From positions 1 to 64,000 of IMG/VR virus record IMGVR_UViG_3300021959_008125: a stretch of 64,000 nt of DNA; one strand, given 5' to 3'. The notes beneath the pieces are model-generated. The model had not been told where the DNA came from and searched no databases. It was given only the letters and a program-made list of their open reading frames with translations. This DNA comes from a virus. Shown one piece after another: positions 1 to 64,000 of this stretch (positions are counted from its first letter, which is position 1; the number at the start of each line of letters is the position of its first letter). The position numbers and the translations under genes were made by a program.

Positions 1-1
1 T

Positions 2-1432
2 GGAGCATTACATATTACTGGAGCGAACCTTTTGCTCAATGGTAGCGACATAGGTAATAGAATAACTATACTTGAAAATAGCAATACCGGTTCTTTAATC
101 TTTGGTGATTTACTAATTTGGACAGGATCGGTTGAAGACCGTCTTACAAACCTTTATATCCATAGTCAAAGCTTAAACGACTTTACAAGTTCTTATAATA
201 CTGGTTCATTTACAGGTAGTTTCATAGGAGATGGTTCTGGTTTAACAGGAATAGTATCCTCTTCTTATGCTCTTACTGCATCATTTGTGGAATGGGATAA
301 TGTAGAAAATAAACCTGACGGTATTATATCTAGGTCGGCTCAAATTACCGCTCTTGGATTTATATCTGAAAGTGCATCCGGAGTAAACTACATATCACAA
401 AGTACTTCACAATCTCTTACAGAAATTGAGGTAATAGATTATGATAATAACGTATCAGTAGACTTTACAACAGGAAGATTAAAATTTATCTTTGGCGCTC
501 CAGGAGTACCTTCAGATCTGAGTTTAACCTTAAGTGGGTTTGAAACAGACAGATTTAATAACGTAAATGATAATTACACTATTAATGGTAGTTGGAATAA
601 TCAAGGGTACACACTCATATCTGCTTCTTTATTCACCGGTTCTGTCCTCATAACAGAAGTTGGAACAGGAACAACCCTTTCTAATTCACCTACCACATCA
701 GGTTCTCAAGATTACAGATTAGAATATACAGCTAGTTCACCGTTAGATAGTTCAATATTTACCGGTTCAGTAACAGTAAGCGGCACTTTGTCTAAAGTAG
801 AACCAACAAATCCATCAGTTAGCTATACAGCTACAGTTCAGTTAGGTGCAACTTCTAATCAAATAGAACAAGGAGCGACGGGAAGTATTTCATTTACACC
901 TTCTTACGGAACAGCTAATGGATGGACCCAGACAAGTCTAACCACTGCTCCGCCTTCATCTCCATTTACTACAACAGGCTTTTCAGCAAGTCTTTCGATC
1001 ACTACTACTGCTAACTATGAATCTCCTGCTGGAGATAACATACCGCAGATATTTACCAATAAACAGAGTAATAGAACTTATTCTATTATTAGAAGTGTTA
1101 GATACGGAGCTTTAGCTTCATCTAGTCTTACTCAAAGCGAAATTGAAAATTTAGATGCTTGGGATACAACTTTAGGAGGAAGCGCCGGTACAGTAAATAA
1201 AGGTACTGTTAATCCAAACGGAGATAGTGGAACCTTTAGCTGGTCTGGGGATAAGTATCATTACATAATTTACAATTCAAGTCAAAGCGACTTAACCGAT
1301 ATAACTACAAGCGGATTCGGAGTATTTGGTCAATTTAGTAAATCTACAGTTGGGGACTATACTGTTTATATTACTAACGACTTACAAGCCGGAGGAGCTG
1401 GTACAAGTATAACTTATGATTTAGAAGTTTAA
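2..1432 (+). CDS. tail fibre / adhesin protein, 5' end outside window
   Basis: Partial gene. The frame is open from base 2 through an internal TTG at 32, so the true start lies upstream of the window. The visible part is about 476 residues, rich in Ser, Thr and Gly, with no hydrophobic helices. A FIGDGSGLTG motif followed by SSSYALTASF (about 80 residues in) is typical of trimeric phage fibres, where such segments form beta-rich shafts. The phrase VEWDNVENKP recurs in related form (VEYDNVANKP) in the next gene, which links the two as fibre components. The C-terminal half has immunoglobulin-like beta composition with repeated FTGSV phrases. It ends 3 bases before the next gene. Role as a fibre or adhesin is inferred from composition and motifs; no receptor can be named. 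Confidence 0.75.
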   Translation, partial: GALHITGANLLLNGSDIGNRITILENSNTGSLIFGDLLIWTGSVEDRLTNLYIHSQSLNDFTSSYNTGSFTGSFIGDGSGLTGIVSSSYALTASFVEWDNVENKPDGIISRSAQITALGFISESASGVNYISQSTSQSLTEIEVIDYDNNVSVDFTTGRLKFIFGAPGVPSDLSLTLSGFETDRFNNVNDNYTINGSWNNQGYTLISASLFTGSVLITEVGTGTTLSNSPTTSGSQDYRLEYTASSPLDSSIFTGSVTVSGTLSKVEPTNPSVSYTATVQLGATSNQIEQGATGSISFTPSYGTANGWTQTSLTTAPPSSPFTTTGFSASLSITTTANYESPAGDNIPQIFTNKQSNRTYSIIRSVRYGALASSSLTQSEIENLDAWDTTLGGSAGTVNKGTVNPNGDSGTFSWSGDKYHYIIYNSSQSDLTDITTSGFGVFGQFSKSTVGDYTVYITNDLQAGGAGTSITYDLEV

Positions 1433-1435
1433 GAT

Positions 1436-4400
1436 ATGGCGATAGTACTACCTGGCGGCTTTAATATAACGAACAACGAACCAGCAGATGCAAGGTTTTC
1501 CGTTGCAGACTCTTCTGCTCGTTTAGGATTATCTGCCGCCAACGTATATGAAGGTTTATTAGTTTATCAACGTGATAACGATACTCTGTATGTACTGACT
1601 AATGCTAGTGATCCAAGCCAGGCAGGTAACTGGACTGAAGTAGGAGCTCAAGTTGATATTTCTTCACTTAATGCTTTTACTGGTTCGGCAGAGAGTAGAT
1701 TAGATGCTCTTGAATTAGAAACAGGATCTATTGCAACAGAACAGGCATTACAAGATGCTAGATTAGATGCAATTGAAGCAGCTACAGGTTCTTTAACAGA
1801 TTCCGGGATAACCGGCAGTAGTTTAGTAACGGCTTCTGCAACTGGTGATACGATTACGTTTACTAAAGGAGACGGTTCAACTTTCCCTATAACAATCTTT
1901 ACTTCCTCAAGTTTAGGACTAAATACTAAGGTAGGTTTTATACCAACTTCTTCATTCGTTGCTTACAGTCCCGGAGGTAGTACCCAGGCATCTGCTAGTG
2001 TTGAATTTGCAACACCTTTTAGTTCGTCAGATTACCAGGTAGTAGTTCATTACCCAAATGTGCTTGCTACTGGTTCAGTTTTTGACCGGTTAGTTACAGC
2101 TCCCATGATTGCTGTTGTAAATAAAACAACTACAGGATTTGGAGTATTAATAGACACATCTATATCAGTTCTAGCTAATGATAGATCCTTTGACAATGAT
2201 ATTAGTTACATAGCTGTAGCAAACGGAGAAACAGCAGTTACTTCATCTTTTACTTTATTATCTGCAACAGCTTCTTACGTCGAATATGATAATGTAGCAA
2301 ATAAACCGACTTTAGTTTCTTCTAGTGCTCAAGTTGCAAGCTTAACCGGTAGCTTAATTAGTACTGCATCTGCTACTGGGGATACGATAACCTTTACTAA
2401 AGGAGATGGTTCAACTTTTCCTATAACAATCTATACTTCCTCAAGTTTAGGATTAAATACTAAGGTTGGTAATGTGCCTTCTGCTTCTTTTCAAGCAACA
2501 GGTAGTGATAGTTATGCCTCAGTAACATTTGCAACCCCTTTTAGTTCATCAGATTACGGTGTATCTCTCCAACTTGCAAACGCTAATAAAGAGTTATATG
2601 CACAATTAGATGACTTTTCTATTGAAAATAAAACTACTTCTGGGTTTGATATTTGGGCAGATGCCACTATTACAAATTGGAGTAATATACCGGGTTCTAG
2701 TGTAGACTACATAGCGGTAGCAAATGGTGAAACAGCAGTTACTTCTTCATTCACTCTATTATCCGCCACTGCATCTTATGTTGAATATAACAATGTAGCT
2801 AATAAACCAACACTTGTATCATCTAGTAATCAAATAGCTGATATAACTGGAAGTTTAATAACTACTGCTTCTGCTACTGGGGATACAATTACTTTTACTA
2901 AAGGAGATGGTTCGACGTTTCCTATAACAGTATTTAGTTCTTCAAGTTTAGGTCTGAATACTAAGGTAGGTAATGTGCCTTCTGCTTCTTTTCAAGCTAC
3001 TGGGAGTAATGATAGTTTCTTTGACGTAACCTTTGCTACACCATTCAGTTCATCGAATTATAGTGTAGCTTTAACAAATAATGGGCTATTTGGAGATGTT
3101 TATGCTGAAAATAAAACTCCTACAGGATTTAGATTAGTCAGCACGTACACAACAGGAAGTTGGGGTCTTTATCCCGGTTCTAGTGTAGACTACATAGCGG
3201 TAGCAAATGGTGAAACAGCAGTTACTTCATCCTTTACTTTACTATCTGCAACTGCATCGTATGTTGAATATGATAACGTTGCTAATAAACCAACACTTGT
3301 ATCATCTAGTAATCAAATAGCAGATATTACCGGTAGTTTAATTAGTACTGCATCTGCAGCCGGAAGTACTATAACTTTCACAAAAGGAGATGCAAGTACA
3401 TTCGATGTAGTTATTACTACTGCTACAGCTGAGTCAGCCTCACATTTTGCTGAAGGTCTTGTAACAGCATCAAATGATTTCTCAGAAATTACTTTTACGA
3501 AAGATAACGGAGATACATTTACTTTAGATACCACAGGTAATCATATTCATGAACTTGTAAAGAATAAAGAATCTCAAACACTTGTAAAAGGAACACCAGT
3601 ATACGTTTCAGGCTCTACAGGAAATGCTAGCCATGTATATGCAGCATCAGCCTCCAGAGCCGATAGAATGCCTGCAGCATACGTACTAGATGAAGATCTA
3701 GCTTTTGACCAGGAAGGGTATGCTGTTCTTTCAGGATTCATAAATAATGTAAACACCTCTCAATTTGCAGCAGGAGATAGTGTTTATGTAGGAGCATCAG
3801 GAGGGTATACAAATGTAAAACCAACCGGTACAAACTTTATACAAAAATTAGGTAACGTAATTAAAGTAGATGCGGCAAACGGTTCTGGAGTAATCACAGG
3901 AGCCGGTCGTGCTAACGATGTACCTAATATACAAGAAAATTATTTATGGATTGGTAATGCCGACGGTGTAGCAACACCGGTATCAACAGGATCTTTATCC
4001 GGTTCATTTACGCTACTTTCAGACTTTATTGCTGCTTCTAGTTCATTTAGTACTAGGGTATCTACTTTAGAAACTAATGATACTCTACAAGATCTTAGAT
4101 TAGATGCATTAGAACTAGAAACAGGTTCGATCGCCAGTGAGCAGTCTACACAAGATAATAGACTACAAGCTCTAGAAACTAAAACAGGTTCATTAGAGAG
4201 TACTGATACTTTATATGACGGTAGACTAGATAGTTTAGAAACTGAAACTGGTTCTATATCTACCGAACAAACTTTACAAGATAGCAGATTACAGTCTTTA
4301 GAAACTAAGACAGGTTCTTTAGAAAGTACCGATACTTTATACGACGGTAGACTAGATGCTATCGAAGCAGCTACTAGCTCGTATGCTTTAGAAGCTAACA

Positions 4401-6379
4401 TTAGCGGAGCTTTTTCAGCACCAAGTTCTTCTTTTAGTACAAGAATTACAGATTTAGAAGGTGTAGATAATTTATACGACGGTAGACTAGATGCACTTGA
4501 ATTAGAAACAGGATCTATATCTACCGAACAAACTTTACAGGATAGTAGATTACAATCTTTAGAAACTAAATCTGGTTCGTTAGAGAGTACTGATACTCTA
4601 TACGACGGTAGGCTAGATGCTATCGAAGCAGCTACAAGTTCATACTTATTAAACACTACAGATACTCTAACAGGTACTTTAACTGTAACTAACGTTGTAG
4701 ATGCATCTTCAGTTACTATAGCCGATGAACTTAGACATAAAACAGATGAACATACTAAATTAGCATTTGCTAGTGATCAAATTCAATTATACACTTCAGG
4801 CAGCTCTAGAGTAAATGTTACTAATAATAGTGTAAGTAGTTTAGTTAACCTTAATGTTACCAACGATAGTAATCCAACTATTAATATACAGGATACTACT
4901 AATAATAATTACTTACAATTAAAAGCATTAGACAATGCTTCAAAAATAGAATTTACTAATAGCTTAATTTTTGAATCAGGTTCTAGTAATACTGAAATAG
5001 CGAGACTTAGTAACGAAGGACTAAACATGAATAGTTTTAAAATTATTCAAGTACAAGATCCAACTTTAGCACAAGATGCTGCTACTAAAGCATATGTAGA
5101 CAGTACTGTTAATGCAGCAACAGGAAGTGTAGATACACTAGCAGAAGTATTAGCAAATGGGAACACTACCGGAGGAACCAATATATCGGTTTCAGCTAAC
5201 GATGATATTAATTTTTCTTCCACTAGTGAAGCTATATTTAATAATAATCGACTTAGAATTTATGAATCAGGTACAGGAGCTTTTGTTATCCAGTCTGGTT
5301 CTGGAGCTTTAAATTTAAGAGCATCTTCTGTCATACTAGGAGGTTTTGGAGGAGGACCAATGCTACAAGCTACCGAAGGTGGAGCAGTAGTTCTTAGACA
5401 TAATGAAGTACTAAAACTTTCAACATCTACTACAGGTCTTACAGTTTCAGGTAGAATCTCTAGCCTTACAGACCCTACCGCTGCTCAAGATGCTGCTACT
5501 AAAGCATATGTAGATAGTACAGTTAACGGAGCAACAGGTTCTTTCTTACTCAATACTACAGATACGTTAACAGGAGATTTAACTGTAACCGGTAGAATCA
5601 CCGCAGAAGAATTTCATACAGAGTTTATATCTTCTTCAATTATATACAGAAGCGGTTCAACCAAATTTGGAGATACAGCAGATGATTCTCATGACTTTAC
5701 AGGTTCTCTTGCAATCGACGGATCTAGTTTATCAAGAAATATTTTAAAAGTTACAGGTACAACTACTAACCCACTAGCTAGATTTGAAAGTAGTACGAAT
5801 AGATCACATATAGAGTTTGACAACAACACAACCTCAGGTAGTATTGGTGTATTTGCTGCTACAATGTACTTTGATTTAGACCCTGCAGGATCTTTTGGGG
5901 GCCCTGGTGCAATGATATTTGCTATTTCAGGCAGTCAAAAAATGCGAATTGAAAAAACAGGTAATGTCGGTATAGGTACATTAACTCCTGGTGAACTTTT
6001 AACCGTAGGAGGCAATATATCCGGTAGCGGTAATTTAGTCATAGAAGGAAACATTACCGGTTCAGCAGGTCTATTCTCAGGAGATGTAGATGCAAACGAC
6101 TTTATTACAACTTCCGACCGTAGATTAAAAAGCGAAATTACTCCAATTAAAGAAGGATTAGAAACATTAAAACAATTTGTATCATACGAATATATTAAAT
6201 CAGATAGACAGGATGCAGGATTTATAGCCCAGGAAGTACAGCAGGCTATCCCTTATGCAATACAAAGTGGAAGCGGTGGTTATTTAACTATGAGAGATAG
6301 ACCTATCCTGGCACATATGCATAAAGCAATATTAGAGCTAAGTGAAAGATTAGAAGTAATAGAACAAAAAATTAAATAA
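1436..6379 (+). CDS. long tail fibre with C-terminal S74 intramolecular chaperone
   Basis: A 1647-residue fibre. Residues about 130-650 hold three long near-repeats, each opening with a GDTITFTKGDGSTFPIT segment and ending with ETAVTSSFTLLSATASYVEY. Residues about 870-1080 are a coiled-coil-like region with repeats of about 16 residues (YDGRLDALELETGS, DSRLQSLETKTGSLES). The phrase AQDAATKAYVDSTVN, common in phage fibres, occurs near residues 1211 and 1348. The C-terminal 89 residues are a peptidase S74 (endosialidase-type chaperone) domain starting TSDRRLKSEI. Ser1560 and Lys1565 have the five-residue spacing of the known Ser-Lys cleavage pair, so the domain should trimerise the fibre and then be released before Ser1560. 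Strong call for a trimeric fibre; the receptor is unknown. Confidence 0.9.
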   Translation: MAIVLPGGFNITNNEPADARFSVADSSARLGLSAANVYEGLLVYQRDNDTLYVLTNASDPSQAGNWTEVGAQVDISSLNAFTGSAESRLDALELETGSIATEQALQDARLDAIEAATGSLTDSGITGSSLVTASATGDTITFTKGDGSTFPITIFTSSSLGLNTKVGFIPTSSFVAYSPGGSTQASASVEFATPFSSSDYQVVVHYPNVLATGSVFDRLVTAPMIAVVNKTTTGFGVLIDTSISVLANDRSFDNDISYIAVANGETAVTSSFTLLSATASYVEYDNVANKPTLVSSSAQVASLTGSLISTASATGDTITFTKGDGSTFPITIYTSSSLGLNTKVGNVPSASFQATGSDSYASVTFATPFSSSDYGVSLQLANANKELYAQLDDFSIENKTTSGFDIWADATITNWSNIPGSSVDYIAVANGETAVTSSFTLLSATASYVEYNNVANKPTLVSSSNQIADITGSLITTASATGDTITFTKGDGSTFPITVFSSSSLGLNTKVGNVPSASFQATGSNDSFFDVTFATPFSSSNYSVALTNNGLFGDVYAENKTPTGFRLVSTYTTGSWGLYPGSSVDYIAVANGETAVTSSFTLLSATASYVEYDNVANKPTLVSSSNQIADITGSLISTASAAGSTITFTKGDASTFDVVITTATAESASHFAEGLVTASNDFSEITFTKDNGDTFTLDTTGNHIHELVKNKESQTLVKGTPVYVSGSTGNASHVYAASASRADRMPAAYVLDEDLAFDQEGYAVLSGFINNVNTSQFAAGDSVYVGASGGYTNVKPTGTNFIQKLGNVIKVDAANGSGVITGAGRANDVPNIQENYLWIGNADGVATPVSTGSLSGSFTLLSDFIAASSSFSTRVSTLETNDTLQDLRLDALELETGSIASEQSTQDNRLQALETKTGSLESTDTLYDGRLDSLETETGSISTEQTLQDSRLQSLETKTGSLESTDTLYDGRLDAIEAATSSYALEANISGAFSAPSSSFSTRITDLEGVDNLYDGRLDALELETGSISTEQTLQDSRLQSLETKSGSLESTDTLYDGRLDAIEAATSSYLLNTTDTLTGTLTVTNVVDASSVTIADELRHKTDEHTKLAFASDQIQLYTSGSSRVNVTNNSVSSLVNLNVTNDSNPTINIQDTTNNNYLQLKALDNASKIEFTNSLIFESGSSNTEIARLSNEGLNMNSFKIIQVQDPTLAQDAATKAYVDSTVNAATGSVDTLAEVLANGNTTGGTNISVSANDDINFSSTSEAIFNNNRLRIYESGTGAFVIQSGSGALNLRASSVILGGFGGGPMLQATEGGAVVLRHNEVLKLSTSTTGLTVSGRISSLTDPTAAQDAATKAYVDSTVNGATGSFLLNTTDTLTGDLTVTGRITAEEFHTEFISSSIIYRSGSTKFGDTADDSHDFTGSLAIDGSSLSRNILKVTGTTTNPLARFESSTNRSHIEFDNNTTSGSIGVFAATMYFDLDPAGSFGGPGAMIFAISGSQKMRIEKTGNVGIGTLTPGELLTVGGNISGSGNLVIEGNITGSAGLFSGDVDANDFITTSDRRLKSEITPIKEGLETLKQFVSYEYIKSDRQDAGFIAQEVQQAIPYAIQSGSGGYLTMRDRPILAHMHKAILELSERLEVIEQKIK
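1832..3365 (+). repeat. three imperfect direct repeats of roughly 0.5 kb inside the fibre gene
   Basis: Units begin near 1832, 2371 and 2873, and a degenerate fourth beginning appears near 3355. Each starts with a segment encoding ATGDTITFTKGDGSTFPIT and ends with one encoding NKPTLVSSS. The edges are almost identical at DNA level, while the centres (the probable exposed loops) differ. This pattern suits duplication followed by divergence or recombination of receptor-binding modules. Confidence 0.85.
4060..4660 (+). repeat. short tandem coiled-coil-coding repeats
   Basis: Repeated blocks of about 48 bases encode alternating DSRLQSLETKTGSLES and YDGRLDALELETGSIS phrases, giving a regular series of Leu/Ile positions as in trimeric fibre stalks. 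Several copies are nearly identical at DNA level, so the number of units could change by recombination. Confidence 0.75.
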
Positions 6380-6382
6380 GTT

Positions 6383-7255
6383 ATGCCAATAGTAGAATCA
6401 GGTTCGTTTAACATGTTTGCAACGAGCAGCAATCCTGATGATAGTATCAGAGGAGCTGTAAAGTCTGTTGGTAGAAACATACTTGATTCTGACTCTTTCG
6501 AAACTATAATAAATAAACTTACTCCTGCTGACGCTAAATTTTTCAGCCCTAGATATGCTAAGGTATCAAATGCAAATGACATAAGGAGTTCTATTTCTAG
6601 TTCTGAACAGTTTAGAGAGTTCCCACATTTAGACTGTCCTTTAGGCATAGATGTTACAGAAGTAAATAATCCTAATTCGTTTAATGTTGAACTAGAAGCT
6701 ATTTTCTTAACAAGTATATCATCAGGAAGTATATCTAGTGGTTCTGGTGGAGGGTTAGTAAAAGATAGGTATTTTAATTTTGAAGTACCAATAAACACTA
6801 TTATAACAAGTACTGCAGATCCCGCTACAAACAGTACTTTTCTAGGATGGGGAACAGATAACGGTACAAACTCAATTTTTACTTCAAGCTTGAGTTTAAC
6901 TTTTGAAGTTTCTTCTAGCGTGGACTATTATGCTTTCTTTAATAATCTAGAAATAAATTCTGCTACTTTCTGTAGCCACAGTTTATTAGCTCCTGCTTTT
7001 GATGTATGTTTTAGTTGTGCTAGTAGTTCCATAAGCTATGGCCCTGTAACTATTTATTACACCGGTTCTCAATCTATTTTAACAGGAGCTGCAGGAGATA
7101 CTGTCTGGTATTTAGACGAGAGTTTATCAGTATCAGCATCAGATGGAAGGTACTACCCTGACGGAGGTGAAGGTTCCGGAGTATTTTATCAAGTTGAAAA
7201 TGGAGTGGTTACACAAATAATAACATGTCCTAACGGAAATACTTTAAATTGTTAA
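6383..7255 (+). CDS. structural protein with InlB-like beta-repeat and Cys-ending C-terminal domain
   Basis: A 290-residue protein starting 3 bases after the fibre gene. Residues about 130-195 resemble a divergent bacterial InlB B-repeat (Listeria/Bacteroidetes type): STFLGWGTDNGTNSIFTSS then a strand ending DYYAFFNN, the usual 'F-x-G-W ... Y-x-A-x-F' pattern. From about residue 195 a cysteine-containing region follows, ending VVTQIITCPNG near the C-terminus. The next gene ends in a similar segment (FVTTIINCSGG). The location beside fibre genes argues for a virion adhesin or fibre accessory. The specific role is unknown. Confidence 0.6.
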   Translation: MPIVESGSFNMFATSSNPDDSIRGAVKSVGRNILDSDSFETIINKLTPADAKFFSPRYAKVSNANDIRSSISSSEQFREFPHLDCPLGIDVTEVNNPNSFNVELEAIFLTSISSGSISSGSGGGLVKDRYFNFEVPINTIITSTADPATNSTFLGWGTDNGTNSIFTSSLSLTFEVSSSVDYYAFFNNLEINSATFCSHSLLAPAFDVCFSCASSSISYGPVTIYYTGSQSILTGAAGDTVWYLDESLSVSASDGRYYPDGGEGSGVFYQVENGVVTQIITCPNGNTLNC

Positions 7256-7258
7256 ACT

Positions 7259-10200
7259 ATGGCAACATTATTTTTTTCTAGTAGCAATTGGACAGATTTT
7301 ACTCCTTTTGGTTTAGACCAAGATAGTTATGGAGGGGATAACAAAAAGTTTAACAGATTAACAACTACTGTAGAGCTCCCTTCCACAGATCACAAAATAG
7401 TTAAAATAAGTATATCCCAAAGTGTATCTCCTGGTTATGATATAGGATATATTACTTTTACTTCCCCCGATGGTAGTGTTTTAAGTACATTAAATGAAAA
7501 TACCAGTGATAATTTATTTACTCCAGTAATAAGTGTAACCGCTGATGACCAAGCTTTATTTACTAATACTAGATGGTTTGAAACTAATTCGTATAATGGA
7601 GTTACTACTGATATACTTGTTAATGTAAACGGACCAGAAAGACTTAAAACTACTTTATTAAATTTACATATCGATATAGGAGCTAATTTAAATTACTCAA
7701 ATGCAAATGAAGAAGTAAATGTTATAATTGATTGTGACTATATTACTCCTGTTAAACATACAGCAGGTTTACACCCTTACTCTCCTTATGATGCTAAGGA
7801 CGGATCATCTACATACCAAACTAAAGTTTGGAGATTAGCTAGCTTAACCCCGGGTACATACTTATATTCTGATGCACTCATGACTAAACCAGCCTTACCG
7901 TATTATTACGGAATCGGCTCTACTGTTTATCAAGTAGGAGAAGAGTTAGATAGAAACTACGGTACTGTCTTAAAAGTCAAAGTAAAACCAAGATTATTTG
8001 CCCAACCTAAGACTGAATATAGATATACAGGCCCTACCAGCAATTGGTATCAAAAAGGAAAAAAAAGAAAAGAGCCTACAACAAAATTAATTAGAAGCGA
8101 ATGGCACGATGATTCATCTTATGATTATTCTCCGATGAATATTGAACCTTTTGTACCTAGTGTAGGAAAAATAAGCAGAACATACGCTAATGCTTCAATA
8201 CCTCAACCGTCAGTATATAGGTACTATGTTACCTCCGATACTACATCTGGTTATAAAGCTGCTGAGAAATGGAGATATTATGACTTAAGCGGGAAAAAAC
8301 ACTATATTATGAACGGTGGGTTTAACGCTTTATACCATCTAGGTCAAGCATATTCTAATAGTTTAACAAGTAGGCTTAATGACGGTAATTACGCAACTTT
8401 TATCGACGGTAATTTAATACAGATATTGATACAAGCTAGTAAATCTTCCGAACAGGTAACCAACGAAGGAGTGTTGATATTCAACAGTATTGTGCTTGCC
8501 ACGGAAATACCTGGTCTTATAGCAACAATCGCAGGAAAAAAAGCTGCAGGAGGTCTTCTAACTAACACAGTTTTTGCAGGTCTTAGCTCACCAGCTGGTA
8601 TTATAATTTCTGTTATAATACTTGTAGTAATTATTGTACTACTTTTAATTAGTATTTTTAAAAAAACTTGGTTAATTGAACCTCTTCCTTCTCTTAAAAA
8701 TGTATTTAGCTCTAGCCCTACTATATCAAATGGTGATAACTTTTATAAAAAAGATAATTTAGCCACAGAAATTGATACTGGAACTTACTACAGTAATGGT
8801 TTGGAGACTTTCCTATATTCTGGAACAGTTTCTGGTAAATCTTATTATTATGTTACAGGATTAGTTGGTTTTGATTATGAAGACGGTAACAAAAAAATAA
8901 TAAGAAGTGATGCCCCACTAGGATTAGGAATAGTATTTGATCAAGTATTTGACAGTACAGAAAATAACGCAGTGTGGGAAAGATTAATAACTTTACCTTA
9001 TGAAGCAGGAAAACCGGTACCGGGTAAGACAGTATCTGCAGCTACAGTATATACTAGCGCAGCTGCAAGTGCTAACGTAAGTTATAATGTAGGAGCGTTT
9101 GAAAGAGTACTTGTAAATTCAGTTGAACTGGAAGAGGGACTTTTAACTAGCTATGTATCACAAGCTGACGCTGACGCTAAAGCAACAATAATGCTATCTG
9201 CTTCTAGAGCTTACATAACTGGTTCTTCAACTCCAGGAGACTTAGAAAACGAATACGTAGTTAGCAGTAGTTTATTTTATTTTACACATACTATAAAGGT
9301 AGAAAACAATCCTAAGATTTTACCTTTATTTTGGACTGGGTCATTGACAGCAGGGACTGATTTATATTATGACGAAGGAGGTAGAAATAAGATATTAAAC
9401 GGATACTATTCAACCGGTAGCGCAGGTGCAAACTACAGAGACTTCTTTTTAGTAGAGAGCGGTAGTATATTAAAATCAGAAGTAATGGCCACAGCAGGTT
9501 CATCTAATACTGTTAGTGGACAACCGGTGGATACTTCTAATTTAGATTTTACTAGCGGGTGGGCTATAAGTGATGAAAGTAAATCGACTGTATATTCTAC
9601 AACTAATAGAGTAATTAATACTCATTTATATGACACAAGTAAACTCTTAGCTAATAATTTAGCTAAAAGAATAATAGTATCCGGTTCTAATAGAGTATCC
9701 GATAGTTCCACTATAAAAGTTTATGCAGGTACAGGTGTTAGCTCAACAGGAAGTTTTAATTCTCAAACTACTGGCTGGTACACAGATATTACTAGATGGG
9801 CACCCGGTCAGCAAAGAGAAGTACTACCAGAGTCGGTCTATTCACAGCCTACTAAAACTCTTACACCGTCTTTTAAAGAGGACTGTACCTGGCAAGAAAA
9901 TGCGAACGAAAGAGGAGTTTACGTCGAGTTCAGATCAGCTTCAGCATTTACAGCACCTCAAAACCCAGTAGACTTAGCTTTTGAAGTTAGGACTGCTACC
10001 GGAGCTGTAGGTACTTATAGAACAACAGTACCTGGGGATAAATCTAGACATTTTGTTCCGATAATTGATGGTAATTTTGAACCTAATCAATATTTTACAA
10101 GTATTACCTTAAGTAAAGTTTTTTCTCCTAATCCAAACAAAGGAGTAAGCATTTACACAGGCTCAGCTATTTTATCTTCTGTATGTTCTGCTCCTGCCGG

Positions 10201-10510
10201 AGGAAGTGAAACAGTATTTATATCACAAGTTAGATATAATTGTGATGATTTATGTTGGCAATCGGGAGATACTTCGTATCTTGTTAATAACAGTTCAGAT
10301 TCAACTGAAACGTATGCTAATATTACTGAAGGTACATACATCACAGATGTAGAAGGAAGTTTGAGCCAAGTGTTTGGATATATTGCTGTAGCAGCATCTT
10401 CAACACAAACTAGTGATACTAGTAATGTTAAAATATTAGAAGTAGATAACTTTGGATTTGTAACAACTATTATAAATTGTTCTGGTGGTGCATGTACAAA
10501 CCCATTATAA
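7259..10510 (+). CDS. very large structural/adhesin protein with one membrane-like segment
   Basis: A 1083-residue protein 3 bases after its neighbour. It is mostly beta-type sequence rich in Tyr, Ser and Thr, with a short basic patch near residue 268 (KGKKRKE). Unusually for a fibre protein it contains a 23-residue strongly hydrophobic stretch (about residues 447-469, starting GIIISVIILVV and ending IFKK), preceded by a Gly/Ala-rich helix-like region from about residue 420. The C-terminus carries three cysteine pairs and ends in a segment like that of the preceding protein. Context makes it a virion surface or tail-tip component. The hydrophobic segment could insert into a host membrane or bury in a trimer core. 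No family recognised. Confidence 0.55.
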   Translation: MATLFFSSSNWTDFTPFGLDQDSYGGDNKKFNRLTTTVELPSTDHKIVKISISQSVSPGYDIGYITFTSPDGSVLSTLNENTSDNLFTPVISVTADDQALFTNTRWFETNSYNGVTTDILVNVNGPERLKTTLLNLHIDIGANLNYSNANEEVNVIIDCDYITPVKHTAGLHPYSPYDAKDGSSTYQTKVWRLASLTPGTYLYSDALMTKPALPYYYGIGSTVYQVGEELDRNYGTVLKVKVKPRLFAQPKTEYRYTGPTSNWYQKGKKRKEPTTKLIRSEWHDDSSYDYSPMNIEPFVPSVGKISRTYANASIPQPSVYRYYVTSDTTSGYKAAEKWRYYDLSGKKHYIMNGGFNALYHLGQAYSNSLTSRLNDGNYATFIDGNLIQILIQASKSSEQVTNEGVLIFNSIVLATEIPGLIATIAGKKAAGGLLTNTVFAGLSSPAGIIISVIILVVIIVLLLISIFKKTWLIEPLPSLKNVFSSSPTISNGDNFYKKDNLATEIDTGTYYSNGLETFLYSGTVSGKSYYYVTGLVGFDYEDGNKKIIRSDAPLGLGIVFDQVFDSTENNAVWERLITLPYEAGKPVPGKTVSAATVYTSAAASANVSYNVGAFERVLVNSVELEEGLLTSYVSQADADAKATIMLSASRAYITGSSTPGDLENEYVVSSSLFYFTHTIKVENNPKILPLFWTGSLTAGTDLYYDEGGRNKILNGYYSTGSAGANYRDFFLVESGSILKSEVMATAGSSNTVSGQPVDTSNLDFTSGWAISDESKSTVYSTTNRVINTHLYDTSKLLANNLAKRIIVSGSNRVSDSSTIKVYAGTGVSSTGSFNSQTTGWYTDITRWAPGQQREVLPESVYSQPTKTLTPSFKEDCTWQENANERGVYVEFRSASAFTAPQNPVDLAFEVRTATGAVGTYRTTVPGDKSRHFVPIIDGNFEPNQYFTSITLSKVFSPNPNKGVSIYTGSAILSSVCSAPAGGSETVFISQVRYNCDDLCWQSGDTSYLVNNSSDSTETYANITEGTYITDVEGSLSQVFGYIAVAASSTQTSDTSNVKILEVDNFGFVTTIINCSGGACTNPL

Positions 10511-10517
10511 AAAGTAA

Positions 10518-11531
10518 ATGGCTAATAGATATTTTTATGTAAGATTATCCGGAGGAGGACTACCAGGTACAGATTACTCTGTATTCTACTCAGGTAGCTC
10601 TTACACAAAAACTTTAGCCAAAAGAGAGTCTAATGATGCAGATGCTGATGATTTAACTTACGACGAGTTAACAACAGCTAATAATGGACAAGGTACTCTT
10701 ATATATACACCAGAATTTATAGATTACATTCTTATAGAAGACAATCAAACAGGATTAGGATGCCCTCCAGCAACTAGCGATATTGGTAATGCAATATATA
10801 CATCATTTGATGCTACTTGGGGAACTTCTCAAGACTGTTGTACATCTGGTTCTAATAACATCCCGGTTTGGCACGATGGTTCAGGAAGTATCCCTCCTGC
10901 TAGGAATCCACAAACACATTTTAAAAGTGGACTTCAATACACTCTTCCTAGTCAAATATTTTTAAATCCTAAGATTACTAAACCTCTTCTTAAAAAAGCA
11001 GGGTATCATAGTCTATCATCAACACGTGGTAATACTAATGATGCTTTTATGAAGATTGACCTGAAAGGTATAGTTATAGAATCCGGTAAATGTAATTTTT
11101 GCTATACATACAGAATAACTAACTTCTCTAATATTTCTGGTACTACGATTGGGTATGACTATACAGATTGTGATACAACAAATCCTGCATCAGATACCTT
11201 AGCTCCTGGGCAGACTATCAATGTATGTTCGTTAACTGAACCTGTACTCACAACTAAAAAAGCGTTCGCTAGGGTTGAAAACTTACAGTACTTTTGTGAC
11301 TGTAATCCATATGATTTAAAATATTCTAACGTATCGGCAGGTGATGCTTGTACAGCAACTAACACTACATATTATATAGATGAACAAACTTTTTGCTCTT
11401 CTACTAACATTTATACAAATTCAAATTGTTCTACTTTAGCCTCTGCGGGATACTACTCTGATGGTAATTTTGTTAGGTACTGGGATGGAACAGCATTTAC
11501 AGATCCATGTTATAGTTGCGGTGCATATTAA
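10518..11531 (+). CDS. cysteine-rich putative fibre-tip protein
   Basis: A 337-residue protein, last of the co-oriented adhesin run. It contains many cysteines, for example CCTSG near residue 106, CNFC near 191 and CDCN near 256, and a C-terminal stretch with YYSDGNFVRYWDGTAF followed by CYSCG at the end. The Y-S-D-G ... W-D-G pattern and Cys-ending tail resemble the C-termini of the two genes before it, suggesting a shared module at fibre tips. No signal peptide or membrane segment is visible. Function is inferred only from position and composition. Confidence 0.55.
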   Translation: MANRYFYVRLSGGGLPGTDYSVFYSGSSYTKTLAKRESNDADADDLTYDELTTANNGQGTLIYTPEFIDYILIEDNQTGLGCPPATSDIGNAIYTSFDATWGTSQDCCTSGSNNIPVWHDGSGSIPPARNPQTHFKSGLQYTLPSQIFLNPKITKPLLKKAGYHSLSSTRGNTNDAFMKIDLKGIVIESGKCNFCYTYRITNFSNISGTTIGYDYTDCDTTNPASDTLAPGQTINVCSLTEPVLTTKKAFARVENLQYFCDCNPYDLKYSNVSAGDACTATNTTYYIDEQTFCSSTNIYTNSNCSTLASAGYYSDGNFVRYWDGTAFTDPCYSCGAY

Positions 11532-11545
11532 AATAAAAAATAGTT

Positions 11546-12091
11546 ATGAATAAAATTGAAGAAATACTCAAAGCATGGAATATCAGCTTTAGTCCTAATG
11601 AAGCACAAGCTCAACTTGCAGCAGAAAGATTAACTGTATGTGATCTATGCGAATTTAAAGTAACTAATTTAGGATTAAAAAGATGTAAGGTATGTGGATG
11701 CGCACTAAAGGGTAAAGTTTTCTCCCCGGTAAAAGGAGCATGCCCTAAAGGAAAGTGGGATGATATAGATGATAAATATAATTTTAAAGAAGCTCGTAAG
11801 TTTAATACCGGTGGTTATACTTTAAATTTAGACTGGACTTATGAATGGAAAGAAATTTTACAAGAAATTCCTAGTGTTTCTGAAATATCTTTCATACTTT
11901 TAACTATAGTGGATAATAGAGGGACTATGTTAACTACAAGACGGCTTACTTCTATCCCCGTATTAAACGGTGAAATTACAAAAGCAGTTGTAAAAGTAGA
12001 ATCTAACATTAAACCAGTTACTGCTGTGCTATCAATATACGATAGAAGAAAAAAAGAAGTTACTAGAAAGTACTTAGATATAAAAATTTAA
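11546..12091 (+). CDS. zinc-ribbon protein of unknown function
   Basis: A 181-residue protein. Residues about 32-72 form a zinc-ribbon-like module: CDLCEF, then CKVCGCALKGK, then CPKGKW. This arrangement occurs in small phage proteins often placed near structural or polymerase-associated genes. Residues 85-181 form a separate beta-rich domain of unknown type. It starts 14 bases after the adhesin run and ends 2 bases before the next gene. Zinc binding is likely from the cysteine spacing; the cellular role cannot be stated. Confidence 0.5.
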   Translation: MNKIEEILKAWNISFSPNEAQAQLAAERLTVCDLCEFKVTNLGLKRCKVCGCALKGKVFSPVKGACPKGKWDDIDDKYNFKEARKFNTGGYTLNLDWTYEWKEILQEIPSVSEISFILLTIVDNRGTMLTTRRLTSIPVLNGEITKAVVKVESNIKPVTAVLSIYDRRKKEVTRKYLDIKI

Positions 12092-12093
12092 AA

Positions 12094-12648
12094 ATGGGTT
12101 TTAGTTTAAAAGGAGATTTTGATACAAGTTACGGAAGTGCTACAAATATTTATATTACTATAGGCAGCTTCCACTTTAAAAAATATACAGGTATAGTCTT
12201 TTTTAATTATACTTACTGGATAAACAAAAGCTATGCAGATAAGTACTATATAAAATACGAAGGTCAAGATACAATACCTGAACCTACAGGTAAACTTTCA
12301 GAAAGAATAGTAATTTACCCACAAGATAACAGCCAACCCAGAGACTACATTTTACCTCATGGGTTAGAGTTTTTTCTAGGTGAAGAACAAGAAGTTGAGG
12401 TTCCTAAAATAAATGTAATAGAAAAGAAAGAACAGGTTCCATTTATTACTTTCGATAAAGAAGGTAATGAAATTATATCCTACAGAGAAGAATTAACTAC
12501 TACAGAACAGATTAGTAATGAATCTGTAATAGAAAAAAGAAAAGTTTTAGATCTATCTATGCTTAATAATATTTATTCGTATGGGTATTCTAATATCAAA
12601 AAACATTTATCAAGTGTTTTTAGTGAAGATAGTTTTATAGAAGAATAG
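12094..12648 (+). CDS. hypothetical protein
   Basis: A 184-residue protein of no family I recognise. The N-terminal 70 residues are rich in aromatic beta-type sequence (YITIGSFHFKKYTG). The middle is highly charged, with EEQEVEVPK and VIEKKEQV stretches. The C-terminus looks helical and ends acidic (SFIEE). It sits between the zinc-ribbon protein and the first glycan-cassette gene. Reading frame, spacing (2 bases each side) and codon use match its neighbours, so it is a real gene. Confidence 0.45.
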   Translation: MGFSLKGDFDTSYGSATNIYITIGSFHFKKYTGIVFFNYTYWINKSYADKYYIKYEGQDTIPEPTGKLSERIVIYPQDNSQPRDYILPHGLEFFLGEEQEVEVPKINVIEKKEQVPFITFDKEGNEIISYREELTTTEQISNESVIEKRKVLDLSMLNNIYSYGYSNIKKHLSSVFSEDSFIEE

Positions 12649-12650
12649 TT

Positions 12651-13520
12651 TTGAATACAGTTTGGGTTTTAGAGAATATTAAGGGAAACCTTAATTCAAA
12701 AGATAATTATGCTAATAGTAAGTTAAACATACTACTACTCCTTGCATCAGTTTACTTATGGAAAAAAAACCATAGACAGGATAAATGTATTTTATATGCT
12801 GATGATTTAACTATAGATATACTATTAAAATTAAAAGTTTTAGACTTTTGGGATTCTATACGTCCTATGCCTACAACAAGGAGAATAGATAAAGAAGTAT
12901 TTTGGGCTTCACCTAAATTGGAAGTTTTAGCACAGCTAGACGAACCAGCTATTCTAATGGATAATGATACCCACGTCTACATCCCTTTGAGAGACTTTTT
13001 AAATAAAGATACTCTATATGTAATGCATTACGAGAACGGAGGTGGATATTATCCTAGTAGTGTGGATAAATACGTAAAACAGTTGACTTTTAAAAGAAGG
13101 TGGGAAACTGATTCTGTAAATGTAGGGTTCTTACACTTACCTGATCCAACTTTTACAAAGAAGTATGCAAATCAGAGTCTAGACATTATGGAAGAATTTA
13201 CCAAAATGGGAGTAAAAAACTCTCTTTATCTTATTTTCAGTGAACAGCTTTTACTAAAGACAATGTTAGAAGAAGAAAAAATAAAATATAAACCACTACT
13301 TTCTACTTACTACAACTGTAGAGAATGGGAATGGGGGGATGATCATCAAGAAGGTATATGGACATTTAAAGATTCGGGTGAATTTGTTAAACATTACGGA
13401 CCTTTGAAAAGAGATATAAAAGATAATAAAGGAAATCTAAATTACGAAAGTGAAATATCGCATTTACTTAATTGTATTAGACTCCCACATTTAGATTTAA
13501 GCATAATACCAGGAAGATAA
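12651..13520 (+). CDS. GT-A-like putative glycosyltransferase (DUF6734-like)
   Basis: A 289-residue protein. The frame begins at a TTG two bases after the previous stop; no in-frame ATG lies close enough to keep the conserved-looking N-terminus. Residues 101-110 (ILMDNDTHVY) place an Asp-x-Asp at 104-106 after a hydrophobic strand, as in nucleotide-sugar-binding GT-A folds. The overall shape resembles DUF6734, a glycosyltransferase-like family. It is the first gene of the glycan cassette and abuts a methyltransferase with a one-base overlap. Donor and acceptor are unknown. Confidence 0.5.
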   Translation: MNTVWVLENIKGNLNSKDNYANSKLNILLLLASVYLWKKNHRQDKCILYADDLTIDILLKLKVLDFWDSIRPMPTTRRIDKEVFWASPKLEVLAQLDEPAILMDNDTHVYIPLRDFLNKDTLYVMHYENGGGYYPSSVDKYVKQLTFKRRWETDSVNVGFLHLPDPTFTKKYANQSLDIMEEFTKMGVKNSLYLIFSEQLLLKTMLEEEKIKYKPLLSTYYNCREWEWGDDHQEGIWTFKDSGEFVKHYGPLKRDIKDNKGNLNYESEISHLLNCIRLPHLDLSIIPGR

Positions 13521-14281
13521 TGGGATTATTAGATAAAGAATTTATTAGACAATTTTTAACCAACAACCCTGAAAAAGTTAAAGATGCTGACGGTAAGATA
13601 AATACAGTTTTTAAATCCGTACCTTATAGATGGACTCACGGAGCTACCGACTTTCATTTAGGGGATGGGCTACTTATGTACGCTATTATACAGTTGATGA
13701 GGTATAAGAGTCTAGTATGTTTAGGATCCGGTGGAGGATTTATTCCTCGTATAATGACACAAGCAAGACTTGATCTACACGATCAAGAAATCTTTTCTGG
13801 TGATAAAGACTATAATCACGGTGATATAGGTGTAACATACCTTGTCGATGCAGCTAACGGTGTAGGAGGTAATATAGATTATTTAGAAAAAGATTCTTTC
13901 TTTAGATACCAATTTGCACCAAGATTCATAAAAGAAACAACTGAAAAAGCTTTCTACGATTTTTTCGTAAAACAAGATATTAAGATTGACTTTCTACATA
14001 TAGATGCAGGACATTCTTACGAAGACGTTAAAAGAGACTTTGAACTATATTCGACACTACTATCAGATTATGGAATGATATCAATTCACGATACTGATAA
14101 AAGATACCAAAAAGAATTTATAGTAACGGAAGATGAAAAAGAATACTTCCAAGAATGGGATGGACCAACAAAATTTATACAAGAAATAGGACCTGAATGG
14201 AAACAGTTTAATTTTTTTAATACCGGTATTCATCCTATGAAACCAGCCTCAACAGGATTAACATTATTACAGCGTGCCTAA
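13520..14281 (+). CDS. class I SAM-dependent methyltransferase (Methyltransf_24-like)
   Basis: A 253-residue protein. Residues 66-73 (VCLGSGGG) form the SAM-binding glycine loop after a hydrophobic strand. HIDAGHSYEDV near residue 160 and SIHDTD near 190 match the acid-loop and strand 5 pattern of Methyltransf_24 and cephalosporin-hydroxylase-like sugar methyltransferases. A likely role is O-methylation of a sugar or amino sugar in the glycan made by this cassette. It overlaps the downstream glycosyltransferase by 8 bases. The fold call is good; the substrate is inferred from context only. Confidence 0.65.
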   Translation: MGLLDKEFIRQFLTNNPEKVKDADGKINTVFKSVPYRWTHGATDFHLGDGLLMYAIIQLMRYKSLVCLGSGGGFIPRIMTQARLDLHDQEIFSGDKDYNHGDIGVTYLVDAANGVGGNIDYLEKDSFFRYQFAPRFIKETTEKAFYDFFVKQDIKIDFLHIDAGHSYEDVKRDFELYSTLLSDYGMISIHDTDKRYQKEFIVTEDEKEYFQEWDGPTKFIQEIGPEWKQFNFFNTGIHPMKPASTGLTLLQRA

Positions 14282-15104
14282 TTTAGTAACAGTAGTCGGA
14301 GAAAATACGCACATCTTACCTCATATGTTAAAGCATTATGAAGATAAGGTTGATAAGATGTTTGTTGTAGTGTATCGTCAAAAAGATGATGATAAGATAT
14401 TAGAACAAGTTGAAGAGTTAGGTATTACTCCTTTTTGGGTAGTAACAGAACCTAAATATAAGTGGGATAGAGTTACAGATATCTACAATACTATAAAACT
14501 TAGACATCCAAATGAATGGTGGATAGTATCGGACGATGATGAACTTCAATTATATCCGTATGATATAGAAGATATTATAAAGCACTGTGAAAATAAAGGT
14601 TATGACTTTGTAACAGGTGGGTTCTTAGATAGAATAGGCCCTAATGGTACTTTCCCGGAAGTTACTAGAGAGACGGATTTACACAAAGCCTTCCCTTACG
14701 GAGGATTTTTTAGATATCCGATGTCTGGTGCTTGCCCAAATAAAGTGACTTTAATGAAAGGTTATCAATCTATTACTTCTGGACAGCATTATGCTAAATT
14801 TACTGATGGGACTAATAGCTGGGGTACTTCACATCCTAAAAGAATGCCTGTACAAGACTGCTTTACACAAGTACACCACTTTAAATGGGATTCAACTTGT
14901 GTGGATAGAATCAAAAAAGTAGCAGATGTAAAAAAGAAATACGCCTACTCAGAGGAATATGAAAAAATGTATCATGCTATCAAAATGTTTGATTTTAAAA
15001 TTGATATCAATAATCCTGAATTTATGTTTGAGAAATTGCAAAATTTTTCTTATATTGAGTATATAAAATGGAATAAATTAACAGATTTAATAATTAAAGT
15101 ATGA
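14274..15104 (+). CDS. family 2-like glycosyltransferase
   Basis: A 276-residue protein starting with GTG inside the previous gene. It follows the Glyco_tranf_2_4 pattern: an N-terminal Rossmann half (VTVVGENTHILPHML), the conserved YNTIKLRHP helix, and WWIVSDDDEL at residues 82-91, where the Asp triplet would bind metal and nucleotide sugar. The remainder holds HHFKWDS, compatible with a catalytic or metal-binding His. It ends overlapping the next small gene by 4 bases. The acceptor may be a sugar chain on fibre proteins or the host envelope. Confidence 0.65.
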   Translation: MPNLVTVVGENTHILPHMLKHYEDKVDKMFVVVYRQKDDDKILEQVEELGITPFWVVTEPKYKWDRVTDIYNTIKLRHPNEWWIVSDDDELQLYPYDIEDIIKHCENKGYDFVTGGFLDRIGPNGTFPEVTRETDLHKAFPYGGFFRYPMSGACPNKVTLMKGYQSITSGQHYAKFTDGTNSWGTSHPKRMPVQDCFTQVHHFKWDSTCVDRIKKVADVKKKYAYSEEYEKMYHAIKMFDFKIDINNPEFMFEKLQNFSYIEYIKWNKLTDLIIKV

Positions 15105-15301
15105 GCAAAGTTAGTGAATCAAAAGTAGATTCGTTATTGTTAGAAGAGCGAAAAGTAGTAGCTCTTGAAAAAATTGCAACAACATTAGATGCCCTTACTG
15201 TTTGGTTTGAAGAAATCGACAAAGATGAGTGGAGTGAAAGACTTCAATGGTATCTTGCTTTATGGAAAGAAAAGTATATTGGTGACGATGTAGATGTATA
15301 A
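15101..15301 (+). CDS. small acidic helical protein, unknown
   Basis: A 66-residue protein whose ATG overlaps the previous stop (ATGA) and whose end overlaps the next gene by 8 bases. It is strongly acidic and helical, with two Trp-containing amphipathic stretches (ALTVWFEEI and LQWYLALWKEKY). The spacing argues for a real, translationally coupled gene. No family recognised. It could be a subunit of the adjacent glycosyltransferases, but nothing shows this directly. Confidence 0.5.
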   Translation: MSKVSESKVDSLLLEERKVVALEKIATTLDALTVWFEEIDKDEWSERLQWYLALWKEKYIGDDVDV

Positions 15302-16706
15302 ACTTGGAGTTATAGTTCCCTACCGTAATAGGGAAAAACAACTACCTGTTTTTATAGATTCAATATCCAAATATCTTCAAGAGCAAGACATACAGTTTGA
15401 GATAATAATTGTCGAGCAAGCTGATGACCTAGACTTTAATAGAGCAAAGCTATTAAATATTGGGTTTTTAAAAGCAGAAAAGCTTGGGTGTGATTATGTC
15501 GTATTTCACGATGTAGACATGATACCTCTACAAGCCGACTATTCTTATTCTAATAAACCTCAACATCTTATCACAGACTTTGATTTACCAGACGGTATTT
15601 CTAGAACTTTATTTGATGAATATTTTGGTGGAGTAACTTTATTTAATACTAAAACATTCAAACGTATTAACGGTTACTCAAATAAGTATTACGGTTGGGG
15701 GTTCGAAGATGATGATCTCTTTCTTAGATGTCAAGAGAATTATGTTAAACTATCAGAGAAAAAATATATTAATAAAACAAAAGACGGATTATCTTTAGAA
15801 TTTAACGGACAGAACAGTTTTGTTACCTGTCCTAATTTTTTTAAACCAGGTAAATCCTATAGTATTTTTCTGACGTTCGAAATTATACCATTCTTATTAG
15901 ACCCAGACAAAGCCTATGATGAGTACAGTATATTTTCTATAGCCGGGTATGATATAGCTCTTAATGTAAATTCTTTTAGAGATATACTATTTCAATTCTG
16001 GAAATCAGATTATAGTTCTATAAGTATAACAAGTAAGGATAAGTATCATCCTTGTTCTCTCAATGTATGTATTGTTATAAATGAAGATTCAAGACCTAAT
16101 AGAGTAGATTTTTATATTAACGGAGAACTACAGGGAGTTAACACTTATGATACATTATTAGATATTTCTTTAAATAAGTACTTCTACTTAGGTGTTGGAG
16201 ATCCAAATAGAGATCTAGTCAATAACTACTTTAAAGGAAATATAGATAGTTTTTGTGTTGTGTCTCAAGCACTAGACTCTAAGCAGATTAAGATAATCTC
16301 GGAAGATAAACATAATAACTACTTTAAACACATTAATCAGAGGTACTTAGAGTGTTACTATGATAGCAAATTTATATCTGATAAAAAGCTTATAGATTTA
16401 AGTAAACATAAAAGACATGGTGTTATTTTTAATTGTAAGCAAATCGAAGTAGCTAGAGACAATGAAGTTTCTATTCCTATTCCAAATAGAAGAAAAGGAC
16501 TATTCAAAGTTTTAGAGCATCAAGAAAACGGATATAAAGACGGGTATTGGGTAAATTGGAACACTAGAGATCACCAGATACAGTACTTTAAACAGTATTT
16601 AGAACAGCGTACCAATTATAGAATAGACGGTTTAACTACTCTAGAATACAAAACAATCTCTGATAGGGATCTAGGTATGTATAGACATTTAAAAGTAGAG
16701 TTATGA
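15294..16706 (+). CDS. GT7-family galactosyltransferase-like enzyme with an inserted LamG domain
   Basis: A 470-residue protein. The N-terminal half is a beta-1,4-galactosyltransferase-type (GT7) domain: VPYRNR (8-13), HDVDMIP with the metal-binding Asp-Val-Asp (73-75), and GWGFEDDDLFLRC (134-146), the GWGxEDDD catalytic motif. The rest of the GT7 fold appears only at residues about 399-470 (GLFKVLEHQ, then IDGLTTLEYK, then YRHLKVEL). In between lies a LamG/concanavalin-like domain (about 165-345) with FYINGELQG and a terminal FKGNIDSF strand. The LamG domain therefore interrupts the GT7 domain. A 465-residue paralogue follows with a 4-base overlap. Likely a sugar transferase with a built-in carbohydrate-binding domain. 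Confidence 0.8.
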   Translation: MYKLGVIVPYRNREKQLPVFIDSISKYLQEQDIQFEIIIVEQADDLDFNRAKLLNIGFLKAEKLGCDYVVFHDVDMIPLQADYSYSNKPQHLITDFDLPDGISRTLFDEYFGGVTLFNTKTFKRINGYSNKYYGWGFEDDDLFLRCQENYVKLSEKKYINKTKDGLSLEFNGQNSFVTCPNFFKPGKSYSIFLTFEIIPFLLDPDKAYDEYSIFSIAGYDIALNVNSFRDILFQFWKSDYSSISITSKDKYHPCSLNVCIVINEDSRPNRVDFYINGELQGVNTYDTLLDISLNKYFYLGVGDPNRDLVNNYFKGNIDSFCVVSQALDSKQIKIISEDKHNNYFKHINQRYLECYYDSKFISDKKLIDLSKHKRHGVIFNCKQIEVARDNEVSIPIPNRRKGLFKVLEHQENGYKDGYWVNWNTRDHQIQYFKQYLEQRTNYRIDGLTTLEYKTISDRDLGMYRHLKVEL

Positions 16707-18100
16707 AATTAGGAGTATGTGTTCCATATAGAAATAGAGCAGCTCATTTAAAAGAGTTTATTCCTAGAGTTGGTAAACATCTTGAGGAACAAGGTATTCA
16801 TTACCATATATACTTTGCTCATCAAGTTGATGATAAACTTTTCAATAGAGGAGCTACTAAAAATATTGCTGCTAAACACGCCTTCGAAGACGGATGTGAC
16901 TACATTGTATGGCATGATATTGATATGATACCAGAAGAAGGCGTAGATTACTCATACCCAGATAAATATCCTATACATCTTGCAACTAGAATATCTCAAA
17001 TGGGATATAGATTAAAGTACCATGAATATTTTGGTGGTGCAGTACTATTCAATAAAGAACACGTAGAAAAAACTAATGGCTACTCAAATGACTATTGGGA
17101 TTGGGGTATGGAAGATGATGATTTATTTTGGAGATGTCATCTTGAAGGATTAACAAATGATACTTACTTACCATATAAAGATAAGGCTAAAGCATATATC
17201 GGTTTTAACGGTAAAGACTCTTGGGCGCAAACTCCTAAGTCTAGAGATTTATTAAAATTTACTTCAAAGACTCATACTATAACAGCACTAGTCAGACCTT
17301 ATCAGCAACCTCAGAAAGTTGATGAGTACCTTATTGGTGGTAAGAATAAAAGATATGTAGAATATCCTATAGTTAGAATGCCCGGTTATGATTACGGTTT
17401 TGCTTTTAATAACTCTAGAGCTTTAACTTTACAGTTTTGGAATAAAGAAAATCAACACAACTACATGTGGTTAAAAAGATACTCAGGACAATGGAGTTAT
17501 ATTACTGCAGTTATAAACCAAGAAACTAAAAAAGCTCATTTTTATTTAAACGGTAGTCAAGTAGATACCAGAGCTGGGCAAGGAAGTCCTTCCCCTCTTA
17601 AGTTTAAAGGAGATCTTAAAAAGTATTTTAACAGTAGTCTATTTCTAGGAACTACGCCTTCTTTACCTGAAGAAGATCCCGGTAAGTACTTTAAAGGAGA
17701 TATAGCAGATGTAGCAGTTTGGGACAGAGCATTATCTGATGAAGAAATTAAAAACTTACATATTGAAAAACCTAACGATAATCTTGTTTATGATTTAAAT
17801 ATTTCGTATCTTAAGATGAAGAACTGTGACCTTAAGACAGAAGTAATTAAGGTACCTAATTCTATTATTCCACATAGAAAGTTAGGTAGGTTTGAATGTC
17901 TACCTCATAAAGATGAAGGATTAGTAAACGGTAAATGGGCAAAAGGAGAAACAACAGCACGTAATGAACGAAGATACGTATTAGAAATGCAAAAAGGTAG
18001 TTGGGATTATAAAAATGACGGTATTAAACAGTTAGAATATAAATTAGTAGATAAGATAAATATTACTCCTAAAGCTACTATGATTAACATAGAACTATGA
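16703..18100 (+). CDS. second GT7/LamG glycosyltransferase, tandem paralogue
   Basis: A 465-residue protein, paralogous to the gene before it. GT7 motifs are VPYRNR (7-12), WHDIDMIP with Asp72-x-Asp74, and DWGMEDDDLFWRC (133-145). The interposed LamG-like domain spans about 165-350 (SWAQTPKSRD, FYLNGSQVD, KGDIADVAVWDRALS, the last typical of LamG C-terminal strands). The GT7 C-terminal part resumes near 390 (KLGRFECLPH, then NDGIKQLEYKL, then TMINIEL). Sequence divergence between the tandem copies suggests different donors or acceptors rather than a recent duplication. It overlaps its neighbours by 4 bases on both sides. Confidence 0.8.
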   Translation: MKLGVCVPYRNRAAHLKEFIPRVGKHLEEQGIHYHIYFAHQVDDKLFNRGATKNIAAKHAFEDGCDYIVWHDIDMIPEEGVDYSYPDKYPIHLATRISQMGYRLKYHEYFGGAVLFNKEHVEKTNGYSNDYWDWGMEDDDLFWRCHLEGLTNDTYLPYKDKAKAYIGFNGKDSWAQTPKSRDLLKFTSKTHTITALVRPYQQPQKVDEYLIGGKNKRYVEYPIVRMPGYDYGFAFNNSRALTLQFWNKENQHNYMWLKRYSGQWSYITAVINQETKKAHFYLNGSQVDTRAGQGSPSPLKFKGDLKKYFNSSLFLGTTPSLPEEDPGKYFKGDIADVAVWDRALSDEEIKNLHIEKPNDNLVYDLNISYLKMKNCDLKTEVIKVPNSIIPHRKLGRFECLPHKDEGLVNGKWAKGETTARNERRYVLEMQKGSWDYKNDGIKQLEYKLVDKINITPKATMINIEL

Positions 18101-19518
18101 AAGAAGATAAAGAAATAAAATTTGATAACCCAGATTACGCTTATACTAAAGGTAAGTTAGATTCGATAAGTTCATGTATGTGTTTAGCTAAATGGACTCA
18201 GTCTACTATACATTTACAGATGGGTAGAACGCATTCATGTCACCACCCTTCTACTCACAAAATACCTCTATCTGAACTGACTAGAAATCCTTCTGCATTA
18301 CATAATACAAGATTTAAAAAGCAGAGAAGAAAAGAAATGATAGATGGAGTAAGACCTAAAGAATGTGATTTCTGCTGGAATGTTGAAGATAATTCACAGC
18401 AATATTCTGATAGAGTTTTTAAATCTAATGAAAGCTGGTCAAGACCTTATTTTGAAGAAATAAAAAATTTAGGTTGGAGAGGAGATTATAATCCTAAGTA
18501 TGTAGAAGTAGCATTCTCTAATGCATGTAACTTTAAATGTTCTTACTGTGGACCTTCTTTTTCTTCTACTTGGGTTCAAGAGGCTAAAAAATTCGGTCCA
18601 TACCCAACTGATGACAGCTTCAATGATTTAGAGTATTTAAAGTCAACCGGTCAAATGCCGATACATCATACAGAACATAACCCTTATGTCGAAGCATTTT
18701 GGAAATGGTGGCCGGATTTATATAGAGATTTACATACTTTTAGAATTACTGGTGGTGAACCTCTTTTATCTAAAGACACATGGAAAATTTTAGATTTTAT
18801 TTTAGAACAAAAAGATCCTAATAATAACCTAAACTTAGCTATTAACTCTAATTTAGGAATACCAGACGACTTAGTAGATAAACTAATAGATAAGATTCAA
18901 AGAATTACCGAAGAAGACAGAGTACGAGAATTTATTATATTTACATCTGTGGAAGCTTGGGGAGAACAAGCTGAATATATTAGAAACGGATTAGAATTTA
19001 ACAGATTTTGGGATAATTTAAATAAAATATTAACTAAATGCCCTAGAGTTACTGTAACAGTAATGTCTACTTTCAATGCATTATCAGTACCTTCTTATAA
19101 AAAACTAGCTCAAGGTATATATGGCCTTAAAAAAGAATACGCTTCCACAGATAGGTACTGGGTATCTGCTGTATTTTTAGATTCTTCTTACTTGAGACAC
19201 CCGTCTCATCAAACATTACAAATATTAGAAGATAAATGGCACCCAGTGTTATTAGATACCTGTCAGTACATAGACTTTTTAGGGATACCTAAATTCGATA
19301 ATAGGCTAGTAGGATTCTCAGATGTTGAAGTTCAAAAAATTAAACGTTCTTATGATTGGATGATATCTAAATTTAAAGATCCTGAAAAAATTATGAAACA
19401 GAGATCTAATTTTGGTAGATATTTTAGAGCGCATGATGAAAGGAGAGGAACAGATTTTTGTAAAACATTCCCTGAACTTGCTGATTTTTATAATCAATGT
19501 CTAACTATAAGATATTAA
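18097..19518 (+). CDS. radical SAM protein (twitch-domain type)
   Basis: A 473-residue protein with CNFKCSYC at about residues 144-151, the CxxxCxxC motif for the [4Fe-4S]-SAM cluster, followed by TGGEPLLS near 222, the conserved GGEP loop. An N-terminal Cys-rich section (SSCMCLAK, CDFCWNVED) resembles the entry region of twitch-domain radical SAM proteins found in marine T4-like phages. The substrate is unknown. Its place within glycan genes suggests modification of a sugar or of a fibre protein. It overlaps the upstream gene by 4 bases and ends 1 base before the next. Confidence 0.7.
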   Translation: MKEDKEIKFDNPDYAYTKGKLDSISSCMCLAKWTQSTIHLQMGRTHSCHHPSTHKIPLSELTRNPSALHNTRFKKQRRKEMIDGVRPKECDFCWNVEDNSQQYSDRVFKSNESWSRPYFEEIKNLGWRGDYNPKYVEVAFSNACNFKCSYCGPSFSSTWVQEAKKFGPYPTDDSFNDLEYLKSTGQMPIHHTEHNPYVEAFWKWWPDLYRDLHTFRITGGEPLLSKDTWKILDFILEQKDPNNNLNLAINSNLGIPDDLVDKLIDKIQRITEEDRVREFIIFTSVEAWGEQAEYIRNGLEFNRFWDNLNKILTKCPRVTVTVMSTFNALSVPSYKKLAQGIYGLKKEYASTDRYWVSAVFLDSSYLRHPSHQTLQILEDKWHPVLLDTCQYIDFLGIPKFDNRLVGFSDVEVQKIKRSYDWMISKFKDPEKIMKQRSNFGRYFRAHDERRGTDFCKTFPELADFYNQCLTIRY

Positions 19519-19519
19519 T

Positions 19520-20275
19520 ATGAAAATAGATAAAAATAATACTTTTTTATTTCACAATGTGGATAGACATGGTTTAATTTTTAATCATGTTAGAGATATG
19601 ATTGTAGGGGAATTTACACTTTTGATAGAGTTTAAACCTGATATTGAACACATTAGAGAAAAACTTAACACAGAACCTAACTACCAGCAATGTATAGTCG
19701 GTAAAAACGGTAAACACACAGGACTTTTTATATGTGCTTATGATATAGATGGGGAACCTCATTTAAATTTAGAGTACCAATGGTGGCAAAATCCATTATG
19801 GGAGCAAAATCAAAACCCTGAAGAAGACGAATTTAAAAATGTTATAGTGCCAATTAAAGTAGATGTCGACAGCACTTATAGAGTTATTGTTCAAAAGACT
19901 AAAAAAGAAATATCTGTTGAATGTAATTTAAATAAAAAATCATTAGAGTTTGACAGTATTATTGATTATTCTAACTCGCTTATGTGGTTAGGAGCAGCGA
20001 ACAGGTTAAACGACACACCAGACATTGAAGACCCCTATAATAACATTTTTACAGGAGAGATATTAAAAATGCATCTTCAAGAAAAATCAATAGAGCACGA
20101 ACATATAAAATTATTTTTTGATGATTATAATAAATTTTTAGATTTAAAATTAGATGTTAAAAAAAATAAAGTATTTTTTACTTCTGACTTTAGTAACATT
20201 ACTCCGTATAAGATTTTAGATCAATCAGGAAATGGTAATCACCCTATAATTTTTAGATTAGAATGGCTGCTGTAA
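19520..20275 (+). CDS. stand-alone LamG/concanavalin-like domain protein
   Basis: A 251-residue protein lacking enzyme motifs. It has the strand pattern of LamG/jelly-roll lectin domains (FTLLIEFKPDI, then YRVIVQKTKKEI, then LMWLGAANRLND, then IFTGEILKMHL), ending with a DQSGNGNHPI phrase common in phage LamG proteins. It resembles the inserts in the two upstream GT7 genes more than their catalytic parts. It may bind the glycan made here or be displayed on the virion. It overlaps the next gene by 13 bases. Confidence 0.55.
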   Translation: MKIDKNNTFLFHNVDRHGLIFNHVRDMIVGEFTLLIEFKPDIEHIREKLNTEPNYQQCIVGKNGKHTGLFICAYDIDGEPHLNLEYQWWQNPLWEQNQNPEEDEFKNVIVPIKVDVDSTYRVIVQKTKKEISVECNLNKKSLEFDSIIDYSNSLMWLGAANRLNDTPDIEDPYNNIFTGEILKMHLQEKSIEHEHIKLFFDDYNKFLDLKLDVKKNKVFFTSDFSNITPYKILDQSGNGNHPIIFRLEWLL

Positions 20276-21132
20276 GTTTTAATACTTTATACTGTAACGG
20301 GGATAGTTGGACAGCAGGTGATATTGTTGACCCAGAGCTATTTGGGGACAATTTAGCTAAAGTTAATGATCCTCTAAACAAACCTTACAGGCTACCTAGA
20401 GTGTGGCCTCATAAATTAGCAAAAAAGTTAGGAGTAGAATGTATTAATAATGCCCATGCTGGAGCGTCTAACGATAGAATAGTTCGTTCTACTATAAATG
20501 ATGTGACTGAGCTACTTAATACAAAAAAACCAGAAGAAATATTCGCAATTATAGGATGGTCTTCTCCTGAAAGAAAAGATTTTTATTATAAAGCAGATAA
20601 AAACAATTCTGAATATTGGTTCTGTGTTTATCCTGCTGAATTTAGACACTGGAATGATGATAATAAAGATTTAAATGACTTTTTTAAGCTGTATATTAAT
20701 AGGTTTTGGAACAAAGAAGAGTATCTATCTAGACATTGCTTAAATGTTTTATCTTTACACCATTTTTTAAAAAGTAAAAACATTAAACATTTTTTCTTCG
20801 ATTGCTTTTATGAAGATAAAGAAGGAGTAATAGACGAAAATACCCACCAGCTTTATGAACAACCTTCTCTTCAGAATAATTTGAAAGCTTTCTATACTAA
20901 TACCCCTAAAAAAAAGTTAGAGAGACTAGACATACAGCATTCTTTACAAGAGGTAGTAGAGTTATATAAAAAACTTTATCCTAATGAAACTTTTTTAGAG
21001 TACATAAGAGAGTTAGAAAAAAATAAATTTAAACCTTTTGAATTAGTAGACTACCATCCTACAGAATTTGGACATGATTTTTGGTCTAACTATTTATATA
21101 ATTTTTTAAAATGCTCAAAACAGTTAATTTAA
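20263..21132 (+). CDS. SGNH/GDSL-like hydrolase
   Basis: A 289-residue protein. YCNGDSWTAG (10-19) supplies the block I GDS serine (Ser15). NAHAGASNDRI near 66-76 supplies the Gly/Asn of blocks II-III, and DYHPTEFGH near the C-terminus supplies the His region of block V. Family members hydrolyse esters, often acetyl groups on polysaccharides, or carry out acetyl transfer. A de-O-acetylase or acyl-modifying role on the glycan is plausible. There is no signal peptide, so it acts in the cytoplasm or after lysis. The motif spacing is slightly unusual for block V, which lowers confidence. Confidence 0.6.
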   Translation: MAAVSFNTLYCNGDSWTAGDIVDPELFGDNLAKVNDPLNKPYRLPRVWPHKLAKKLGVECINNAHAGASNDRIVRSTINDVTELLNTKKPEEIFAIIGWSSPERKDFYYKADKNNSEYWFCVYPAEFRHWNDDNKDLNDFFKLYINRFWNKEEYLSRHCLNVLSLHHFLKSKNIKHFFFDCFYEDKEGVIDENTHQLYEQPSLQNNLKAFYTNTPKKKLERLDIQHSLQEVVELYKKLYPNETFLEYIRELEKNKFKPFELVDYHPTEFGHDFWSNYLYNFLKCSKQLI

Positions 21133-22418
21133 CAGATAAGTTTAATCAAACAAGTTTACACGCACCTGACAGAGATATTTTAGATTTATATAAGAATATT
21201 TCTGAAATAACAGAAATCGACGACAGTGGACACACAATTACACGACCACTGTTTTCTCATTCTGATATGGGCTCTTTTCTAAATATAGAATCTGTAAGTA
21301 TAGATAATTTTAAATGGGATAGACCTTTCATTTATAGTGTGATTCTCCACCACCATATTGCATTAGCCGCTAAACATCTAAACATTATCCCTAAAAAAAT
21401 ACAACAGGAAATAAGAAATGAAAACTGTAAGTTAATACTTGACGATTTAATGGAAGGAGATAATCCTACTGATTTTTTTAAAGAACTACATATTAGTATA
21501 GAAAAGTTAAAACTAAAAGGTAAACAAATATACTACATTACTAATAATCTATATGCTGAAGATGTATATAAACAATGGTACCTTAAATTTAATCCAAAAC
21601 AAAAAATAAATGTGATAAGTTTTCCTTATGATATCTTTAAAGTAAGGTTTTTAAAGGAACGAAACCATTTACCTAAGTCAGTAAATATAGATGAGCTTAT
21701 AACATACAGAGAAAAGAATATACAAAATATACGTACTTTCCTCCAGGTTAATAGAACTACTCGCCCTGAACGTAACTTATATATGCTCTATATTAATAAA
21801 AATAATCTGTACGATAAATTTAAATTAAGTTTTCATAAGTATAATACTGATTATAGATTCACAGAGCATGTATCAGAGTTATTTAAAGATATATTACAAA
21901 CAGAAAATATAGAAAACCTTATTTCTAAAGTTCCATTCGACATAGACGAAACAGATAAAACAAACCACGGTCCTCCTGGGTTTAAACCAGGATATTTTAA
22001 CGCAGATCTACCATATAACCCAGTTCATTACACGAATACTTTTATAAGTACAGTTATGTGTGCCTTTCCGTTTGTAGAAAACGCATGTCATCTGCACGAT
22101 TCAACTTATAATCCTATATACTGCGGTCATCCTGTTATTCAATTTGGACCCTACAGACATTTACAAAAGTTAAAAGAACTAGGATTTAAAACTTTCGATC
22201 GATGGTGGGATGAAAGTTATGATAATATTGAAGACGGATGGGAAAGATTAAATGCTGTATTCGATATTATAAAACAGATTTCTAAACTCTCTAATAAAGA
22301 TTTATTAAAAATGAATAGAGAAATGAAAGATATACTCATTCATAACTCAGAGTTAATAAACAATTTTGACGTAGAAAAACACCTTGTAAAACGAATTTTT
22401 GATGAAACAGTTTTATAG
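21111..22418 (+). CDS. putative glycosyltransferase-like protein
   Basis: A 435-residue protein of no well-known family that I can name with certainty. Its C-terminal third has the look of large phage or bacterial glycosyltransferases: a conserved GHPVIQFGPYRHLQKLKELG stretch followed by FKTFDRWWDESYD and a helical tail ending with a hydrophobic/His segment. The pattern 'hP.i..g....L..LG FkTFd.wwDEsYD' resembles GT-B fucosyl/exostosin-like C-terminal domains. It overlaps the SGNH gene by 22 bases and the next gene by 17. Membership of the cassette is clear; the exact activity is not. Confidence 0.45.
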   Translation: MLKTVNLTDKFNQTSLHAPDRDILDLYKNISEITEIDDSGHTITRPLFSHSDMGSFLNIESVSIDNFKWDRPFIYSVILHHHIALAAKHLNIIPKKIQQEIRNENCKLILDDLMEGDNPTDFFKELHISIEKLKLKGKQIYYITNNLYAEDVYKQWYLKFNPKQKINVISFPYDIFKVRFLKERNHLPKSVNIDELITYREKNIQNIRTFLQVNRTTRPERNLYMLYINKNNLYDKFKLSFHKYNTDYRFTEHVSELFKDILQTENIENLISKVPFDIDETDKTNHGPPGFKPGYFNADLPYNPVHYTNTFISTVMCAFPFVENACHLHDSTYNPIYCGHPVIQFGPYRHLQKLKELGFKTFDRWWDESYDNIEDGWERLNAVFDIIKQISKLSNKDLLKMNREMKDILIHNSELINNFDVEKHLVKRIFDETVL

Positions 22419-22818
22419 AAACTACACCATTATTAACTTTTTTAAAAAACCAATTTTAGAAAAGTACGAAAACATTAAAGTACATAATAATGCTAATGAA
22501 AATACTCTATTTGAAATTAAAAACTATGAAATAGACAATCACTTTTTATACAAAGGACATATACTTTTGTTTGGAAAGTTGATTTATCCTATAGAAGATA
22601 TACTAAAACATTCGTTATCGAGATTTAATTTATATGCCAACCACAGTTCATTGAACACAGTAAATCATTCTACAGTAGATCGTTCTGTAGTATACTGCAG
22701 TTCTTGGGTGCTTCCATTTATTTTTCATAATATGGAAAGTAATAAATCTCTATACGAAGCTTGTATAAGACATAGAATACAGGTAGAAACATTTGATAAA
22801 ATTTCTATACTATTATGA
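22402..22818 (+). CDS. hypothetical protein in glycan cassette
   Basis: About 138 residues starting at the ATG at 22402; an in-frame TTG one codon upstream is less likely. It is basic and aromatic, with NHSTVDRSVVYCSSWV and a C-terminal CIRHRIQVETFDK. No known domain, signal peptide or membrane segment. It overlaps both neighbours by 17 and 4 bases, which supports translation as part of the operon. Confidence 0.45.
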   Translation: MKQFYRNYTIINFFKKPILEKYENIKVHNNANENTLFEIKNYEIDNHFLYKGHILLFGKLIYPIEDILKHSLSRFNLYANHSSLNTVNHSTVDRSVVYCSSWVLPFIFHNMESNKSLYEACIRHRIQVETFDKISILL

Positions 22819-23615
22819 GAATAGCAGTACTATTAAGCGGTCAAGTAAGAGATTGGATGGTCTGTAGAGATAACCAAAAGTTCTTTTGGACTTCCTGTAC
22901 CCAAAAAGACCCTCAAGTAGACTACTTTATACATACATGGGATTATAGTCAAGATAGAACAGGAGTTACAAAACCTTATCAAAACAGAAATATATCTGAA
23001 CAAGAATTTGAAGAAATTTTAGATTTTTACCAACCAAAAAAGTATATTATAGAGAGCAAACCTAGTAAAGATGTATTTTATGATGACCACTGGTGTAACT
23101 TATTTTATAGTTTCGTTAAGTCTTTACAGTTTAAAAGAGAGTATGAATTAGAAAATAATTTTAAATACGATGTAGTTGTTAAATCGAGATTCGATTTAGC
23201 TTTCGATCCAAGATACCATTTCAGGATACCGGTACTTTTTAACAATTGCCTCTATACTACCCACGGAGGTCCTATGGAAATGGAATGCGGTATGTTTAAT
23301 TTTAACGACTGTGTATTTCTAGGCAATTCTTATTCTATGGATTTACTTATTAACATCTACCATTATCGTCAGTTTCTTATAAGAACATTTGAACAAAAAG
23401 ATTCTCTAACAGATAATCGAAACAGGCCCGGTCACCCATACGGTCCTGGTACTTTAATGCATGAATACTTCAGAGATTATGGAATAACACCTATGTTTAA
23501 TATGGGTTGGCAAGAAACTATAATTAAAGCAGGTCATCCAGAAGGACTTAATTTATTTAAACCTGAGGAGTTTGATATTATGGAAAAGTATTTTAGAGAC
23601 TGGTATCTTAATTAA
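22815..23615 (+). CDS. glycosyltransferase-like protein, 'GQxR ... HTWD' family
   Basis: A 266-residue protein. It starts with a beta-strand and VLLSGQVRDW, then YFIHTWDYS near residue 44, and KYDVVVKSRFDLAF near 117, giving an Arg-x-Asp after a strand that could bind metal and nucleotide sugar. These motifs are typical of a viral and bacterial putative glycosyltransferase family. Three more members with the same layout occur at 30095, 38863 and 61890. The ATG overlaps the previous stop (ATGA). A sugar-transfer role is likely but not proven from motifs alone. Confidence 0.5.
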   Translation: MRIAVLLSGQVRDWMVCRDNQKFFWTSCTQKDPQVDYFIHTWDYSQDRTGVTKPYQNRNISEQEFEEILDFYQPKKYIIESKPSKDVFYDDHWCNLFYSFVKSLQFKREYELENNFKYDVVVKSRFDLAFDPRYHFRIPVLFNNCLYTTHGGPMEMECGMFNFNDCVFLGNSYSMDLLINIYHYRQFLIRTFEQKDSLTDNRNRPGHPYGPGTLMHEYFRDYGITPMFNMGWQETIIKAGHPEGLNLFKPEEFDIMEKYFRDWYLN

Positions 23616-23616
23616 T

Positions 23617-24552
23617 ATGAAAAAAAAGATTGCTTTTTACTGCTGTACTAATGGATTAGGGCATTTTAAACGAGTTAATGAAATAGCAAAATATTTAACT
23701 GACCTGTTTAAAATTACCATCTATTGTAACCAAGTACAGGCAGAAAAAATTGGGAAGCTTGATACCGTAGAGTATATTTTTTACTCTCAAGACAATATAA
23801 AATGGAATTTAGTTACTCAAGGCCATGGAAAAAAAGCAATAGATACCTATTTTAACTGGCTACAGCAATACGGTCCAACAGTTAAACAGTATGATATAGT
23901 AGTTTCGGATAATTTAGTAGGATTATGTGATTATGGAAATGTACTTCTAATGGGTTCATTTTTTTGGAAAGACGTTTTTAATTCATATATAGGTGAAAAC
24001 CTACTCAGTAAAGTTGATGAACGAATACTTTCTGAGAAACAACCTGTAATTTGTACAAATAAGTATGTTGAAACACAATCAATTAAAGAATATCCATTTA
24101 AATTTCAATCAGGATTTGGATGTGAACAGCAGCTTAAAGTAGCGAGTGAGACTAAACATACAATTATACAGTATCCTAGTTTACCTTATTTAGAAAAGTA
24201 TAATACATATCTAGATAAATTATTTAGTATACAGGAACTTGGATGTACGAAAAATTTATCGTATATTTATGATACTCGTATAATCGCAAGACCTGGAGTT
24301 GGTACTATTACTCATTGTGTAGAATATAGAATTCCTTTAATTGCTTTGTACAGTAATAAAGATTCTGCAGAAATTATAGAACTAGCTCATATAGTTGAAG
24401 AATTAAAAATAGGGTACAAACAGAATATAGAGGAATCTTTAGATATGACTAAAATTAAGATGTTGAGATCAAATACAAATTTTTGTTATGTAGATCCACC
24501 TTTCGAACTAAACGGATACAGTAAAATTGCAAATTATATAAAAAAATTATGA
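23617..24552 (+). CDS. GT-B glycosyltransferase, MurG/family 28-like
   Basis: About 311 residues, starting at the ATG at 23617, one base after the previous stop; a longer in-frame extension into the previous gene is unlikely. The N-terminus FYCCTNGLGHFKRV carries the GLGH donor loop of GT-B family 28 enzymes. The C-terminal IIARPGVGTITHCVEY and IPLIALY match the UDP-sugar-binding GG.GT...E region. Such enzymes add hexosamines to lipid or protein acceptors. It overlaps the dehydrogenase gene by 4 bases. The call as a UDP-sugar transferase is good; the sugar is unknown. Confidence 0.7.
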   Translation: MKKKIAFYCCTNGLGHFKRVNEIAKYLTDLFKITIYCNQVQAEKIGKLDTVEYIFYSQDNIKWNLVTQGHGKKAIDTYFNWLQQYGPTVKQYDIVVSDNLVGLCDYGNVLLMGSFFWKDVFNSYIGENLLSKVDERILSEKQPVICTNKYVETQSIKEYPFKFQSGFGCEQQLKVASETKHTIIQYPSLPYLEKYNTYLDKLFSIQELGCTKNLSYIYDTRIIARPGVGTITHCVEYRIPLIALYSNKDSAEIIELAHIVEELKIGYKQNIEESLDMTKIKMLRSNTNFCYVDPPFELNGYSKIANYIKKL

Positions 24553-25319
24553 AAATAGGTATTATAGGAAAAGGAGTCGTCGGCACGGCTATCAAAAAAG
24601 GTTTTGAGAAAATTAAACACGAAGTAAGTTATCATGATATTAAACATGATACTAAAATACAAGATGTATTAAATACTGAAATTATTTATATCTGTGTTGG
24701 TACCCCATCGGATAACGAAGGTAATTGTAATATTTCTGCAGTTATTTCTGTGGTAAAAGAATTAAGTGAATTAGAATACAGAGGAATAGTAGCAATTAAA
24801 TCTACTGTTAAACCAGGTACTACTTTAAAACTCAAAGAAAAACACCCAGAACTAACTTTATGTTTTGTACCTGAATTTTTAAGAGAAAGGTGTGCCTATG
24901 AAGACTTTGTGTATAATAATAGTGTTTTAGTGGTTGGTACAGATAATGTTGATGTTTATAAAAAGATAGTTAAATCTCATGGTGTTTTACCTACACATAA
25001 GTTACAGTTATCTATACCTGAAGCAGAATTAATGAAGTATTTCTCTAATACGTATAAAGCGATGAGAATAACTTTTGCTAATTCTTTTTACAGGCTTGCT
25101 AAACATTTTGGTGCTAATTACGATGCAATTAAAGATGCTTTTTTATTCCATGCAGTAGAAGAAGGACATTACTTAAGAGTTAATAAAGACTTTGGGTACG
25201 GGTATGGCGGAATGTGTTTACCTAAAGATACTAAAGCGATGAAAAAATTAGTAGAAGAGGAAGGACTAGACTTAGGTATATTTAAGTTTATCGATGAAGA
25301 GAATGATAAATTTGTATGA
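24549..25319 (+). CDS. UDP-glucose/GDP-mannose dehydrogenase-like protein, short form
   Basis: A 256-residue protein. GIIGKGVVGTA (4-14) is the NAD-binding loop, IKSTVKPGT and VPEFLRE match the family, and GYGYGGMCLPKD near residue 222 supplies the catalytic Cys of UGD/ManDH/WecC enzymes. The normal enzyme has about 400-450 residues with a C-terminal NDP-sugar-binding domain. Here the protein stops soon after the catalytic motif, so the third domain is missing. It may be a genuinely short family or an impaired enzyme. It would oxidise an NDP-hexose to the uronic acid, a step for acidic glycans. Confidence 0.75.
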   Translation: MKIGIIGKGVVGTAIKKGFEKIKHEVSYHDIKHDTKIQDVLNTEIIYICVGTPSDNEGNCNISAVISVVKELSELEYRGIVAIKSTVKPGTTLKLKEKHPELTLCFVPEFLRERCAYEDFVYNNSVLVVGTDNVDVYKKIVKSHGVLPTHKLQLSIPEAELMKYFSNTYKAMRITFANSFYRLAKHFGANYDAIKDAFLFHAVEEGHYLRVNKDFGYGYGGMCLPKDTKAMKKLVEEEGLDLGIFKFIDEENDKFV

Positions 25320-26173
25320 AAATAATTTCTGGAGAAGCTATTCAAGATTTATGTGGAGTAAGTATAAGTAAGCAAGAACATAAACCTTTTGAGAGTAGTA
25401 ATCAAATAGATTCTATAGATATAGATAATTTTGATTTTGAAAATTTTGACAACCCTTATAAAGTATATGTAAACAGTTCTCTCATTAATCGAGTAAAGCC
25501 AAAGTTAATTGAATCGAAACTATATGAAAAACTTTCTAAGTTTCAAAACCCTTTCGACCTTATACTACATAACTCAGATGACTCTTTTAATGATGCACAT
25601 CTAAACTTTTTCAATTTACCTAAAGTTAAAAGAATATTTTCACAAAATGTCAACACTACTAATAGTAAGTTGATTCCTTTACCAATAGGTCTAGCAAACA
25701 GTTTTTGGAAGTGGGGCGATAAAGAGTACTTTAAAACAGAATTAAAAGAGCTTATTCCAAAAACTAAATTTATTCACTTTAACTTTACTGTTTATGATGG
25801 CGGGGTAAGAGATGAATATAGACCTCAATGTTATGAAGCTGCTATAAGTAAAGGGTTAGAAACTACACCCAGCTTTGAATTTAAAGAATATGTAAAAGAG
25901 TTAAAAAAATACAAATACAGCTTAAGCCCTGAAGGTAATGGAATAGATTGTTATAGAATGTGGGAATGTTTGTACCTTAAAGTTATACCTATATGCCATA
26001 GAAACATTTTAACTGAGTATTTTTCTAAGATTTTTCCTATAGTATTAGTAGACGATTGGAATGATTTAGATATAAACTACTTAGAAGAAAATTATGAAAA
26101 ACTTTCTAATTGGAAAAATTACTACTTGTTAGACTTAGATCTATATCTTAAACATATAAATTTTTATGATTAA
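25316..26173 (+). CDS. exostosin-like (GT47-type) glycosyltransferase
   Basis: A 285-residue protein. YSLSPEGNGIDCYRMWECL near residue 200 is followed by LKVIPICHR, the Ser-Pro-x-Gly-x-G-x-D-C ... W-E-x-L pattern of exostosin C-terminal donor domains. The N-terminal half has LPIGLANSFW, common in phage members. Probably a GT-B sugar transferase acting on the cassette's glycan. It overlaps neighbours by 4 and 8 bases. No membrane anchor, so it acts in the cytoplasm. Confidence 0.6.
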   Translation: MKIISGEAIQDLCGVSISKQEHKPFESSNQIDSIDIDNFDFENFDNPYKVYVNSSLINRVKPKLIESKLYEKLSKFQNPFDLILHNSDDSFNDAHLNFFNLPKVKRIFSQNVNTTNSKLIPLPIGLANSFWKWGDKEYFKTELKELIPKTKFIHFNFTVYDGGVRDEYRPQCYEAAISKGLETTPSFEFKEYVKELKKYKYSLSPEGNGIDCYRMWECLYLKVIPICHRNILTEYFSKIFPIVLVDDWNDLDINYLEENYEKLSNWKNYYLLDLDLYLKHINFYD

Positions 26174-26801
26174 CCATATTAATAAGTTTATTTTTTTACA
26201 TATTCCTAAAACAGGAGGAATGTCTATTGGACAAACTCTATACAATTTGATGGGAGTAACTAAAAAATATGACGGATTTAGAATACATCATGATGAATTT
26301 AATGAAGATATATTTAGAGATTACTTTGTTTTTACTTTTGTCCGAAATCCCTGGGATAGGTTATACTCCCAATATAAATTTAGACCTTTTCTTAAAGAAC
26401 ATAATTTTGAATACGCAGTTAATAATTTAGAAGATTTATTTGAACAAGAATTAGGCGGTATACCTGATAGTGCTAAGTACACTTTGAACACTCCTATTCA
26501 AACAGTATCAGATGGTTCCGGTGAATTCATACATTTAGCTAGTCAAGTAGAATTCCTTCAAGGAAAATTTAGTCAAAATGTTGATAGATTACCTTTTATA
26601 AATTTTATAGGTAGATTTGAAAATTTACAAGAAGATTTTAATTATGTGTGCAGTAAGATAGGAATACCACAAACACAGCTCTTACATATGAACAGAGGAA
26701 ACTCAAGTACACCTTATAAAGATATTTATAATAAAGAGTTAGTAGAAAAAACCAGAAAAAAATTTTCTGACGATATAAGTTATTTTAATTATGAGTTTTG
26801 A
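26166..26801 (+). CDS. sulfotransferase (Sulfotransfer_2 type)
   Basis: A 211-residue protein. FLHIPKTGGMS (10-20) is the PAPS 5'-phosphosulfate loop, with Lys15 the expected catalytic or binding residue. FVFTFVRNPWDRLYSQY (54-70) is the PAPS 3'-phosphate loop, with Arg60 and Ser68. This is the carbohydrate-sulfotransferase pattern. It would transfer sulfate from PAPS to a sugar hydroxyl. An APS kinase and a second sulfotransferase occur at 60534-61579, so the phage can probably make PAPS from APS. It overlaps the exostosin-like gene by 8 bases. Confidence 0.8.
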   Translation: MINHINKFIFLHIPKTGGMSIGQTLYNLMGVTKKYDGFRIHHDEFNEDIFRDYFVFTFVRNPWDRLYSQYKFRPFLKEHNFEYAVNNLEDLFEQELGGIPDSAKYTLNTPIQTVSDGSGEFIHLASQVEFLQGKFSQNVDRLPFINFIGRFENLQEDFNYVCSKIGIPQTQLLHMNRGNSSTPYKDIYNKELVEKTRKKFSDDISYFNYEF

Positions 26802-27606
26802 TAATCTTTATTTTAATAAAGTACACTATTACTTTGATACTTTTTCTCACTTAGAAAATTTTGATATTATACCGTATCAAAAAGTCGTAGACCTGTATTT
26901 AAAGAATCATACTACGTTAAAAAAAAGTAACCAAAGTTTTGGTGAAAACGAACGTCCATTAAATTCTAAAGTAGATAAGTTAGACAGAAAAGGATTTTGG
27001 TTTGGTTTTGCCCCTATGTACTTTGAGGTTGATAAGTACGTTCAGACTAAAGCTGATGTAATATCTATGGATATGGTTGGAGTTGGAGAAACTTGGGATA
27101 ATTTTATTTATTTAACTATTCCCGGAGAATTAATTAATAAGTTTATGAATAGTGTGCATGATAATGAGGACTTGACCCTTGCTAAACAATTTATAGACGA
27201 GGTTGAGAAAAAGGACCCTAACTGGGAAACCGAATACTACCTAGAACTACAATCAGAATACGATAAAAGATATAATGAACATTCAGAATATACTGATTAT
27301 TTTGAGACTCATAAGGTTCTGAAGTGGAGACAAGATATAAGCTTTGAACAATATCAGTCAATTAAACAAAACGGACTTATATACCCAATCTGTTATAATA
27401 ACTCAGAAGAAATCTTTGACAGAGGTACCCACCGCGCAGTTTTTCTAGCTAAAAGTAAAAGTGATGTACCTGTTTTTATACAGTTCCCTATAGATAAACC
27501 TTTAAATATGCAAATACATACTCCACCTCACTTTAGAGGATCAAAATTATTAATTGATTTAGATATACATAAAAAAAATATGGAGTTTAAATTTAAAGAT
27601 AGTTAA
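26791..27606 (+). CDS. hypothetical protein with ParB/sulfiredoxin-like segment
   Basis: A 271-residue acidic protein. Its C-terminal part, NGLIYPICYNNSEEIFDRG followed by THRAVFLAK, recalls the ParB/Srx 'G...PI ... GxHR' nuclease or kinase core, with DRGTHRA the most conserved phrase. The N-terminal 180 residues are unassigned. In T4-like marine phages similar proteins lie among glycan genes without known function. The overlap of 11 bases with the sulfotransferase supports co-expression. Low confidence beyond the fold hint. Confidence 0.4.
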   Translation: MSFDNLYFNKVHYYFDTFSHLENFDIIPYQKVVDLYLKNHTTLKKSNQSFGENERPLNSKVDKLDRKGFWFGFAPMYFEVDKYVQTKADVISMDMVGVGETWDNFIYLTIPGELINKFMNSVHDNEDLTLAKQFIDEVEKKDPNWETEYYLELQSEYDKRYNEHSEYTDYFETHKVLKWRQDISFEQYQSIKQNGLIYPICYNNSEEIFDRGTHRAVFLAKSKSDVPVFIQFPIDKPLNMQIHTPPHFRGSKLLIDLDIHKKNMEFKFKDS

Positions 27607-27607
27607 A

Positions 27608-28423
27608 ATGATACATATAATTACTTCCCACCATAATACTGAAGAGTTCATACTCCCTCAGATTCATTTTTTAAAGCAAAATTTAAAACAAGAGTATAAA
27701 ATATGGGCGTATTTTGACCCTGAGGATAAAAGTAAGATAAAAAAGTATAAAGACTATTTCTATTTTTTAGAGTATCCACCTTCTTTAATACAGATAATAA
27801 AACAAGGAGGTACAAGTAAAGATATAACATATAAAAACGAACCAGGTAGTTTAGATGCACATTACTTAAAACTAGACCACCTTACAAGTAAAGTAATTAC
27901 CGACGAAAATACAGATGATAATGATATTTTATTATTTTTAGACGGAGATTCTTTTCCTATCGCACCTATCGACGATTTTATAGAAGAAAAGCTCAAAAGA
28001 TATGAATTATGTGCTATTCAAAGATTAGAAAATGGATTTGATCTACAACCTCATGGTTCTTTTACTTTGACTACTGTAAAGCTTTTCAAAAGAATTAAAC
28101 CATCTTGGGCTCCTGGCTTTAGCTGGGTAAATGATTTTCTATCAGTAAGATCAGATGTAGGTGGTGAAATACTTCGTAAATTAATAGAACATAGAGTCGA
28201 CTGGTTTCCATTAAGAAGATCTAACAAACAAAATATACACCCAGTCTGCTTTGGAGTTTACGATGATCTTATTTATCACCACGGTGCAGGGTTTAGAGGT
28301 AAAATTGATGGATTTACTCTTAAACATAGACCTAACCAGAATACAGAAGAAATGTACGAGCAAGCAAGAATACTAGAAGATAGAATGAGTAAATTAGAAA
28401 CTTTTTATGATGTATTACTATGA
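27608..28423 (+). CDS. GT-A-like glycosyltransferase
   Basis: A 271-residue protein with ILLFLDGDSFPI near residue 106-117, where the Asp-x-Asp follows a hydrophobic strand as in GT-A enzymes. The start (IHIITSHHNTEEF) looks like the first strand and donor loop. The C-terminal CFGVYDDLIYHHGAGFRG gives Asp and His residues that could complete the site. It overlaps the NeuA-like gene by 4 bases, so a nonulosonate or other sugar donor is conceivable but unproven. Confidence 0.55.
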   Translation: MIHIITSHHNTEEFILPQIHFLKQNLKQEYKIWAYFDPEDKSKIKKYKDYFYFLEYPPSLIQIIKQGGTSKDITYKNEPGSLDAHYLKLDHLTSKVITDENTDDNDILLFLDGDSFPIAPIDDFIEEKLKRYELCAIQRLENGFDLQPHGSFTLTTVKLFKRIKPSWAPGFSWVNDFLSVRSDVGGEILRKLIEHRVDWFPLRRSNKQNIHPVCFGVYDDLIYHHGAGFRGKIDGFTLKHRPNQNTEEMYEQARILEDRMSKLETFYDVLL

Positions 28424-29094
28424 AAAAATTAGCAGTTTTAATTCACGCTCGTAGAGAAAGCACACGAGTACCTGACAAACATCTTAGACCTTTAGACTCG
28501 GCTGGATCATGTATGTTAGACATAGCTCTAAAAAATATAAGGGATTTAAAAAACGTCAACGAAAAATGGTTAGCAGCATGGGATGCAGATATAAAAGACA
28601 GGTATATACCAGGAGTTTCGATATTACATAGAGAAAGAGCATCTGTCGCACCTGGCAACTGTCACCACTCAATAATGTATAAACACTTAGAAGAAGTAAA
28701 ATCGGATTATATATGTAATTATAATCCATGCCAACCTTTTTTGGATGTTAGCAAAGTTCAAGAAGTCATAGATTGGTTTATATCTAGTAACTATGAAAGT
28801 GCTATAACAGTAAAAAAAGTAAGAAACTTTTTCTGGTACGATAATCTTAAACCAATTAACTTTAAACAAAAAGATAGATTATCAACTACTGCTGGTCCTT
28901 GGGTTTATGAAGCTACACATTCTTTAGTATTTTATAGAAAAGATTATATGTTGAACAATTGGGAATTATTTTCTAATGCAGAAAACGATCCTCATCCGTA
29001 TGTAATTGACTGGCCAGAAGAAGAGCTTGTGGATGTTGATACTGAGTTAGACTTTAAATTAGTAAAAACTTTATATAATGAAGTACATAATTGA
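28420..29094 (+). CDS. CMP-nonulosonate (CMP-NeuAc type) synthetase-like cytidylyltransferase
   Basis: A 224-residue protein. HARRESTRVPDKHLRPL (8-24) is the nucleotide-binding signature of the NeuA/KdsB family. YICNYNPCQPFL near residue 96 replaces the usual NPTSPL loop, and LVDVDTELDFKLVK near the C-terminus matches the conserved 'iDiDs..Df.lae' ending with metal-binding Asp residues. It would activate a 9-carbon (or similar) acid sugar with CTP. A NeuB-like synthase lies 6 kb downstream in the same operon. The exact sugar (sialic, pseudaminic, legionaminic or another) cannot be read from sequence. Confidence 0.7.
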   Translation: MKKLAVLIHARRESTRVPDKHLRPLDSAGSCMLDIALKNIRDLKNVNEKWLAAWDADIKDRYIPGVSILHRERASVAPGNCHHSIMYKHLEEVKSDYICNYNPCQPFLDVSKVQEVIDWFISSNYESAITVKKVRNFFWYDNLKPINFKQKDRLSTTAGPWVYEATHSLVFYRKDYMLNNWELFSNAENDPHPYVIDWPEEELVDVDTELDFKLVKTLYNEVHN

Positions 29095-29377
29095 TATAGA
29101 CAATACAATTTGTAAAGAGGAGGGACCTGTTATAGATAGAAGACCATACCTAGATAGAATAGAAAAAATTAATCAACTCTATGATGACGGTCATATTATT
29201 ATATTCTATACAGCAAGAGGAAATAAAAGCGGAAGAGGGGAAGCATATTATAGACCGATAACTGAAGCTCAATTAGAGAATTGGGGGTGTAAGTATCACC
29301 ATTTATTCTTTAAGCCTTTTGATGGTGATATATTTATAGATGATAGGAGTATTCATCCAAATGAATTTTTCAAGTAA
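29078..29377 (+). CDS. small HAD-superfamily phosphatase
   Basis: A 99-residue protein with YIIDIDNTI (Asp6 nucleophile, Asp8 acid/base), FYTARGNKS (motif II) and GDIFIDDRS (motif IV Asp pair). The size fits capsule-biosynthesis HAD phosphatases found beside sugar nucleotidyltransferases. It may remove phosphate from a sugar-phosphate precursor. It overlaps the NeuA-like gene by 17 bases, and its stop overlaps the next start as TAATG. Confidence 0.7.
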   Translation: MKYIIDIDNTICKEEGPVIDRRPYLDRIEKINQLYDDGHIIIFYTARGNKSGRGEAYYRPITEAQLENWGCKYHHLFFKPFDGDIFIDDRSIHPNEFFK

Positions 29378-30102
29378 TGAAACAGTTTTTTAATTTAGTT
29401 GTACCGATGGCCGGAAGAGGCTCAAGATTTACCGAACAAGGTTACACAGATTCAAAACCTTTTATCGATGTAAATGGAAAACCAATGATTCAAAGAGTCA
29501 TTGAGAACCTTAACTTTGAATTCAATCCAGATTTTAAGACTATAATTCTTTGTCAAAAATCAGATTATGAAAGATATGATTTTTCTATCTTTAAAGAGAT
29601 TATAGGACATAATAATATAGAAATTATTCAAGTCGACGGTATTACCGAAGGTGCAGCATGTACTTTGTTATTAGCAAAAGAATTCATTGATAGCGACGTT
29701 CCTATGTTATCATTTAACACTGATCAAATGATTGACTACGATGTTAACGGTACGTTCTTTAAAATGCAAAATTTTGACGGAGGTATACCTTGCTTTAAAG
29801 GAGATAGCACAGACTGGTCTTATGCTAAGACAGATGAAGTGGGATATGTAACTGAAGTAGCAGAAAAGAAAGTCATTTCAAATGATGCTACCGCAGGATA
29901 CTACTACTGGGCTAAAGGTTCTGATTTTGTTAAGTACGCAGAAGAAATGATTGCAGCTAACGATAGAGTAAATAATGAATTCTACGTAGCTCCAGTCTAT
30001 AATTATGCAATTAAAGATGGTAAAAAGATCTGCATTACATATGTAGATAAGGTATACGAATTAGGTACACCTTACTATTTAAAGAAGTTTTTAAATGGAT
30101 AA
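29377..30102 (+). CDS. sugar-phosphate nucleotidyltransferase (NTP_transferase family)
   Basis: A 241-residue protein. VPMAGRGSRFTE (9-20) and KPFIDVNGKPMIQRV (29-43) are the GxGxRF and K-P signatures of NTP-binding in RmlA/GlmU/hexose-1-P transferases. SFNTDQMIDYD near 110 provides the metal-binding Asp. EFYVAPVYNYAI near residue 208 is typical of the C-terminal end of the catalytic domain. It makes an NDP-sugar for the cassette; base and sugar preference are unknown. Confidence 0.75.
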   Translation: MKQFFNLVVPMAGRGSRFTEQGYTDSKPFIDVNGKPMIQRVIENLNFEFNPDFKTIILCQKSDYERYDFSIFKEIIGHNNIEIIQVDGITEGAACTLLLAKEFIDSDVPMLSFNTDQMIDYDVNGTFFKMQNFDGGIPCFKGDSTDWSYAKTDEVGYVTEVAEKKVISNDATAGYYYWAKGSDFVKYAEEMIAANDRVNNEFYVAPVYNYAIKDGKKICITYVDKVYELGTPYYLKKFLNG

Positions 30103-30748
30103 AAAAAGAGTTGCTATTTGCTTTTTTGGTCAGGTTAGAACTTTTAGAGTTTTAGATGAACTGTATAAAACTTTGAGTAGTGATAAGTTTGATGTAGATT
30201 ATTTTATAAGCACTTGGGATGATTTCAACGATAAATTTAAGTTTAATTTTTGCACAAAAAAAGAGTTCATCAAACCAGATATTATAAAATTTAAAAATAA
30301 TACGGATAGAGCAGCATATACTCTTTTTAGAGTAAATAATTTAAAATCAAGATTTGAAATAGATAATAACTTTATATACGACTGTGTGGTATGGACAAGA
30401 TCAGAAATTCTTTTTAAAGAAGATAGTTTAATAAATTTATTAGAAGATAAAATTTTTAACTGTGAAGATTACGAAATCAATACTTTGAGTAGTATAAAAG
30501 TAAATAAACAGAAAATTCCACATCTTCCTTTAGACTATTTCTACTTAGGTTCATCATTAGCTTTTGATCTTTACTCTACTGGATGGAAATCTTACTTTAA
30601 AAGTAAAAAGAAACCCTATGTAGGTCAAACTTACGGTGGTCATACCTTCCATCCTCATTGTATTTTAAAAAATAACTTAAAATTGAATGAAGTAAATATT
30701 CCTAACAAGTTTTTATTTAATCAAACAAAACAGAGAGAGATAAAGTAA
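30095..30748 (+). CDS. glycosyltransferase-like protein, second 'GQxR ... STWD' member
   Basis: A 217-residue paralogue of the 22815 gene. VAICFFGQVRTFRVL opens it, DYFISTWDDF follows near residue 46, and IYDCVVWTRSEILF near 103 gives the Arg-x-Glu version of the Arg-x-Asp motif. The Asp-to-Glu change could alter metal binding. It overlaps upstream by 8 bases and downstream by 1. Sugar transfer is inferred from family shape only. Confidence 0.45.
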   Translation: MDKKRVAICFFGQVRTFRVLDELYKTLSSDKFDVDYFISTWDDFNDKFKFNFCTKKEFIKPDIIKFKNNTDRAAYTLFRVNNLKSRFEIDNNFIYDCVVWTRSEILFKEDSLINLLEDKIFNCEDYEINTLSSIKVNKQKIPHLPLDYFYLGSSLAFDLYSTGWKSYFKSKKKPYVGQTYGGHTFHPHCILKNNLKLNEVNIPNKFLFNQTKQREIK

Positions 30749-31683
30749 TGAAACCATTAACATATATAAATCTAGAAACTACTAATTACTGTAATTTAGA
30801 TTGTTCTTTTTGTGATAGATCTAATGTTATTCACAGACTAGAACATATGTCTGTTGAAAGATTTATTCACATAATGGAAAAACTTAAACATCATCCTTTA
30901 GATAGAGCAAAACTTATGGGTCTCGGCGAACCATACCTTAATCCTAAATTTGATGTATTATGTAGAATATTTAAAGAATATTTTCCTAAAACTACTCTCA
31001 TTGTTGCCACTAATTGCCAGTACCCTATTAAAGAAGGGAGTAAGATGAGAGCTAGATTGCAAGAAACAATGAAATATATAGATCTTTTATACTTAAGTAT
31101 CGACGGTTATGAAGAAAGTTATGAAAGAGATAGATCACCAGCTAAATGGTCAAGGTTATTAGAATTTTTAGATAATTTTAAAAATATAGATAAACATAAA
31201 TGTAAGGTCACTTGTAATTATGTAGTTAACCCTCATAATATTAACGACATACAGACTTTGTACGATAATATAATAGTACCTAACAATATAGAAGAATTAA
31301 GATTAAATATAGCTCAAGAGTGGGCAGAAGATAAAACTATGGTCGGGGGATACACGAAAGAACAGCTATCTTATCTTAAAGAAAATTGGTCGGAAAATAT
31401 TAAAGGGATCCCCTACTGGGATTACGATCAATGTGTTTGGGTAAGAGAGTCTTCTTATATTACTGTAGACGGCGGGGTAGAAATGTGCTGTATGAATTCC
31501 TCTGTGAAAAAATTTGGCAATATACTCGATGATGATATTGATAATATAAGACAGTCGGAAAGATTCCAAGCAGTTAAAAAAGGATGTGATACTAACAACC
31601 CTACTTCACACTGTGTTAACTGTAGTTATAAAGAACTAAATAAAACTCTTAATTATTTAATAGGAGATGAAAAAACACCTTAA
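30748..31683 (+). CDS. radical SAM/SPASM-type protein
   Basis: A 311-residue protein with YCNLDCSFC (Cys15, Cys19, Cys22), MGLGEPYLNP (a GEP-loop variant) and a C-terminal cluster-binding region: CVWVRESSYITVDGGVEMCC and later HCVNCSYK. The arrangement matches SPASM proteins that bind an extra Fe-S cluster. Known relatives modify sugars, peptides or cofactors. It overlaps the aminotransferase by 17 bases, so a joint pathway (for example, deoxygenation followed by transamination of a sugar) is reasonable but unproven. Confidence 0.7.
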   Translation: MKPLTYINLETTNYCNLDCSFCDRSNVIHRLEHMSVERFIHIMEKLKHHPLDRAKLMGLGEPYLNPKFDVLCRIFKEYFPKTTLIVATNCQYPIKEGSKMRARLQETMKYIDLLYLSIDGYEESYERDRSPAKWSRLLEFLDNFKNIDKHKCKVTCNYVVNPHNINDIQTLYDNIIVPNNIEELRLNIAQEWAEDKTMVGGYTKEQLSYLKENWSENIKGIPYWDYDQCVWVRESSYITVDGGVEMCCMNSSVKKFGNILDDDIDNIRQSERFQAVKKGCDTNNPTSHCVNCSYKELNKTLNYLIGDEKTP

Positions 31684-32668
31684 TAGTATTTATAGAAAGA
31701 CTAACCAAGAAGATAAATCTAAATATGAGTACGTCCTTACTCAAAATGAGAGAAATCATTCTATAGATTCGGATTTGTTAAATAAGTTTTTTAACTCCCT
31801 TAATCAAAAAGACATATGTTTTTATCCAAACACAGAAAACCTCAAAAGTAAAATAAGCAAATATTTTAATATTGGGCAAAGTAATTTACTTCTTACACCC
31901 GGTTCTTCTTTCTCTATAAAGACTATTTTTGAAACATTTGACGTAAAAGATAAAAACGTAATTACATCAGACTACTTTTTTCCTATGTATCAAGTTTACA
32001 GTGATTTATATCAGTGTACTCTTAAAAAAGCTAAATATTGTGGAATGAAGCTTCGTACAACAGATTTGATTAATTTGATTGATAGAAATACTAAGTTTAT
32101 TATTTTAGCTAATCCAAATTCTCCATTAGGAGATACCTACAATCTTACCGATATTTTAGAACTTTTAAATACCGGTATTTATGTTGTAATAGATGAAGCC
32201 TATATTGAATTTACAGATCAACCGTCTGTTGTTTCTTTAGTAGATAAACACAAAAACCTAATAGTCACAAAAACTTTTTCTAAGGCTTACGGAGCAGCAG
32301 GCTGTAGAACTGGTTTTTTAGTAAGCTGTGAAGAAAATATAGAAATACTTTCCAAATTCAGGTTGATGTATGAAATAAATTCCATAGGCGTAAAGTATAC
32401 TGAATTTATTTTAGATAATATAGATTATTTTAATTCGTATATAGAAGAAACTAAAGACAATAAAAAATTTTTAGTAAATAAACTTAAAAGTAAAGATTTT
32501 GAAATTATAGATACTGATGCAAGCTGGTTCTTTTTAAAACGGTATGGCAATATAGATAATCTTAAGTACTTTAACGACTTAGGTATCAGCCTAAGAACAC
32601 TTATATTACCTAACGGTCACGAATATATAAAATTTAACTATGATTTAAAGTTAAAAAATCTGTTTTGA
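31667..32668 (+). CDS. PLP-dependent class I/II aminotransferase (HisC-like)
   Basis: A 333-residue protein. LTPGSSFSIKTIF marks the PLP phosphate loop, LANPNSPLGD the substrate/PLP loop, VIDEAYIEF supplies the PLP-binding Asp, and TFSKAYGAAGCRTGF near residue 206 supplies the Schiff-base Lys. HisC and CobD are close relatives. Several such enzymes in phosphonate, sugar and amino-alcohol pathways use the same fold. Preceded by GGAG, one of few clear ribosome-binding sites here, and it overlaps the SPASM gene by 17 bases. It may make an amino-phosphate or amino-sugar substituent. Confidence 0.75.
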   Translation: MKKHLNSIYRKTNQEDKSKYEYVLTQNERNHSIDSDLLNKFFNSLNQKDICFYPNTENLKSKISKYFNIGQSNLLLTPGSSFSIKTIFETFDVKDKNVITSDYFFPMYQVYSDLYQCTLKKAKYCGMKLRTTDLINLIDRNTKFIILANPNSPLGDTYNLTDILELLNTGIYVVIDEAYIEFTDQPSVVSLVDKHKNLIVTKTFSKAYGAAGCRTGFLVSCEENIEILSKFRLMYEINSIGVKYTEFILDNIDYFNSYIEETKDNKKFLVNKLKSKDFEIIDTDASWFFLKRYGNIDNLKYFNDLGISLRTLILPNGHEYIKFNYDLKLKNLF

Positions 32669-34029
32669 AAGTTATATTAAATCAAGGTAGTAAAAAAATA
32701 CTTAGAGAGGTATTTGAAGAAAATAACATATATCATTTTTCAGATTACCCTTATCAAGCTTTATGTGCTGACGCTAGTGTAAGGGACTTTGAAAAAGAAA
32801 TGGTTAATTTAAAATGGCTATTTGACCAAGATGGCTTTTATAATAGATTACCTCACTTTAGAACTTTTCAAAATAGATTAATAGAATTTAAATCGACTGC
32901 AGATTACTTACACAGCTTGAGACAGAGGTTGAATATTACTCATGAACTCATAGAATGTAATTTTAAATCTAATTTACCGGTACATATAAGTATAGTTCCT
33001 AGAGAAGATAAAGAAGAGTATACTTTAGATTTAACTAATATAGAATCTTTAAAGCAATTTACTTTTATTATACACCCTGGTCAGACAAGAGCCCAAGGAG
33101 CAGTATTTTTTAGAAAATCTTTAAAAAACGTAATGTTATATTCTCTTAAAAAATATAACATAAAAGTAAGTACTAATCTAGCATGTGAACAAATTACACA
33201 AATAGGTAGACTATTAGATTTTTATATACCCTATTCAAAAGACGGTTCTGATATATCTAATGAATCGTTCGTATATGAATTTTATATACCGCATATAAGA
33301 ATAAAAGAACACGTTCACGGTAAAAAAGCTAGTGTTAAAATTTTAAAAGCTGATTCTATACGCTCAGAAAATAATAGTGTCCATCCAAGCAGTTGGTATA
33401 TTACTAAAAGTTTTACAAGTTCTAATAAATTTTTTAATATACTGTTTAATAATAAATTCAAAATATATACTACTAATTTACAATTAGCTAAGGCTAATCA
33501 ATGTAAGGTTTTTAATAAAAATATATCCAAATTTTTAGGTACTGCTGATCCTAATTTAATTAGCAGGTTTATATACTACTTTAGAATTAATAGTATAGAA
33601 AGTTACAATCAACCTAGCACATGGATGAAAAATGCAAGAGTAGAAAATAGATACGACCTATTTAACTTAGAGTTAAATGAATTAGAGAAAGTATTTATGA
33701 AGAATGAAAGAGAGATAGAGAACGAGTTAGTGGAACAACAACAGCAAATATTTCCTTCAAAGGAATATATAGAATGCAAACAGAATTTTGAATTAACATC
33801 GATACCTAAATTAAATAAATTTAGAGGCTTCAGTATATTTAATAGACTCGATAAATATGTACCGACTATAGACTATTACGAGTTATTATTCTGTATCCCT
33901 GCTAATGTCACTATGAGTAAAAATAAAACTGAAAGCTTAGTAATAATTAATAATGAACATCCTTACTGGCAAACAGGTAATAACTACTCAGAGTTTATAA
34001 TAAACGATGATTTCTTAACAAGAATATGA
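32665..34029 (+). CDS. hypothetical protein, unassigned
   Basis: A 454-residue protein with a TTG start that overlaps the aminotransferase stop (TTGA), a variant of the ATGA overlap common here. Basic, Asn-rich, with no recognised domain. Local features include FTFIIHPGQTRAQG near residue 131-144, containing a His-Pro-Gly-Gln motif, and a C-terminal ANVTMSKNKTESLV. It is co-directional and coupled to the cassette on both sides. No function is offered. Confidence 0.45.
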   Translation: MKVILNQGSKKILREVFEENNIYHFSDYPYQALCADASVRDFEKEMVNLKWLFDQDGFYNRLPHFRTFQNRLIEFKSTADYLHSLRQRLNITHELIECNFKSNLPVHISIVPREDKEEYTLDLTNIESLKQFTFIIHPGQTRAQGAVFFRKSLKNVMLYSLKKYNIKVSTNLACEQITQIGRLLDFYIPYSKDGSDISNESFVYEFYIPHIRIKEHVHGKKASVKILKADSIRSENNSVHPSSWYITKSFTSSNKFFNILFNNKFKIYTTNLQLAKANQCKVFNKNISKFLGTADPNLISRFIYYFRINSIESYNQPSTWMKNARVENRYDLFNLELNELEKVFMKNEREIENELVEQQQQIFPSKEYIECKQNFELTSIPKLNKFRGFSIFNRLDKYVPTIDYYELLFCIPANVTMSKNKTESLVIINNEHPYWQTGNNYSEFIINDDFLTRI

Positions 34030-34832
34030 AGACTATAGGATTTTACACACCTTACAAACATCTACCAAATTTTAAAGAGTTTGTTGAATCTAAATTTATT
34101 TGTAGAGAACTAACAGGACCGATTCCGGAAGATGTAGATTATCTTTTTTGTGCACCAAACTATGCTAGATTTACAATCACAGATAAACATATAGAAGGAA
34201 CAGGAGTCAAAGCTATACTAACCCCGTCAACAGGCCGTAATCACATCGATGTTACATCTATACCTGTTTACGATATATTTCGAAGTAAAATATTAAAAGA
34301 GATTTACTCAACAGCTGAACATAACCTTTACCTTTGCTTACAAGTAGTTAGACAAGTTCCTCCTATTATAGAACTTAGAGATTTAACTTTAGGTATTATG
34401 GGATATGGACGTTTAGGTAAGATGCTAAAAAGAATAGCTAAACCTTTATTTAAAGAAGTCCTAGTGATGGATATAAATAAAACAGATGAAAGCTTCTATG
34501 ACAAAGTAGATATGTTAAGCATTAATATCAACCTTACCCCAGAAAATGAAAATATAATAAATGCTAATTTTATAGGTAAATTTAAAAAAAGTATCTATAT
34601 TGTAAATACAGCAAGAGGTGAAGTAGTTGATGAATCAGAATTAGTCAGACAAATTAATTTTGGAAAAGTAAAAGGATATGCAACCGATGTAGTTAAAGAA
34701 GAACATACAGCTAGTAGATCCTTTCTTACTATTATAGATCACCCTAAAATTTTCATTACACCTCATGTTGGCGGAACAGCATTATCAGCACAAGAAAAAG
34801 CCTATAGAGAAATTTTAAATAGCATATTATGA
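34026..34832 (+). CDS. D-isomer-specific 2-hydroxyacid dehydrogenase
   Basis: A 268-residue protein. LGIMGYGRLGKML (about 121-133) is the NAD-binding GxGxxG loop. NTARGEVVDESELV carries the substrate-binding Arg, VVKEEH is in the position of the usual catalytic-site Glu, and TPHVGGTA carries the catalytic His. It is shorter than typical family members (about 310-330), with a reduced N-terminal catalytic domain. It would interconvert a 2-keto acid and a 2-hydroxy acid. The cassette's amino acid or nonulosonate chemistry could supply the substrate. Confidence 0.75.
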   Translation: MKTIGFYTPYKHLPNFKEFVESKFICRELTGPIPEDVDYLFCAPNYARFTITDKHIEGTGVKAILTPSTGRNHIDVTSIPVYDIFRSKILKEIYSTAEHNLYLCLQVVRQVPPIIELRDLTLGIMGYGRLGKMLKRIAKPLFKEVLVMDINKTDESFYDKVDMLSININLTPENENIINANFIGKFKKSIYIVNTARGEVVDESELVRQINFGKVKGYATDVVKEEHTASRSFLTIIDHPKIFITPHVGGTALSAQEKAYREILNSIL

Positions 34833-35341
34833 AAGCACATTGGTCTCAATTTACTAAATATACTGATGTATTTAAATACATTCAAAAGTATAAACCTAAG
34901 TTAATTGTGGAGTATGGAGGCGGGCAGAGTACATTTTATATTAATCAATTACTAGATGAATTAGATTATGGCGGTAGAGTAGTAGCTTTTGAGTCAGAAA
35001 AGGAATGGATGAATGATCATATCGAAAAAGGATTTAATCGACACGGTAGTATACACTTAGTCCCTATTACCATGCAATGTAACATTAAAGGGCATTTAAG
35101 GTACGAACACTCTTTAGAAGGATTAGAAAAAGTAGATTTTATAATTTTGGACGGACCTGATTACAAAACTTACCCTGTTGTAGGAGGTACCCCAAGTAAT
35201 TTAACAACGAATATAGATGATTTAGTAGAGATTAAGGGAGAACCTATACCGTATTTTATAGACGGAAGAAGCGGGTGCGTAAACTACTACAGAGCCAAAT
35301 ACCCTACAGAATATCACATAAAACAGTTAACTAGAGAATGA
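34829..35341 (+). CDS. Rossmann-fold methyltransferase-like protein
   Basis: A 170-residue protein. LIVEYGGGQSTFYINQ near residue 25 resembles the SAM-binding strand and glycine loop. VVAFESEKEWM gives the acidic second-strand residue, and VDFIILDGPDYK the fourth strand with the conserved Asp-Gly-Pro. The length is below the usual class I enzyme, so it may be a minimal enzyme. It overlaps both neighbours by 4 bases. Target unknown. Confidence 0.55.
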   Translation: MKAHWSQFTKYTDVFKYIQKYKPKLIVEYGGGQSTFYINQLLDELDYGGRVVAFESEKEWMNDHIEKGFNRHGSIHLVPITMQCNIKGHLRYEHSLEGLEKVDFIILDGPDYKTYPVVGGTPSNLTTNIDDLVEIKGEPIPYFIDGRSGCVNYYRAKYPTEYHIKQLTRE

Positions 35342-36171
35342 GAATTATCGCTGAACTTTGCCAAAACCATAATGGCAATCTAGATATATTAGAGCAGATG
35401 GTAAAGGCAGCATCTGAAAGCTGTGATATTGTAAAAATTCAAACCATACTTGCCGATAGTTTATCCAAAAGAGAACAGTATGAAAGCTTTAGACCTTATG
35501 AAGGTGAATATAAAAGACTAAAAGGATTAGAACTATCAGAAGAAGACGAAAAATTCTTTATAGATAAATGTAGAGAGTACGGTGTTGAACCTATGACTAC
35601 TCTATTTTCAAAAAATCAGATAGAAAGATTTAATCGCTTGGGATATAAAAAGCTCAAGATATCTGGGTATTCTATGAGAGCGTTTGATTACGGGAAAGCA
35701 TTAAAAGATATTGAGTTTGATGAACTATTCTTTTCTAATTCAAGTATGAGTCATCCTGAAATGAAGCGAACAGTCATTAATCTTAAGCAGATGGGTATTA
35801 AATTTACTATGCTACAGTGTACTTGCATATACCCTACACCGTTAGAAAAAGCTATGCTTCAAAATATTCCTTTCTTAAAACAAGAACTAGCATTAGATAG
35901 TATAGGTTATAGTGATCATTCTAATCCTTATGAAGATGGGTTATTGATACCTAAGTTAGCTATATTTTCTGGAGCTGATATATTAGAGAGACATTTTACT
36001 ATATTAGATGAAAAAGATACTAGAGACGGTAAAGTATCTATAACTCCTGAGATGGCTAAAGAACTTAAAGAATTTAGCCTTAGAGTACCTTTCCAGCAAT
36101 ACTGGAGATTAAATGAATTTAACGAAGAACAAAAATTTAACCATGAATACTACAGAGGAAGGTTCGTATAA
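35338..36171 (+). CDS. NeuB-like nonulosonate synthase
   Basis: A 277-residue protein with the NeuB barrel signatures: IIAELCQNHNGNLD (3-16), IVKIQT, FTMLQCTCIYPTP near residue 155-167 (equivalent of the LhCtseYPap loop), DSIGYSDHSNP, and ADILERHFTILDEKDTRDG at the end of the barrel. NeuB condenses PEP with an N-acetyl-hexosamine derivative to give sialic, pseudaminic or legionaminic acid. The usual C-terminal SAF (antifreeze-like) domain is absent and the protein stops soon after the barrel. With the NeuA-like gene at 28420 it suggests a phage route to an activated acid sugar. Confidence 0.75.
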   Translation: MRIIAELCQNHNGNLDILEQMVKAASESCDIVKIQTILADSLSKREQYESFRPYEGEYKRLKGLELSEEDEKFFIDKCREYGVEPMTTLFSKNQIERFNRLGYKKLKISGYSMRAFDYGKALKDIEFDELFFSNSSMSHPEMKRTVINLKQMGIKFTMLQCTCIYPTPLEKAMLQNIPFLKQELALDSIGYSDHSNPYEDGLLIPKLAIFSGADILERHFTILDEKDTRDGKVSITPEMAKELKEFSLRVPFQQYWRLNEFNEEQKFNHEYYRGRFV

Positions 36172-36397
36172 GATACCTGCAGAAGACCTAGAAAGAATTA
36201 ATAAATTTTTAAAAAATAAAGAGTTATTAAAGAATGAACTAGGTATTATAAAACTATCCCAATTAGAATTGGAAGAAAGAGAAAATAACGCTAAGCTGTT
36301 TAGAAAAGAGCTTTTAAAAGAAGAAAGTGAAATATCTAAAAAATACGGTAATGGGGTGTTGAATACTGATGAAGGAACCTTTGCTCCTAATAGTTAA
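36143..36397 (+). CDS. small conserved phage protein next to sheath gene
   Basis: About 84 residues from the ATG at 36143; an earlier in-frame ATG at 36113 lies deeper inside the NeuB-like gene and is less likely. Highly charged helical sequence (KLSQLELEERENNAK) ending KKYGNGVLNTDEGTFAPNS. The 'KYG.G..N...G.F.P' ending recurs in small proteins of T4-like phages. Predicted to be an all-helical, possibly coiled-coil protein. It is the last gene of the cassette transcript or the first of the tail module; role unknown. Confidence 0.5.
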   Translation: MNTTEEGSYKIPAEDLERINKFLKNKELLKNELGIIKLSQLELEERENNAKLFRKELLKEESEISKKYGNGVLNTDEGTFAPNS

Positions 36398-36415
36398 GTT
36401 TGCCTCTTTTTATAC

Positions 36416-36426
36416 ATATTTATATA
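36416..36426 (+). promoter_or_regulatory. TATTTATA-type box (first copy)
   Basis: ATATTTATATA lies in the 113-base gap before the sheath gene. It is one of eight TATTTATA matches in or next to intergenic leaders, seven of them ahead of virion genes. The reverse complement equals the T4 late-promoter core TATAAATA, so the orientation of the signal is not settled by sequence. Confidence 0.4.
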
Positions 36427-36472
36427 TACGAATTCTACACTTAAGTGGCAAATAGTTTTCGGTACTTTATTC

Positions 36473-36483
36473 ATATTTATAAT
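36473..36483 (+). promoter_or_regulatory. TATTTATA-type late box before the sheath gene
   Basis: ATATTTATAAT ends about 28 bases before the sheath ATG. Followed by an A/T-rich leader without a Shine-Dalgarno sequence. Proposed late promoter core because the same box precedes the tube, baseplate and tape-measure genes. Confidence 0.5.
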
Positions 36484-36510
36484 AGATAAAACACTTTAAC
36501 ATAAATTAAC

Positions 36511-38289
36511 ATGGCAGAAACTTTACTCTCTCCCGGTGTATTAGCAAGAGAAAATGATATCTCAGCTATTGCTCCTCTACCAGTTGAAGCCGGCGCTGCA
36601 ATTATTGGACCAGCCGTTAAAGGTCCAGTAGAAGAACCTACCTTAGTAACATCTTATGGTCAGTATCAAAGAATCTTTGGTACTACTTTCGAATCTGGAT
36701 CTACTAAACAGGAGTTTATTACTTCTATTGCTGCAAAATCTTACTTTAATCAAGGAGGAAATTCTCTATTAGTAACCAGAGTAGTTAGCGGTTCATTCTC
36801 ACAAGCTCAAAACACAGCAATTTCAGCAGCAACAGGATCGATCACTACTGCACCATTTAGTTTAAAAACTATTGGTAAAGGTGTGATTTACAACAATACT
36901 TCTGGTTCTGTTTACAATTCAGGATCACTATTAGATGAAAACTCAGATGGTTCGTTAAAATCAGGTTCAGCAGATAACCTTAGATGGGAGATCTCTAACA
37001 TTAATAATGCAAAAGGAACTTTCAGTCTTTTAGTACGAAGAGGAGATGATAGCACTAAGCAAAAAATTATATTAGAAACGTTTAACGATTTATCTTTAGA
37101 TCCTAACTCAGGAAATTATATTGAGAGAGTAATTGGTAATCAATATAAAACTAAGTCAACAGATGGAGATGTAACATATATCGATACTGTAGGCGAGTAT
37201 CCAAACAGATCTAACTACGTTTACGTAAGTGGAGTAAATAAACTACTAAACTATGTAGGAACTGATGGAATAACTATAGGTTCTAACGCTGACGGTCCTT
37301 ACTCTAGCTCACTACCTTCAGTACAGTCTGGTTCATTCTATGGTGCTACTGGAAAACTTGTAAATAACATATCAGGAAGTGGTGCAGTGGATAACTACTT
37401 TAAAGATATCGATAATATCGGTAGTCAAGGAGTACCAGCAACAGTTTATGCTGATTCTATCTCAATCTTAGAGAATAAAGATGAATATGTATTTAACATT
37501 ATTTCAGCACCTGGATTATTATACGACTTTGGAAGTCATAAAATTCAATTAGATTCAATTATTTCCTTAGCAGAAACAAGAGGAGATTGTATCGCAGTAA
37601 TTGATTTAGAGCAGCATGGAGCTACAGTATCTAATACAACTGCAGCAGCAGCAACAGTAAATAGTTCTTATGCAGCTTCTTACTGGCCATGGTTACAAAC
37701 TCAATCAGCTACAGGAAGAAACGTATGGGTTCCAGCTTCAACAGTAATTCCAGGAGTATACGCATTCTCAGACGGAGTATCAGCTCCATGGTTTGCTCCA
37801 GCAGGTCTTACTAGAGGAGGTATTCCTAACGTAATTCAAGCAGAAAGAAAATTAACAAGAGGTCAAAGAGATACTCTATATGCAGCTAATGTTAACCCAA
37901 TCGCTACATTCCCAGGAAGTGGAATTTCAGTATTCGGTCAGAAAACATTACAGAAACAAGGTACTGCCTTAGATAGAGTAAATGTAAGAAGATTGTTAAT
38001 CGACCTTAAGAAATTTATTGGAGATGTTTCTCAAACATTAGTATTCGAACAAAATACTACTTTAACACGAAACAGCTTCTTAGCAAGAGTTAATCCTTAC
38101 TTAGATTCAGTAGTACAAAGACAAGGTCTTTATGCTTACAGAGTAGTAATGGACGATACTAATAACACAGCAGACGTGATCGATAGAAACTATTTAGTAG
38201 GTCAGATTTATATCCAACCAGCTAAAACAGTTGAATTCATTGTACTAGATTTTACAATCGAACCAACAGGAGCTACTTTTACGGCATAA
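36511..38289 (+). CDS. gp18: contractile tail sheath protein
   Basis: A 592-residue protein. The N-terminus (LLSPGVLARENDIS, then AAIIGPAVKGPVEEPT, then SYGQYQRIFG) and the C-terminus (NPIATFPGSGISVFGQKTL, RVNVRRLLIDLKK, LVFEQN, VEFIVLDFTIEPTGATF) are classic T4-type sheath signatures. Many subunits surround the tail tube and contract to drive it through the host envelope. It starts a new transcription unit after a 113-base gap with two TATTTATA boxes. The codon use is more even than in the glycan cassette, as expected for an abundant late protein. Confidence 0.95.
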   Translation: MAETLLSPGVLARENDISAIAPLPVEAGAAIIGPAVKGPVEEPTLVTSYGQYQRIFGTTFESGSTKQEFITSIAAKSYFNQGGNSLLVTRVVSGSFSQAQNTAISAATGSITTAPFSLKTIGKGVIYNNTSGSVYNSGSLLDENSDGSLKSGSADNLRWEISNINNAKGTFSLLVRRGDDSTKQKIILETFNDLSLDPNSGNYIERVIGNQYKTKSTDGDVTYIDTVGEYPNRSNYVYVSGVNKLLNYVGTDGITIGSNADGPYSSSLPSVQSGSFYGATGKLVNNISGSGAVDNYFKDIDNIGSQGVPATVYADSISILENKDEYVFNIISAPGLLYDFGSHKIQLDSIISLAETRGDCIAVIDLEQHGATVSNTTAAAATVNSSYAASYWPWLQTQSATGRNVWVPASTVIPGVYAFSDGVSAPWFAPAGLTRGGIPNVIQAERKLTRGQRDTLYAANVNPIATFPGSGISVFGQKTLQKQGTALDRVNVRRLLIDLKKFIGDVSQTLVFEQNTTLTRNSFLARVNPYLDSVVQRQGLYAYRVVMDDTNNTADVIDRNYLVGQIYIQPAKTVEFIVLDFTIEPTGATFTA

Positions 38290-38301
38290 TTTAATAACAA
38301 G

Positions 38302-38312
38302 ATATTTATAAT
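38302..38312 (+). promoter_or_regulatory. TATTTATA-type late box before the tube gene
   Basis: ATATTTATAAT ends 15 bases before the tail-tube ATG. Same box and similar leader (TAAAGCAAATATAAA) as the sheath gene. Confidence 0.5.
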
Positions 38313-38326
38313 AAAGCAAATATAAA

Positions 38327-38812
38327 ATGGCAGTATTAGATCCTAACGAAATAATGTTTAGAGCTTTTGAGCCCAAAGTTCAGAACAGATTCATAATGAT
38401 TGTAGATGGTATTCCATCATTTATGATTAAAGGTGTTTCTGCTCCATCTTTTGAGGACGAAGAAGTAAAACTAGACCACATCAACACATATAGAAAAATT
38501 AGAGGTAAAAGAGAGTGGCAGAATATGGACATGACTTTATATGATCCAATCACACCTTCTGGAGCTCAAGCAGTAATGGATTGGGCTAGACTTTCTTACG
38601 AATCTGTAACCGGTAGAGCTGGATACTCTGACTTCTATAAAAAAGATATTACTTTAAATATCTTAGGGCCTGTAGGAGATATCGTATCTGAGTGGGTGAT
38701 TAAAGGAGCATTTATTACTTCTATGTCACAAGGTAGTTTTGATTGGGGTACTTCTGATGCAACTGAGTTAACTATTTCAGTAGCGATGGATTACTGCATC
38801 TTGAATTACTAA
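38327..38812 (+). CDS. gp19: tail tube protein
   Basis: A 161-residue protein matching the T4 gp19 type: FEPKVQNRFIMIVDGIPSFM at the start, the KGVSAPSFEDEEVKLDHIN strand, a middle with WQNMDMTLYDPI, and SMSQGSFDWGTSDATEL near the end. It polymerises into the rigid inner tube inside the sheath. It has its own upstream TATTTATA box and is followed by a strong hairpin terminator. Confidence 0.95.
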   Translation: MAVLDPNEIMFRAFEPKVQNRFIMIVDGIPSFMIKGVSAPSFEDEEVKLDHINTYRKIRGKREWQNMDMTLYDPITPSGAQAVMDWARLSYESVTGRAGYSDFYKKDITLNILGPVGDIVSEWVIKGAFITSMSQGSFDWGTSDATELTISVAMDYCILNY

Positions 38813-38831
38813 GATAAATAATATAGTATAC

Positions 38832-38857
38832 TAAAGCCCGGTTAATCCGGGTTTTTT
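38832..38857 (+). terminator. factor-independent terminator after the tube gene
   Basis: Stem CCCGG/CCGGG (38835-38839 with 38845-38849), loop TTAAT, extended by weaker A-U and G-U pairs, followed by eight T residues (38850-38857). The best hairpin-plus-T-run in the window. It ends the sheath/tube transcription unit. Confidence 0.85.
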
Positions 38858-38862
38858 TATTT

Positions 38863-39609
38863 ATGAAAATAGCAGTTATAATAATAGGTCGTATAGAAGA
38901 GCAGTACCAACAACTAAACTTACAGTTACTGCAAGGATGTGATATCTTTATTCACTCAGATATCGAAAATCAACAATTAGCCCTTCAATATAATCCTAAA
39001 TTTTTAAAGCTTACAGATTCTACCTATTTAAATCAAACCGTAGAGCTTTTTATAGAACAATATTCTCATTTAATAGATAAAGTAAGAGAAGAAACTGACC
39101 AAGAAAAACCCTTCAGGCATAATTTTGAAAGAATAGTTCAATGGAAAAGATTAAATGAAGTATTGATTGAAAATAAATTTGAAGAATACGATTATATTCT
39201 TAAATGGAGAGTAGATCTTAATAAATTTAATATTGATACTGAACTTTCAGAAATAATTAAAAAGTATAAAACGGTTAAAAACTATATTTCAAGTATTGAG
39301 TTGAATAAAAGTTGTATATATACCTATAAAGATTTTTTATTTTTATTTGTTCCATCAAAGAGCTATGCTGTAGACGTATATAATAATATAGAAGACTATA
39401 TTGGTGTAAAAGAAGATAAATTTACGTACGATATTGATATTCTAGAGCAGTGCGACACTGAAGGAAAGTTTAAATGTGCAAATTTTACATGGTTAACTCC
39501 TAAAAATAAACTATTTTCTCATGTATTTACTAGTGAGACTGCTATGATTATACATTGTTTAGTAAATAAAGTACCTTTAAAAAACATTTTCAAAGGGTTG
39601 TATTCATAA
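38863..39609 (+). CDS. glycosyltransferase-like protein, third family member, inserted among tail genes
   Basis: A 248-residue paralogue of the 22815/30095 family. IAVIIIGRIEEQYQQ opens it (the GQxR motif is reduced to GRIEEQ), DIFIHSDIEN follows, and EYDYILKWRVDLNKF near residue 108 gives the Arg-x-Asp motif. It lies between the tube terminator and a TATTTATA box, so it has no obvious promoter of its own. Probably a late insertion ('moron'-like) between conserved tail genes. A sugar-transfer role is suggested but not shown. Confidence 0.45.
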   Translation: MKIAVIIIGRIEEQYQQLNLQLLQGCDIFIHSDIENQQLALQYNPKFLKLTDSTYLNQTVELFIEQYSHLIDKVREETDQEKPFRHNFERIVQWKRLNEVLIENKFEEYDYILKWRVDLNKFNIDTELSEIIKKYKTVKNYISSIELNKSCIYTYKDFLFLFVPSKSYAVDVYNNIEDYIGVKEDKFTYDIDILEQCDTEGKFKCANFTWLTPKNKLFSHVFTSETAMIIHCLVNKVPLKNIFKGLYS

Positions 39610-39621
39610 TTTTTTATTCAT

Positions 39622-39632
39622 ATATTTATATG
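39622..39632 (+). promoter_or_regulatory. TATTTATA-type late box before the baseplate/chaperone gene
   Basis: ATATTTATATG ends about 26 bases before the ATG at 39658; the leader contains TTTTATAATAAAATTT and no Shine-Dalgarno sequence. Confidence 0.5.
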
Positions 39633-39657
39633 AAAGACTAGTTTTATAATAAAATTT

Positions 39658-40395
39658 ATGGCAACAGAAAACAAATTTCCAACAGAGATTGTAGAATTAC
39701 CTTCAAAAGGACTTCTTTATCCTAAAGAATCTCCTTTATCTTCTGGTACAGTTGAGATGAAGTATATGACTGCAAAGGAAGAAGATATTCTTACTAATCA
39801 AAATTACATTCAAAACGGTACTGTTATTGATAAACTTTTACAGGAACTTATTGTAGATAAAAAAGTTAATTATGGAGACTTATTAACTGGAGATAAAAAT
39901 GCATTATTGGTAGCTGCTAGAATCCTTGGGTACGGTAAAGATTATCAATTTAATTATGCCGGGGATACCGTTACAGTTGATCTTGCTGAGCTTGATAATA
40001 AGACGTTAAATGAAGAACTTTTTAAAGAAGGTAAAAACCAATTTAGCTTTAAATGTCCTACAACAGGAACTCTTCTTACATTCAAACTTTTATGTCACTC
40101 TGACGATGTTAAAATAGATAACGAAGTAAAAGGACTTAAAAAGATTAATAAAAATGCTTCTCCTGAATTATCCACAAGACTTAAACATATGATCACCTCA
40201 GTTGACGGTAATGAAGAGTCTAAAGAAATAAGAGATTTCGTAGATAATAGATTTTTAGCTAGAGATTCTAGAGAACTTAGAAAGTATATAGCAGAAATTC
40301 AACCAGATGTAGATCTTAAATTTTACCCGGACAATGGGCCGGAGGAAGGAGTGGAGGTCCCTATCGGGATCAACTTTTTTTGGCCTGACGCCTGA
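39658..40395 (+). CDS. T4 gp26-like baseplate / tape-measure chaperone protein
   Basis: A 245-residue protein with EIVELPSKGLLYP near the start, VEMKYMTAKEEDIL, then a region FKCPTTGTLLTFKLLCH and the ending VEVPIGINFFWPDA. This is the pattern of the T4_baseplate (gp26-type) family found before the tape measure in T4-like phages. The gene sits immediately upstream of the tape measure, where phages encode a pair of chaperones linked by a frameshift. Its last 62 bases overlap the next frame, and the T-run there is discussed under findings. Confidence 0.75.
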   Translation: MATENKFPTEIVELPSKGLLYPKESPLSSGTVEMKYMTAKEEDILTNQNYIQNGTVIDKLLQELIVDKKVNYGDLLTGDKNALLVAARILGYGKDYQFNYAGDTVTVDLAELDNKTLNEELFKEGKNQFSFKCPTTGTLLTFKLLCHSDDVKIDNEVKGLKKINKNASPELSTRLKHMITSVDGNEESKEIRDFVDNRFLARDSRELRKYIAEIQPDVDLKFYPDNGPEEGVEVPIGINFFWPDA

Positions 40396-40642
40396 GTATA
40401 GATTAGACGTATTTAACGTCATACATAACATAGTATTTCACGGAAAAGGTGGCTTTGACTGGCATACAGTATATAATATGCCTATATGGCTGAGAAACTT
40501 TACCTACAGGAACATACAAGAATTTTATCAAAAAGAGAAAGAAGCTTACGAAAAAGCACAAGGTAAATCTCAATTAAAAGGAAATCAACCAAAAGGTCCT
40601 GCAATTCGTACACCTTCTTATAATACAAAGGCTCGCAAATAG
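40334..40642 (+). CDS. overlapping downstream chaperone frame, probably made by frameshift
   Basis: Open from an ATG at 40334 that has no ribosome-binding site; its meaningful sequence (TPEYRLDVFNVIHNIVFHG, then YNMPIWLRNFTYRNIQEFY) begins right after the T-run at 40375. The content resembles short C-terminal extensions of tape-measure chaperones (gpG-T type) or the T4 gp51-like hub factor. The protein likely exists mainly as a fusion to the gp26-like protein. The Lys/Gln-rich tail (KGNQPKGPAIRTPS) looks disordered. The stop codon lies inside the loop of a terminator-like hairpin. Confidence 0.6.
   Translation: MGRRKEWRSLSGSTFFGLTPEYRLDVFNVIHNIVFHGKGGFDWHTVYNMPIWLRNFTYRNIQEFYQKEKEAYEKAQGKSQLKGNQPKGPAIRTPSYNTKARK
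40375..40381 (+). promoter_or_regulatory. T7 slippery run, candidate programmed frameshift site
   Basis: Seven T residues near the end of the gp26-like frame, read AAC TTT TTT TGG in that frame. Moving one base forward (or two back) joins it to the overlapping downstream frame as ...NFF-GLTPEYRLDV. A purine-rich GGAGGAAGGAG at 40341 and a GGAGG at 40353 lie 17-24 bases upstream and could stimulate slippage. Candidate only; direction is +1 or -2. Confidence 0.5.
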
Positions 40643-40653
40643 TGGGCCTTTCC
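40627..40653 (+). terminator. terminator-like hairpin before the tape measure
   Basis: AAAGGCTCGC (40627-40636) can pair with GTGGGCCTTT (40642-40651), with two G-U pairs and loop AAATA. The T-run after it is short (three T), so it may be a weak or regulated stop. It lies just before a TATTTATA box. Confidence 0.45.
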
Positions 40654-40663
40654 TATTTATATA
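40653..40663 (+). promoter_or_regulatory. TATTTATA-type late box before the tape-measure gene
   Basis: CTATTTATATA ends 14 bases before the GTG start at 40678; leader AAATATAACCACAC. Confidence 0.45.
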
Positions 40664-40677
40664 AAATATAACCACAC

Positions 40678-42930
40678 GTGGATCCAAAAATACAAGAACT
40701 TTTAAACGCACTAGACGCAGCTGGAAAAAGCACTGCATCGTTTCGTAATGAGTACGAAAGATTAAAAAAAGAAGGTCAGGAAGTTAATTCCTTGATGAAT
40801 ACTATGGAGTCTACTCTTAAAGGAGCTCAAGCAGAAGCTAGAGGACTAGGAGATGGTTTTAGAGATGTTAGGGATATACTACGAGAATCTTTAGCAGAGT
40901 TAAAGGAGACTGAAACTGCAATAAAACAAGGTACTAAAGCTTACCGTAACTTAACCAGTGTTGTCACATCTTTAGCACAAGAAGAAGAAGGAATATATAC
41001 CTATTCGGTAAAGCAACTTGAAACATACGATAAAAGAGCTAAATCTGCATTATCTGAACAAAAACTTGCAGCCGAAAGATTAGCGAGAGAAAAAATAGGG
41101 TTAAACTTTTCTGGTGAATTAAATGAGCAAACGATAGATAGGTTAAAATTCTTAGGTAAGATAAACGATGAAGAAGAGGCTTTATTAAGAGCAGCAGCAA
41201 ATGGTTTTGATATAGAAGAAGAATCAGTAAGATTAATCGAAAAACGTTTAAAAAGAGAAAAAGCACTCGTAAAAACTTTCGGACTAGCAGGAGCAGCATT
41301 AGAAGGAGCTACTAAAATAGCTAATAAGTTCGGAATGAGCCATATCTCAGAAGAACTCAACGATATAAACTCTCAGCTTAAAGATGAAATGCGTGCTGAA
41401 ATAAAAGCAAACGGAGATGAATCTTTAGGATTTGGTAGAAAGTTTGCCTATGCAGGTAGAGCCATAGGAAAAACTGCTGTTGCTATAGGAAAAGGAATGA
41501 TGGATCCTTTGTTTATAATTGGAAAGATATTTAATTCTTTTCTTAATATAAATAAAGAAGCAGTAAACCTTAGCAGATTAGTAGGCCGTTCAAATGTAAG
41601 TTTTAATAATTTAAACAGTAGCCTCGCTACAACTGTGGAACTCTTACAAGAAGCTGCAGAATTTACAAGACAGACAGGATTAGCAGCAACTTCTATATTT
41701 TCAAATGATCAGCTGGCTAATATTGCTGAATCTAAAAAACTACTAGGATTGTCTGCCGAACAGGCCGGCAACTTAGCCTTATTCTCAAACCAGACAGGAG
41801 ATAGTATTACTCAATTCGAAGATGGATTAGTAGACGGTATAAAAGCAGCTAATAAATTAGGTAAATCAGCTGTTGCACCCGGTGTTGCTTTACAGGATGC
41901 TTTATCAGCTGCCAAAGGCATTGCTTTATCTCTAGGTAATAATCCTAAATTATTAGGTCAAGCAGCAACAGCAGCACGTGCATTAGGTTTAGAACTATCT
42001 AGAGTTGATGATATTGCTGAAGGGTTGTTAGACTTTGAATCTTCTATACAGAATGAATTAGAGGCACAGCTTTTAACCGGAGGCCGTATAAATTTAGCAA
42101 AAGCTAGAGAATTAGCATTAAATAACGATTTAGCCGGCCTATCAGCAGAATTAGCTAAAAACGGAGCATCAGCAGCTGAATTTGCTAATATGAATCGTAT
42201 TGCGCAGACTTCATTAGCTAAGGCTTTAGGTATGTCTAGAGATGAATTAGCTAACATGCTTATTCTACAAGATACCCAAGGTAACTTAACAGATGAACAA
42301 AGACAAAAGATACTAGGAGTAACTAAAGAACAACTAAAATCCTTAGATATACAGCAAAGCATAAATGACTCTATTACTAAAATGTCAGAAGCTTTAGCTG
42401 GCCCTTTAGCATCTTTAGCACAGTTAATAAGCCATGCAACGATATTAAAAGGCATTATAGGTGGTATTGCTACTATTATAGGAATTAATATGGTTACTGG
42501 ATTAATACAAAATTTGAAGTATTTAGGCAGAGTACTAAAACTTTCTAAAGGAATAGCAATTGCTGAAGCAGCTATAGCATCTGTAAGAGCTTTATCAAAT
42601 CCTTTTCTAGCTATTGCTGGAATAGCAGCTGCAGCCGCAGTAGCAGGTGCTGCAGGGTACTATATCGGTAAAGCAAAACAAACAGGAGACTTACAAATTA
42701 ATCCTAATGGCGGACCAGTAGTAATGTCCCCAAGAGAAGGAGGCTTATATCAAGGAACTAAAAATGACGCCTTAATGATGGCACCTCCAGGTGCTATGGG
42801 TGGATCAAATGCCGAGTTAATAGCAGAAATTAGAGCATTAAGAACTGTGGTAGAAAAAGGAGGAGACGTAGTAATGGACGGTTCTAAAGTAGGGCAAGTT
42901 ATTACAATGAATTCATATAAATTATCATAA
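40678..42930 (+). CDS. tail tape-measure protein
   Basis: A 750-residue protein starting with GTG. The N-terminal half is long charged coiled coil (KSTASFRNEYERLKKEGQE and similar). The middle is Ala-rich helix (QATTAARALGLELSRV-like segments near 430-450). Two hydrophobic stretches near residues 591-610 and 641-665 would cross or insert in the host membrane during ejection. Length-determining and channel-forming features, and the position after the chaperone pair, identify the tape measure. The C-terminus contains VVMSPREGGLYQGTKNDAL, common in phage tape measures. Confidence 0.85.
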   Translation: MDPKIQELLNALDAAGKSTASFRNEYERLKKEGQEVNSLMNTMESTLKGAQAEARGLGDGFRDVRDILRESLAELKETETAIKQGTKAYRNLTSVVTSLAQEEEGIYTYSVKQLETYDKRAKSALSEQKLAAERLAREKIGLNFSGELNEQTIDRLKFLGKINDEEEALLRAAANGFDIEEESVRLIEKRLKREKALVKTFGLAGAALEGATKIANKFGMSHISEELNDINSQLKDEMRAEIKANGDESLGFGRKFAYAGRAIGKTAVAIGKGMMDPLFIIGKIFNSFLNINKEAVNLSRLVGRSNVSFNNLNSSLATTVELLQEAAEFTRQTGLAATSIFSNDQLANIAESKKLLGLSAEQAGNLALFSNQTGDSITQFEDGLVDGIKAANKLGKSAVAPGVALQDALSAAKGIALSLGNNPKLLGQAATAARALGLELSRVDDIAEGLLDFESSIQNELEAQLLTGGRINLAKARELALNNDLAGLSAELAKNGASAAEFANMNRIAQTSLAKALGMSRDELANMLILQDTQGNLTDEQRQKILGVTKEQLKSLDIQQSINDSITKMSEALAGPLASLAQLISHATILKGIIGGIATIIGINMVTGLIQNLKYLGRVLKLSKGIAIAEAAIASVRALSNPFLAIAGIAAAAAVAGAAGYYIGKAKQTGDLQINPNGGPVVMSPREGGLYQGTKNDALMMAPPGAMGGSNAELIAEIRALRTVVEKGGDVVMDGSKVGQVITMNSYKLS

Positions 42931-42944
42931 CTATTTATAAATAA
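42931..42944 (+). promoter_or_regulatory. TATTTATA-type late box with overlapping TATAAATA
   Basis: CTATTTATAAATAA includes both TATTTATA and, shifted, the T4 late core TATAAATA. It lies 5 bases before the ATG at 42950, so transcripts from it would have very short or no leader. Confidence 0.45.
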
Positions 42945-42949
42945 ACAAT

Positions 42950-43147
42950 ATGGGAATTTTAAAAAACCAATTACAAGGAAGTAACTTAGGATTTAAAGGA
43001 AACACTCCTGCAAAAAGAGAAGGAGCATTACCTACCTCAAACCTACACGCAATCAGTAAAGGACAGGTATCTTCACCTTCTTTCAACTCAAAGCACGACC
43101 TGGACGGACTTACCCCAGACAAATACTCTGATAACAAACCTCAATAA
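42950..43147 (+). CDS. small structural protein
   Basis: A 65-residue protein, MGILKNQLQGSNLGFKG at the start, then Pro/Ser/Asn-rich, with a C-terminal DLDGLTPDKYSDNKPQ. Likely extended or disordered. It shares the opening Met-Gly-Ile and basic N-terminus with the next gene. The late-type box upstream suggests a virion or assembly role. No family recognised. Confidence 0.5.
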   Translation: MGILKNQLQGSNLGFKGNTPAKREGALPTSNLHAISKGQVSSPSFNSKHDLDGLTPDKYSDNKPQ

Positions 43148-43150
43148 TAG

Positions 43151-44659
43151 ATGGGCATAATCCAGAACTTTAAGGAAGGTAAGATGGATGGACTGCGTTC
43201 ACTTAAAAACAGTGAATTCGGTACAAAGGATCTATATATAAGTAAAGATCTTCCTCCGTCTAATCCGTTAAACTCATCTGGATTTTCTTACAATGGAATA
43301 AACTCTAGAACTAACGATTTAGGGAGAATTGCAAAACTTATTGCAGATAAACCCGGCTTTAAGTATATTAGTAATATTAATCTACTTAACCAGGTAGATA
43401 CATCTGCTAAGATTCAGAGATCTGGCAATCAAAAAGGACAATTTGATTTAAAGACTTTTGGTAACAAAGTTAAGGAAGGAATTATTTCTGGGCTAGTTAA
43501 TACTGCTTTACAGGTCGGCACAGTTTTAGCTCAAGTTCCTGTAAATGGAACAGGGCTACATTTTATAAACGGACTTTCTCCGTCAGGATATCTCCAGACA
43601 GGAGCACCTAGAACTTCCGGTTTAGGTCAGTTTTTAGAATCACAGGGTATAGGCGGAGGAGTCAACGGAGCAAAAAGTGTACTGAATGGAATGCCTGTTC
43701 CTACCGACGTTGAACAAAGACTTGAAAGTATACTAGCTGATCAAGGTTCTTCAACTAACAATATTAGTGATAGAACTATTAAACCTAAAATTGAAAACAA
43801 ATACCTTGTAGATGATTTTTCTAAAGGAGCTACTACAACTACCTATAATGTTTCTGGAGTTAGTATCGAAAACAAATTCAAAAAAACTCAATCAGGAAAT
43901 AACCATACTTCAGCCGACTATATAAACGGTCTAGCAGAACAAACTAATTCTATTTTAGGAGATGACGACGACATTATACCTTTTGAATTTCATAGATTAG
44001 GTATAGAAAAAGAAGATAATGGAATTTTTCTATACTTTAGAGCGTTTTTAGATAGTTTTAACGATAACTACTTAGGTGAATGGTCTGGCACACGTTATAT
44101 AGGTAGAGCAGAGCAGTTCTATACATATCAAGGATTTAACAGAGAGATTCAATTTAGTTTTAAAATTGCAGCTTTTAGTAAAGTCGAGATTAATCCTCTT
44201 TATAGAAAGTTAAATTTATTAGCCGGAACAACAGCACCATCTTATAATGCCAATAAAGATTTTATGAGAGGAACATTAACTTCGATTACAATTGGAGATT
44301 ATTTAGTAGCTCAAAAAGGATTTATAAGTAACATAGCATTAAGTTGGGAAAAAGGGTATCCATGGGAAATCACAACCGGAGACACAGAAGAAAAAGGAAA
44401 CGTAAAACCTGAATCAAGATTAAGAGTTCCTCATATACTAAATGTTGATGTATCATTTACACCTATACATGAATTTAATGTTAAAACAGATTTAGAATTA
44501 AGTACTAACGATAAGTATATTGGGGGGTCTAATACTTTAAAAAATATACCTATAGAACAGATAAGAAGACCGAGAACAGAACCTACTGAGGAACAGACTC
44601 AAAATTTTGATCAATTTTCCGGAGAACAAGGATTTGGAACTTTAGGTAGCGGATTTTAA
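43151..44659 (+). CDS. baseplate / tube-initiation-like structural protein
   Basis: A 502-residue protein. The N-terminal 170 residues are Ser/Asn/Gly-rich and probably extended. The region about 290-390 (FRAFLDSFNDNYLGEWSG, RYIGRAEQFYTYQGFNREI, YRKLNLLAG) matches proteins near gp48/gp54-type tail-tube initiators and baseplate hubs of contractile phages. The ordering after the tape measure agrees. Its last part is disordered and acidic. Exact equivalent in T4 uncertain. Confidence 0.6.
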   Translation: MGIIQNFKEGKMDGLRSLKNSEFGTKDLYISKDLPPSNPLNSSGFSYNGINSRTNDLGRIAKLIADKPGFKYISNINLLNQVDTSAKIQRSGNQKGQFDLKTFGNKVKEGIISGLVNTALQVGTVLAQVPVNGTGLHFINGLSPSGYLQTGAPRTSGLGQFLESQGIGGGVNGAKSVLNGMPVPTDVEQRLESILADQGSSTNNISDRTIKPKIENKYLVDDFSKGATTTTYNVSGVSIENKFKKTQSGNNHTSADYINGLAEQTNSILGDDDDIIPFEFHRLGIEKEDNGIFLYFRAFLDSFNDNYLGEWSGTRYIGRAEQFYTYQGFNREIQFSFKIAAFSKVEINPLYRKLNLLAGTTAPSYNANKDFMRGTLTSITIGDYLVAQKGFISNIALSWEKGYPWEITTGDTEEKGNVKPESRLRVPHILNVDVSFTPIHEFNVKTDLELSTNDKYIGGSNTLKNIPIEQIRRPRTEPTEEQTQNFDQFSGEQGFGTLGSGF

Positions 44660-44661
44660 AA

Positions 44662-44973
44662 ATGGCAGATAGATACAAAACTATACAGCAATTTAAAGAT
44701 GATTTAGGTAGAAGATACTACACTAACCCTATCTACCCTGATGTACCTGTTACTGAAAATGATACTTACGTTATAACAACAGCAGGAGATAGGTACGATT
44801 TACTAGCACAGCAATTTTATGGTGATAGTACATTATGGTGGGTAATTGCATCAGCTAATGTAGACGTATCTAAAACTGACGGAATGGCAACAACTCCCGG
44901 TATTCAATTAAGAATACCTGCTAACGCTCAACAGGTAGTGTTTAACTATCAAGAGGTAAATGAAAAAAGGTAA
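44662..44973 (+). CDS. LysM-like baseplate protein (gp53-type)
   Basis: A 103-residue protein. The region TAGDRYDLLAQQFYGDSTLW followed by WVIASAN and PGIQLRIP is a LysM-like fold with the D-x-LA-x-x-F-Y-G-D ... W-W-x-I-A-x-x-N pattern of baseplate wedge proteins. It joins the wedge to the hub or binds peptidoglycan. It overlaps the next gene by 1 base. Confidence 0.7.
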   Translation: MADRYKTIQQFKDDLGRRYYTNPIYPDVPVTENDTYVITTAGDRYDLLAQQFYGDSTLWWVIASANVDVSKTDGMATTPGIQLRIPANAQQVVFNYQEVNEKR

Positions 44974-47144
44974 TGGCAGAGACATTCGGTTCCGGTATAA
45001 GTACAAAGATTACTGATCAATTAAAAGCTAGAACTAAGCTTTTTTCTGATAGAAAAGATCCTAAGCAATTACAGGTTATAAATTCTAACAGTGCTTGGAT
45101 TAAAGTACGTTCAAGTGTCAATATAGCAGGTGATAATTCTAAAGCAAAACAATTTATTCTTTCCAATAGCGGAAATAAAGAAGGAATAGGAGACACCAAT
45201 ACTTCTTTATACAAAGCTGATAATAGGTTAGGATTTAGACCAGCTCCTGGAATAACAGGTTTCAAAGTAACATCAAAAAATACCTACGGTACACTACAGG
45301 AAGCTACTGTAAATTTTAATGTTTGGACACTAAAGGATTTAGAGGACGCCGAAAAGCTATTCTTTAGACCTGGGTATAGTGTTTTAGTAGAATGGGGCCA
45401 CAGTGCATACATTACTAGTGACGGTACTTCTAATATAAAATTTACTAATAGGGAAGCAGTACTTGATGATAATAAGTGGTTTCAAAGCAGTACGTATGGG
45501 GCAATAGAAAAACTAATAGCTAAAAAACGAGATAACTACTACGGTAATTATGAAGGTTTTTTAGGGTTAATAGTAAATTTTTCTTGGTCTTATAGATCAG
45601 ATGGAGGTTATGATTGCTCAATAAAAGTAGTCTCAAAAAATGTTGTATTAGAATCTATTGCTATAGGAAAAGGAACTGATTTAGTAAAGTCTGAAGAAAA
45701 TGCTAATAAAAAAGTTGGTCAATTAGATTCTAAAATCCGAAAAAGTCCATTTCATGTTTATTACTTAGGATTAGAGGGATTTTATAGAATAGAAAATGAA
45801 GGTAAAACTGGAGTTCAGGCACTAGGAGGCGGAATCTTAGTAGATTCAGGAGAAGGAGAAAAAATTGTAACAGATGCTCTTTACTACAATTTAAAGGCAG
45901 CCTTAGGGCAGAAATATAAAGATTCTGTAAAGTTTTACATTAATACTACAGACTTCACTGTCTTTAGATTAAAAATATCTAAAAGTAATGAATCACACCT
46001 TGATTATTCAAAAAATAACGTTATACACTATGTTCCTTTGAGTTCTGTATTAGAGATATATAATAATCATATTTGTATTAAAGATAAAAATAACAAAGAA
46101 GTACTTATTCCTTTTGACTTAGAATCTGAAGAAAAATTTTTTACTTTTGGCGGACATTATAGTGCACTTCCTCATGAAGTTTTAATGCGAACAATTCCGT
46201 CGGTTCCTAAAAATAGTATACTCCCCCCACCGTTTGACTATGAGGGTTTTCGTGTATTTAACTTTCAACCTAATAATACTTTTGATACTAATCCCTTATT
46301 AATAAATAATATTTATGTTTCTACAAGAGTTATTTTAGAAGAAGTAGATAAAGTAATTGAAAGTAATTCAGAGGGAGTAGGAGTTTTAGAAGCTATTGAA
46401 GGTATATTATCAAGAATTGAAAGAGCATACGGTGGAGTAAACGAGTTTGACATAGTAAATGCCGATGATAATTCTTCTATGAAAATAGTAGATAGAAAAA
46501 ACCTAGACCCAACAAAAGCTAAATCTCTTTCAACAAGATTAGATGTAACCGGGCTTGGCTCGACAGTAGTAGATTTATCGGTCAGCAGCGGAATTACCTC
46601 AGACATAGCTTCTCAAATAGCTGTAGCAGCGCAAGCTCCTAGTAATTCTACAGATGACAATGTAGCTAATTTACTTAGATGGAATAAAAACTTGACTGAC
46701 AGACATTTAGAGAAAAAAAATACTACAGACGATAGTCTATCAGATCCAGAACCAGAAGCTAGCGAAGCATTTAAACTGAATCAACTCTGGAAAGCAGTTA
46801 ATGAAAAGAACAAAGATTCAAGTTCAAACTCATGGACGTTTGAGGAATGGGAAAATTTATACCAACAAACTTCTTCACATATTCAAGAACTAGCACAGTT
46901 ACCTTATATAGTAGGAGATGAATTTGAAGAAGCTGTACCTGGAGTAGTTCCTGTAGAACTTTCACTTAAAATGTTAGGTCTAGGAGGATTTAAAGTAGGA
47001 ACTACTTTTAAATTACAGAAAGGTATTTTACCGGCTAAATATGATGAATTTGGATATATTATTACAGGTGTCGAGCATGAAATAGCATCTGATAACAAAT
47101 GGTATACTAATATTAACACACAATTTTTCGTTCTTAAAAAATAA
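44973..47144 (+). CDS. baseplate hub-like protein
   Basis: A 723-residue protein. The N-terminal part has VEWGHSAYITSDGT and TVNFNVWTLKDLEDA, like gp27/gpD-type hub N-domains. The last 80 residues (VPVELSLKMLGLGGFKVG, then YIITGVEHEIASD) match the barrel of hub proteins in other contractile systems. A Ser/Asp/Asn-rich linker (about 560-600) separates them. It would form the central hub through which the tube passes. Assigned from order and partial similarity; no lysozyme motif is visible. Confidence 0.65.
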   Translation: MAETFGSGISTKITDQLKARTKLFSDRKDPKQLQVINSNSAWIKVRSSVNIAGDNSKAKQFILSNSGNKEGIGDTNTSLYKADNRLGFRPAPGITGFKVTSKNTYGTLQEATVNFNVWTLKDLEDAEKLFFRPGYSVLVEWGHSAYITSDGTSNIKFTNREAVLDDNKWFQSSTYGAIEKLIAKKRDNYYGNYEGFLGLIVNFSWSYRSDGGYDCSIKVVSKNVVLESIAIGKGTDLVKSEENANKKVGQLDSKIRKSPFHVYYLGLEGFYRIENEGKTGVQALGGGILVDSGEGEKIVTDALYYNLKAALGQKYKDSVKFYINTTDFTVFRLKISKSNESHLDYSKNNVIHYVPLSSVLEIYNNHICIKDKNNKEVLIPFDLESEEKFFTFGGHYSALPHEVLMRTIPSVPKNSILPPPFDYEGFRVFNFQPNNTFDTNPLLINNIYVSTRVILEEVDKVIESNSEGVGVLEAIEGILSRIERAYGGVNEFDIVNADDNSSMKIVDRKNLDPTKAKSLSTRLDVTGLGSTVVDLSVSSGITSDIASQIAVAAQAPSNSTDDNVANLLRWNKNLTDRHLEKKNTTDDSLSDPEPEASEAFKLNQLWKAVNEKNKDSSSNSWTFEEWENLYQQTSSHIQELAQLPYIVGDEFEEAVPGVVPVELSLKMLGLGGFKVGTTFKLQKGILPAKYDEFGYIITGVEHEIASDNKWYTNINTQFFVLKK

Positions 47145-47668
47145 TGTACTTACCTAAATCTAAATATAGAATATTAAATAAAGTTGACGGAAAGTTAATT
47201 GATCCTGAAACTAAAGAAGAGTATACCGGTACCTTTATTAAGGATTATAAAGAAAGGTACTACAAAGGTTCAATACCAAAACGTACCCCAGAGCCGTTAG
47301 AATTTATCCCTAACAATGCTCCTATAAGCATTTCAGAGTTTGTGTTCAAAAACGACTATGTGGAACCGACTGAAAAAGATTATAAAAGAAAATTCTACTT
47401 AAGGTACTTTATTCAAGATACAAGAGATAGAAAAATAGTAGAAGTAAAAGTAGATTCTTTTACTCAAGCAATAAGAAATCCGGTATTGTATAGAAAACCT
47501 TTAAGGATAGAGTGGGAACTAAGTCAACCACTAGAAGATACTGTTTTCAAAGGATTCAAATACGAAGGATCTCGTACAAAAAATATTAAAACTACCGAAA
47601 GAGCTGAAGAAATCCTACCGGGAATCACTGAACAGCATCTTTCTGACCCTGCACAGTTTGTAAAATAA
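47144..47668 (+). CDS. hypothetical structural protein after the hub
   Basis: A 174-residue protein with short basic N-terminus, a central beta-rich FYLRYFIQDTRDRKIVEVKV segment and a conserved-looking WELSQPLEDTVFKGFKYEG. It overlaps the hub stop by 1 base (ATG at 47144). It lies at the end of the tail module, before the first early-type box. No family recognised; a baseplate accessory is the likeliest role. Confidence 0.5.
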   Translation: MYLPKSKYRILNKVDGKLIDPETKEEYTGTFIKDYKERYYKGSIPKRTPEPLEFIPNNAPISISEFVFKNDYVEPTEKDYKRKFYLRYFIQDTRDRKIVEVKVDSFTQAIRNPVLYRKPLRIEWELSQPLEDTVFKGFKYEGSRTKNIKTTERAEEILPGITEQHLSDPAQFVK

Positions 47669-47670
47669 AC

Positions 47671-47701
47671 TTTTTATCTTATATTACTTAAAAGGTTATA
47701 T
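47671..47701 (+). promoter_or_regulatory. TTTTnnCTTATATTA-type box before the PolA-like gene
   Basis: TTTTTATCTTATATTA followed by AAAAGGTTATATAA. CTTATATTA (47678-47686) ends 17 bases before the GTG start. The same core and a downstream GTTA occur before the SSB, helicase and thioredoxin-operon genes. Confidence 0.55.
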
Positions 47702-47703
47702 AA

Positions 47704-49029
47704 GTGTTTTATATAGTAGAGACAGAAATCCAATTAGAAAAGTTAGAAAGACTAGGACGCCTAGGAGGTTATGTAGATATTATATCTTCTAATAATAACT
47801 TCCATCCAAAGCTTACCTCTACTATTGCTATATATCTCAGACCTACAAATAGTAAGCATGGATTTATTATTCCTATAAATCACGATGAAGGAATTAATAC
47901 AGCTAAAGAACGTGTCTCTAAGATACTTAATGCCTACAAACCACTTTATACCTTAGATAAGAAAAACCTTCTGTATCACTTTAATATACAGGATAGTATA
48001 GATTTATCTTTACTTTATGCTATGACTAATTATAGCAAATTAGAGTATTCTAGAGAAAACTCCTCTTTAAACTTTTTCTATAATAAGTTTTCTAAACATA
48101 CAAACATTAATCAGCTTATTCCTATAACAAAATTGTATGAATCTTGTGAAAAAGTATACGAGTCTGTAAAAGAATTCTTAAATTTAACTATACCTGATAA
48201 GTTTGACTTTTATAATAAGACTGCAACTAATGTATTTTTTCTTTTAGAGCAGTCAGGATTAGGAATACACTATGAGGCTTTCAATAAAATGTTTAATCCT
48301 AGAGATCCTTTATACAATATAAAAGACAATATAACTTATTCGTCATATAATCTATACAATGCTACATCTAGACCTACTAATGCTTTCAATTCTGTTAATT
48401 ATGCTGCTATCCCCAAGACAGAAGAGCATAGAAAATGTTTTAGGCCCCAAAACGACTTTTTTGTTGAGCTGGACTTTGACGGTTATCACCTTCGGTTACT
48501 TTGTGATCAGATTGACTTTGATATTCCTTCTGATTCTGCTCATAAATATTTAGCACAAATTTACTTTAATAAAGAAGAGATTAATGAAGAAGAATACCAA
48601 GAAGCAAAACAAACTAACTTTCACGCAATTTATGGCAAAATACCAGAGAAGTGGGCGAGCCTTGAAATCTTTTGCAGAATTAATTCGTATATCCGAGAGC
48701 TTTGGAGACAATATGAAAATGACGGAAAAGTCTTGGCTCCTATTAGTGGAAAACCATTTACAAGGGGATTACGAGACATGAATCCTCAAAAGCTGATGAA
48801 CTATATCATGCAATCGCTTGAAACCTCAAGAAATATTCTTATATTAAAAGATGTACTTAGGTACTTAAAAGATAAAAAAACTAAGGTAGCTCTTTATACC
48901 TACGATGCGATTTTATTCGACTTTTCAAAAGAGGACGGTAAAGAAACATTACAAAAACTTAAGGAGATAATGGAATCCGGTGGAAAATACCCAGTAAAAT
49001 TTAAACACTCCAGGGATTTACGTTTATAG
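47704..49029 (+). CDS. family A DNA polymerase-like protein, short
   Basis: A 441-residue protein, GTG start. Motif A FVELDFDGYHLRLL (about residues 254-267) carries the first catalytic Asp. Motif B AKQTNFHAIYGK (about 300-311) has Lys and Phe-x-x-x-Tyr-Gly. Motif C LYTYDAILFDF (about 397-407) has the second Asp in the unusual form YDAI rather than HDE. TSRPTNAFNSVNYAAIP near 219 is the conserved 'SRP ... NlQNiP' equivalent. There is no clear 3'-5' exonuclease domain. Whether it is the replicative polymerase or a repair/specialised enzyme cannot be decided. A T4-type phage would normally use a family B enzyme. Confidence 0.75.
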   Translation: MFYIVETEIQLEKLERLGRLGGYVDIISSNNNFHPKLTSTIAIYLRPTNSKHGFIIPINHDEGINTAKERVSKILNAYKPLYTLDKKNLLYHFNIQDSIDLSLLYAMTNYSKLEYSRENSSLNFFYNKFSKHTNINQLIPITKLYESCEKVYESVKEFLNLTIPDKFDFYNKTATNVFFLLEQSGLGIHYEAFNKMFNPRDPLYNIKDNITYSSYNLYNATSRPTNAFNSVNYAAIPKTEEHRKCFRPQNDFFVELDFDGYHLRLLCDQIDFDIPSDSAHKYLAQIYFNKEEINEEEYQEAKQTNFHAIYGKIPEKWASLEIFCRINSYIRELWRQYENDGKVLAPISGKPFTRGLRDMNPQKLMNYIMQSLETSRNILILKDVLRYLKDKKTKVALYTYDAILFDFSKEDGKETLQKLKEIMESGGKYPVKFKHSRDLRL

Positions 49030-49039
49030 AACTAAAAAG

Positions 49040-49048
49040 ATATTTATA
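49040..49048 (+). promoter_or_regulatory. TATTTATA-type box abutting a start codon
   Basis: ATATTTATA directly precedes the ATG at 49049. It fits the late-box consensus, but no room for a leader remains, so it may not drive this gene. Confidence 0.25.
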
Positions 49049-49507
49049 ATGAACGAAATAGTTACTAAACCGAGGTTTGATTACGACATAGAACCTTTTC
49101 AGTTTAACGAAGATATGAGCAATAAGCTTTTTTGCACCTTTGCTACAGAAAATACTCTAGATTCAGTACTAGAGGAAATTCAGGAAAGGTATAAAATTAT
49201 TTACAACAAAATTTTTGTCCTTTACTCTAAAAGTCAAGATGAGTATATTTGTACTTATAATGTAGACTTTGGAAATGTAGGAGCATTTTTAGATAATACT
49301 ATTCTCGTCCACAGAAAAAAAGAATCTAACACACTCTATACAATTAATGCCCTTAATACTCTAATTAAAGAGTTAAACGGAGGGCAATTAGACACATCTT
49401 ATAGAGTTAACTGGCCTGATTACAGAAACTGTATACTACTAACCAAAGGACCAGAACTCAAGAGAGTAAATACAAAACTTTTCCGTATTGTAGAGTTGGA
49501 TCGTTAA
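49049..49507 (+). CDS. conserved hypothetical protein between polymerase and SSB
   Basis: A 152-residue protein without a recognised domain. Conserved-looking phrases are NTLYTINALNTLIKELNGG and YRVNWPDYRNCILLT. It has a mixed alpha/beta pattern, no signal peptide or membrane segment. The position in the replication module suggests a DNA-metabolism partner, but nothing in the sequence says so directly. Confidence 0.45.
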   Translation: MNEIVTKPRFDYDIEPFQFNEDMSNKLFCTFATENTLDSVLEEIQERYKIIYNKIFVLYSKSQDEYICTYNVDFGNVGAFLDNTILVHRKKESNTLYTINALNTLIKELNGGQLDTSYRVNWPDYRNCILLTKGPELKRVNTKLFRIVELDR

Positions 49508-49510
49508 GAT

Positions 49511-49541
49511 CTTTTTCTTATATTAAAATAAAACGTTATAA
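49511..49541 (+). promoter_or_regulatory. TTTTTCTTATATTA-type box before the SSB gene
   Basis: CTTTTTCTTATATTA (49511-49525) then AAAATAAAACGTTATA. The T-run also follows a short GATC/GATC hairpin, so an overlapping weak terminator is possible. The box ends 28 bases before the ATG. Confidence 0.55.
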
Positions 49542-49553
49542 TAAATTAGTTAT

Positions 49554-50336
49554 ATGGATTTAAATGCGATTAAGGCTAAACTAGATGCCTTGAACAACAA
49601 CGGTCAGCAAAGAGAAAAGACTGACTATTCAACAATTTTTTGGAAACCTGAATTAGGTAAGCAAACGATTAGAATCGTTCCTTCTGCCTATGATCCTGCT
49701 TTCCCGTTTAAGGAATTAAAATTCCATTACGGAGTAGGAAAGTACCCGATGGTTGCTTTATCAAACTTTGGTAAGCAAGACCCAATCGAAGAGTTCGTAA
49801 AAGAACTAAGAAAAACTAACGATAAAGATAACTGGTCTTTATCAGGTAAACTCAACCCTAAAACTAGAATCTTTGCTCCTGTAGTAGTTAGAGGAGAAGA
49901 AGATAAAGGAGTTAGATTATGGGGATTCGGTATTACTATCTATAAAGCATTACTTGCTTTGGCAGAAGATGAGGATATCGGAGACTTTACAGACGTTATT
50001 AACGGATGGGATATGGTAGTAGAGCAGGTACAAGGTAACCCTTACCCTGAGACTACTGTTCGTATTAAACCTAAACAGACTCCATTATCAGATAATAATG
50101 ATTTAGTTGATAAATGGTTAAAGGAACAACCTAATCCGGTAGAAGTACATACTCAATATGATTATGACTTTATTAAAAAGCAATTACAGAACTATCTTAA
50201 CCCTGGATCAGGAGACGATTCATCAGATACTCCAGCAGCAGCACCTGCACCTAAGCAATCTGACTTTACGTTAGAAACTGCTACTGAAGGTAATAAAGAT
50301 ACTGTATCAAAATTTGACGATTTATTTAATGAGTAA
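49554..50336 (+). CDS. gp32: single-stranded DNA-binding protein, gp32-like
   Basis: A 260-residue protein. Short helical N-terminus (DLNAIKAKLDALNN), core with FWKPELGKQTIRIVPS and FPFKELKFHYGVGK, the DNA-binding region, and a Pro/Ala/Ser linker ending in an acidic tail FDDLFNE that would recruit replication partners. It coats single-stranded DNA during replication and recombination. No cysteine occurs in the protein, so the zinc site of T4 gp32 is absent. Its stop overlaps the UvsX-like ATG. Confidence 0.9.
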   Translation: MDLNAIKAKLDALNNNGQQREKTDYSTIFWKPELGKQTIRIVPSAYDPAFPFKELKFHYGVGKYPMVALSNFGKQDPIEEFVKELRKTNDKDNWSLSGKLNPKTRIFAPVVVRGEEDKGVRLWGFGITIYKALLALAEDEDIGDFTDVINGWDMVVEQVQGNPYPETTVRIKPKQTPLSDNNDLVDKWLKEQPNPVEVHTQYDYDFIKKQLQNYLNPGSGDDSSDTPAAAPAPKQSDFTLETATEGNKDTVSKFDDLFNE

Positions 50337-51406
50337 TGGCTAAGAAAAAAGAGACACAACAAAAAGCTGCAGCAGCAGTACAGAAGTCTTTTAATCTTAG
50401 CAACTTCAAAAAGAAGAAAGGTTATTCAAATGCATCTGTTAAGTTTAAAGAGCAAGGATGGATTCCCCTATCTAAAGCCTTTCAAGATATTACTTCCCTG
50501 CCTGGTATCCCAACCGGGCACATCACTCTGTTGAGAGGACATAGTGATACAGGCAAGACAACTGCCTTGTTAGAAGCTGCGGTGAATGCTCAAAAAATGG
50601 GCATTCTCCCTGTCTTCATTATAACTGAGATGAAGTGGTCTTGGGAACACGCTAAAGAGATGGGTCTTCAATTCGATGAAGTAAAAGATAAAGACGGTAA
50701 CGTATTAGATTACGAAGGCCATTTCCTTTATGCTGATAGAGGTCAACTGAATACTATTGAAGATGTAGCAGTTTATATTGCAGACCTTATGGATGAGCAA
50801 TCCAAAGGAAATTTACCTTTTGATATGTGTTTTTTCTGGGACAGTATTGGCTCAGTACCCTGTGATCTTTCGGTTAGATCAAATAAAAACAACAACGAAT
50901 GGAATGCTGGAGCAATGTCTACTCAGTTTGGTAATAACTTAAATCAAAAGATTCTTCTATCTAGAAAAGAAAACTCTCCTTATACCAATACTATGGTGGC
51001 TATCAATAAGGTTTGGACTATGAAACCTGAATCACCGATGGGTATGCCTAAGTTACAAAATAAAGGAGGTATGTCTATGTGGTATGATGCTACGTTAGTG
51101 ATTACTTTCGGTAATATTACTAACCCAGGTACATCAAAGATAAAAGCTATCAAGAACGGACTTCAGGTTGAATTTGCTAAACGTACAAACGTACAGATAG
51201 AGAAGAACCATATTGGTGGAGTTCAATCTAGAGGAAGAGTAGTTATGACCTCACATGGTTTTATACCTGATGATAAACGTGCAATCGATAAATATAAAGA
51301 CGAGCATAAAGATCACTGGTTGAAATTAGTCGGTAGTCTAGACTTTGACCTAATAGAAGAAGGAGATTTAGAAGAAGATAATATTACTCCTAATCTATTA
51401 GATTAA
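50336..51406 (+). CDS. uvsX: UvsX/RecA-like recombinase
   Basis: A 356-residue protein. Walker A LLRGHSDTGKTTALLEAA (GHSDTGKT at 68-75), a Walker-B-like strand MCFFWDSIGS, and MTSHGFIPDD near the C-terminus. A basic, Ala/Gln-rich N-terminal extension (KKKETQQKAAAAVQK) is typical of the protomer-interaction region. It catalyses strand exchange with the gp32-like protein and primes recombination-dependent replication. It is the second gene of the replication cluster and shares a one-base overlap with both neighbours. Confidence 0.9.
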   Translation: MAKKKETQQKAAAAVQKSFNLSNFKKKKGYSNASVKFKEQGWIPLSKAFQDITSLPGIPTGHITLLRGHSDTGKTTALLEAAVNAQKMGILPVFIITEMKWSWEHAKEMGLQFDEVKDKDGNVLDYEGHFLYADRGQLNTIEDVAVYIADLMDEQSKGNLPFDMCFFWDSIGSVPCDLSVRSNKNNNEWNAGAMSTQFGNNLNQKILLSRKENSPYTNTMVAINKVWTMKPESPMGMPKLQNKGGMSMWYDATLVITFGNITNPGTSKIKAIKNGLQVEFAKRTNVQIEKNHIGGVQSRGRVVMTSHGFIPDDKRAIDKYKDEHKDHWLKLVGSLDFDLIEEGDLEEDNITPNLLD

Positions 51407-52419
51407 TGGCATACGACGATATTCTAAAAAATCTTAAAGAAACCCCACCCCGAGCTCTTAATGATCATATCTTGATCATAGATGCGATGAATACCTTAAT
51501 CAGGTCATTCTCGCTGCTCAAGGCGATGAATCCATCAGGCACCCATGTTGGCGGTCTGGTGGGTTTCCTTCGCTCGCTAGGGTACGTAACCCGCATCTTT
51601 GACCCGACAAGGGTCATTGTTGTGTGGGACGGTAAAGGTGGTGCCGGAAATAGAAAGAATATCGATCCGAATTATAAAGCACAGAGAGCTACAGCTCGAA
51701 TAACTCACTGGGGTTTATACGATACCAGAGAAGAAGAACAAGAAGCTTTAATCGGACAATTATATAGAACCCAGGATTATCTTGAATGTCTACCTATACA
51801 TCAGATGGGGTTAGAAAAACTTGAAGCTGATGATATCATAGCATATCTAGCTAATAGAGCATCCAATGCCGGTAAAAAAGTAACTATAGTATCATCAGAT
51901 AAAGATTTTTTACAGCTAGTTAATGGTAATATCGAAGTATATGCTCCGGTTAAAAAGAAAACTTTTACAAAAGATAATATATTTGAAGAATTAAAAGTTC
52001 TTCCAGTAAATTATAATATAGTAAAAGCTCTACTTGGAGATAATTCTGATAACTTATTAGGAGTCAAGGGATTAGGGATAAAGACTATAGTATCTGAATT
52101 TCCTAAGCTACTTACCGAGGTATCTGATTTAGATTATGTTTTCAAAACTGCTGAAGAAAAACTTGAAGGCAAAAAAATCTTTGCTAAAATTATTCATAAC
52201 TGGGATAGAGTTGAGACTAATTTCAAGTTAATGGACTTACATGAAACTACTTTAGATGAGAAAGAGATAGAATATGTTGAGTCCATTATGAAAGAAAATA
52301 TACCTGGACTCCAAACAGGAGCATTCTTGCATCTTATGGACCAAGATAAGATAGAAGGTATTACTAAGAATACCGAAGGCTGGTTAGAAACATTCCGAGC
52401 TTTAACTACTGTAAAATGA
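51406..52419 (+). CDS. 5'-3' exonuclease / RNase H (FEN-like)
   Basis: A 337-residue protein. LIIDAMNTLIRS near residue 24 and VVWDGKGGAGNRK near 77 are the first metal-binding acidic motifs. KLEADDIIAYLA and IVSSDKDFLQLV carry the next Asp groups. GDNSDNLLGVKGLGIKT is the helix-hairpin-helix motif of the PIN/FEN family. It removes RNA primers and flaps. Bases about 51478-51642 are more GC-rich than the surroundings (see findings). Confidence 0.9.
   Translation: MAYDDILKNLKETPPRALNDHILIIDAMNTLIRSFSLLKAMNPSGTHVGGLVGFLRSLGYVTRIFDPTRVIVVWDGKGGAGNRKNIDPNYKAQRATARITHWGLYDTREEEQEALIGQLYRTQDYLECLPIHQMGLEKLEADDIIAYLANRASNAGKKVTIVSSDKDFLQLVNGNIEVYAPVKKKTFTKDNIFEELKVLPVNYNIVKALLGDNSDNLLGVKGLGIKTIVSEFPKLLTEVSDLDYVFKTAEEKLEGKKIFAKIIHNWDRVETNFKLMDLHETTLDEKEIEYVESIMKENIPGLQTGAFLHLMDQDKIEGITKNTEGWLETFRALTTVK
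51478..51642 (+). other. GC-rich patch inside an AT-rich gene
   Basis: Codons in this stretch use many G/C third bases (for example CTG, GGC, CGC) in contrast with the A/T-ending codons before and after. No repeats or frameshift accompany it. Confidence 0.7.
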
Positions 52420-52991
52420 ACACAGGTATACTAAAGTTAAGTTTTAACTTAGATTGGAAAAATATAAAACCTATAGCTGAAAAACTTATAGAAAGAAGTA
52501 GACGTGATAGTTTAGAGGTAAATACCGATAATACTATGTTTAACAGAGAACAACCAACACACCTACTTCCAGAACTAAGGTCTTTTTATACTTTTTTAAA
52601 ACCTCATTACTTAAATTTAGCTTATAATATTCTCAAATATCCAAAAGATCTTGAATTAGTAGTCTTACATTCTTGGTTTAACAGGTATAATGATAATGGC
52701 TACATTAAGACTCATGATCATGCAGGAGCAATTATTAGTAGTGCTCTATATTTAGAAGTACCTGAAAATAGTGGAGATCTTTTATTTAGAGATCCGTACT
52801 ACGACTTTAAGAAAAACTACAGTACAAGTTCATCTGAAGATTGGCTTTGGGAAAAAGCTAATGTAAAAGTAAACGACCTTTTTATTTTTGATGCAGCAAT
52901 TTCACATAGAAGTGAACCAAATAAAAGTGGAAAAGAAAGGTGGGTATTAGGTACTAATATTGGAATAAAACCTAAAAAAACATTATTATGA
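52416..52991 (+). CDS. 2OG-Fe(II) oxygenase-like protein
   Basis: A 191-residue protein. YIKTHDHAGAIISSALYLEV (about 97-116, with His100-x-His102), then LFRDP, and FDAAISHRSEPNKSG then RWVLGTNI match the metal-binding His, distal His and 2-oxoglutarate-binding Arg of small phage 2OG oxygenases (PF13759-like). It would hydroxylate a protein, DNA base or small molecule with O2 and 2-oxoglutarate. It overlaps both neighbours by 4 bases. Substrate unknown. Confidence 0.7.
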   Translation: MNTGILKLSFNLDWKNIKPIAEKLIERSRRDSLEVNTDNTMFNREQPTHLLPELRSFYTFLKPHYLNLAYNILKYPKDLELVVLHSWFNRYNDNGYIKTHDHAGAIISSALYLEVPENSGDLLFRDPYYDFKKNYSTSSSEDWLWEKANVKVNDLFIFDAAISHRSEPNKSGKERWVLGTNIGIKPKKTLL

Positions 52992-53386
52992 GAAAAGGAG
53001 TTATAGCAGGAAATTTTGATGTAATTCACCCAGGATATATAAAGATGTTTAAGGAATGTAAAGATAATTGTGATGAATTTATTATCCTTTTACACTCTGA
53101 TCCTTCTATAGAACGCCCTCATAAACTTAAACCTATCCTGTCAGTAGAAGAAAGAGACGAAATGCTTATGTCAATAAAGTATATTGATAATGTATTTACT
53201 TATACTTATGAAAGAGAGCTTTTAGAGCTTTTAAAAATAGTAAATCCTCAAGTTAGGTTTTTAGGTGATGATTATAAAGATAAACCATTTACTGGTTATG
53301 ATTTAAAAATACCTATTCATTATTTGAATAGAGACCACGGGTGGTCAACTACAAAATTTAAAAAATTAATTGCTCAATCGATTTAA
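52988..53386 (+). CDS. cytidylyltransferase-like protein with HxGY variant
   Basis: A 132-residue protein. AGNFDVIHPGYIKMF (7-21) aligns with the HxGH signature of TagD/RfaE-type nucleotidyltransferases, but the second His is Tyr17. FLGDDYKDK and GWSTTKFKKLI match the usual Arg/Thr C-terminal phrases. The HPGY version occurs in some phage members, so it may still be active. Likely product would be an NDP-alcohol or NDP-sugar. It overlaps the oxygenase by 4 bases and ends before an early-type box. Confidence 0.6.
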   Translation: MRKGVIAGNFDVIHPGYIKMFKECKDNCDEFIILLHSDPSIERPHKLKPILSVEERDEMLMSIKYIDNVFTYTYERELLELLKIVNPQVRFLGDDYKDKPFTGYDLKIPIHYLNRDHGWSTTKFKKLIAQSI

Positions 53387-53410
53387 TTTTCTTATATTTA
53401 AACAAAGGTT
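53384..53410 (+). promoter_or_regulatory. TTTTCTTATATTTA-type box before the helicase gene
   Basis: TAATTTTCTTATATTTA, then AAACAAAGGTTA, ending with a GTTA as in the other early boxes. CTTATATTTA ends 15 bases before the ATG. Confidence 0.55.
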
Positions 53411-53415
53411 ACTGA

Positions 53416-54756
53416 ATGACATTAAAGAGTTTACAACAATACGGGAAGGGGTTCCAACTAAAAGTTTTAGGATCATTACTCACAGATAAAAAGTTCTTAC
53501 TTAACGTAAGAGACGTTTTACACGATAATTATTTTGATGCTGATTCACATAAGTGGATCATAGGTCAGATATGTTCTTATTTTGATAAGTACCATACTAA
53601 TGTTACTATGGACGTTCTTAAAGTAGAGCTTCAAAAACTCGAAAACGAAGTCCTTCAAGTAGCATTAAAAGAAGAGTTAAGAAACTCTTATCAAGCCTCT
53701 CAAGACGATTTAGAATACGTTCAAGAAGAGTTTACTACTTTCTGTAAGAATCAAGAAATGAAAAACGCCATACTTAACTCAGCCGATCTTCTTAAAGAAG
53801 GAGATTTCGATGGTATTAGAAACCAGGTCGAAAAAGCAATGAAAGCGGGTATGGATAAAAATATCGGACATGAATATAATAAAGACGTTGAAACGAGATA
53901 TCGTACGGATTACCGTCCTACTATTCCTAGTCCTTGGAGCATACTTAATGACGGTATCCAAGGCGGGTTTGGTCCCGGAGATCTTGCAATTGTGTTTGGT
54001 AATCCTGGTGGCGGTAAAAGCTGGACTATGGTTGCTATTGCTGCTCATGCAGTTAAACTTGGATACAAAGTCAACTACTATACACTCGAATTGGGAGAGG
54101 ATTATGTTGGTAAGCGTTTTGATTGCTACTTTACTGGCTATTCTATAGATGAAGTAAATAAACATAGAAAAGAAGTACAGACGTACGTCGACAATCTAAA
54201 AGGTAAGCTTATAGTAAAAGAATATGCTCCTAAGTCAGCGACGGTAAATACCATAAAGTCACACGTACAAAAGTGTGTTGACATGGAACATAAACCAGAC
54301 CTTATTATTATTGACTACGTTGATTATTTAAGAGCACCTTCTAGAGGTAAATCGTTTGAAAGGAAAGATGAGATTGATGATGTATTTATCGCAACCAAAG
54401 GATTAGCTAAAGAATTAAAAATACCTATTTTGACACCATCACAGGTTAATAGAATGGGAGCTAAAGATTCTGTAATTGAAGGAGATAAGGCAGCCGGATC
54501 TTATGATAAGATGATGGTGGCTGATATCTGTCTATCTCTTTCAAGACAGAAAGAAGATAAAGTTTTAGGTACCGGTAGAGTTCACGTGATGAAAAATCGA
54601 TATGGTCAAGATGGTATGACTTATAATGTAAAAATGGATACTAATAACGGACATATAGAGTTTTTAGAAAAAGCAGATGCTAGAGATTTGATACCAGAAG
54701 AAGATTCTAAACCTAAATTTAATTTATCTCGCGAACAAATGGAAAAATTATTATAA
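53416..54756 (+). CDS. gp41: DnaB-type replicative helicase, gp41-like
   Basis: A 446-residue protein. VFGNPGGGKSWTMVA (Walker A, GNPGGGKS at about 195-202), YYTLELGEDYVGKRF (H1a-like), DLIIIDYVDYL (Walker B), ILTPSQVNRMG (H3), and a C-terminal Arg-containing strand. It forms hexamers that unwind DNA at the fork, with the gp32-like and polymerase proteins encoded nearby. The N-terminal 170 residues form the primase-interaction domain. It is followed by a terminator. Confidence 0.9.
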   Translation: MTLKSLQQYGKGFQLKVLGSLLTDKKFLLNVRDVLHDNYFDADSHKWIIGQICSYFDKYHTNVTMDVLKVELQKLENEVLQVALKEELRNSYQASQDDLEYVQEEFTTFCKNQEMKNAILNSADLLKEGDFDGIRNQVEKAMKAGMDKNIGHEYNKDVETRYRTDYRPTIPSPWSILNDGIQGGFGPGDLAIVFGNPGGGKSWTMVAIAAHAVKLGYKVNYYTLELGEDYVGKRFDCYFTGYSIDEVNKHRKEVQTYVDNLKGKLIVKEYAPKSATVNTIKSHVQKCVDMEHKPDLIIIDYVDYLRAPSRGKSFERKDEIDDVFIATKGLAKELKIPILTPSQVNRMGAKDSVIEGDKAAGSYDKMMVADICLSLSRQKEDKVLGTGRVHVMKNRYGQDGMTYNVKMDTNNGHIEFLEKADARDLIPEEDSKPKFNLSREQMEKLL

Positions 54757-54797
54757 AAATATTGCATGAAAGTGGAATATATATTATATTTATTAAC

Positions 54798-54830
54798 ACG
54801 TCCCCAAGAAAACCTCAAGGGGATGTTTTT
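54798..54830 (+). terminator. factor-independent terminator after the helicase gene
   Basis: ACGTCCCC (54798-54805) pairs with GGGGATGT (54819-54826), including a G-U pair, over a 13-base loop, then T residues to 54830. It separates the helicase from the nrd genes, which start 32 bases later after an AT-rich leader. Confidence 0.75.
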
Positions 54831-54861
54831 GTCTAATCACCTTACAAATATATAAAGATAT

Positions 54862-55839
54862 ATGAGTTTACTAGAAGAAAGAGTAGTGTACAAACCTTTT
54901 GAATACCCACAAGCATTTGATTACTGGTTAAAACAACAACAAGCTCACTGGTTACATACAGAAGTACCGATGGCACAAGATGTTACTGATTGGAAATCTA
55001 ATATGAAAGATCATGAAAAGAACGTTGTCGGTCAAATTTTAAAAGGGTTTGCACAAACAGAAACTATAGTAAACGACTATTGGTCTACACTCGTAACTAA
55101 ATGGTTCAGAAAACCAGAAGTTATTATGATGGGTACGACTTTAGGGTCTTCAGAAACTATTCATGCTGAAGCTTATTCATTATTAAACGAGCAATTAGGA
55201 TTAGACAATTTTGCTGAATTTTTAGAAGATGAAACTACAGCAGCTAAGATAGAGTCATTGATGGCTGTTAGAGATAATCACGATGGTACACCTAACTGGC
55301 ATGAAAGAGCTAAGTCACTAGCGATTTTTTCCGCGTTTACAGAAGGTGTGAACCTATTCTCTTCTTTTGCTGTTTTACTATCTTATAAAATGAGAAACCT
55401 ACTTAAAGGTGTAGGTCAAATTGTAGAATGGTCTGTAAGAGATGAATCTTTACACTCTGAAGCAGGCTGTTGGTTATTTAGAACTCTTATGAAAGAGCAT
55501 CCTGAATTTAAAACTCCAGAACTTATTCAAGAAATTGAAGAAGCAGCTAAGTTAGCTCTTCAATTAGAATTCGATTTTATCGATAAAGTATTCGAAATGG
55601 GAGATTTAGAAAATTTAGGTAAAGAAGAACTTAAAAATTTCATCAGACATAGAGTTAATACTAAAATGGCTGACCTTGGGTTAGAACCTATCATCCCAGC
55701 TTCTGATATCGATAAAGGTGCATTAAAAACTATGAAATGGTTTGATGCAGTTATCGCAGGTAAACAACAAACAGATTTCTTTGCCAATAGAGTGACCAAC
55801 TATAGCAAAGGACATATGGACTGGTCATCAGCATTTTAA
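54862..55839 (+). CDS. nrdB: ribonucleotide reductase small subunit (class I beta)
   Basis: A 325-residue protein. Metal ligands are carried by MAQDVTDW, QTETIVNDYW, SETIHAEAYSLL (E-x-x-H, with the candidate radical Tyr in AEAY) and RDESLHSEAGC (E-x-x-H). It generates the radical for reducing ribonucleotides to deoxyribonucleotides with NrdA, for phage DNA synthesis. Its order before nrdA is reversed from the usual bacterial order. Confidence 0.95.
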   Translation: MSLLEERVVYKPFEYPQAFDYWLKQQQAHWLHTEVPMAQDVTDWKSNMKDHEKNVVGQILKGFAQTETIVNDYWSTLVTKWFRKPEVIMMGTTLGSSETIHAEAYSLLNEQLGLDNFAEFLEDETTAAKIESLMAVRDNHDGTPNWHERAKSLAIFSAFTEGVNLFSSFAVLLSYKMRNLLKGVGQIVEWSVRDESLHSEAGCWLFRTLMKEHPEFKTPELIQEIEEAAKLALQLEFDFIDKVFEMGDLENLGKEELKNFIRHRVNTKMADLGLEPIIPASDIDKGALKTMKWFDAVIAGKQQTDFFANRVTNYSKGHMDWSSAF

Positions 55840-55846
55840 TTATTTT

Positions 55847-57562
55847 ATGAGTATAGTAGTAGATACTTCCAACTGGGAGGCCGGTAAGGATTATCCTGAA
55901 TGGATGAATGAGGTTTCTCTTGCAACAATATCAAAAGGGTATTTAATGCCCGATGAAACACCTAAAAAAGCATACCGTAGAGTAGCAGATACTATAGCAA
56001 ATAGATTAGACCGTCCAGATCTAGCTAATAAATTCTTTCGGTATATGTGGAAAGGTTGGCTAAATCTAGCTTCACCAGTTCTATCTAATACAGGAACAGA
56101 TCGTGGCTTACCTATTTCTTGTTTTGGTATAGATACTCCTGACTCTATTAGAGGAATTGGTCTTACAAACGCTGAGTTAATGAGATTAACATCATTAGGA
56201 GGTGGTGTAGGCATCGGATTATCTAAAGTCAGAGGTAGAGGTCAAAAAATCGGTAAAGATGACATGGGACAATCAGAAGGCATCGTTCCATGGGCTAAAA
56301 TCTACGATTCAACAATCATAGCAACTAATCAAGGGGCAGTAAGAAGAGGAGCAGCTTCTGTCAACTTAGATATAAACCACCCAGACATAGAAGAATTTCT
56401 ACAGATTAGAAGACCAAAGGGAGATCCTAACAGACAATGTCTAAATCTACACCAGTGTGTTGTAGTAGACGATGCATTCATGCAAAAGTTAGAGCATAGA
56501 GACCCTGAAGCAATGAAATTATGGGTAGAAATATTAAAATCAAGGGTAGAAACAGGTGAACCTTACATTATGTTTAAGGATAACGTAAATAACGCTAATC
56601 CTCCAGCATACAAAAAGAATAACCTAGATGTTTCAATGACAAATATTTGCTCAGAGATCACTTTACACACAGATGAAGAGCATAGCTTTATTTGCTGTCT
56701 GTCATCTGTTAACCTTACTAAATGGCATGAATGGCGCAACACAGATCTTATAGAAACCGCAATATATTTTTTAGATGGAGTGTTAGAAGAGTTCTTAGCA
56801 AAAACTTCTGGAAGGGAGTCACTGGTAAGAGCCCACAGATCCGCTAAAAAAGGTAGAGCAATCGGTCTAGGTGTGTTAGGATGGCATACTCTACTGCAGA
56901 ACGAAAGAATCCCTTTCGCTTCTATTGCAGCTACATCTTTAACACACCAGATCTTCTCTGATATTAGAAATAAGGCGGAAGCTGCTTCAAGAAAGCTAGC
57001 AGATGAATATGGAGAACCTGTATGGTGTAGAGGAACCGGTATGAGAAACAGCCACTTACTTGCTATTGCACCAACTGTATCTAACAGTACTATATCAGGA
57101 GGAGTATCAGCAGGTATTGAACCTGTTCCTGCTAACGTCTACACGTTTAATTCCGCTAAAGGAACGTTTATTAGAAAGAATCAAGCACTTGTAGATTATT
57201 TAGAAGAAAGAGGAGCAAATACTGAAGAAGTTTGGGATCAAATTATGAAAGATAGAGGTTCAATTGCAAATCTACCTGAAGATGTAATGCCGGCAGAAGA
57301 TAAACCTATCTTTTTAACATTTGCAGAAATAAATCAGCTACAACTTGTAGAACAAGCTGCAGCAAGACAAAAGTATATAGACCAGACTCAATCACTTAAT
57401 TTAGCCTTCGATCCAACTGATAGTCCTAAGTTTATTAATGAAGTTCATCAAACAGCTTGGAGATTAGGAGTTAAAACCTTATATTATTTAAGAACAGATT
57501 CAGTAATTAATGGAGATATAGGAAGTAGAACGTCTACTGATTGTTTATCTTGTGATGGGTAA
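55847..57562 (+). CDS. nrdA: ribonucleotide reductase large subunit (class I alpha)
   Basis: A 571-residue protein. ISCFG (Cys92) and CCLSSVNL (Cys283/284) give the two active-site thiols, NICSE (266-270) the catalytic Asn-x-Cys-x-Glu, and SCDG at the C-terminus (CLSC, Cys566 and Cys569) the shuttle cysteines that pass electrons to thioredoxin. The protein lacks the N-terminal ATP-cone (allosteric activity domain), so it should not be switched off by dATP, as usual in phages. A thioredoxin gene follows about 1.1 kb downstream. Confidence 0.95.
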   Translation: MSIVVDTSNWEAGKDYPEWMNEVSLATISKGYLMPDETPKKAYRRVADTIANRLDRPDLANKFFRYMWKGWLNLASPVLSNTGTDRGLPISCFGIDTPDSIRGIGLTNAELMRLTSLGGGVGIGLSKVRGRGQKIGKDDMGQSEGIVPWAKIYDSTIIATNQGAVRRGAASVNLDINHPDIEEFLQIRRPKGDPNRQCLNLHQCVVVDDAFMQKLEHRDPEAMKLWVEILKSRVETGEPYIMFKDNVNNANPPAYKKNNLDVSMTNICSEITLHTDEEHSFICCLSSVNLTKWHEWRNTDLIETAIYFLDGVLEEFLAKTSGRESLVRAHRSAKKGRAIGLGVLGWHTLLQNERIPFASIAATSLTHQIFSDIRNKAEAASRKLADEYGEPVWCRGTGMRNSHLLAIAPTVSNSTISGGVSAGIEPVPANVYTFNSAKGTFIRKNQALVDYLEERGANTEEVWDQIMKDRGSIANLPEDVMPAEDKPIFLTFAEINQLQLVEQAAARQKYIDQTQSLNLAFDPTDSPKFINEVHQTAWRLGVKTLYYLRTDSVINGDIGSRTSTDCLSCDG

Positions 57563-57573
57563 CTATTTATATA
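57563..57573 (+). promoter_or_regulatory. TATTTATA-type late box before the second InlB-like gene
   Basis: CTATTTATATA touches the ATG at 57575, leaving almost no leader. Same box as before virion genes, supporting late expression of an isolated structural gene here. Confidence 0.4.
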
Positions 57574-57574
57574 T

Positions 57575-58501
57575 ATGCCAAGAAAGTATACATTAACAGC
57601 AACATCTTTAGGAGTAGATACAGATATAGTTGATATTTACCATACCTCTGTAACTGCAGGGAATTTATTAACATCTAGCATCTCAGCTTCAAGTCTGTTG
57701 ACCGGTGTAGAGTTAATAGTTAATGACAATACTTCATCATTTATTGTAGTTAATTCTAGTACTGCTTGTTCTGGTTCTTCCGGCAGCGTGGATGAAGGTG
57801 TGTATGAACCTAATACAAGATTTTTTGAATTAATTGTTGCCGATACTAACGCAGTGGCAGCCGGGTCCGGTACAGGTTCTATTTCTATTAGTTCTCCGAC
57901 ATCGGCAGGCCCTTCATCAACTTCCCTTACCCAAACAGTCGATTTTGATGCAGCTTCAACTTTTACTACCACTGCAACAGGTAATTCTAATTATGATTTT
58001 ACTGGGTGGTATACTTCTAGTTTAACATCATCTGGTGCATTAATATCTACTAATGCTACTTTAAACATTACTGAAAACGCTTATACTCATAGTTTAAGAG
58101 AAGACAGATTTTATGCTGTATTTTCTTACAATCCACCAGCAACTAACTGGAGTGTGACTGGTTCACTTACTTCGGGTTTTGTTACTTCTTGGAAAGTTAT
58201 ATACGACTATGGAGGAGTATTTAATGTAGTACATGATTTAGATAGCGGGGGTAATAATTTAGAAGATGACAGGATTTCTGGTAATGCTTCAACTGTAGAT
58301 ATTACTGTTTATAAGGTAACTAATGCAGGTGTGGCCCAAGATGCAGGTAATGTAAGCGCTAGAGTTATTGGAGGTTCAGTACAACAGGATATATTCAACA
58401 CAAATGATAATATAGGTTCTGGTAATCCCTTTACGTATACTCTTAACATTTCTCCATTCCAACCTGGTGCACAAGTTGAAGTAATAATAGAAGAAGGATA
58501 G
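57575..58501 (+). CDS. virion-like protein with InlB-type repeat
   Basis: A 308-residue Ser/Thr/Asn-rich protein. TGSISISSPTSAG opens a domain with FTTTATGNSNYDFTGWYTS and later FYAVFSY, the F-x-G-W ... Y-x-A-x-F pattern of InlB B-repeats seen also in the 6383 gene. The last 100 residues are beta-rich. It is isolated between nrdA and the thioredoxin operon, and its upstream box is of the late type. Likely a decoration or fibre protein encoded away from the tail block. Confidence 0.6.
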   Translation: MPRKYTLTATSLGVDTDIVDIYHTSVTAGNLLTSSISASSLLTGVELIVNDNTSSFIVVNSSTACSGSSGSVDEGVYEPNTRFFELIVADTNAVAAGSGTGSISISSPTSAGPSSTSLTQTVDFDAASTFTTTATGNSNYDFTGWYTSSLTSSGALISTNATLNITENAYTHSLREDRFYAVFSYNPPATNWSVTGSLTSGFVTSWKVIYDYGGVFNVVHDLDSGGNNLEDDRISGNASTVDITVYKVTNAGVAQDAGNVSARVIGGSVQQDIFNTNDNIGSGNPFTYTLNISPFQPGAQVEVIIEEG

Positions 58502-58518
58502 TTGTTTTTTACGTATAA

Positions 58519-58548
58519 TTTTCTTATATTATATATAAAATAAGTTAT
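58519..58548 (+). promoter_or_regulatory. TTTTCTTATATTA-type box before the thioredoxin operon
   Basis: TTTTCTTATATTA (58519-58531) then TATATAAAATAAGTTAT. It ends 17 bases before the ATG of a 45-codon gene. Confidence 0.55.
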
Positions 58549-58686
58549 ATGTCAAAAAATTCAAGCAAACAAAATCTTAACCAGTTGATAGAGTGGCTAG
58601 CGGCCAATAAAAACGTTAAGAAGGTATACAAAGAAGGAGGAAAAGTAAAATTTAATGCACCTCACTTTAACAAAAGAAGAAAATGA
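58549..58686 (+). CDS. small basic protein (45 residues)
   Basis: MSKNSSKQNLNQLIEWLAA at the start, then strongly basic (KKVYKEGGKVKF, ending HFNKRRK). It starts right after an early-type box and its stop overlaps the thioredoxin ATG (ATGA), which argues that it is translated. One amphipathic helix is likely (residues 10-20). Could bind nucleic acid or be a leader for the thioredoxin gene. No family recognised. Confidence 0.5.
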   Translation: MSKNSSKQNLNQLIEWLAANKNVKKVYKEGGKVKFNAPHFNKRRK

Positions 58687-58943
58687 AAAAGTTAATAAAA
58701 TTTTATGCTGCATGGTGTGCTCCATGTAGAAGTTATGCAAATACCTGGGATGAAGTAACTCCTGATTATGCAGATCAAATCGAACTTCATAATATCGATA
58801 TTGATAAAGATACAACAGGTCTAGCTAATGAATACCAAGTAAGAAGTATTCCTACAACAGTTTTAGTTAGAGAAGACGGGTCAACTGTTAAAAAAGTAGG
58901 AGCTTTATCTAAAGAAGATTTAACCGAACTAATTTTATCATAA
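58683..58943 (+). CDS. thioredoxin
   Basis: An 86-residue protein with FYAAWCAPCRSY (Cys12, Cys15), the CAPC active site, and SIPTT with the cis-proline. It lacks an N-terminal strand compared with the usual 105-residue thioredoxin. A reductant for the phage NrdA C-terminal cysteines is the obvious role. It overlaps the 45-codon gene by 4 bases and touches the next gene. Confidence 0.85.
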   Translation: MKKLIKFYAAWCAPCRSYANTWDEVTPDYADQIELHNIDIDKDTTGLANEYQVRSIPTTVLVREDGSTVKKVGALSKEDLTELILS

Positions 58944-59240
58944 ATGTTACGTAAACCAGATTCAATCCCTGCAGGGGATACAATTATCGAAGATCCAGCA
59001 ATGGAACCATTTTTTATTACTAAATCACAGACAGGTGGATATACTGTTTATGAAAGAGTAACAAAAGGAGAGAACAATACTAATTATATTAAAACTGTAA
59101 GTTACCCTTCAAACTTTGGTGCAGCATTAAAAACTGTATCTTTAGAGCTATTAAATGAAGGAGGAAAAGTTTATAATATAAAAAGTTATGTAGAACGTTG
59201 GGAAGAAATAAAAAATTCCTTAACTTCTGTATTAGAATAG
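58944..59240 (+). CDS. conserved hypothetical phage protein
   Basis: A 98-residue protein starting immediately after the thioredoxin stop. It contains EPFFITKSQTGGYTVYERV and YIKTVSYPSNFGAALKTVS, a beta-beta-helix layout found in small phage proteins annotated as hypothetical. Its stop codon is part of a possible pseudoknot before queC. Function unknown. Confidence 0.5.
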   Translation: MLRKPDSIPAGDTIIEDPAMEPFFITKSQTGGYTVYERVTKGENNTNYIKTVSYPSNFGAALKTVSLELLNEGGKVYNIKSYVERWEEIKNSLTSVLE

Positions 59241-59272
59241 CGTTTGCCTATACGCTTAATAATACCTGGCAA
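59239..59272 (+). promoter_or_regulatory. possible H-type pseudoknot leader upstream of queC-like gene
   Basis: AGCGT (59239-59243) can pair with ACGCT (59252-59256). The loop bases TTGCC (59244-59248) can pair with GGCAA (59268-59272), giving two interleaved stems of five pairs. It lies just before a queuosine-type gene, whose leaders often hold preQ1 riboswitches of pseudoknot form. The consensus sequence of known preQ1 classes is not recognisable, so this is only a structural suggestion. Confidence 0.3.
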
Positions 59273-59292
59273 ATTTTATTAATTATTTTATC

Positions 59293-60111
59293 ATGGCAAA
59301 AAATGTCGTAGTTAGTCTTTCAGGAGGGATGGACTCCTCTACTCTTTTACTTAGATGTTTATCTGAGTATGACAATGTAACAGCTTTATCTTTTGATTAC
59401 GGTCAAAAGCATAGAGTAGAACTTGAAAGAGCACAGTCTTTAGTAGATTATATTAATGAAAATTGTACTGACGAAAATTGTTTCGGCGGATGCAGAGTTA
59501 ACTATCAAGTAATTAAGTTAGATGGCTTAGTTAATCTTTTAAACTCTAACCTTGTAGAAGGTGGAGAAGATGTACCGGAAGGTCATTATGAAGAAGATAA
59601 CATGAAAGCAACAGTTGTACCTAATAGAAATAAAATCTTTGCTTCTATCACGCAAGCTGTAGCTTTATCAGCAGCTAATGCTAACGGTTTAGATACCGAT
59701 ATTGCTTTAGGAATTCATGCCGGTGATCATGCTATCTATCCAGACTGTAGACAAGAGTTTAGAGATGCAGACGATAATGCATTTAGAATCGGTAACTGGG
59801 ATGCAGAAAAAGTAGGTTATTTTACTCCTTACTTAGATACTGATAAATTAGGAATTTTAAAAGATGGACAAAAATTGGTTAAAGAGTTGGGAATTGAGTT
59901 TAATGAAGTTTACAAACGTACTAATACTTCCTATAAGCCTTTTCCTAGCGGGAATAGTGATTATAAGTCCGCTTCATCTGTTGAGCGAATCGAGGCGTTT
60001 ATCAACCTCGGTGTGGATGACCCTGTTCAATACGAGGATGAAACTGGACCGGTTGACTATTCAGTTGCGAAATCTCATGTTGAAAAGCTTTTAGCAGAAC
60101 ACGCAGCATGA
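59293..60111 (+). CDS. queC: QueC-like 7-cyano-7-deazaguanine synthase lacking zinc cysteines
   Basis: A 272-residue protein. SLSGGMDSST (8-17) is the PP-loop, FDYGQKHRVE follows, VVPNRNKIFASI and IALGIHAGDHAIYPDC are family motifs. QueC makes preQ0 from carboxy-deazaguanine. In the usual C-terminal zinc site (C-Y, then C-G-x-C-x-x-C) all four cysteines are replaced: Ser213, Asp223, Ser226 and Ser229. An extra N-terminal Cys trio (58, 63, 67) is present. It may have changed substrate or metal use, perhaps for 7-deazaguanine DNA modification. The C-terminal 100 bases are locally GC-richer. Confidence 0.8.
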   Translation: MAKNVVVSLSGGMDSSTLLLRCLSEYDNVTALSFDYGQKHRVELERAQSLVDYINENCTDENCFGGCRVNYQVIKLDGLVNLLNSNLVEGGEDVPEGHYEEDNMKATVVPNRNKIFASITQAVALSAANANGLDTDIALGIHAGDHAIYPDCRQEFRDADDNAFRIGNWDAEKVGYFTPYLDTDKLGILKDGQKLVKELGIEFNEVYKRTNTSYKPFPSGNSDYKSASSVERIEAFINLGVDDPVQYEDETGPVDYSVAKSHVEKLLAEHAA

Positions 60112-60443
60112 AAAAGTTAATTTTATTATTTTCTCTTATGGTAGGTTCTCTTGCTTTCGGGCAAGAGGATGTACCTTTTGAGGTATACGGAATTTGGCAG
60201 AGCGTAGATAATGAGTTTTTACGAGTCTACAGAACAGAAGATGGAAAAGCTGCTTTTCAAAGAGTAAGCGGTAGATCTATAAAAGCTATGGGAATAATTG
60301 AATTTGTTGACGGTGAAATGCATATCACCAGAGGAGATAAAAAAGATGAATATTCTTTAGCTTATTTTTTAGGTAATGATAATATGGTAATTGCTAAGCC
60401 TAATTCTAACCAAGCATGGTTATGGAGTAAGGTAGGTAGTTAA
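60108..60443 (+). CDS. small exported protein
   Basis: A 111-residue protein with a signal peptide (KKLILLFSLMVGSLAFGQ; likely cut after LAFG or at the Q). The mature part is beta-rich, with YGIWQSVDNEFLRVYR and a terminal WLWSKVG. The ATG overlaps the QueC stop. An exported protein of this size, expressed by the phage, could alter the envelope or block other phages, but no family is recognised. The signal ending in FGQ is typical of Bacteroidetes exported proteins. Confidence 0.55.
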   Translation: MKKLILLFSLMVGSLAFGQEDVPFEVYGIWQSVDNEFLRVYRTEDGKAAFQRVSGRSIKAMGIIEFVDGEMHITRGDKKDEYSLAYFLGNDNMVIAKPNSNQAWLWSKVGS

Positions 60444-60448
60444 CTACA

Positions 60449-60520
60449 GGCCCCTTCGTCTATCGGTTAGGACGTTAGGTTTTCATCCTAGAAAGAGGAG
60501 TTCGATTCTCCTAGGGGCTA
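60449..60520 (+). tRNA. tRNA-Glu (UUC)
   Basis: A 72-base cloverleaf: acceptor GGCCCCT with AGGGGCT, D-arm CGTC...GACG, anticodon stem TTAGG/CCTAG around loop TTTTCAT (anticodon TTC), T-arm AGGAG TTCGATT CTCCT. No CCA is encoded. Acceptor position 1 forms a G-U pair. It would read GAA/GAG, common in this AT-rich genome. Confidence 0.9.
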
Positions 60521-60533
60521 CAAATAACTTTCT

Positions 60534-61121
60534 ATGAAAATTCTCTTATTATGTGAACCCAGATCAGGCTCTACTAGATTAGGGAACTGGTTTGGTTTAA
60601 ATAATGATTTTGATGTTAGGTATGAATCGGCAGCTTGGGATAGCCCTTGGTGGTACGGTCCTAAACCAGAGAATAATATTTTAAGAGACGGGTATAAACA
60701 TTTAGTACTTAAAGAAGTTTTTTATGGGAGATCTAGTCAAATTAAAACCAATTGGGTCGACTATATGGATTATGTAGATAAGACGATATTTCTATACCGT
60801 GAAAATGAAGAAGATCAAATCATATCCTGGAATCATGCTCAGGTGACTGGTAACTTCTGCGGTCAATATCCTGCGAACACTGTTGAGCTTGTACCGGATA
60901 ACGTAAATTACTTTAAAAAAATCAAAAAGAATTTTGAAGATTTTAGAGAAGAGCACAAAAATAGAGCATTGAATATATCTTATGAAGATTTGTATTATAG
61001 AAATAAAATTCATATTTTAAAAGAGTACTTAGGATTAGATAAAGAATTGAATTATACGTTTCCTATTGGGGTTCGATACCGTTATGAAAAGAAAAAACAA
61101 GATCCTAAAAAGTTAATATGA
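60534..61121 (+). CDS. sulfotransferase-like protein
   Basis: A 195-residue protein. LLCEPRSGSTRLGNWF (5-20) is the PAPS 5'-phosphosulfate loop with the RSGST core, and FLYRENEEDQIISW near 86-99 the 3'-phosphate loop with Arg and Ser. Resembles Stf0/Sulfotransfer families. Its stop overlaps the start of an APS kinase, so the two probably act together: APS kinase supplies PAPS, this enzyme transfers the sulfate. Acceptor unknown. Confidence 0.75.
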   Translation: MKILLLCEPRSGSTRLGNWFGLNNDFDVRYESAAWDSPWWYGPKPENNILRDGYKHLVLKEVFYGRSSQIKTNWVDYMDYVDKTIFLYRENEEDQIISWNHAQVTGNFCGQYPANTVELVPDNVNYFKKIKKNFEDFREEHKNRALNISYEDLYYRNKIHILKEYLGLDKELNYTFPIGVRYRYEKKKQDPKKLI

Positions 61122-61579
61122 TATACTGGTTTACAGGACAGCCGGCACACGGTAAAACGGTTTTAGCAAACATGTTAAAACAGCATCTTCCTAATGCTTT
61201 TAGGATAGATGGAGATGAGATGAGAGAACTCTTTACTAATAAAGATTACTCTATTAATGGCAGAGTAGTTAATGTAGGTACAGCTCAAAAGATAGCACAC
61301 TATCTTCATAATCAAGGAGAAGATGTAATTGTATCTTTAGTTGCACCTTACATAGATCAAAGAGAAGATTTTAAAAAATTACTTGGTGATAATATAGTAG
61401 AGATATATGTACATACATCAGAACCTAGGGAACGAGATCACTTTAGAGCGATAGCTTATGTTGCTCCTCAGGAAAATTTTATCGATATTGATACTACTGA
61501 CGATACCCCTGAAGAATCTTTTGAAAAGATAATTGTTGCTATAAATAAAAAATGGAAAAAAAGAACACATACTTCGTAG
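61118..61579 (+). CDS. cysC: adenylylsulfate (APS) kinase
   Basis: A 153-residue protein. FTGQPAHGKTVLAN (Walker A, 7-14), RIDGDEMRELF (29-39, DGD motif), VSLVAPYIDQRE (72-83, family PAPS/APS loop). It phosphorylates APS at the 3'-position to PAPS. Shorter than the usual ~200 residues, lacking part of the N-terminal lid. Directly coupled to the upstream sulfotransferase. No ATP sulfurylase gene is recognised in the window, so APS would come from the host. Confidence 0.8.
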   Translation: MIYWFTGQPAHGKTVLANMLKQHLPNAFRIDGDEMRELFTNKDYSINGRVVNVGTAQKIAHYLHNQGEDVIVSLVAPYIDQREDFKKLLGDNIVEIYVHTSEPRERDHFRAIAYVAPQENFIDIDTTDDTPEESFEKIIVAINKKWKKRTHTS

Positions 61580-61893
61580 ATATAGACGGGACTATTTTTG
61601 TCTATAGAAAATTTGAAACTTATGAGAGTTCCGAAGCTCAAGTTATAAAATCTACAAAACAATTTCTACAGCAGAAAAAAGATGAAGGCCACTGTATAGT
61701 TTTAACTACAGCTAGACCAAATTACCTAAGATTACATACTGAATATGAATTAGAAATAAATAATATTCCTTATGACCAATTAGTTATGGGCATAGAAAGA
61801 GGACCAAGGTATTTAATTAATGATATGGACCCTAATAATCCCGGAGAACGAGCAATTGCGATAAACTTACATAGGGATATAGGAATCAAATGA
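61552..61893 (+). CDS. small HAD-superfamily protein
   Basis: A 113-residue protein, FVDIDGTIF at the start (Asp10, Asp12), TTARPNYLR (motif II) and YLINDMDPNN (motif IV Asp). Similar in size and layout to the HAD at 29078 but only distantly related. Probably a sugar-phosphate or nucleotide phosphatase. It overlaps the APS kinase by 28 bases and the next gene by 4. Confidence 0.65.
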   Translation: MEKKNTYFVDIDGTIFVYRKFETYESSEAQVIKSTKQFLQQKKDEGHCIVLTTARPNYLRLHTEYELEINNIPYDQLVMGIERGPRYLINDMDPNNPGERAIAINLHRDIGIK

Positions 61894-62624
61894 TTAATAT
61901 AGGTGTCTGCATCTCAGGAGAGTTTAAGAACTACAACCTTACCAATCAATTATTTCAAACATGGAATAGTTTATTTTCAGACGTTAATTTTAAATTTTTT
62001 TATTACGCATCAGGAAATTTAACAGATATACCTACAAATATTTCTTGGACGAAAGGCAGCAATACAGTTTCTTACGCACATAGTCTACAGGAAGTACATA
62101 AATGTAGAGCTTCTTATAAAAATTTTGATATAATTATACAGACTAGACCTGATGTAATAATTTTTAAATATACTTTAGATTATATTAGAGACTTAGTAGT
62201 GAACGGATACGATTCTAACACGTTATTTGTAGGAAAAGGTCTTTATGAAGAAGGAGACGTTAAGTATTTGTTAGATGATAATGTAAGTTTCGGTAGTAGT
62301 GAAATGATGGATAAGTATTCTAAAATGTATCAATATGGATTTATAGAAAATAAATTTTCTAAAAACCAATTAGGACCCCATAGAATAAATGCTGCATGTT
62401 TGGACTTTAATGATATTTCTGTTAAAACGACCGGGTTATTTAGTTTCCTTATTAGAGATAAAAAACTTTTCAAAAACAATATTACGTTATTAGAAAAAGG
62501 ATATATAACACCTGAAATTTTAGAAGAAGAATTGAACAACAGCCCTCAAACTTTTTTGACAAAGTATAAAAATGTTGGAGAATGGTTGGAGTTTACATTA
62601 AATAATTCATATATTACTAAATAA
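61890..62624 (+). CDS. glycosyltransferase-like protein, fourth family member
   Basis: A 244-residue paralogue of the 22815 family. IGVCISGEFKNYNLTN opens it (SGEFKN in the GQxR position), KFFYYASGN replaces the HTWD segment, and NFDIIIQTRPDVIIF near residue 80 gives Arg-x-Asp. The paralogues at 22815, 30095 and 38863 lie in the glycan cassette and tail module. It is coupled to the HAD gene by a 4-base overlap, so it may add a sugar made by the local enzymes. Confidence 0.45.
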   Translation: MINIGVCISGEFKNYNLTNQLFQTWNSLFSDVNFKFFYYASGNLTDIPTNISWTKGSNTVSYAHSLQEVHKCRASYKNFDIIIQTRPDVIIFKYTLDYIRDLVVNGYDSNTLFVGKGLYEEGDVKYLLDDNVSFGSSEMMDKYSKMYQYGFIENKFSKNQLGPHRINAACLDFNDISVKTTGLFSFLIRDKKLFKNNITLLEKGYITPEILEEELNNSPQTFLTKYKNVGEWLEFTLNNSYITK

Positions 62625-62631
62625 AGCTACT

Positions 62632-63033
62632 ATGGCAGAAATAAAAGCAAAGGCAGATAAAGAAAGTTCATCATCAGAAGTAAAGTATTCATTCTTTGCT
62701 GGTAGATGGCAACCACTACACAAAGGACACCTTTGGTTAATCAACGAAAGATTAAAAGAAGGTTATAATGTATGGTTAGGAATTAGAGATGTTAAACCTG
62801 ACGAAAAAAATCCTTGGACTGCTCAGGAAATCTTAGAAATGGTAAAAGAAGGAGAGTTAAAAGAACTCATTGAAGCTGGTAAAGTTTTACCTACTATTAT
62901 TCCAGATATTGAATCTATTAACTACGGTAGAGGAGTTGGTTACGATATAATAGAACATATTCCACCTAAAGAAATAGGAGATATATCAGCTACCTCTATT
63001 AGAGAACAAATGAAAAAAGATGGTAAGTTATAA
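62632..63033 (+). CDS. HxGH-type nucleotidyltransferase (NMNAT-like)
   Basis: A 133-residue protein. FFAGRWQPLHKGHLWLI (21-37) carries H-x-G-H, and ISATSIREQM near residue 118-127 the ISxTxIR motif. These are the signatures of adenylyl/cytidylyl-transferases such as NMNAT and phosphopantetheine adenylyltransferase. The length is short for NadM. An NAD-salvage or sulfate-activation role is possible; sequence alone does not separate them. Confidence 0.65.
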   Translation: MAEIKAKADKESSSSEVKYSFFAGRWQPLHKGHLWLINERLKEGYNVWLGIRDVKPDEKNPWTAQEILEMVKEGELKELIEAGKVLPTIIPDIESINYGRGVGYDIIEHIPPKEIGDISATSIREQMKKDGKL

Positions 63034-63226
63034 AAGACATATAGCAAAAACTATTTCATGGAGAATCATAGGTACTTTAGATACTATGATACTTTCTGCT
63101 ATTATAACTGGTAGTTGGAAAATAGGGCTCACCATAGGAGGTATAGAAGTTATTACTAAAATGGTACTTTACTTTTTGCATGAAAGAGCATGGTATAAGT
63201 TTTCTAAATTTGGACTAAAAAAATGA
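63020..63226 (+). CDS. DUF2061 membrane protein
   Basis: A 68-residue protein with two hydrophobic segments (residues about 13-28 and 31-52) and HERAWYKFSKFG at the end, the DUF2061 pattern (SW.. GT ... E..tKm.LYflHER.W). The function of this small membrane protein family is unknown. In marine phages it is often next to nucleotide-metabolism genes such as this NMNAT-like one. It overlaps the upstream gene by 14 bases and the downstream start as ATGA. Confidence 0.75.
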   Translation: MVSYKRHIAKTISWRIIGTLDTMILSAIITGSWKIGLTIGGIEVITKMVLYFLHERAWYKFSKFGLKK

Positions 63227-64000
63227 TACAATTAGGTATATCAGCATTCTATCACGACGCTGCAGCATGTATCGTAAAAGACGGTGTAGTAATTGCAGCT
63301 GCAGAGGAAGAAAGGTTTACTGAAATTAAACACGATAGCTCTTTTCCGATAAATGCTATTAAATGGTGTTTAGAATACACAAATTTTAAAATTCAGCATA
63401 TTGATGAAGTATGTTGGTATGAAAACCCAGAAACTAAAAAAGATAGGGTACTTAAAATATTTAAAAAACGACCTTTTCGTACATTTTTACTCAAAAGAAA
63501 ATTTCTAAAAGAATTTGAAGTTAATAACCCAAAGGTACTTTTAGAAGAAATCGGGTATAAAGGTAAGATTGTATTTACAGAACATCACTTATCACATGCA
63601 GCATTTAGTTTTTTAACTAGCCAATATGATGAAGCTGCTATTTTAACTGTGGATGGTGTTGGGGAGTGGGAAACTATTACTATTTCACATGGTGACGGTA
63701 CTAAAATCGAGAAAAAATTATCTATAGATTTTCCTAATTCTCTTGGAATGCTTTACTCTACTATAACAGCATATTTAGGGTTTAAACCTAACGAAGGTGA
63801 ATATAAAGTTATGGGGTTAGCACCTTATGGTGATCCTACAAACTATTTTAGCAAATTAGATAAAATTTTCACACATACTACCAATAAATTTTGGATAAAA
63901 CAGAAATACTTTACTTGGGAATATTCCGATAAAGTAATGTTTAATAAAAAATTCTTTAACTTACTTAAACTACCCCCTCGGCTACCGGAAGATGAACTTA
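63223..64000 (+). CDS. carbamoyltransferase (NodU/CmcH type), 3' end outside window
   Basis: Partial, about 259 codons visible, open to the last base. GISAFYHDAAACIVKDG (His11, Asp12) with the following AAAEEERFTEIKHD are N-terminal family motifs. VDGVGEWETI, DFPNSLGMLYSTITAYLGF and EYKVMGLAPYGDP are further conserved blocks. These enzymes move a carbamoyl group from carbamoyl phosphate to a hydroxyl of a sugar or other metabolite. Probably another glycan decoration enzyme, given the sulfotransferases, NeuA/NeuB and GTs encoded nearby. The start overlaps the DUF2061 stop. Confidence 0.85.
   Translation, partial: MIQLGISAFYHDAAACIVKDGVVIAAAEEERFTEIKHDSSFPINAIKWCLEYTNFKIQHIDEVCWYENPETKKDRVLKIFKKRPFRTFLLKRKFLKEFEVNNPKVLLEEIGYKGKIVFTEHHLSHAAFSFLTSQYDEAAILTVDGVGEWETITISHGDGTKIEKKLSIDFPNSLGMLYSTITAYLGFKPNEGEYKVMGLAPYGDPTNYFSKLDKIFTHTTNKFWIKQKYFTWEYSDKVMFNKKFFNLLKLPPRLPEDEL

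Follow-up and report, generated by a model that had tools for sequence, protein, structure and literature searches.

Genes A and B and Their Motifs

The window, i.e., the whole 64,000-nucleotide stretch of DNA analyzed here, comes from a virus record of 85,865 bases (IMGVR_UViG_3300021959_008125), which belongs to an uncultivated marine tailed phage. It harbors two tandem genes, in the following called gene A and gene B, whereby gene A overlaps gene B by 4 nt and gene B overlaps the subsequent radical SAM gene by another 4 nt. The two genes and their segments are:

15294-16706, + strand: gene A, 470 aa, GT7 enzyme with a LamG/ConA-like insert
15294..15767, + strand: gene A, GT7 N-terminal half, residues 1-158, with PYRNR, FNR, HDVD (DxD), and GWGFEDDD (xED); Pfam GT7N/7C
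15768..16481, + strand: gene A, LamG/ConA-like insert with linker strands, residues about 159-396; Laminin_G_3 2e-8, site and size alike in all relatives
16482..16703, + strand: gene A, GT7 C-terminal block, residues 397-470, with C-His H409 (16518-16520) and DGLTTLEYK; hhalign to the C-terminus of uninserted bacterial GT7s 97-98%
16703-18100, + strand: gene B, 465 aa, GT7 enzyme with a LamG/ConA-like insert
16703..17167, + strand: gene B, GT7 N-terminal half, residues 1-155, with PYRNR, FNR, HDID, and DWGMEDDD; Pfam, Foldseek
17168..17866, + strand: gene B, LamG/ConA-like insert, residues about 156-388; Laminin_G_3 3e-17, homologous to the A insert
17867..18097, + strand: gene B, GT7 C-terminal block, residues 389-465, with C-His H402 (17906-17908) and DGIKQLEYK; hhalign 87.6%, 3.5e-6

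By profile, both gene products belong to GT7. The Pfam models Glyco_transf_7N and Glyco_transf_7C (cut-offs of 27 and 23 bits) were matched by A at residues 2-85 (5e-23; 81.6 bits) and 108-155 (2e-16; 60.1 bits), and by B at residues 2-80 (1e-16; 61.2 bits) and 92-152 (5e-19; 68.2 bits), respectively. Laminin_G_3 (cut-off 27.6 bits) was matched at residues 213-333 of A (2e-8; 35.1 bits) and 169-350 of B (3e-17; 63.7 bits). Phmmer aligned the N-terminal half of A with B4GalT1 (8e-29) and that of B with B4GalT7 (2e-28). The motif order in A is PYRNR (residue 9), FNR (48), HDVD (72), GWGFEDDD (134), LamG, FKVLEH (His409), and DGLTTLEYK (445), and in B it is PYRNR (8), FNR (47), HDID (71), DWGMEDDD (133), LamG, FECLPH (His402), and DGIKQLEYK (439). 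The GT7 catalytic motifs DxD, xED (GWGxEDDD), and C-His are thus all present in both proteins, with DWG replacing GWG in B. Pfam matches, motif positions, and the C-block profile match (see below) confirmed the original prediction that in both genes the GT7 motifs are followed by LamG and only then by the GT7 C-terminal block. A hydrophobic stretch was found in neither A nor B, and therefore both are probably cytoplasmic. Overall, these features suggest that A and B are paralogous, soluble GT7-type inverting glycosyltransferases, which are probably active.

The LamG-Like Domain Lies Within the GT7 Catalytic Domain

In A and B alike, the insert comprises about 235 residues; it follows the xED/Trp-loop motif and precedes the C-His block, with which the active-site lid starts. 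It interrupts the contiguous domain of about 220-270 aa that GT7 enzymes otherwise have. We take contiguity to be typical of GT7 but not defining, so that A and B are an insertion variant still within the family. A joint alignment with uninserted bacterial GT7s (Simkania, Flavobacteriales, Gammaproteobacteria, and others) placed the extra domain of both proteins at one point, namely between the helix that follows GWG/DWGxEDDD and the strand containing R.G.F..L.H. In a comparison drawn from 311 distinct GT7 ORFs collected, only 1-11 residues occupy this point in 22 uninserted ORFs, compared to a median of 249 residues (range 213-295) in 263 ORFs with LamG. The inserts of A and B are homologous to each other (hhalign 99.8%, 9e-30).

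Several comparisons address the sequence on the far side of the insert. The Pfam 7C match ends early, at profile position 64 (A) and 62 (B) of 78, compared to positions 77-78 in uninserted viral GT7s. When the A profile was compared with B4GalT1 from the PDB, it matched at positions 3-154 and then, weakly but in order, at 436-471, whereby about 28 residues of B4GalT1 stand against about 280 of the phage profile between the two matches. The C-block profiles aligned with the C-terminus of uninserted bacterial GT7s, with an hhalign probability of 97.2% for A (E 3e-11) and 87.6% for B (3.5e-6). Furthermore, the histidine in F..L.H is invariant in 57/57 relatives of A and 47/47 relatives of B. A C-His has been described for GT-A enzymes (PMC7185993), and for B4GalT1 His343, the lid, the Trp loop, and the metal ligands have been described (PMC6198961). 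The phage histidine is equivalent by alignment to the GT-A C-His and by position to His343, and it is predicted to be a C-His of the metal-ligand type.

All of these relatives (57/57 and 47/47) match the GT7N and GT7C models, and Laminin_G_3 is matched by 56 of the A and all 47 of the B relatives. Omega values from 49 independent close pairs are about 0.05 for the N-terminal half, 0.09 for LamG, and 0.08 for the C block; these low values mean that all three segments are constrained by strong purifying selection. In line A, LamG is less conserved than the N-terminal half (32% vs. 57%), which fits a changing specificity but equally a relaxed or structural role. Overall, the proposal from the first reading that LamG is nested inside the GT7 catalytic domain and not appended to it is well supported: A and B align with uninserted GT7s, the C-His behind the insert does not vary, the C block evolves under purifying selection, and the structure model is confident. 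The sequence comparisons also indicate that the predicted active-site residues are contributed from both sides of the insert.

Predicted Structures of A and B

AlphaFold2 models were obtained for gene A from 57 sequences (pLDDT 93.7, pTM 0.89) and for gene B from 47 sequences (pLDDT 86.3, pTM 0.77). The lowest-confidence stretch of B (residues 405-414) and a dip in A (residues 411-420) both lie directly after the C-His. In B4GalT1 the flexible lid comprises residues 338-365 (PMC6198961), and in the models the two stretches coincide with the place of this lid. With Foldseek, the N-terminal half of A matched B4GalT1 and B4GalT7 with 33-38% identity over about 156 columns, and the inserts matched pentraxins and the Bacteroides carbohydrate-binding protein 4dqa, which assigns them to the ConA-like fold. 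Among the top BFVD matches of A are giant-virus GT7 proteins. A full-length match was found neither for A and B in the PDB nor for A in BFVD (TMq <=0.40); the N-terminal half and LamG were matched separately, without the insert being bridged. Homology and the confidence scores together suggest that the two GT7 halves pack together.

The Gene Pair Is Part of a Conserved Cassette

Genes A and B are flanked by further genes that recur in related viral loci:

12651..13520, + strand: DUF6734 protein, a frequent upstream neighbor (Pfam 7e-12; homologue in 59/172 loci)
13520..14281, + strand: Methyltransf_24-like methyltransferase (Pfam 1.5e-10; homologue in 133/172 loci)
14274..15104, + strand: GT2-like glycosyltransferase (Pfam Glyco_tranf_2_4 4.5e-5, below the cut-off; homologue in 148/172 loci)
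18097..19518, + strand: twitch-domain radical SAM protein (NF033640 2.9e-100; homologue in 148/172 loci)
19520..20275, + strand: free-standing LamG-like protein, an optional cassette member (hhalign to the A insert 99.3%, 9.6e-21; homologue in 41/172 loci)

Among 172 viral loci, for which some contigs were caught twice, homologues of the methyltransferase were present in 133, of the GT2 in 148, of A in 169, of B in 157, and of the radical SAM protein in 148, in most cases in this order. A and B are separated by <=60 bp in 120/149 pairs, 84 of which show a 4-nt overlap. The finding thus extends further than the original prediction stated, as A and B are members of a larger conserved cassette and are widespread in viral metagenomes. 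The radical SAM protein reaches 336 bits with NF033640 (cut-off 170) and is a member of the twitch radical SAM family. The protein encoded at 19520-20275, which had been predicted to be a free-standing LamG protein, gave no Pfam match of its own; its profile match to the A insert and the Laminin_G_3 matches of 7/25 members of its family substantiate this assignment. It is followed by a DUF6071/SGNH-hydrolase-like protein (20263-21132), which is present in 15 related loci. In two other loci (L141:121-2598 and L136:137-2602), ORFs of about 820 aa, whose C-terminal part is a radical SAM domain, are located upstream of the GT7-LamG genes.

The cassette sits among virion genes, with a tail-fibre gene upstream and a tail sheath gene downstream. 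The upstream gene is:

1436..6379, + strand: tail-fibre gene with endosialidase-type chaperone (Peptidase_S74) (Pfam 1.3e-10; PHROG long tail fibre 3.7e-12; homologue in 40/172 loci)

Its product is a candidate acceptor for glycosylation. In other loci the large upstream gene often encodes a tail-fibre or virion protein, and several loci have other or unrecognized upstream genes; the tail-fibre adjacency of the cassette is a correlation only. The tail sheath shares 63% identity with its counterpart in Flavobacterium phage immuto, an isolate from the Baltic Sea, for which no such cluster is annotated beside the tail sheath. Adjoining the fibre genes, a 1083-aa protein (7259-10510) has a strongly hydrophobic stretch near residue 448 and no family match. 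Downstream of the cassette, the window contains a short UDP-glucose/GDP-mannose dehydrogenase (24549-25319; 256 aa) with N-terminal and central domains only, as well as genes for a sulfotransferase, a cytidylyltransferase, an NTP transferase, a radical SAM/SPASM protein, an aminotransferase, a 2-hydroxyacid dehydrogenase, and NeuB of the sialic-acid-synthase family (26166-36171). The latter group suggests that a pathway for a nonulosonic-acid-type sugar is encoded between the genes for the tail fibre and the tail sheath.

Distribution and Origin of the GT7-LamG Architecture

The GT7-LamG architecture was identified in at least 263 distinct ORFs, 257 on IMG/VR contigs and 6 on contigs of metagenome-assembled genomes (MAGs). 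Scans of IMG/VR yielded 14 (query A), 224 (query B), and 397 (alignment of uninserted bacterial GT7s) confirmed loci, whereby the best 80 per scan were kept, so that the counts are no census. Among the matches listed for the scan seeded without insert, 100 distinct viral ORFs had LamG and C block, 9 had LamG and an unrecognized C block, and 7 were uninserted. No tblastn match was obtained in 50,697 deposited phage records (from which near-identical records were possibly left out) with A, B, a divergent A, an uninserted viral GT7, or the radical SAM, GT2, and methyltransferase proteins. In GTDB genomes, 15 GT7 ORFs lacked the insert and the 6 inserted ORFs were confined to three MAG contigs (L097, L098, and L099), which are assigned to Flavobacteriales and Pelagibacterales and carry a phage-like cassette. 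Bacterial ownership of these contigs was rejected because nearly every gene matches viral loci, and they are probably mis-binned viral contigs; among chromosomal bacterial GT7s of the GTDB genomes scanned, no inserted GT7 was found. The original prediction had considered that the architecture might prove widespread and already described. It is indeed widespread in uncultivated phages, but a description of GT7-LamG was not found in the literature searched, and the architecture, in contrast to the enzyme family itself, is apparently undescribed so far.

In a GT7-only tree (131 rows), the insert is explained by one change (SH-aLRT 93). In a more careful tree (63 rows) it needs two changes, whereby a single clade is not rejected (p-AU 0.347). 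The GT7 tree and the LamG tree both resolve A, B, and a third line as separate. A third tandem GT7 line (L089:1968-3425 and L096:1884-3338) has an insert of about 260 aa with a weak LamG match at the same insertion site. The simplest and best-fitting, though not proven, account is a single insertion with subsequent duplications, and there may have been a second gain or a loss of the insert. Independent insertion in A and B is not favored because their inserts are homologous and occupy an identical site, even though the 63-row tree needs two changes. As judged by sequence, the architecture is old, conserved, and under purifying selection. In addition, two viral ORFs (L145:5212-6699 and L150:5221-6705) were observed in which a GT2-like domain is fused to a GT7 domain that lacks the insert.

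Proposed Function and Alternative Explanations

In B4GalT1, the donor is covered by the closing lid, which moves in concert with the Trp loop, and the acceptor site is thereby completed (PMC6198961). Since the insert lies between Trp loop and lid, a binding domain at this position would be well placed to present the acceptor. Insertions into the GT-A core generally set acceptor specificity (PMC7185993), and the lectin domain of GalNAc-T2 is a precedent for lectin-assisted acceptor use (PMC4432651). We infer that A and B are active, with the C block packing back onto the N-terminal half and LamG looped out beside the lid hinge. LamG would hold the acceptor, i.e., a glycan already placed on a virion protein or the surface of that protein, and the tethered enzymes would efficiently add successive hexose-type sugars. 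The cassette that A and B make up with the GT2, the methyltransferase, and the twitch radical SAM protein would act in the cytoplasm to decorate a virion protein, with the tail fibre as the most likely target. As a whole, this is our best explanation, which we put forward with moderate confidence.

It might also be that A and B are real split GT7s whose LamG is no sugar binder but a protein-protein module for dimerization or virion docking, such that A and B form a complex via their inserts. The LamG/ConA-like fold serves protein-protein contacts too, and in nearly all cases A and B are direct neighbors, which often overlap by 4 nt. Moreover, the insert fold also matches pentraxins, which oligomerize, and GT7 enzymes such as B4GalT1 dimerize (PMC6198961). 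However, the Laminin_G_3 domains that phages have in tail fibres and elsewhere in the virion are considered to be lectins (PMC7824862), and the variability of LamG in line A is less expected of an obligate interface. We therefore hold a protein-protein role to be possible but rather unlikely. Somewhat less likely still is that the cassette acts not on the virion but on the surface polysaccharide of the host, which it would alter to bring about superinfection exclusion or to mask receptors. Cyanophage glycosyltransferase clusters have been interpreted in this way (PMC7824862), and NeuB and cytidylyltransferase types occur among the downstream sugar genes, but the location of the cassette among virion genes and the lack of a strongly hydrophobic, membrane-like stretch in the cassette proteins argue for the virion as target.

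We consider it very improbable that the split is illusory, i.e., that a minimal catalytic domain is already complete ahead of LamG, with the tail as an extension unrelated to it. Pfam indeed leaves the C block unmarked as GT7, and matches of the B4GalT1 C-terminus to the phage profiles are weak alone, but the alignment of the C block with uninserted GT7 C-termini, by profile and jointly, its invariant C-His, and its purifying selection speak against this. Glycosylation of modified bases in phage DNA is the least probable explanation, since, although virus glycosyltransferases can hypermodify DNA according to work cited within PMC12619734, no base-hydroxylating or thymidylate-synthase-like gene was recognized among the genes searched beside the cassette, and GT7 together with LamG points to sugar acceptors.

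With regard to the LamG-tethered acceptor that we prefer, nothing was found that favors processive or branch-specific transfer, both of which had been suggested initially, over simple substrate tethering. A more far-reaching and improbable variant is a lectin-in-lid polymerase, in which each lid-hinged LamG would recognize the sugar added by the partner, so that A and B would alternately build a defined tail-fibre glycan in a large group of uncultivated marine phages. If true, this would be a glycosyltransferase architecture and working mode not described so far. Apart from this, the predicted architecture means that a GT-A catalytic core accepted a whole lectin-type domain beside its mobile lid and kept it through duplication and strong selection, and the compact, soluble enzyme makes lectin-guided glycosylation testable. 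Attention is also drawn to a glycan cassette of a methyltransferase, a GT2, two GT7-LamG enzymes, and a twitch radical SAM protein, which is widespread but unstudied and in uncultivated phages frequently adjoins tail-fibre genes. Should the fibre be what the cassette modifies, these phages would commonly carry sugars on their receptor-binding proteins.

Comparison With Known Glycosyltransferase Systems

A and B share PYRNR, FNR, DxD, GWGxEDDD, C-His, and the DGL block with the GT7 beta-1,4-galactosyltransferases (B4GalT1, B4GalT7, and giant-virus GT7s), whereas the matched enzymes of this type are without LamG and the animal forms are Golgi membrane proteins. Transfer in the GT7 family is inverting and brings Gal, GalNAc, or Glc from a UDP-sugar into a beta-1,4 linkage. 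The polypeptide GalNAc-transferases (GT27) likewise combine an enzyme of GT-A fold with a lectin domain, which aids in the use of glycopeptide acceptors (PMC4432651), and GT27 is a neighbor of GT7 in clade 5 (PMC7185993). However, A and B do not have the GalNAc-transferase arrangement of a C-terminal lectin after an uninterrupted catalytic domain, as they are GT7 enzymes in which the lectin-like domain lies internally. In GalNAc-transferases the lectin sits on a flexible linker and is not nested, the lectin fold is different, and the mechanism is retaining. In lactose synthase (B4GalT1 with alpha-lactalbumin), an accessory protein on a GT7 enzyme changes acceptor use (PMC6198961). There, unlike in A and B, the accessory part is a separate, unrelated polypeptide. 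GtfA/GtfB of serine-rich-repeat adhesins are also two homologous cytoplasmic enzymes with inserted beta domains and an adhesin as target, but they have a GT-B fold and their domains are unrelated. In the hypervariable regions HV1-HV3 of GT-A enzymes, core insertions tend to set acceptor specificity (PMC7185993). Compared to these, the phage insert, located between xED and C-His, apparently lies outside the three HV segments and constitutes a whole folded domain.
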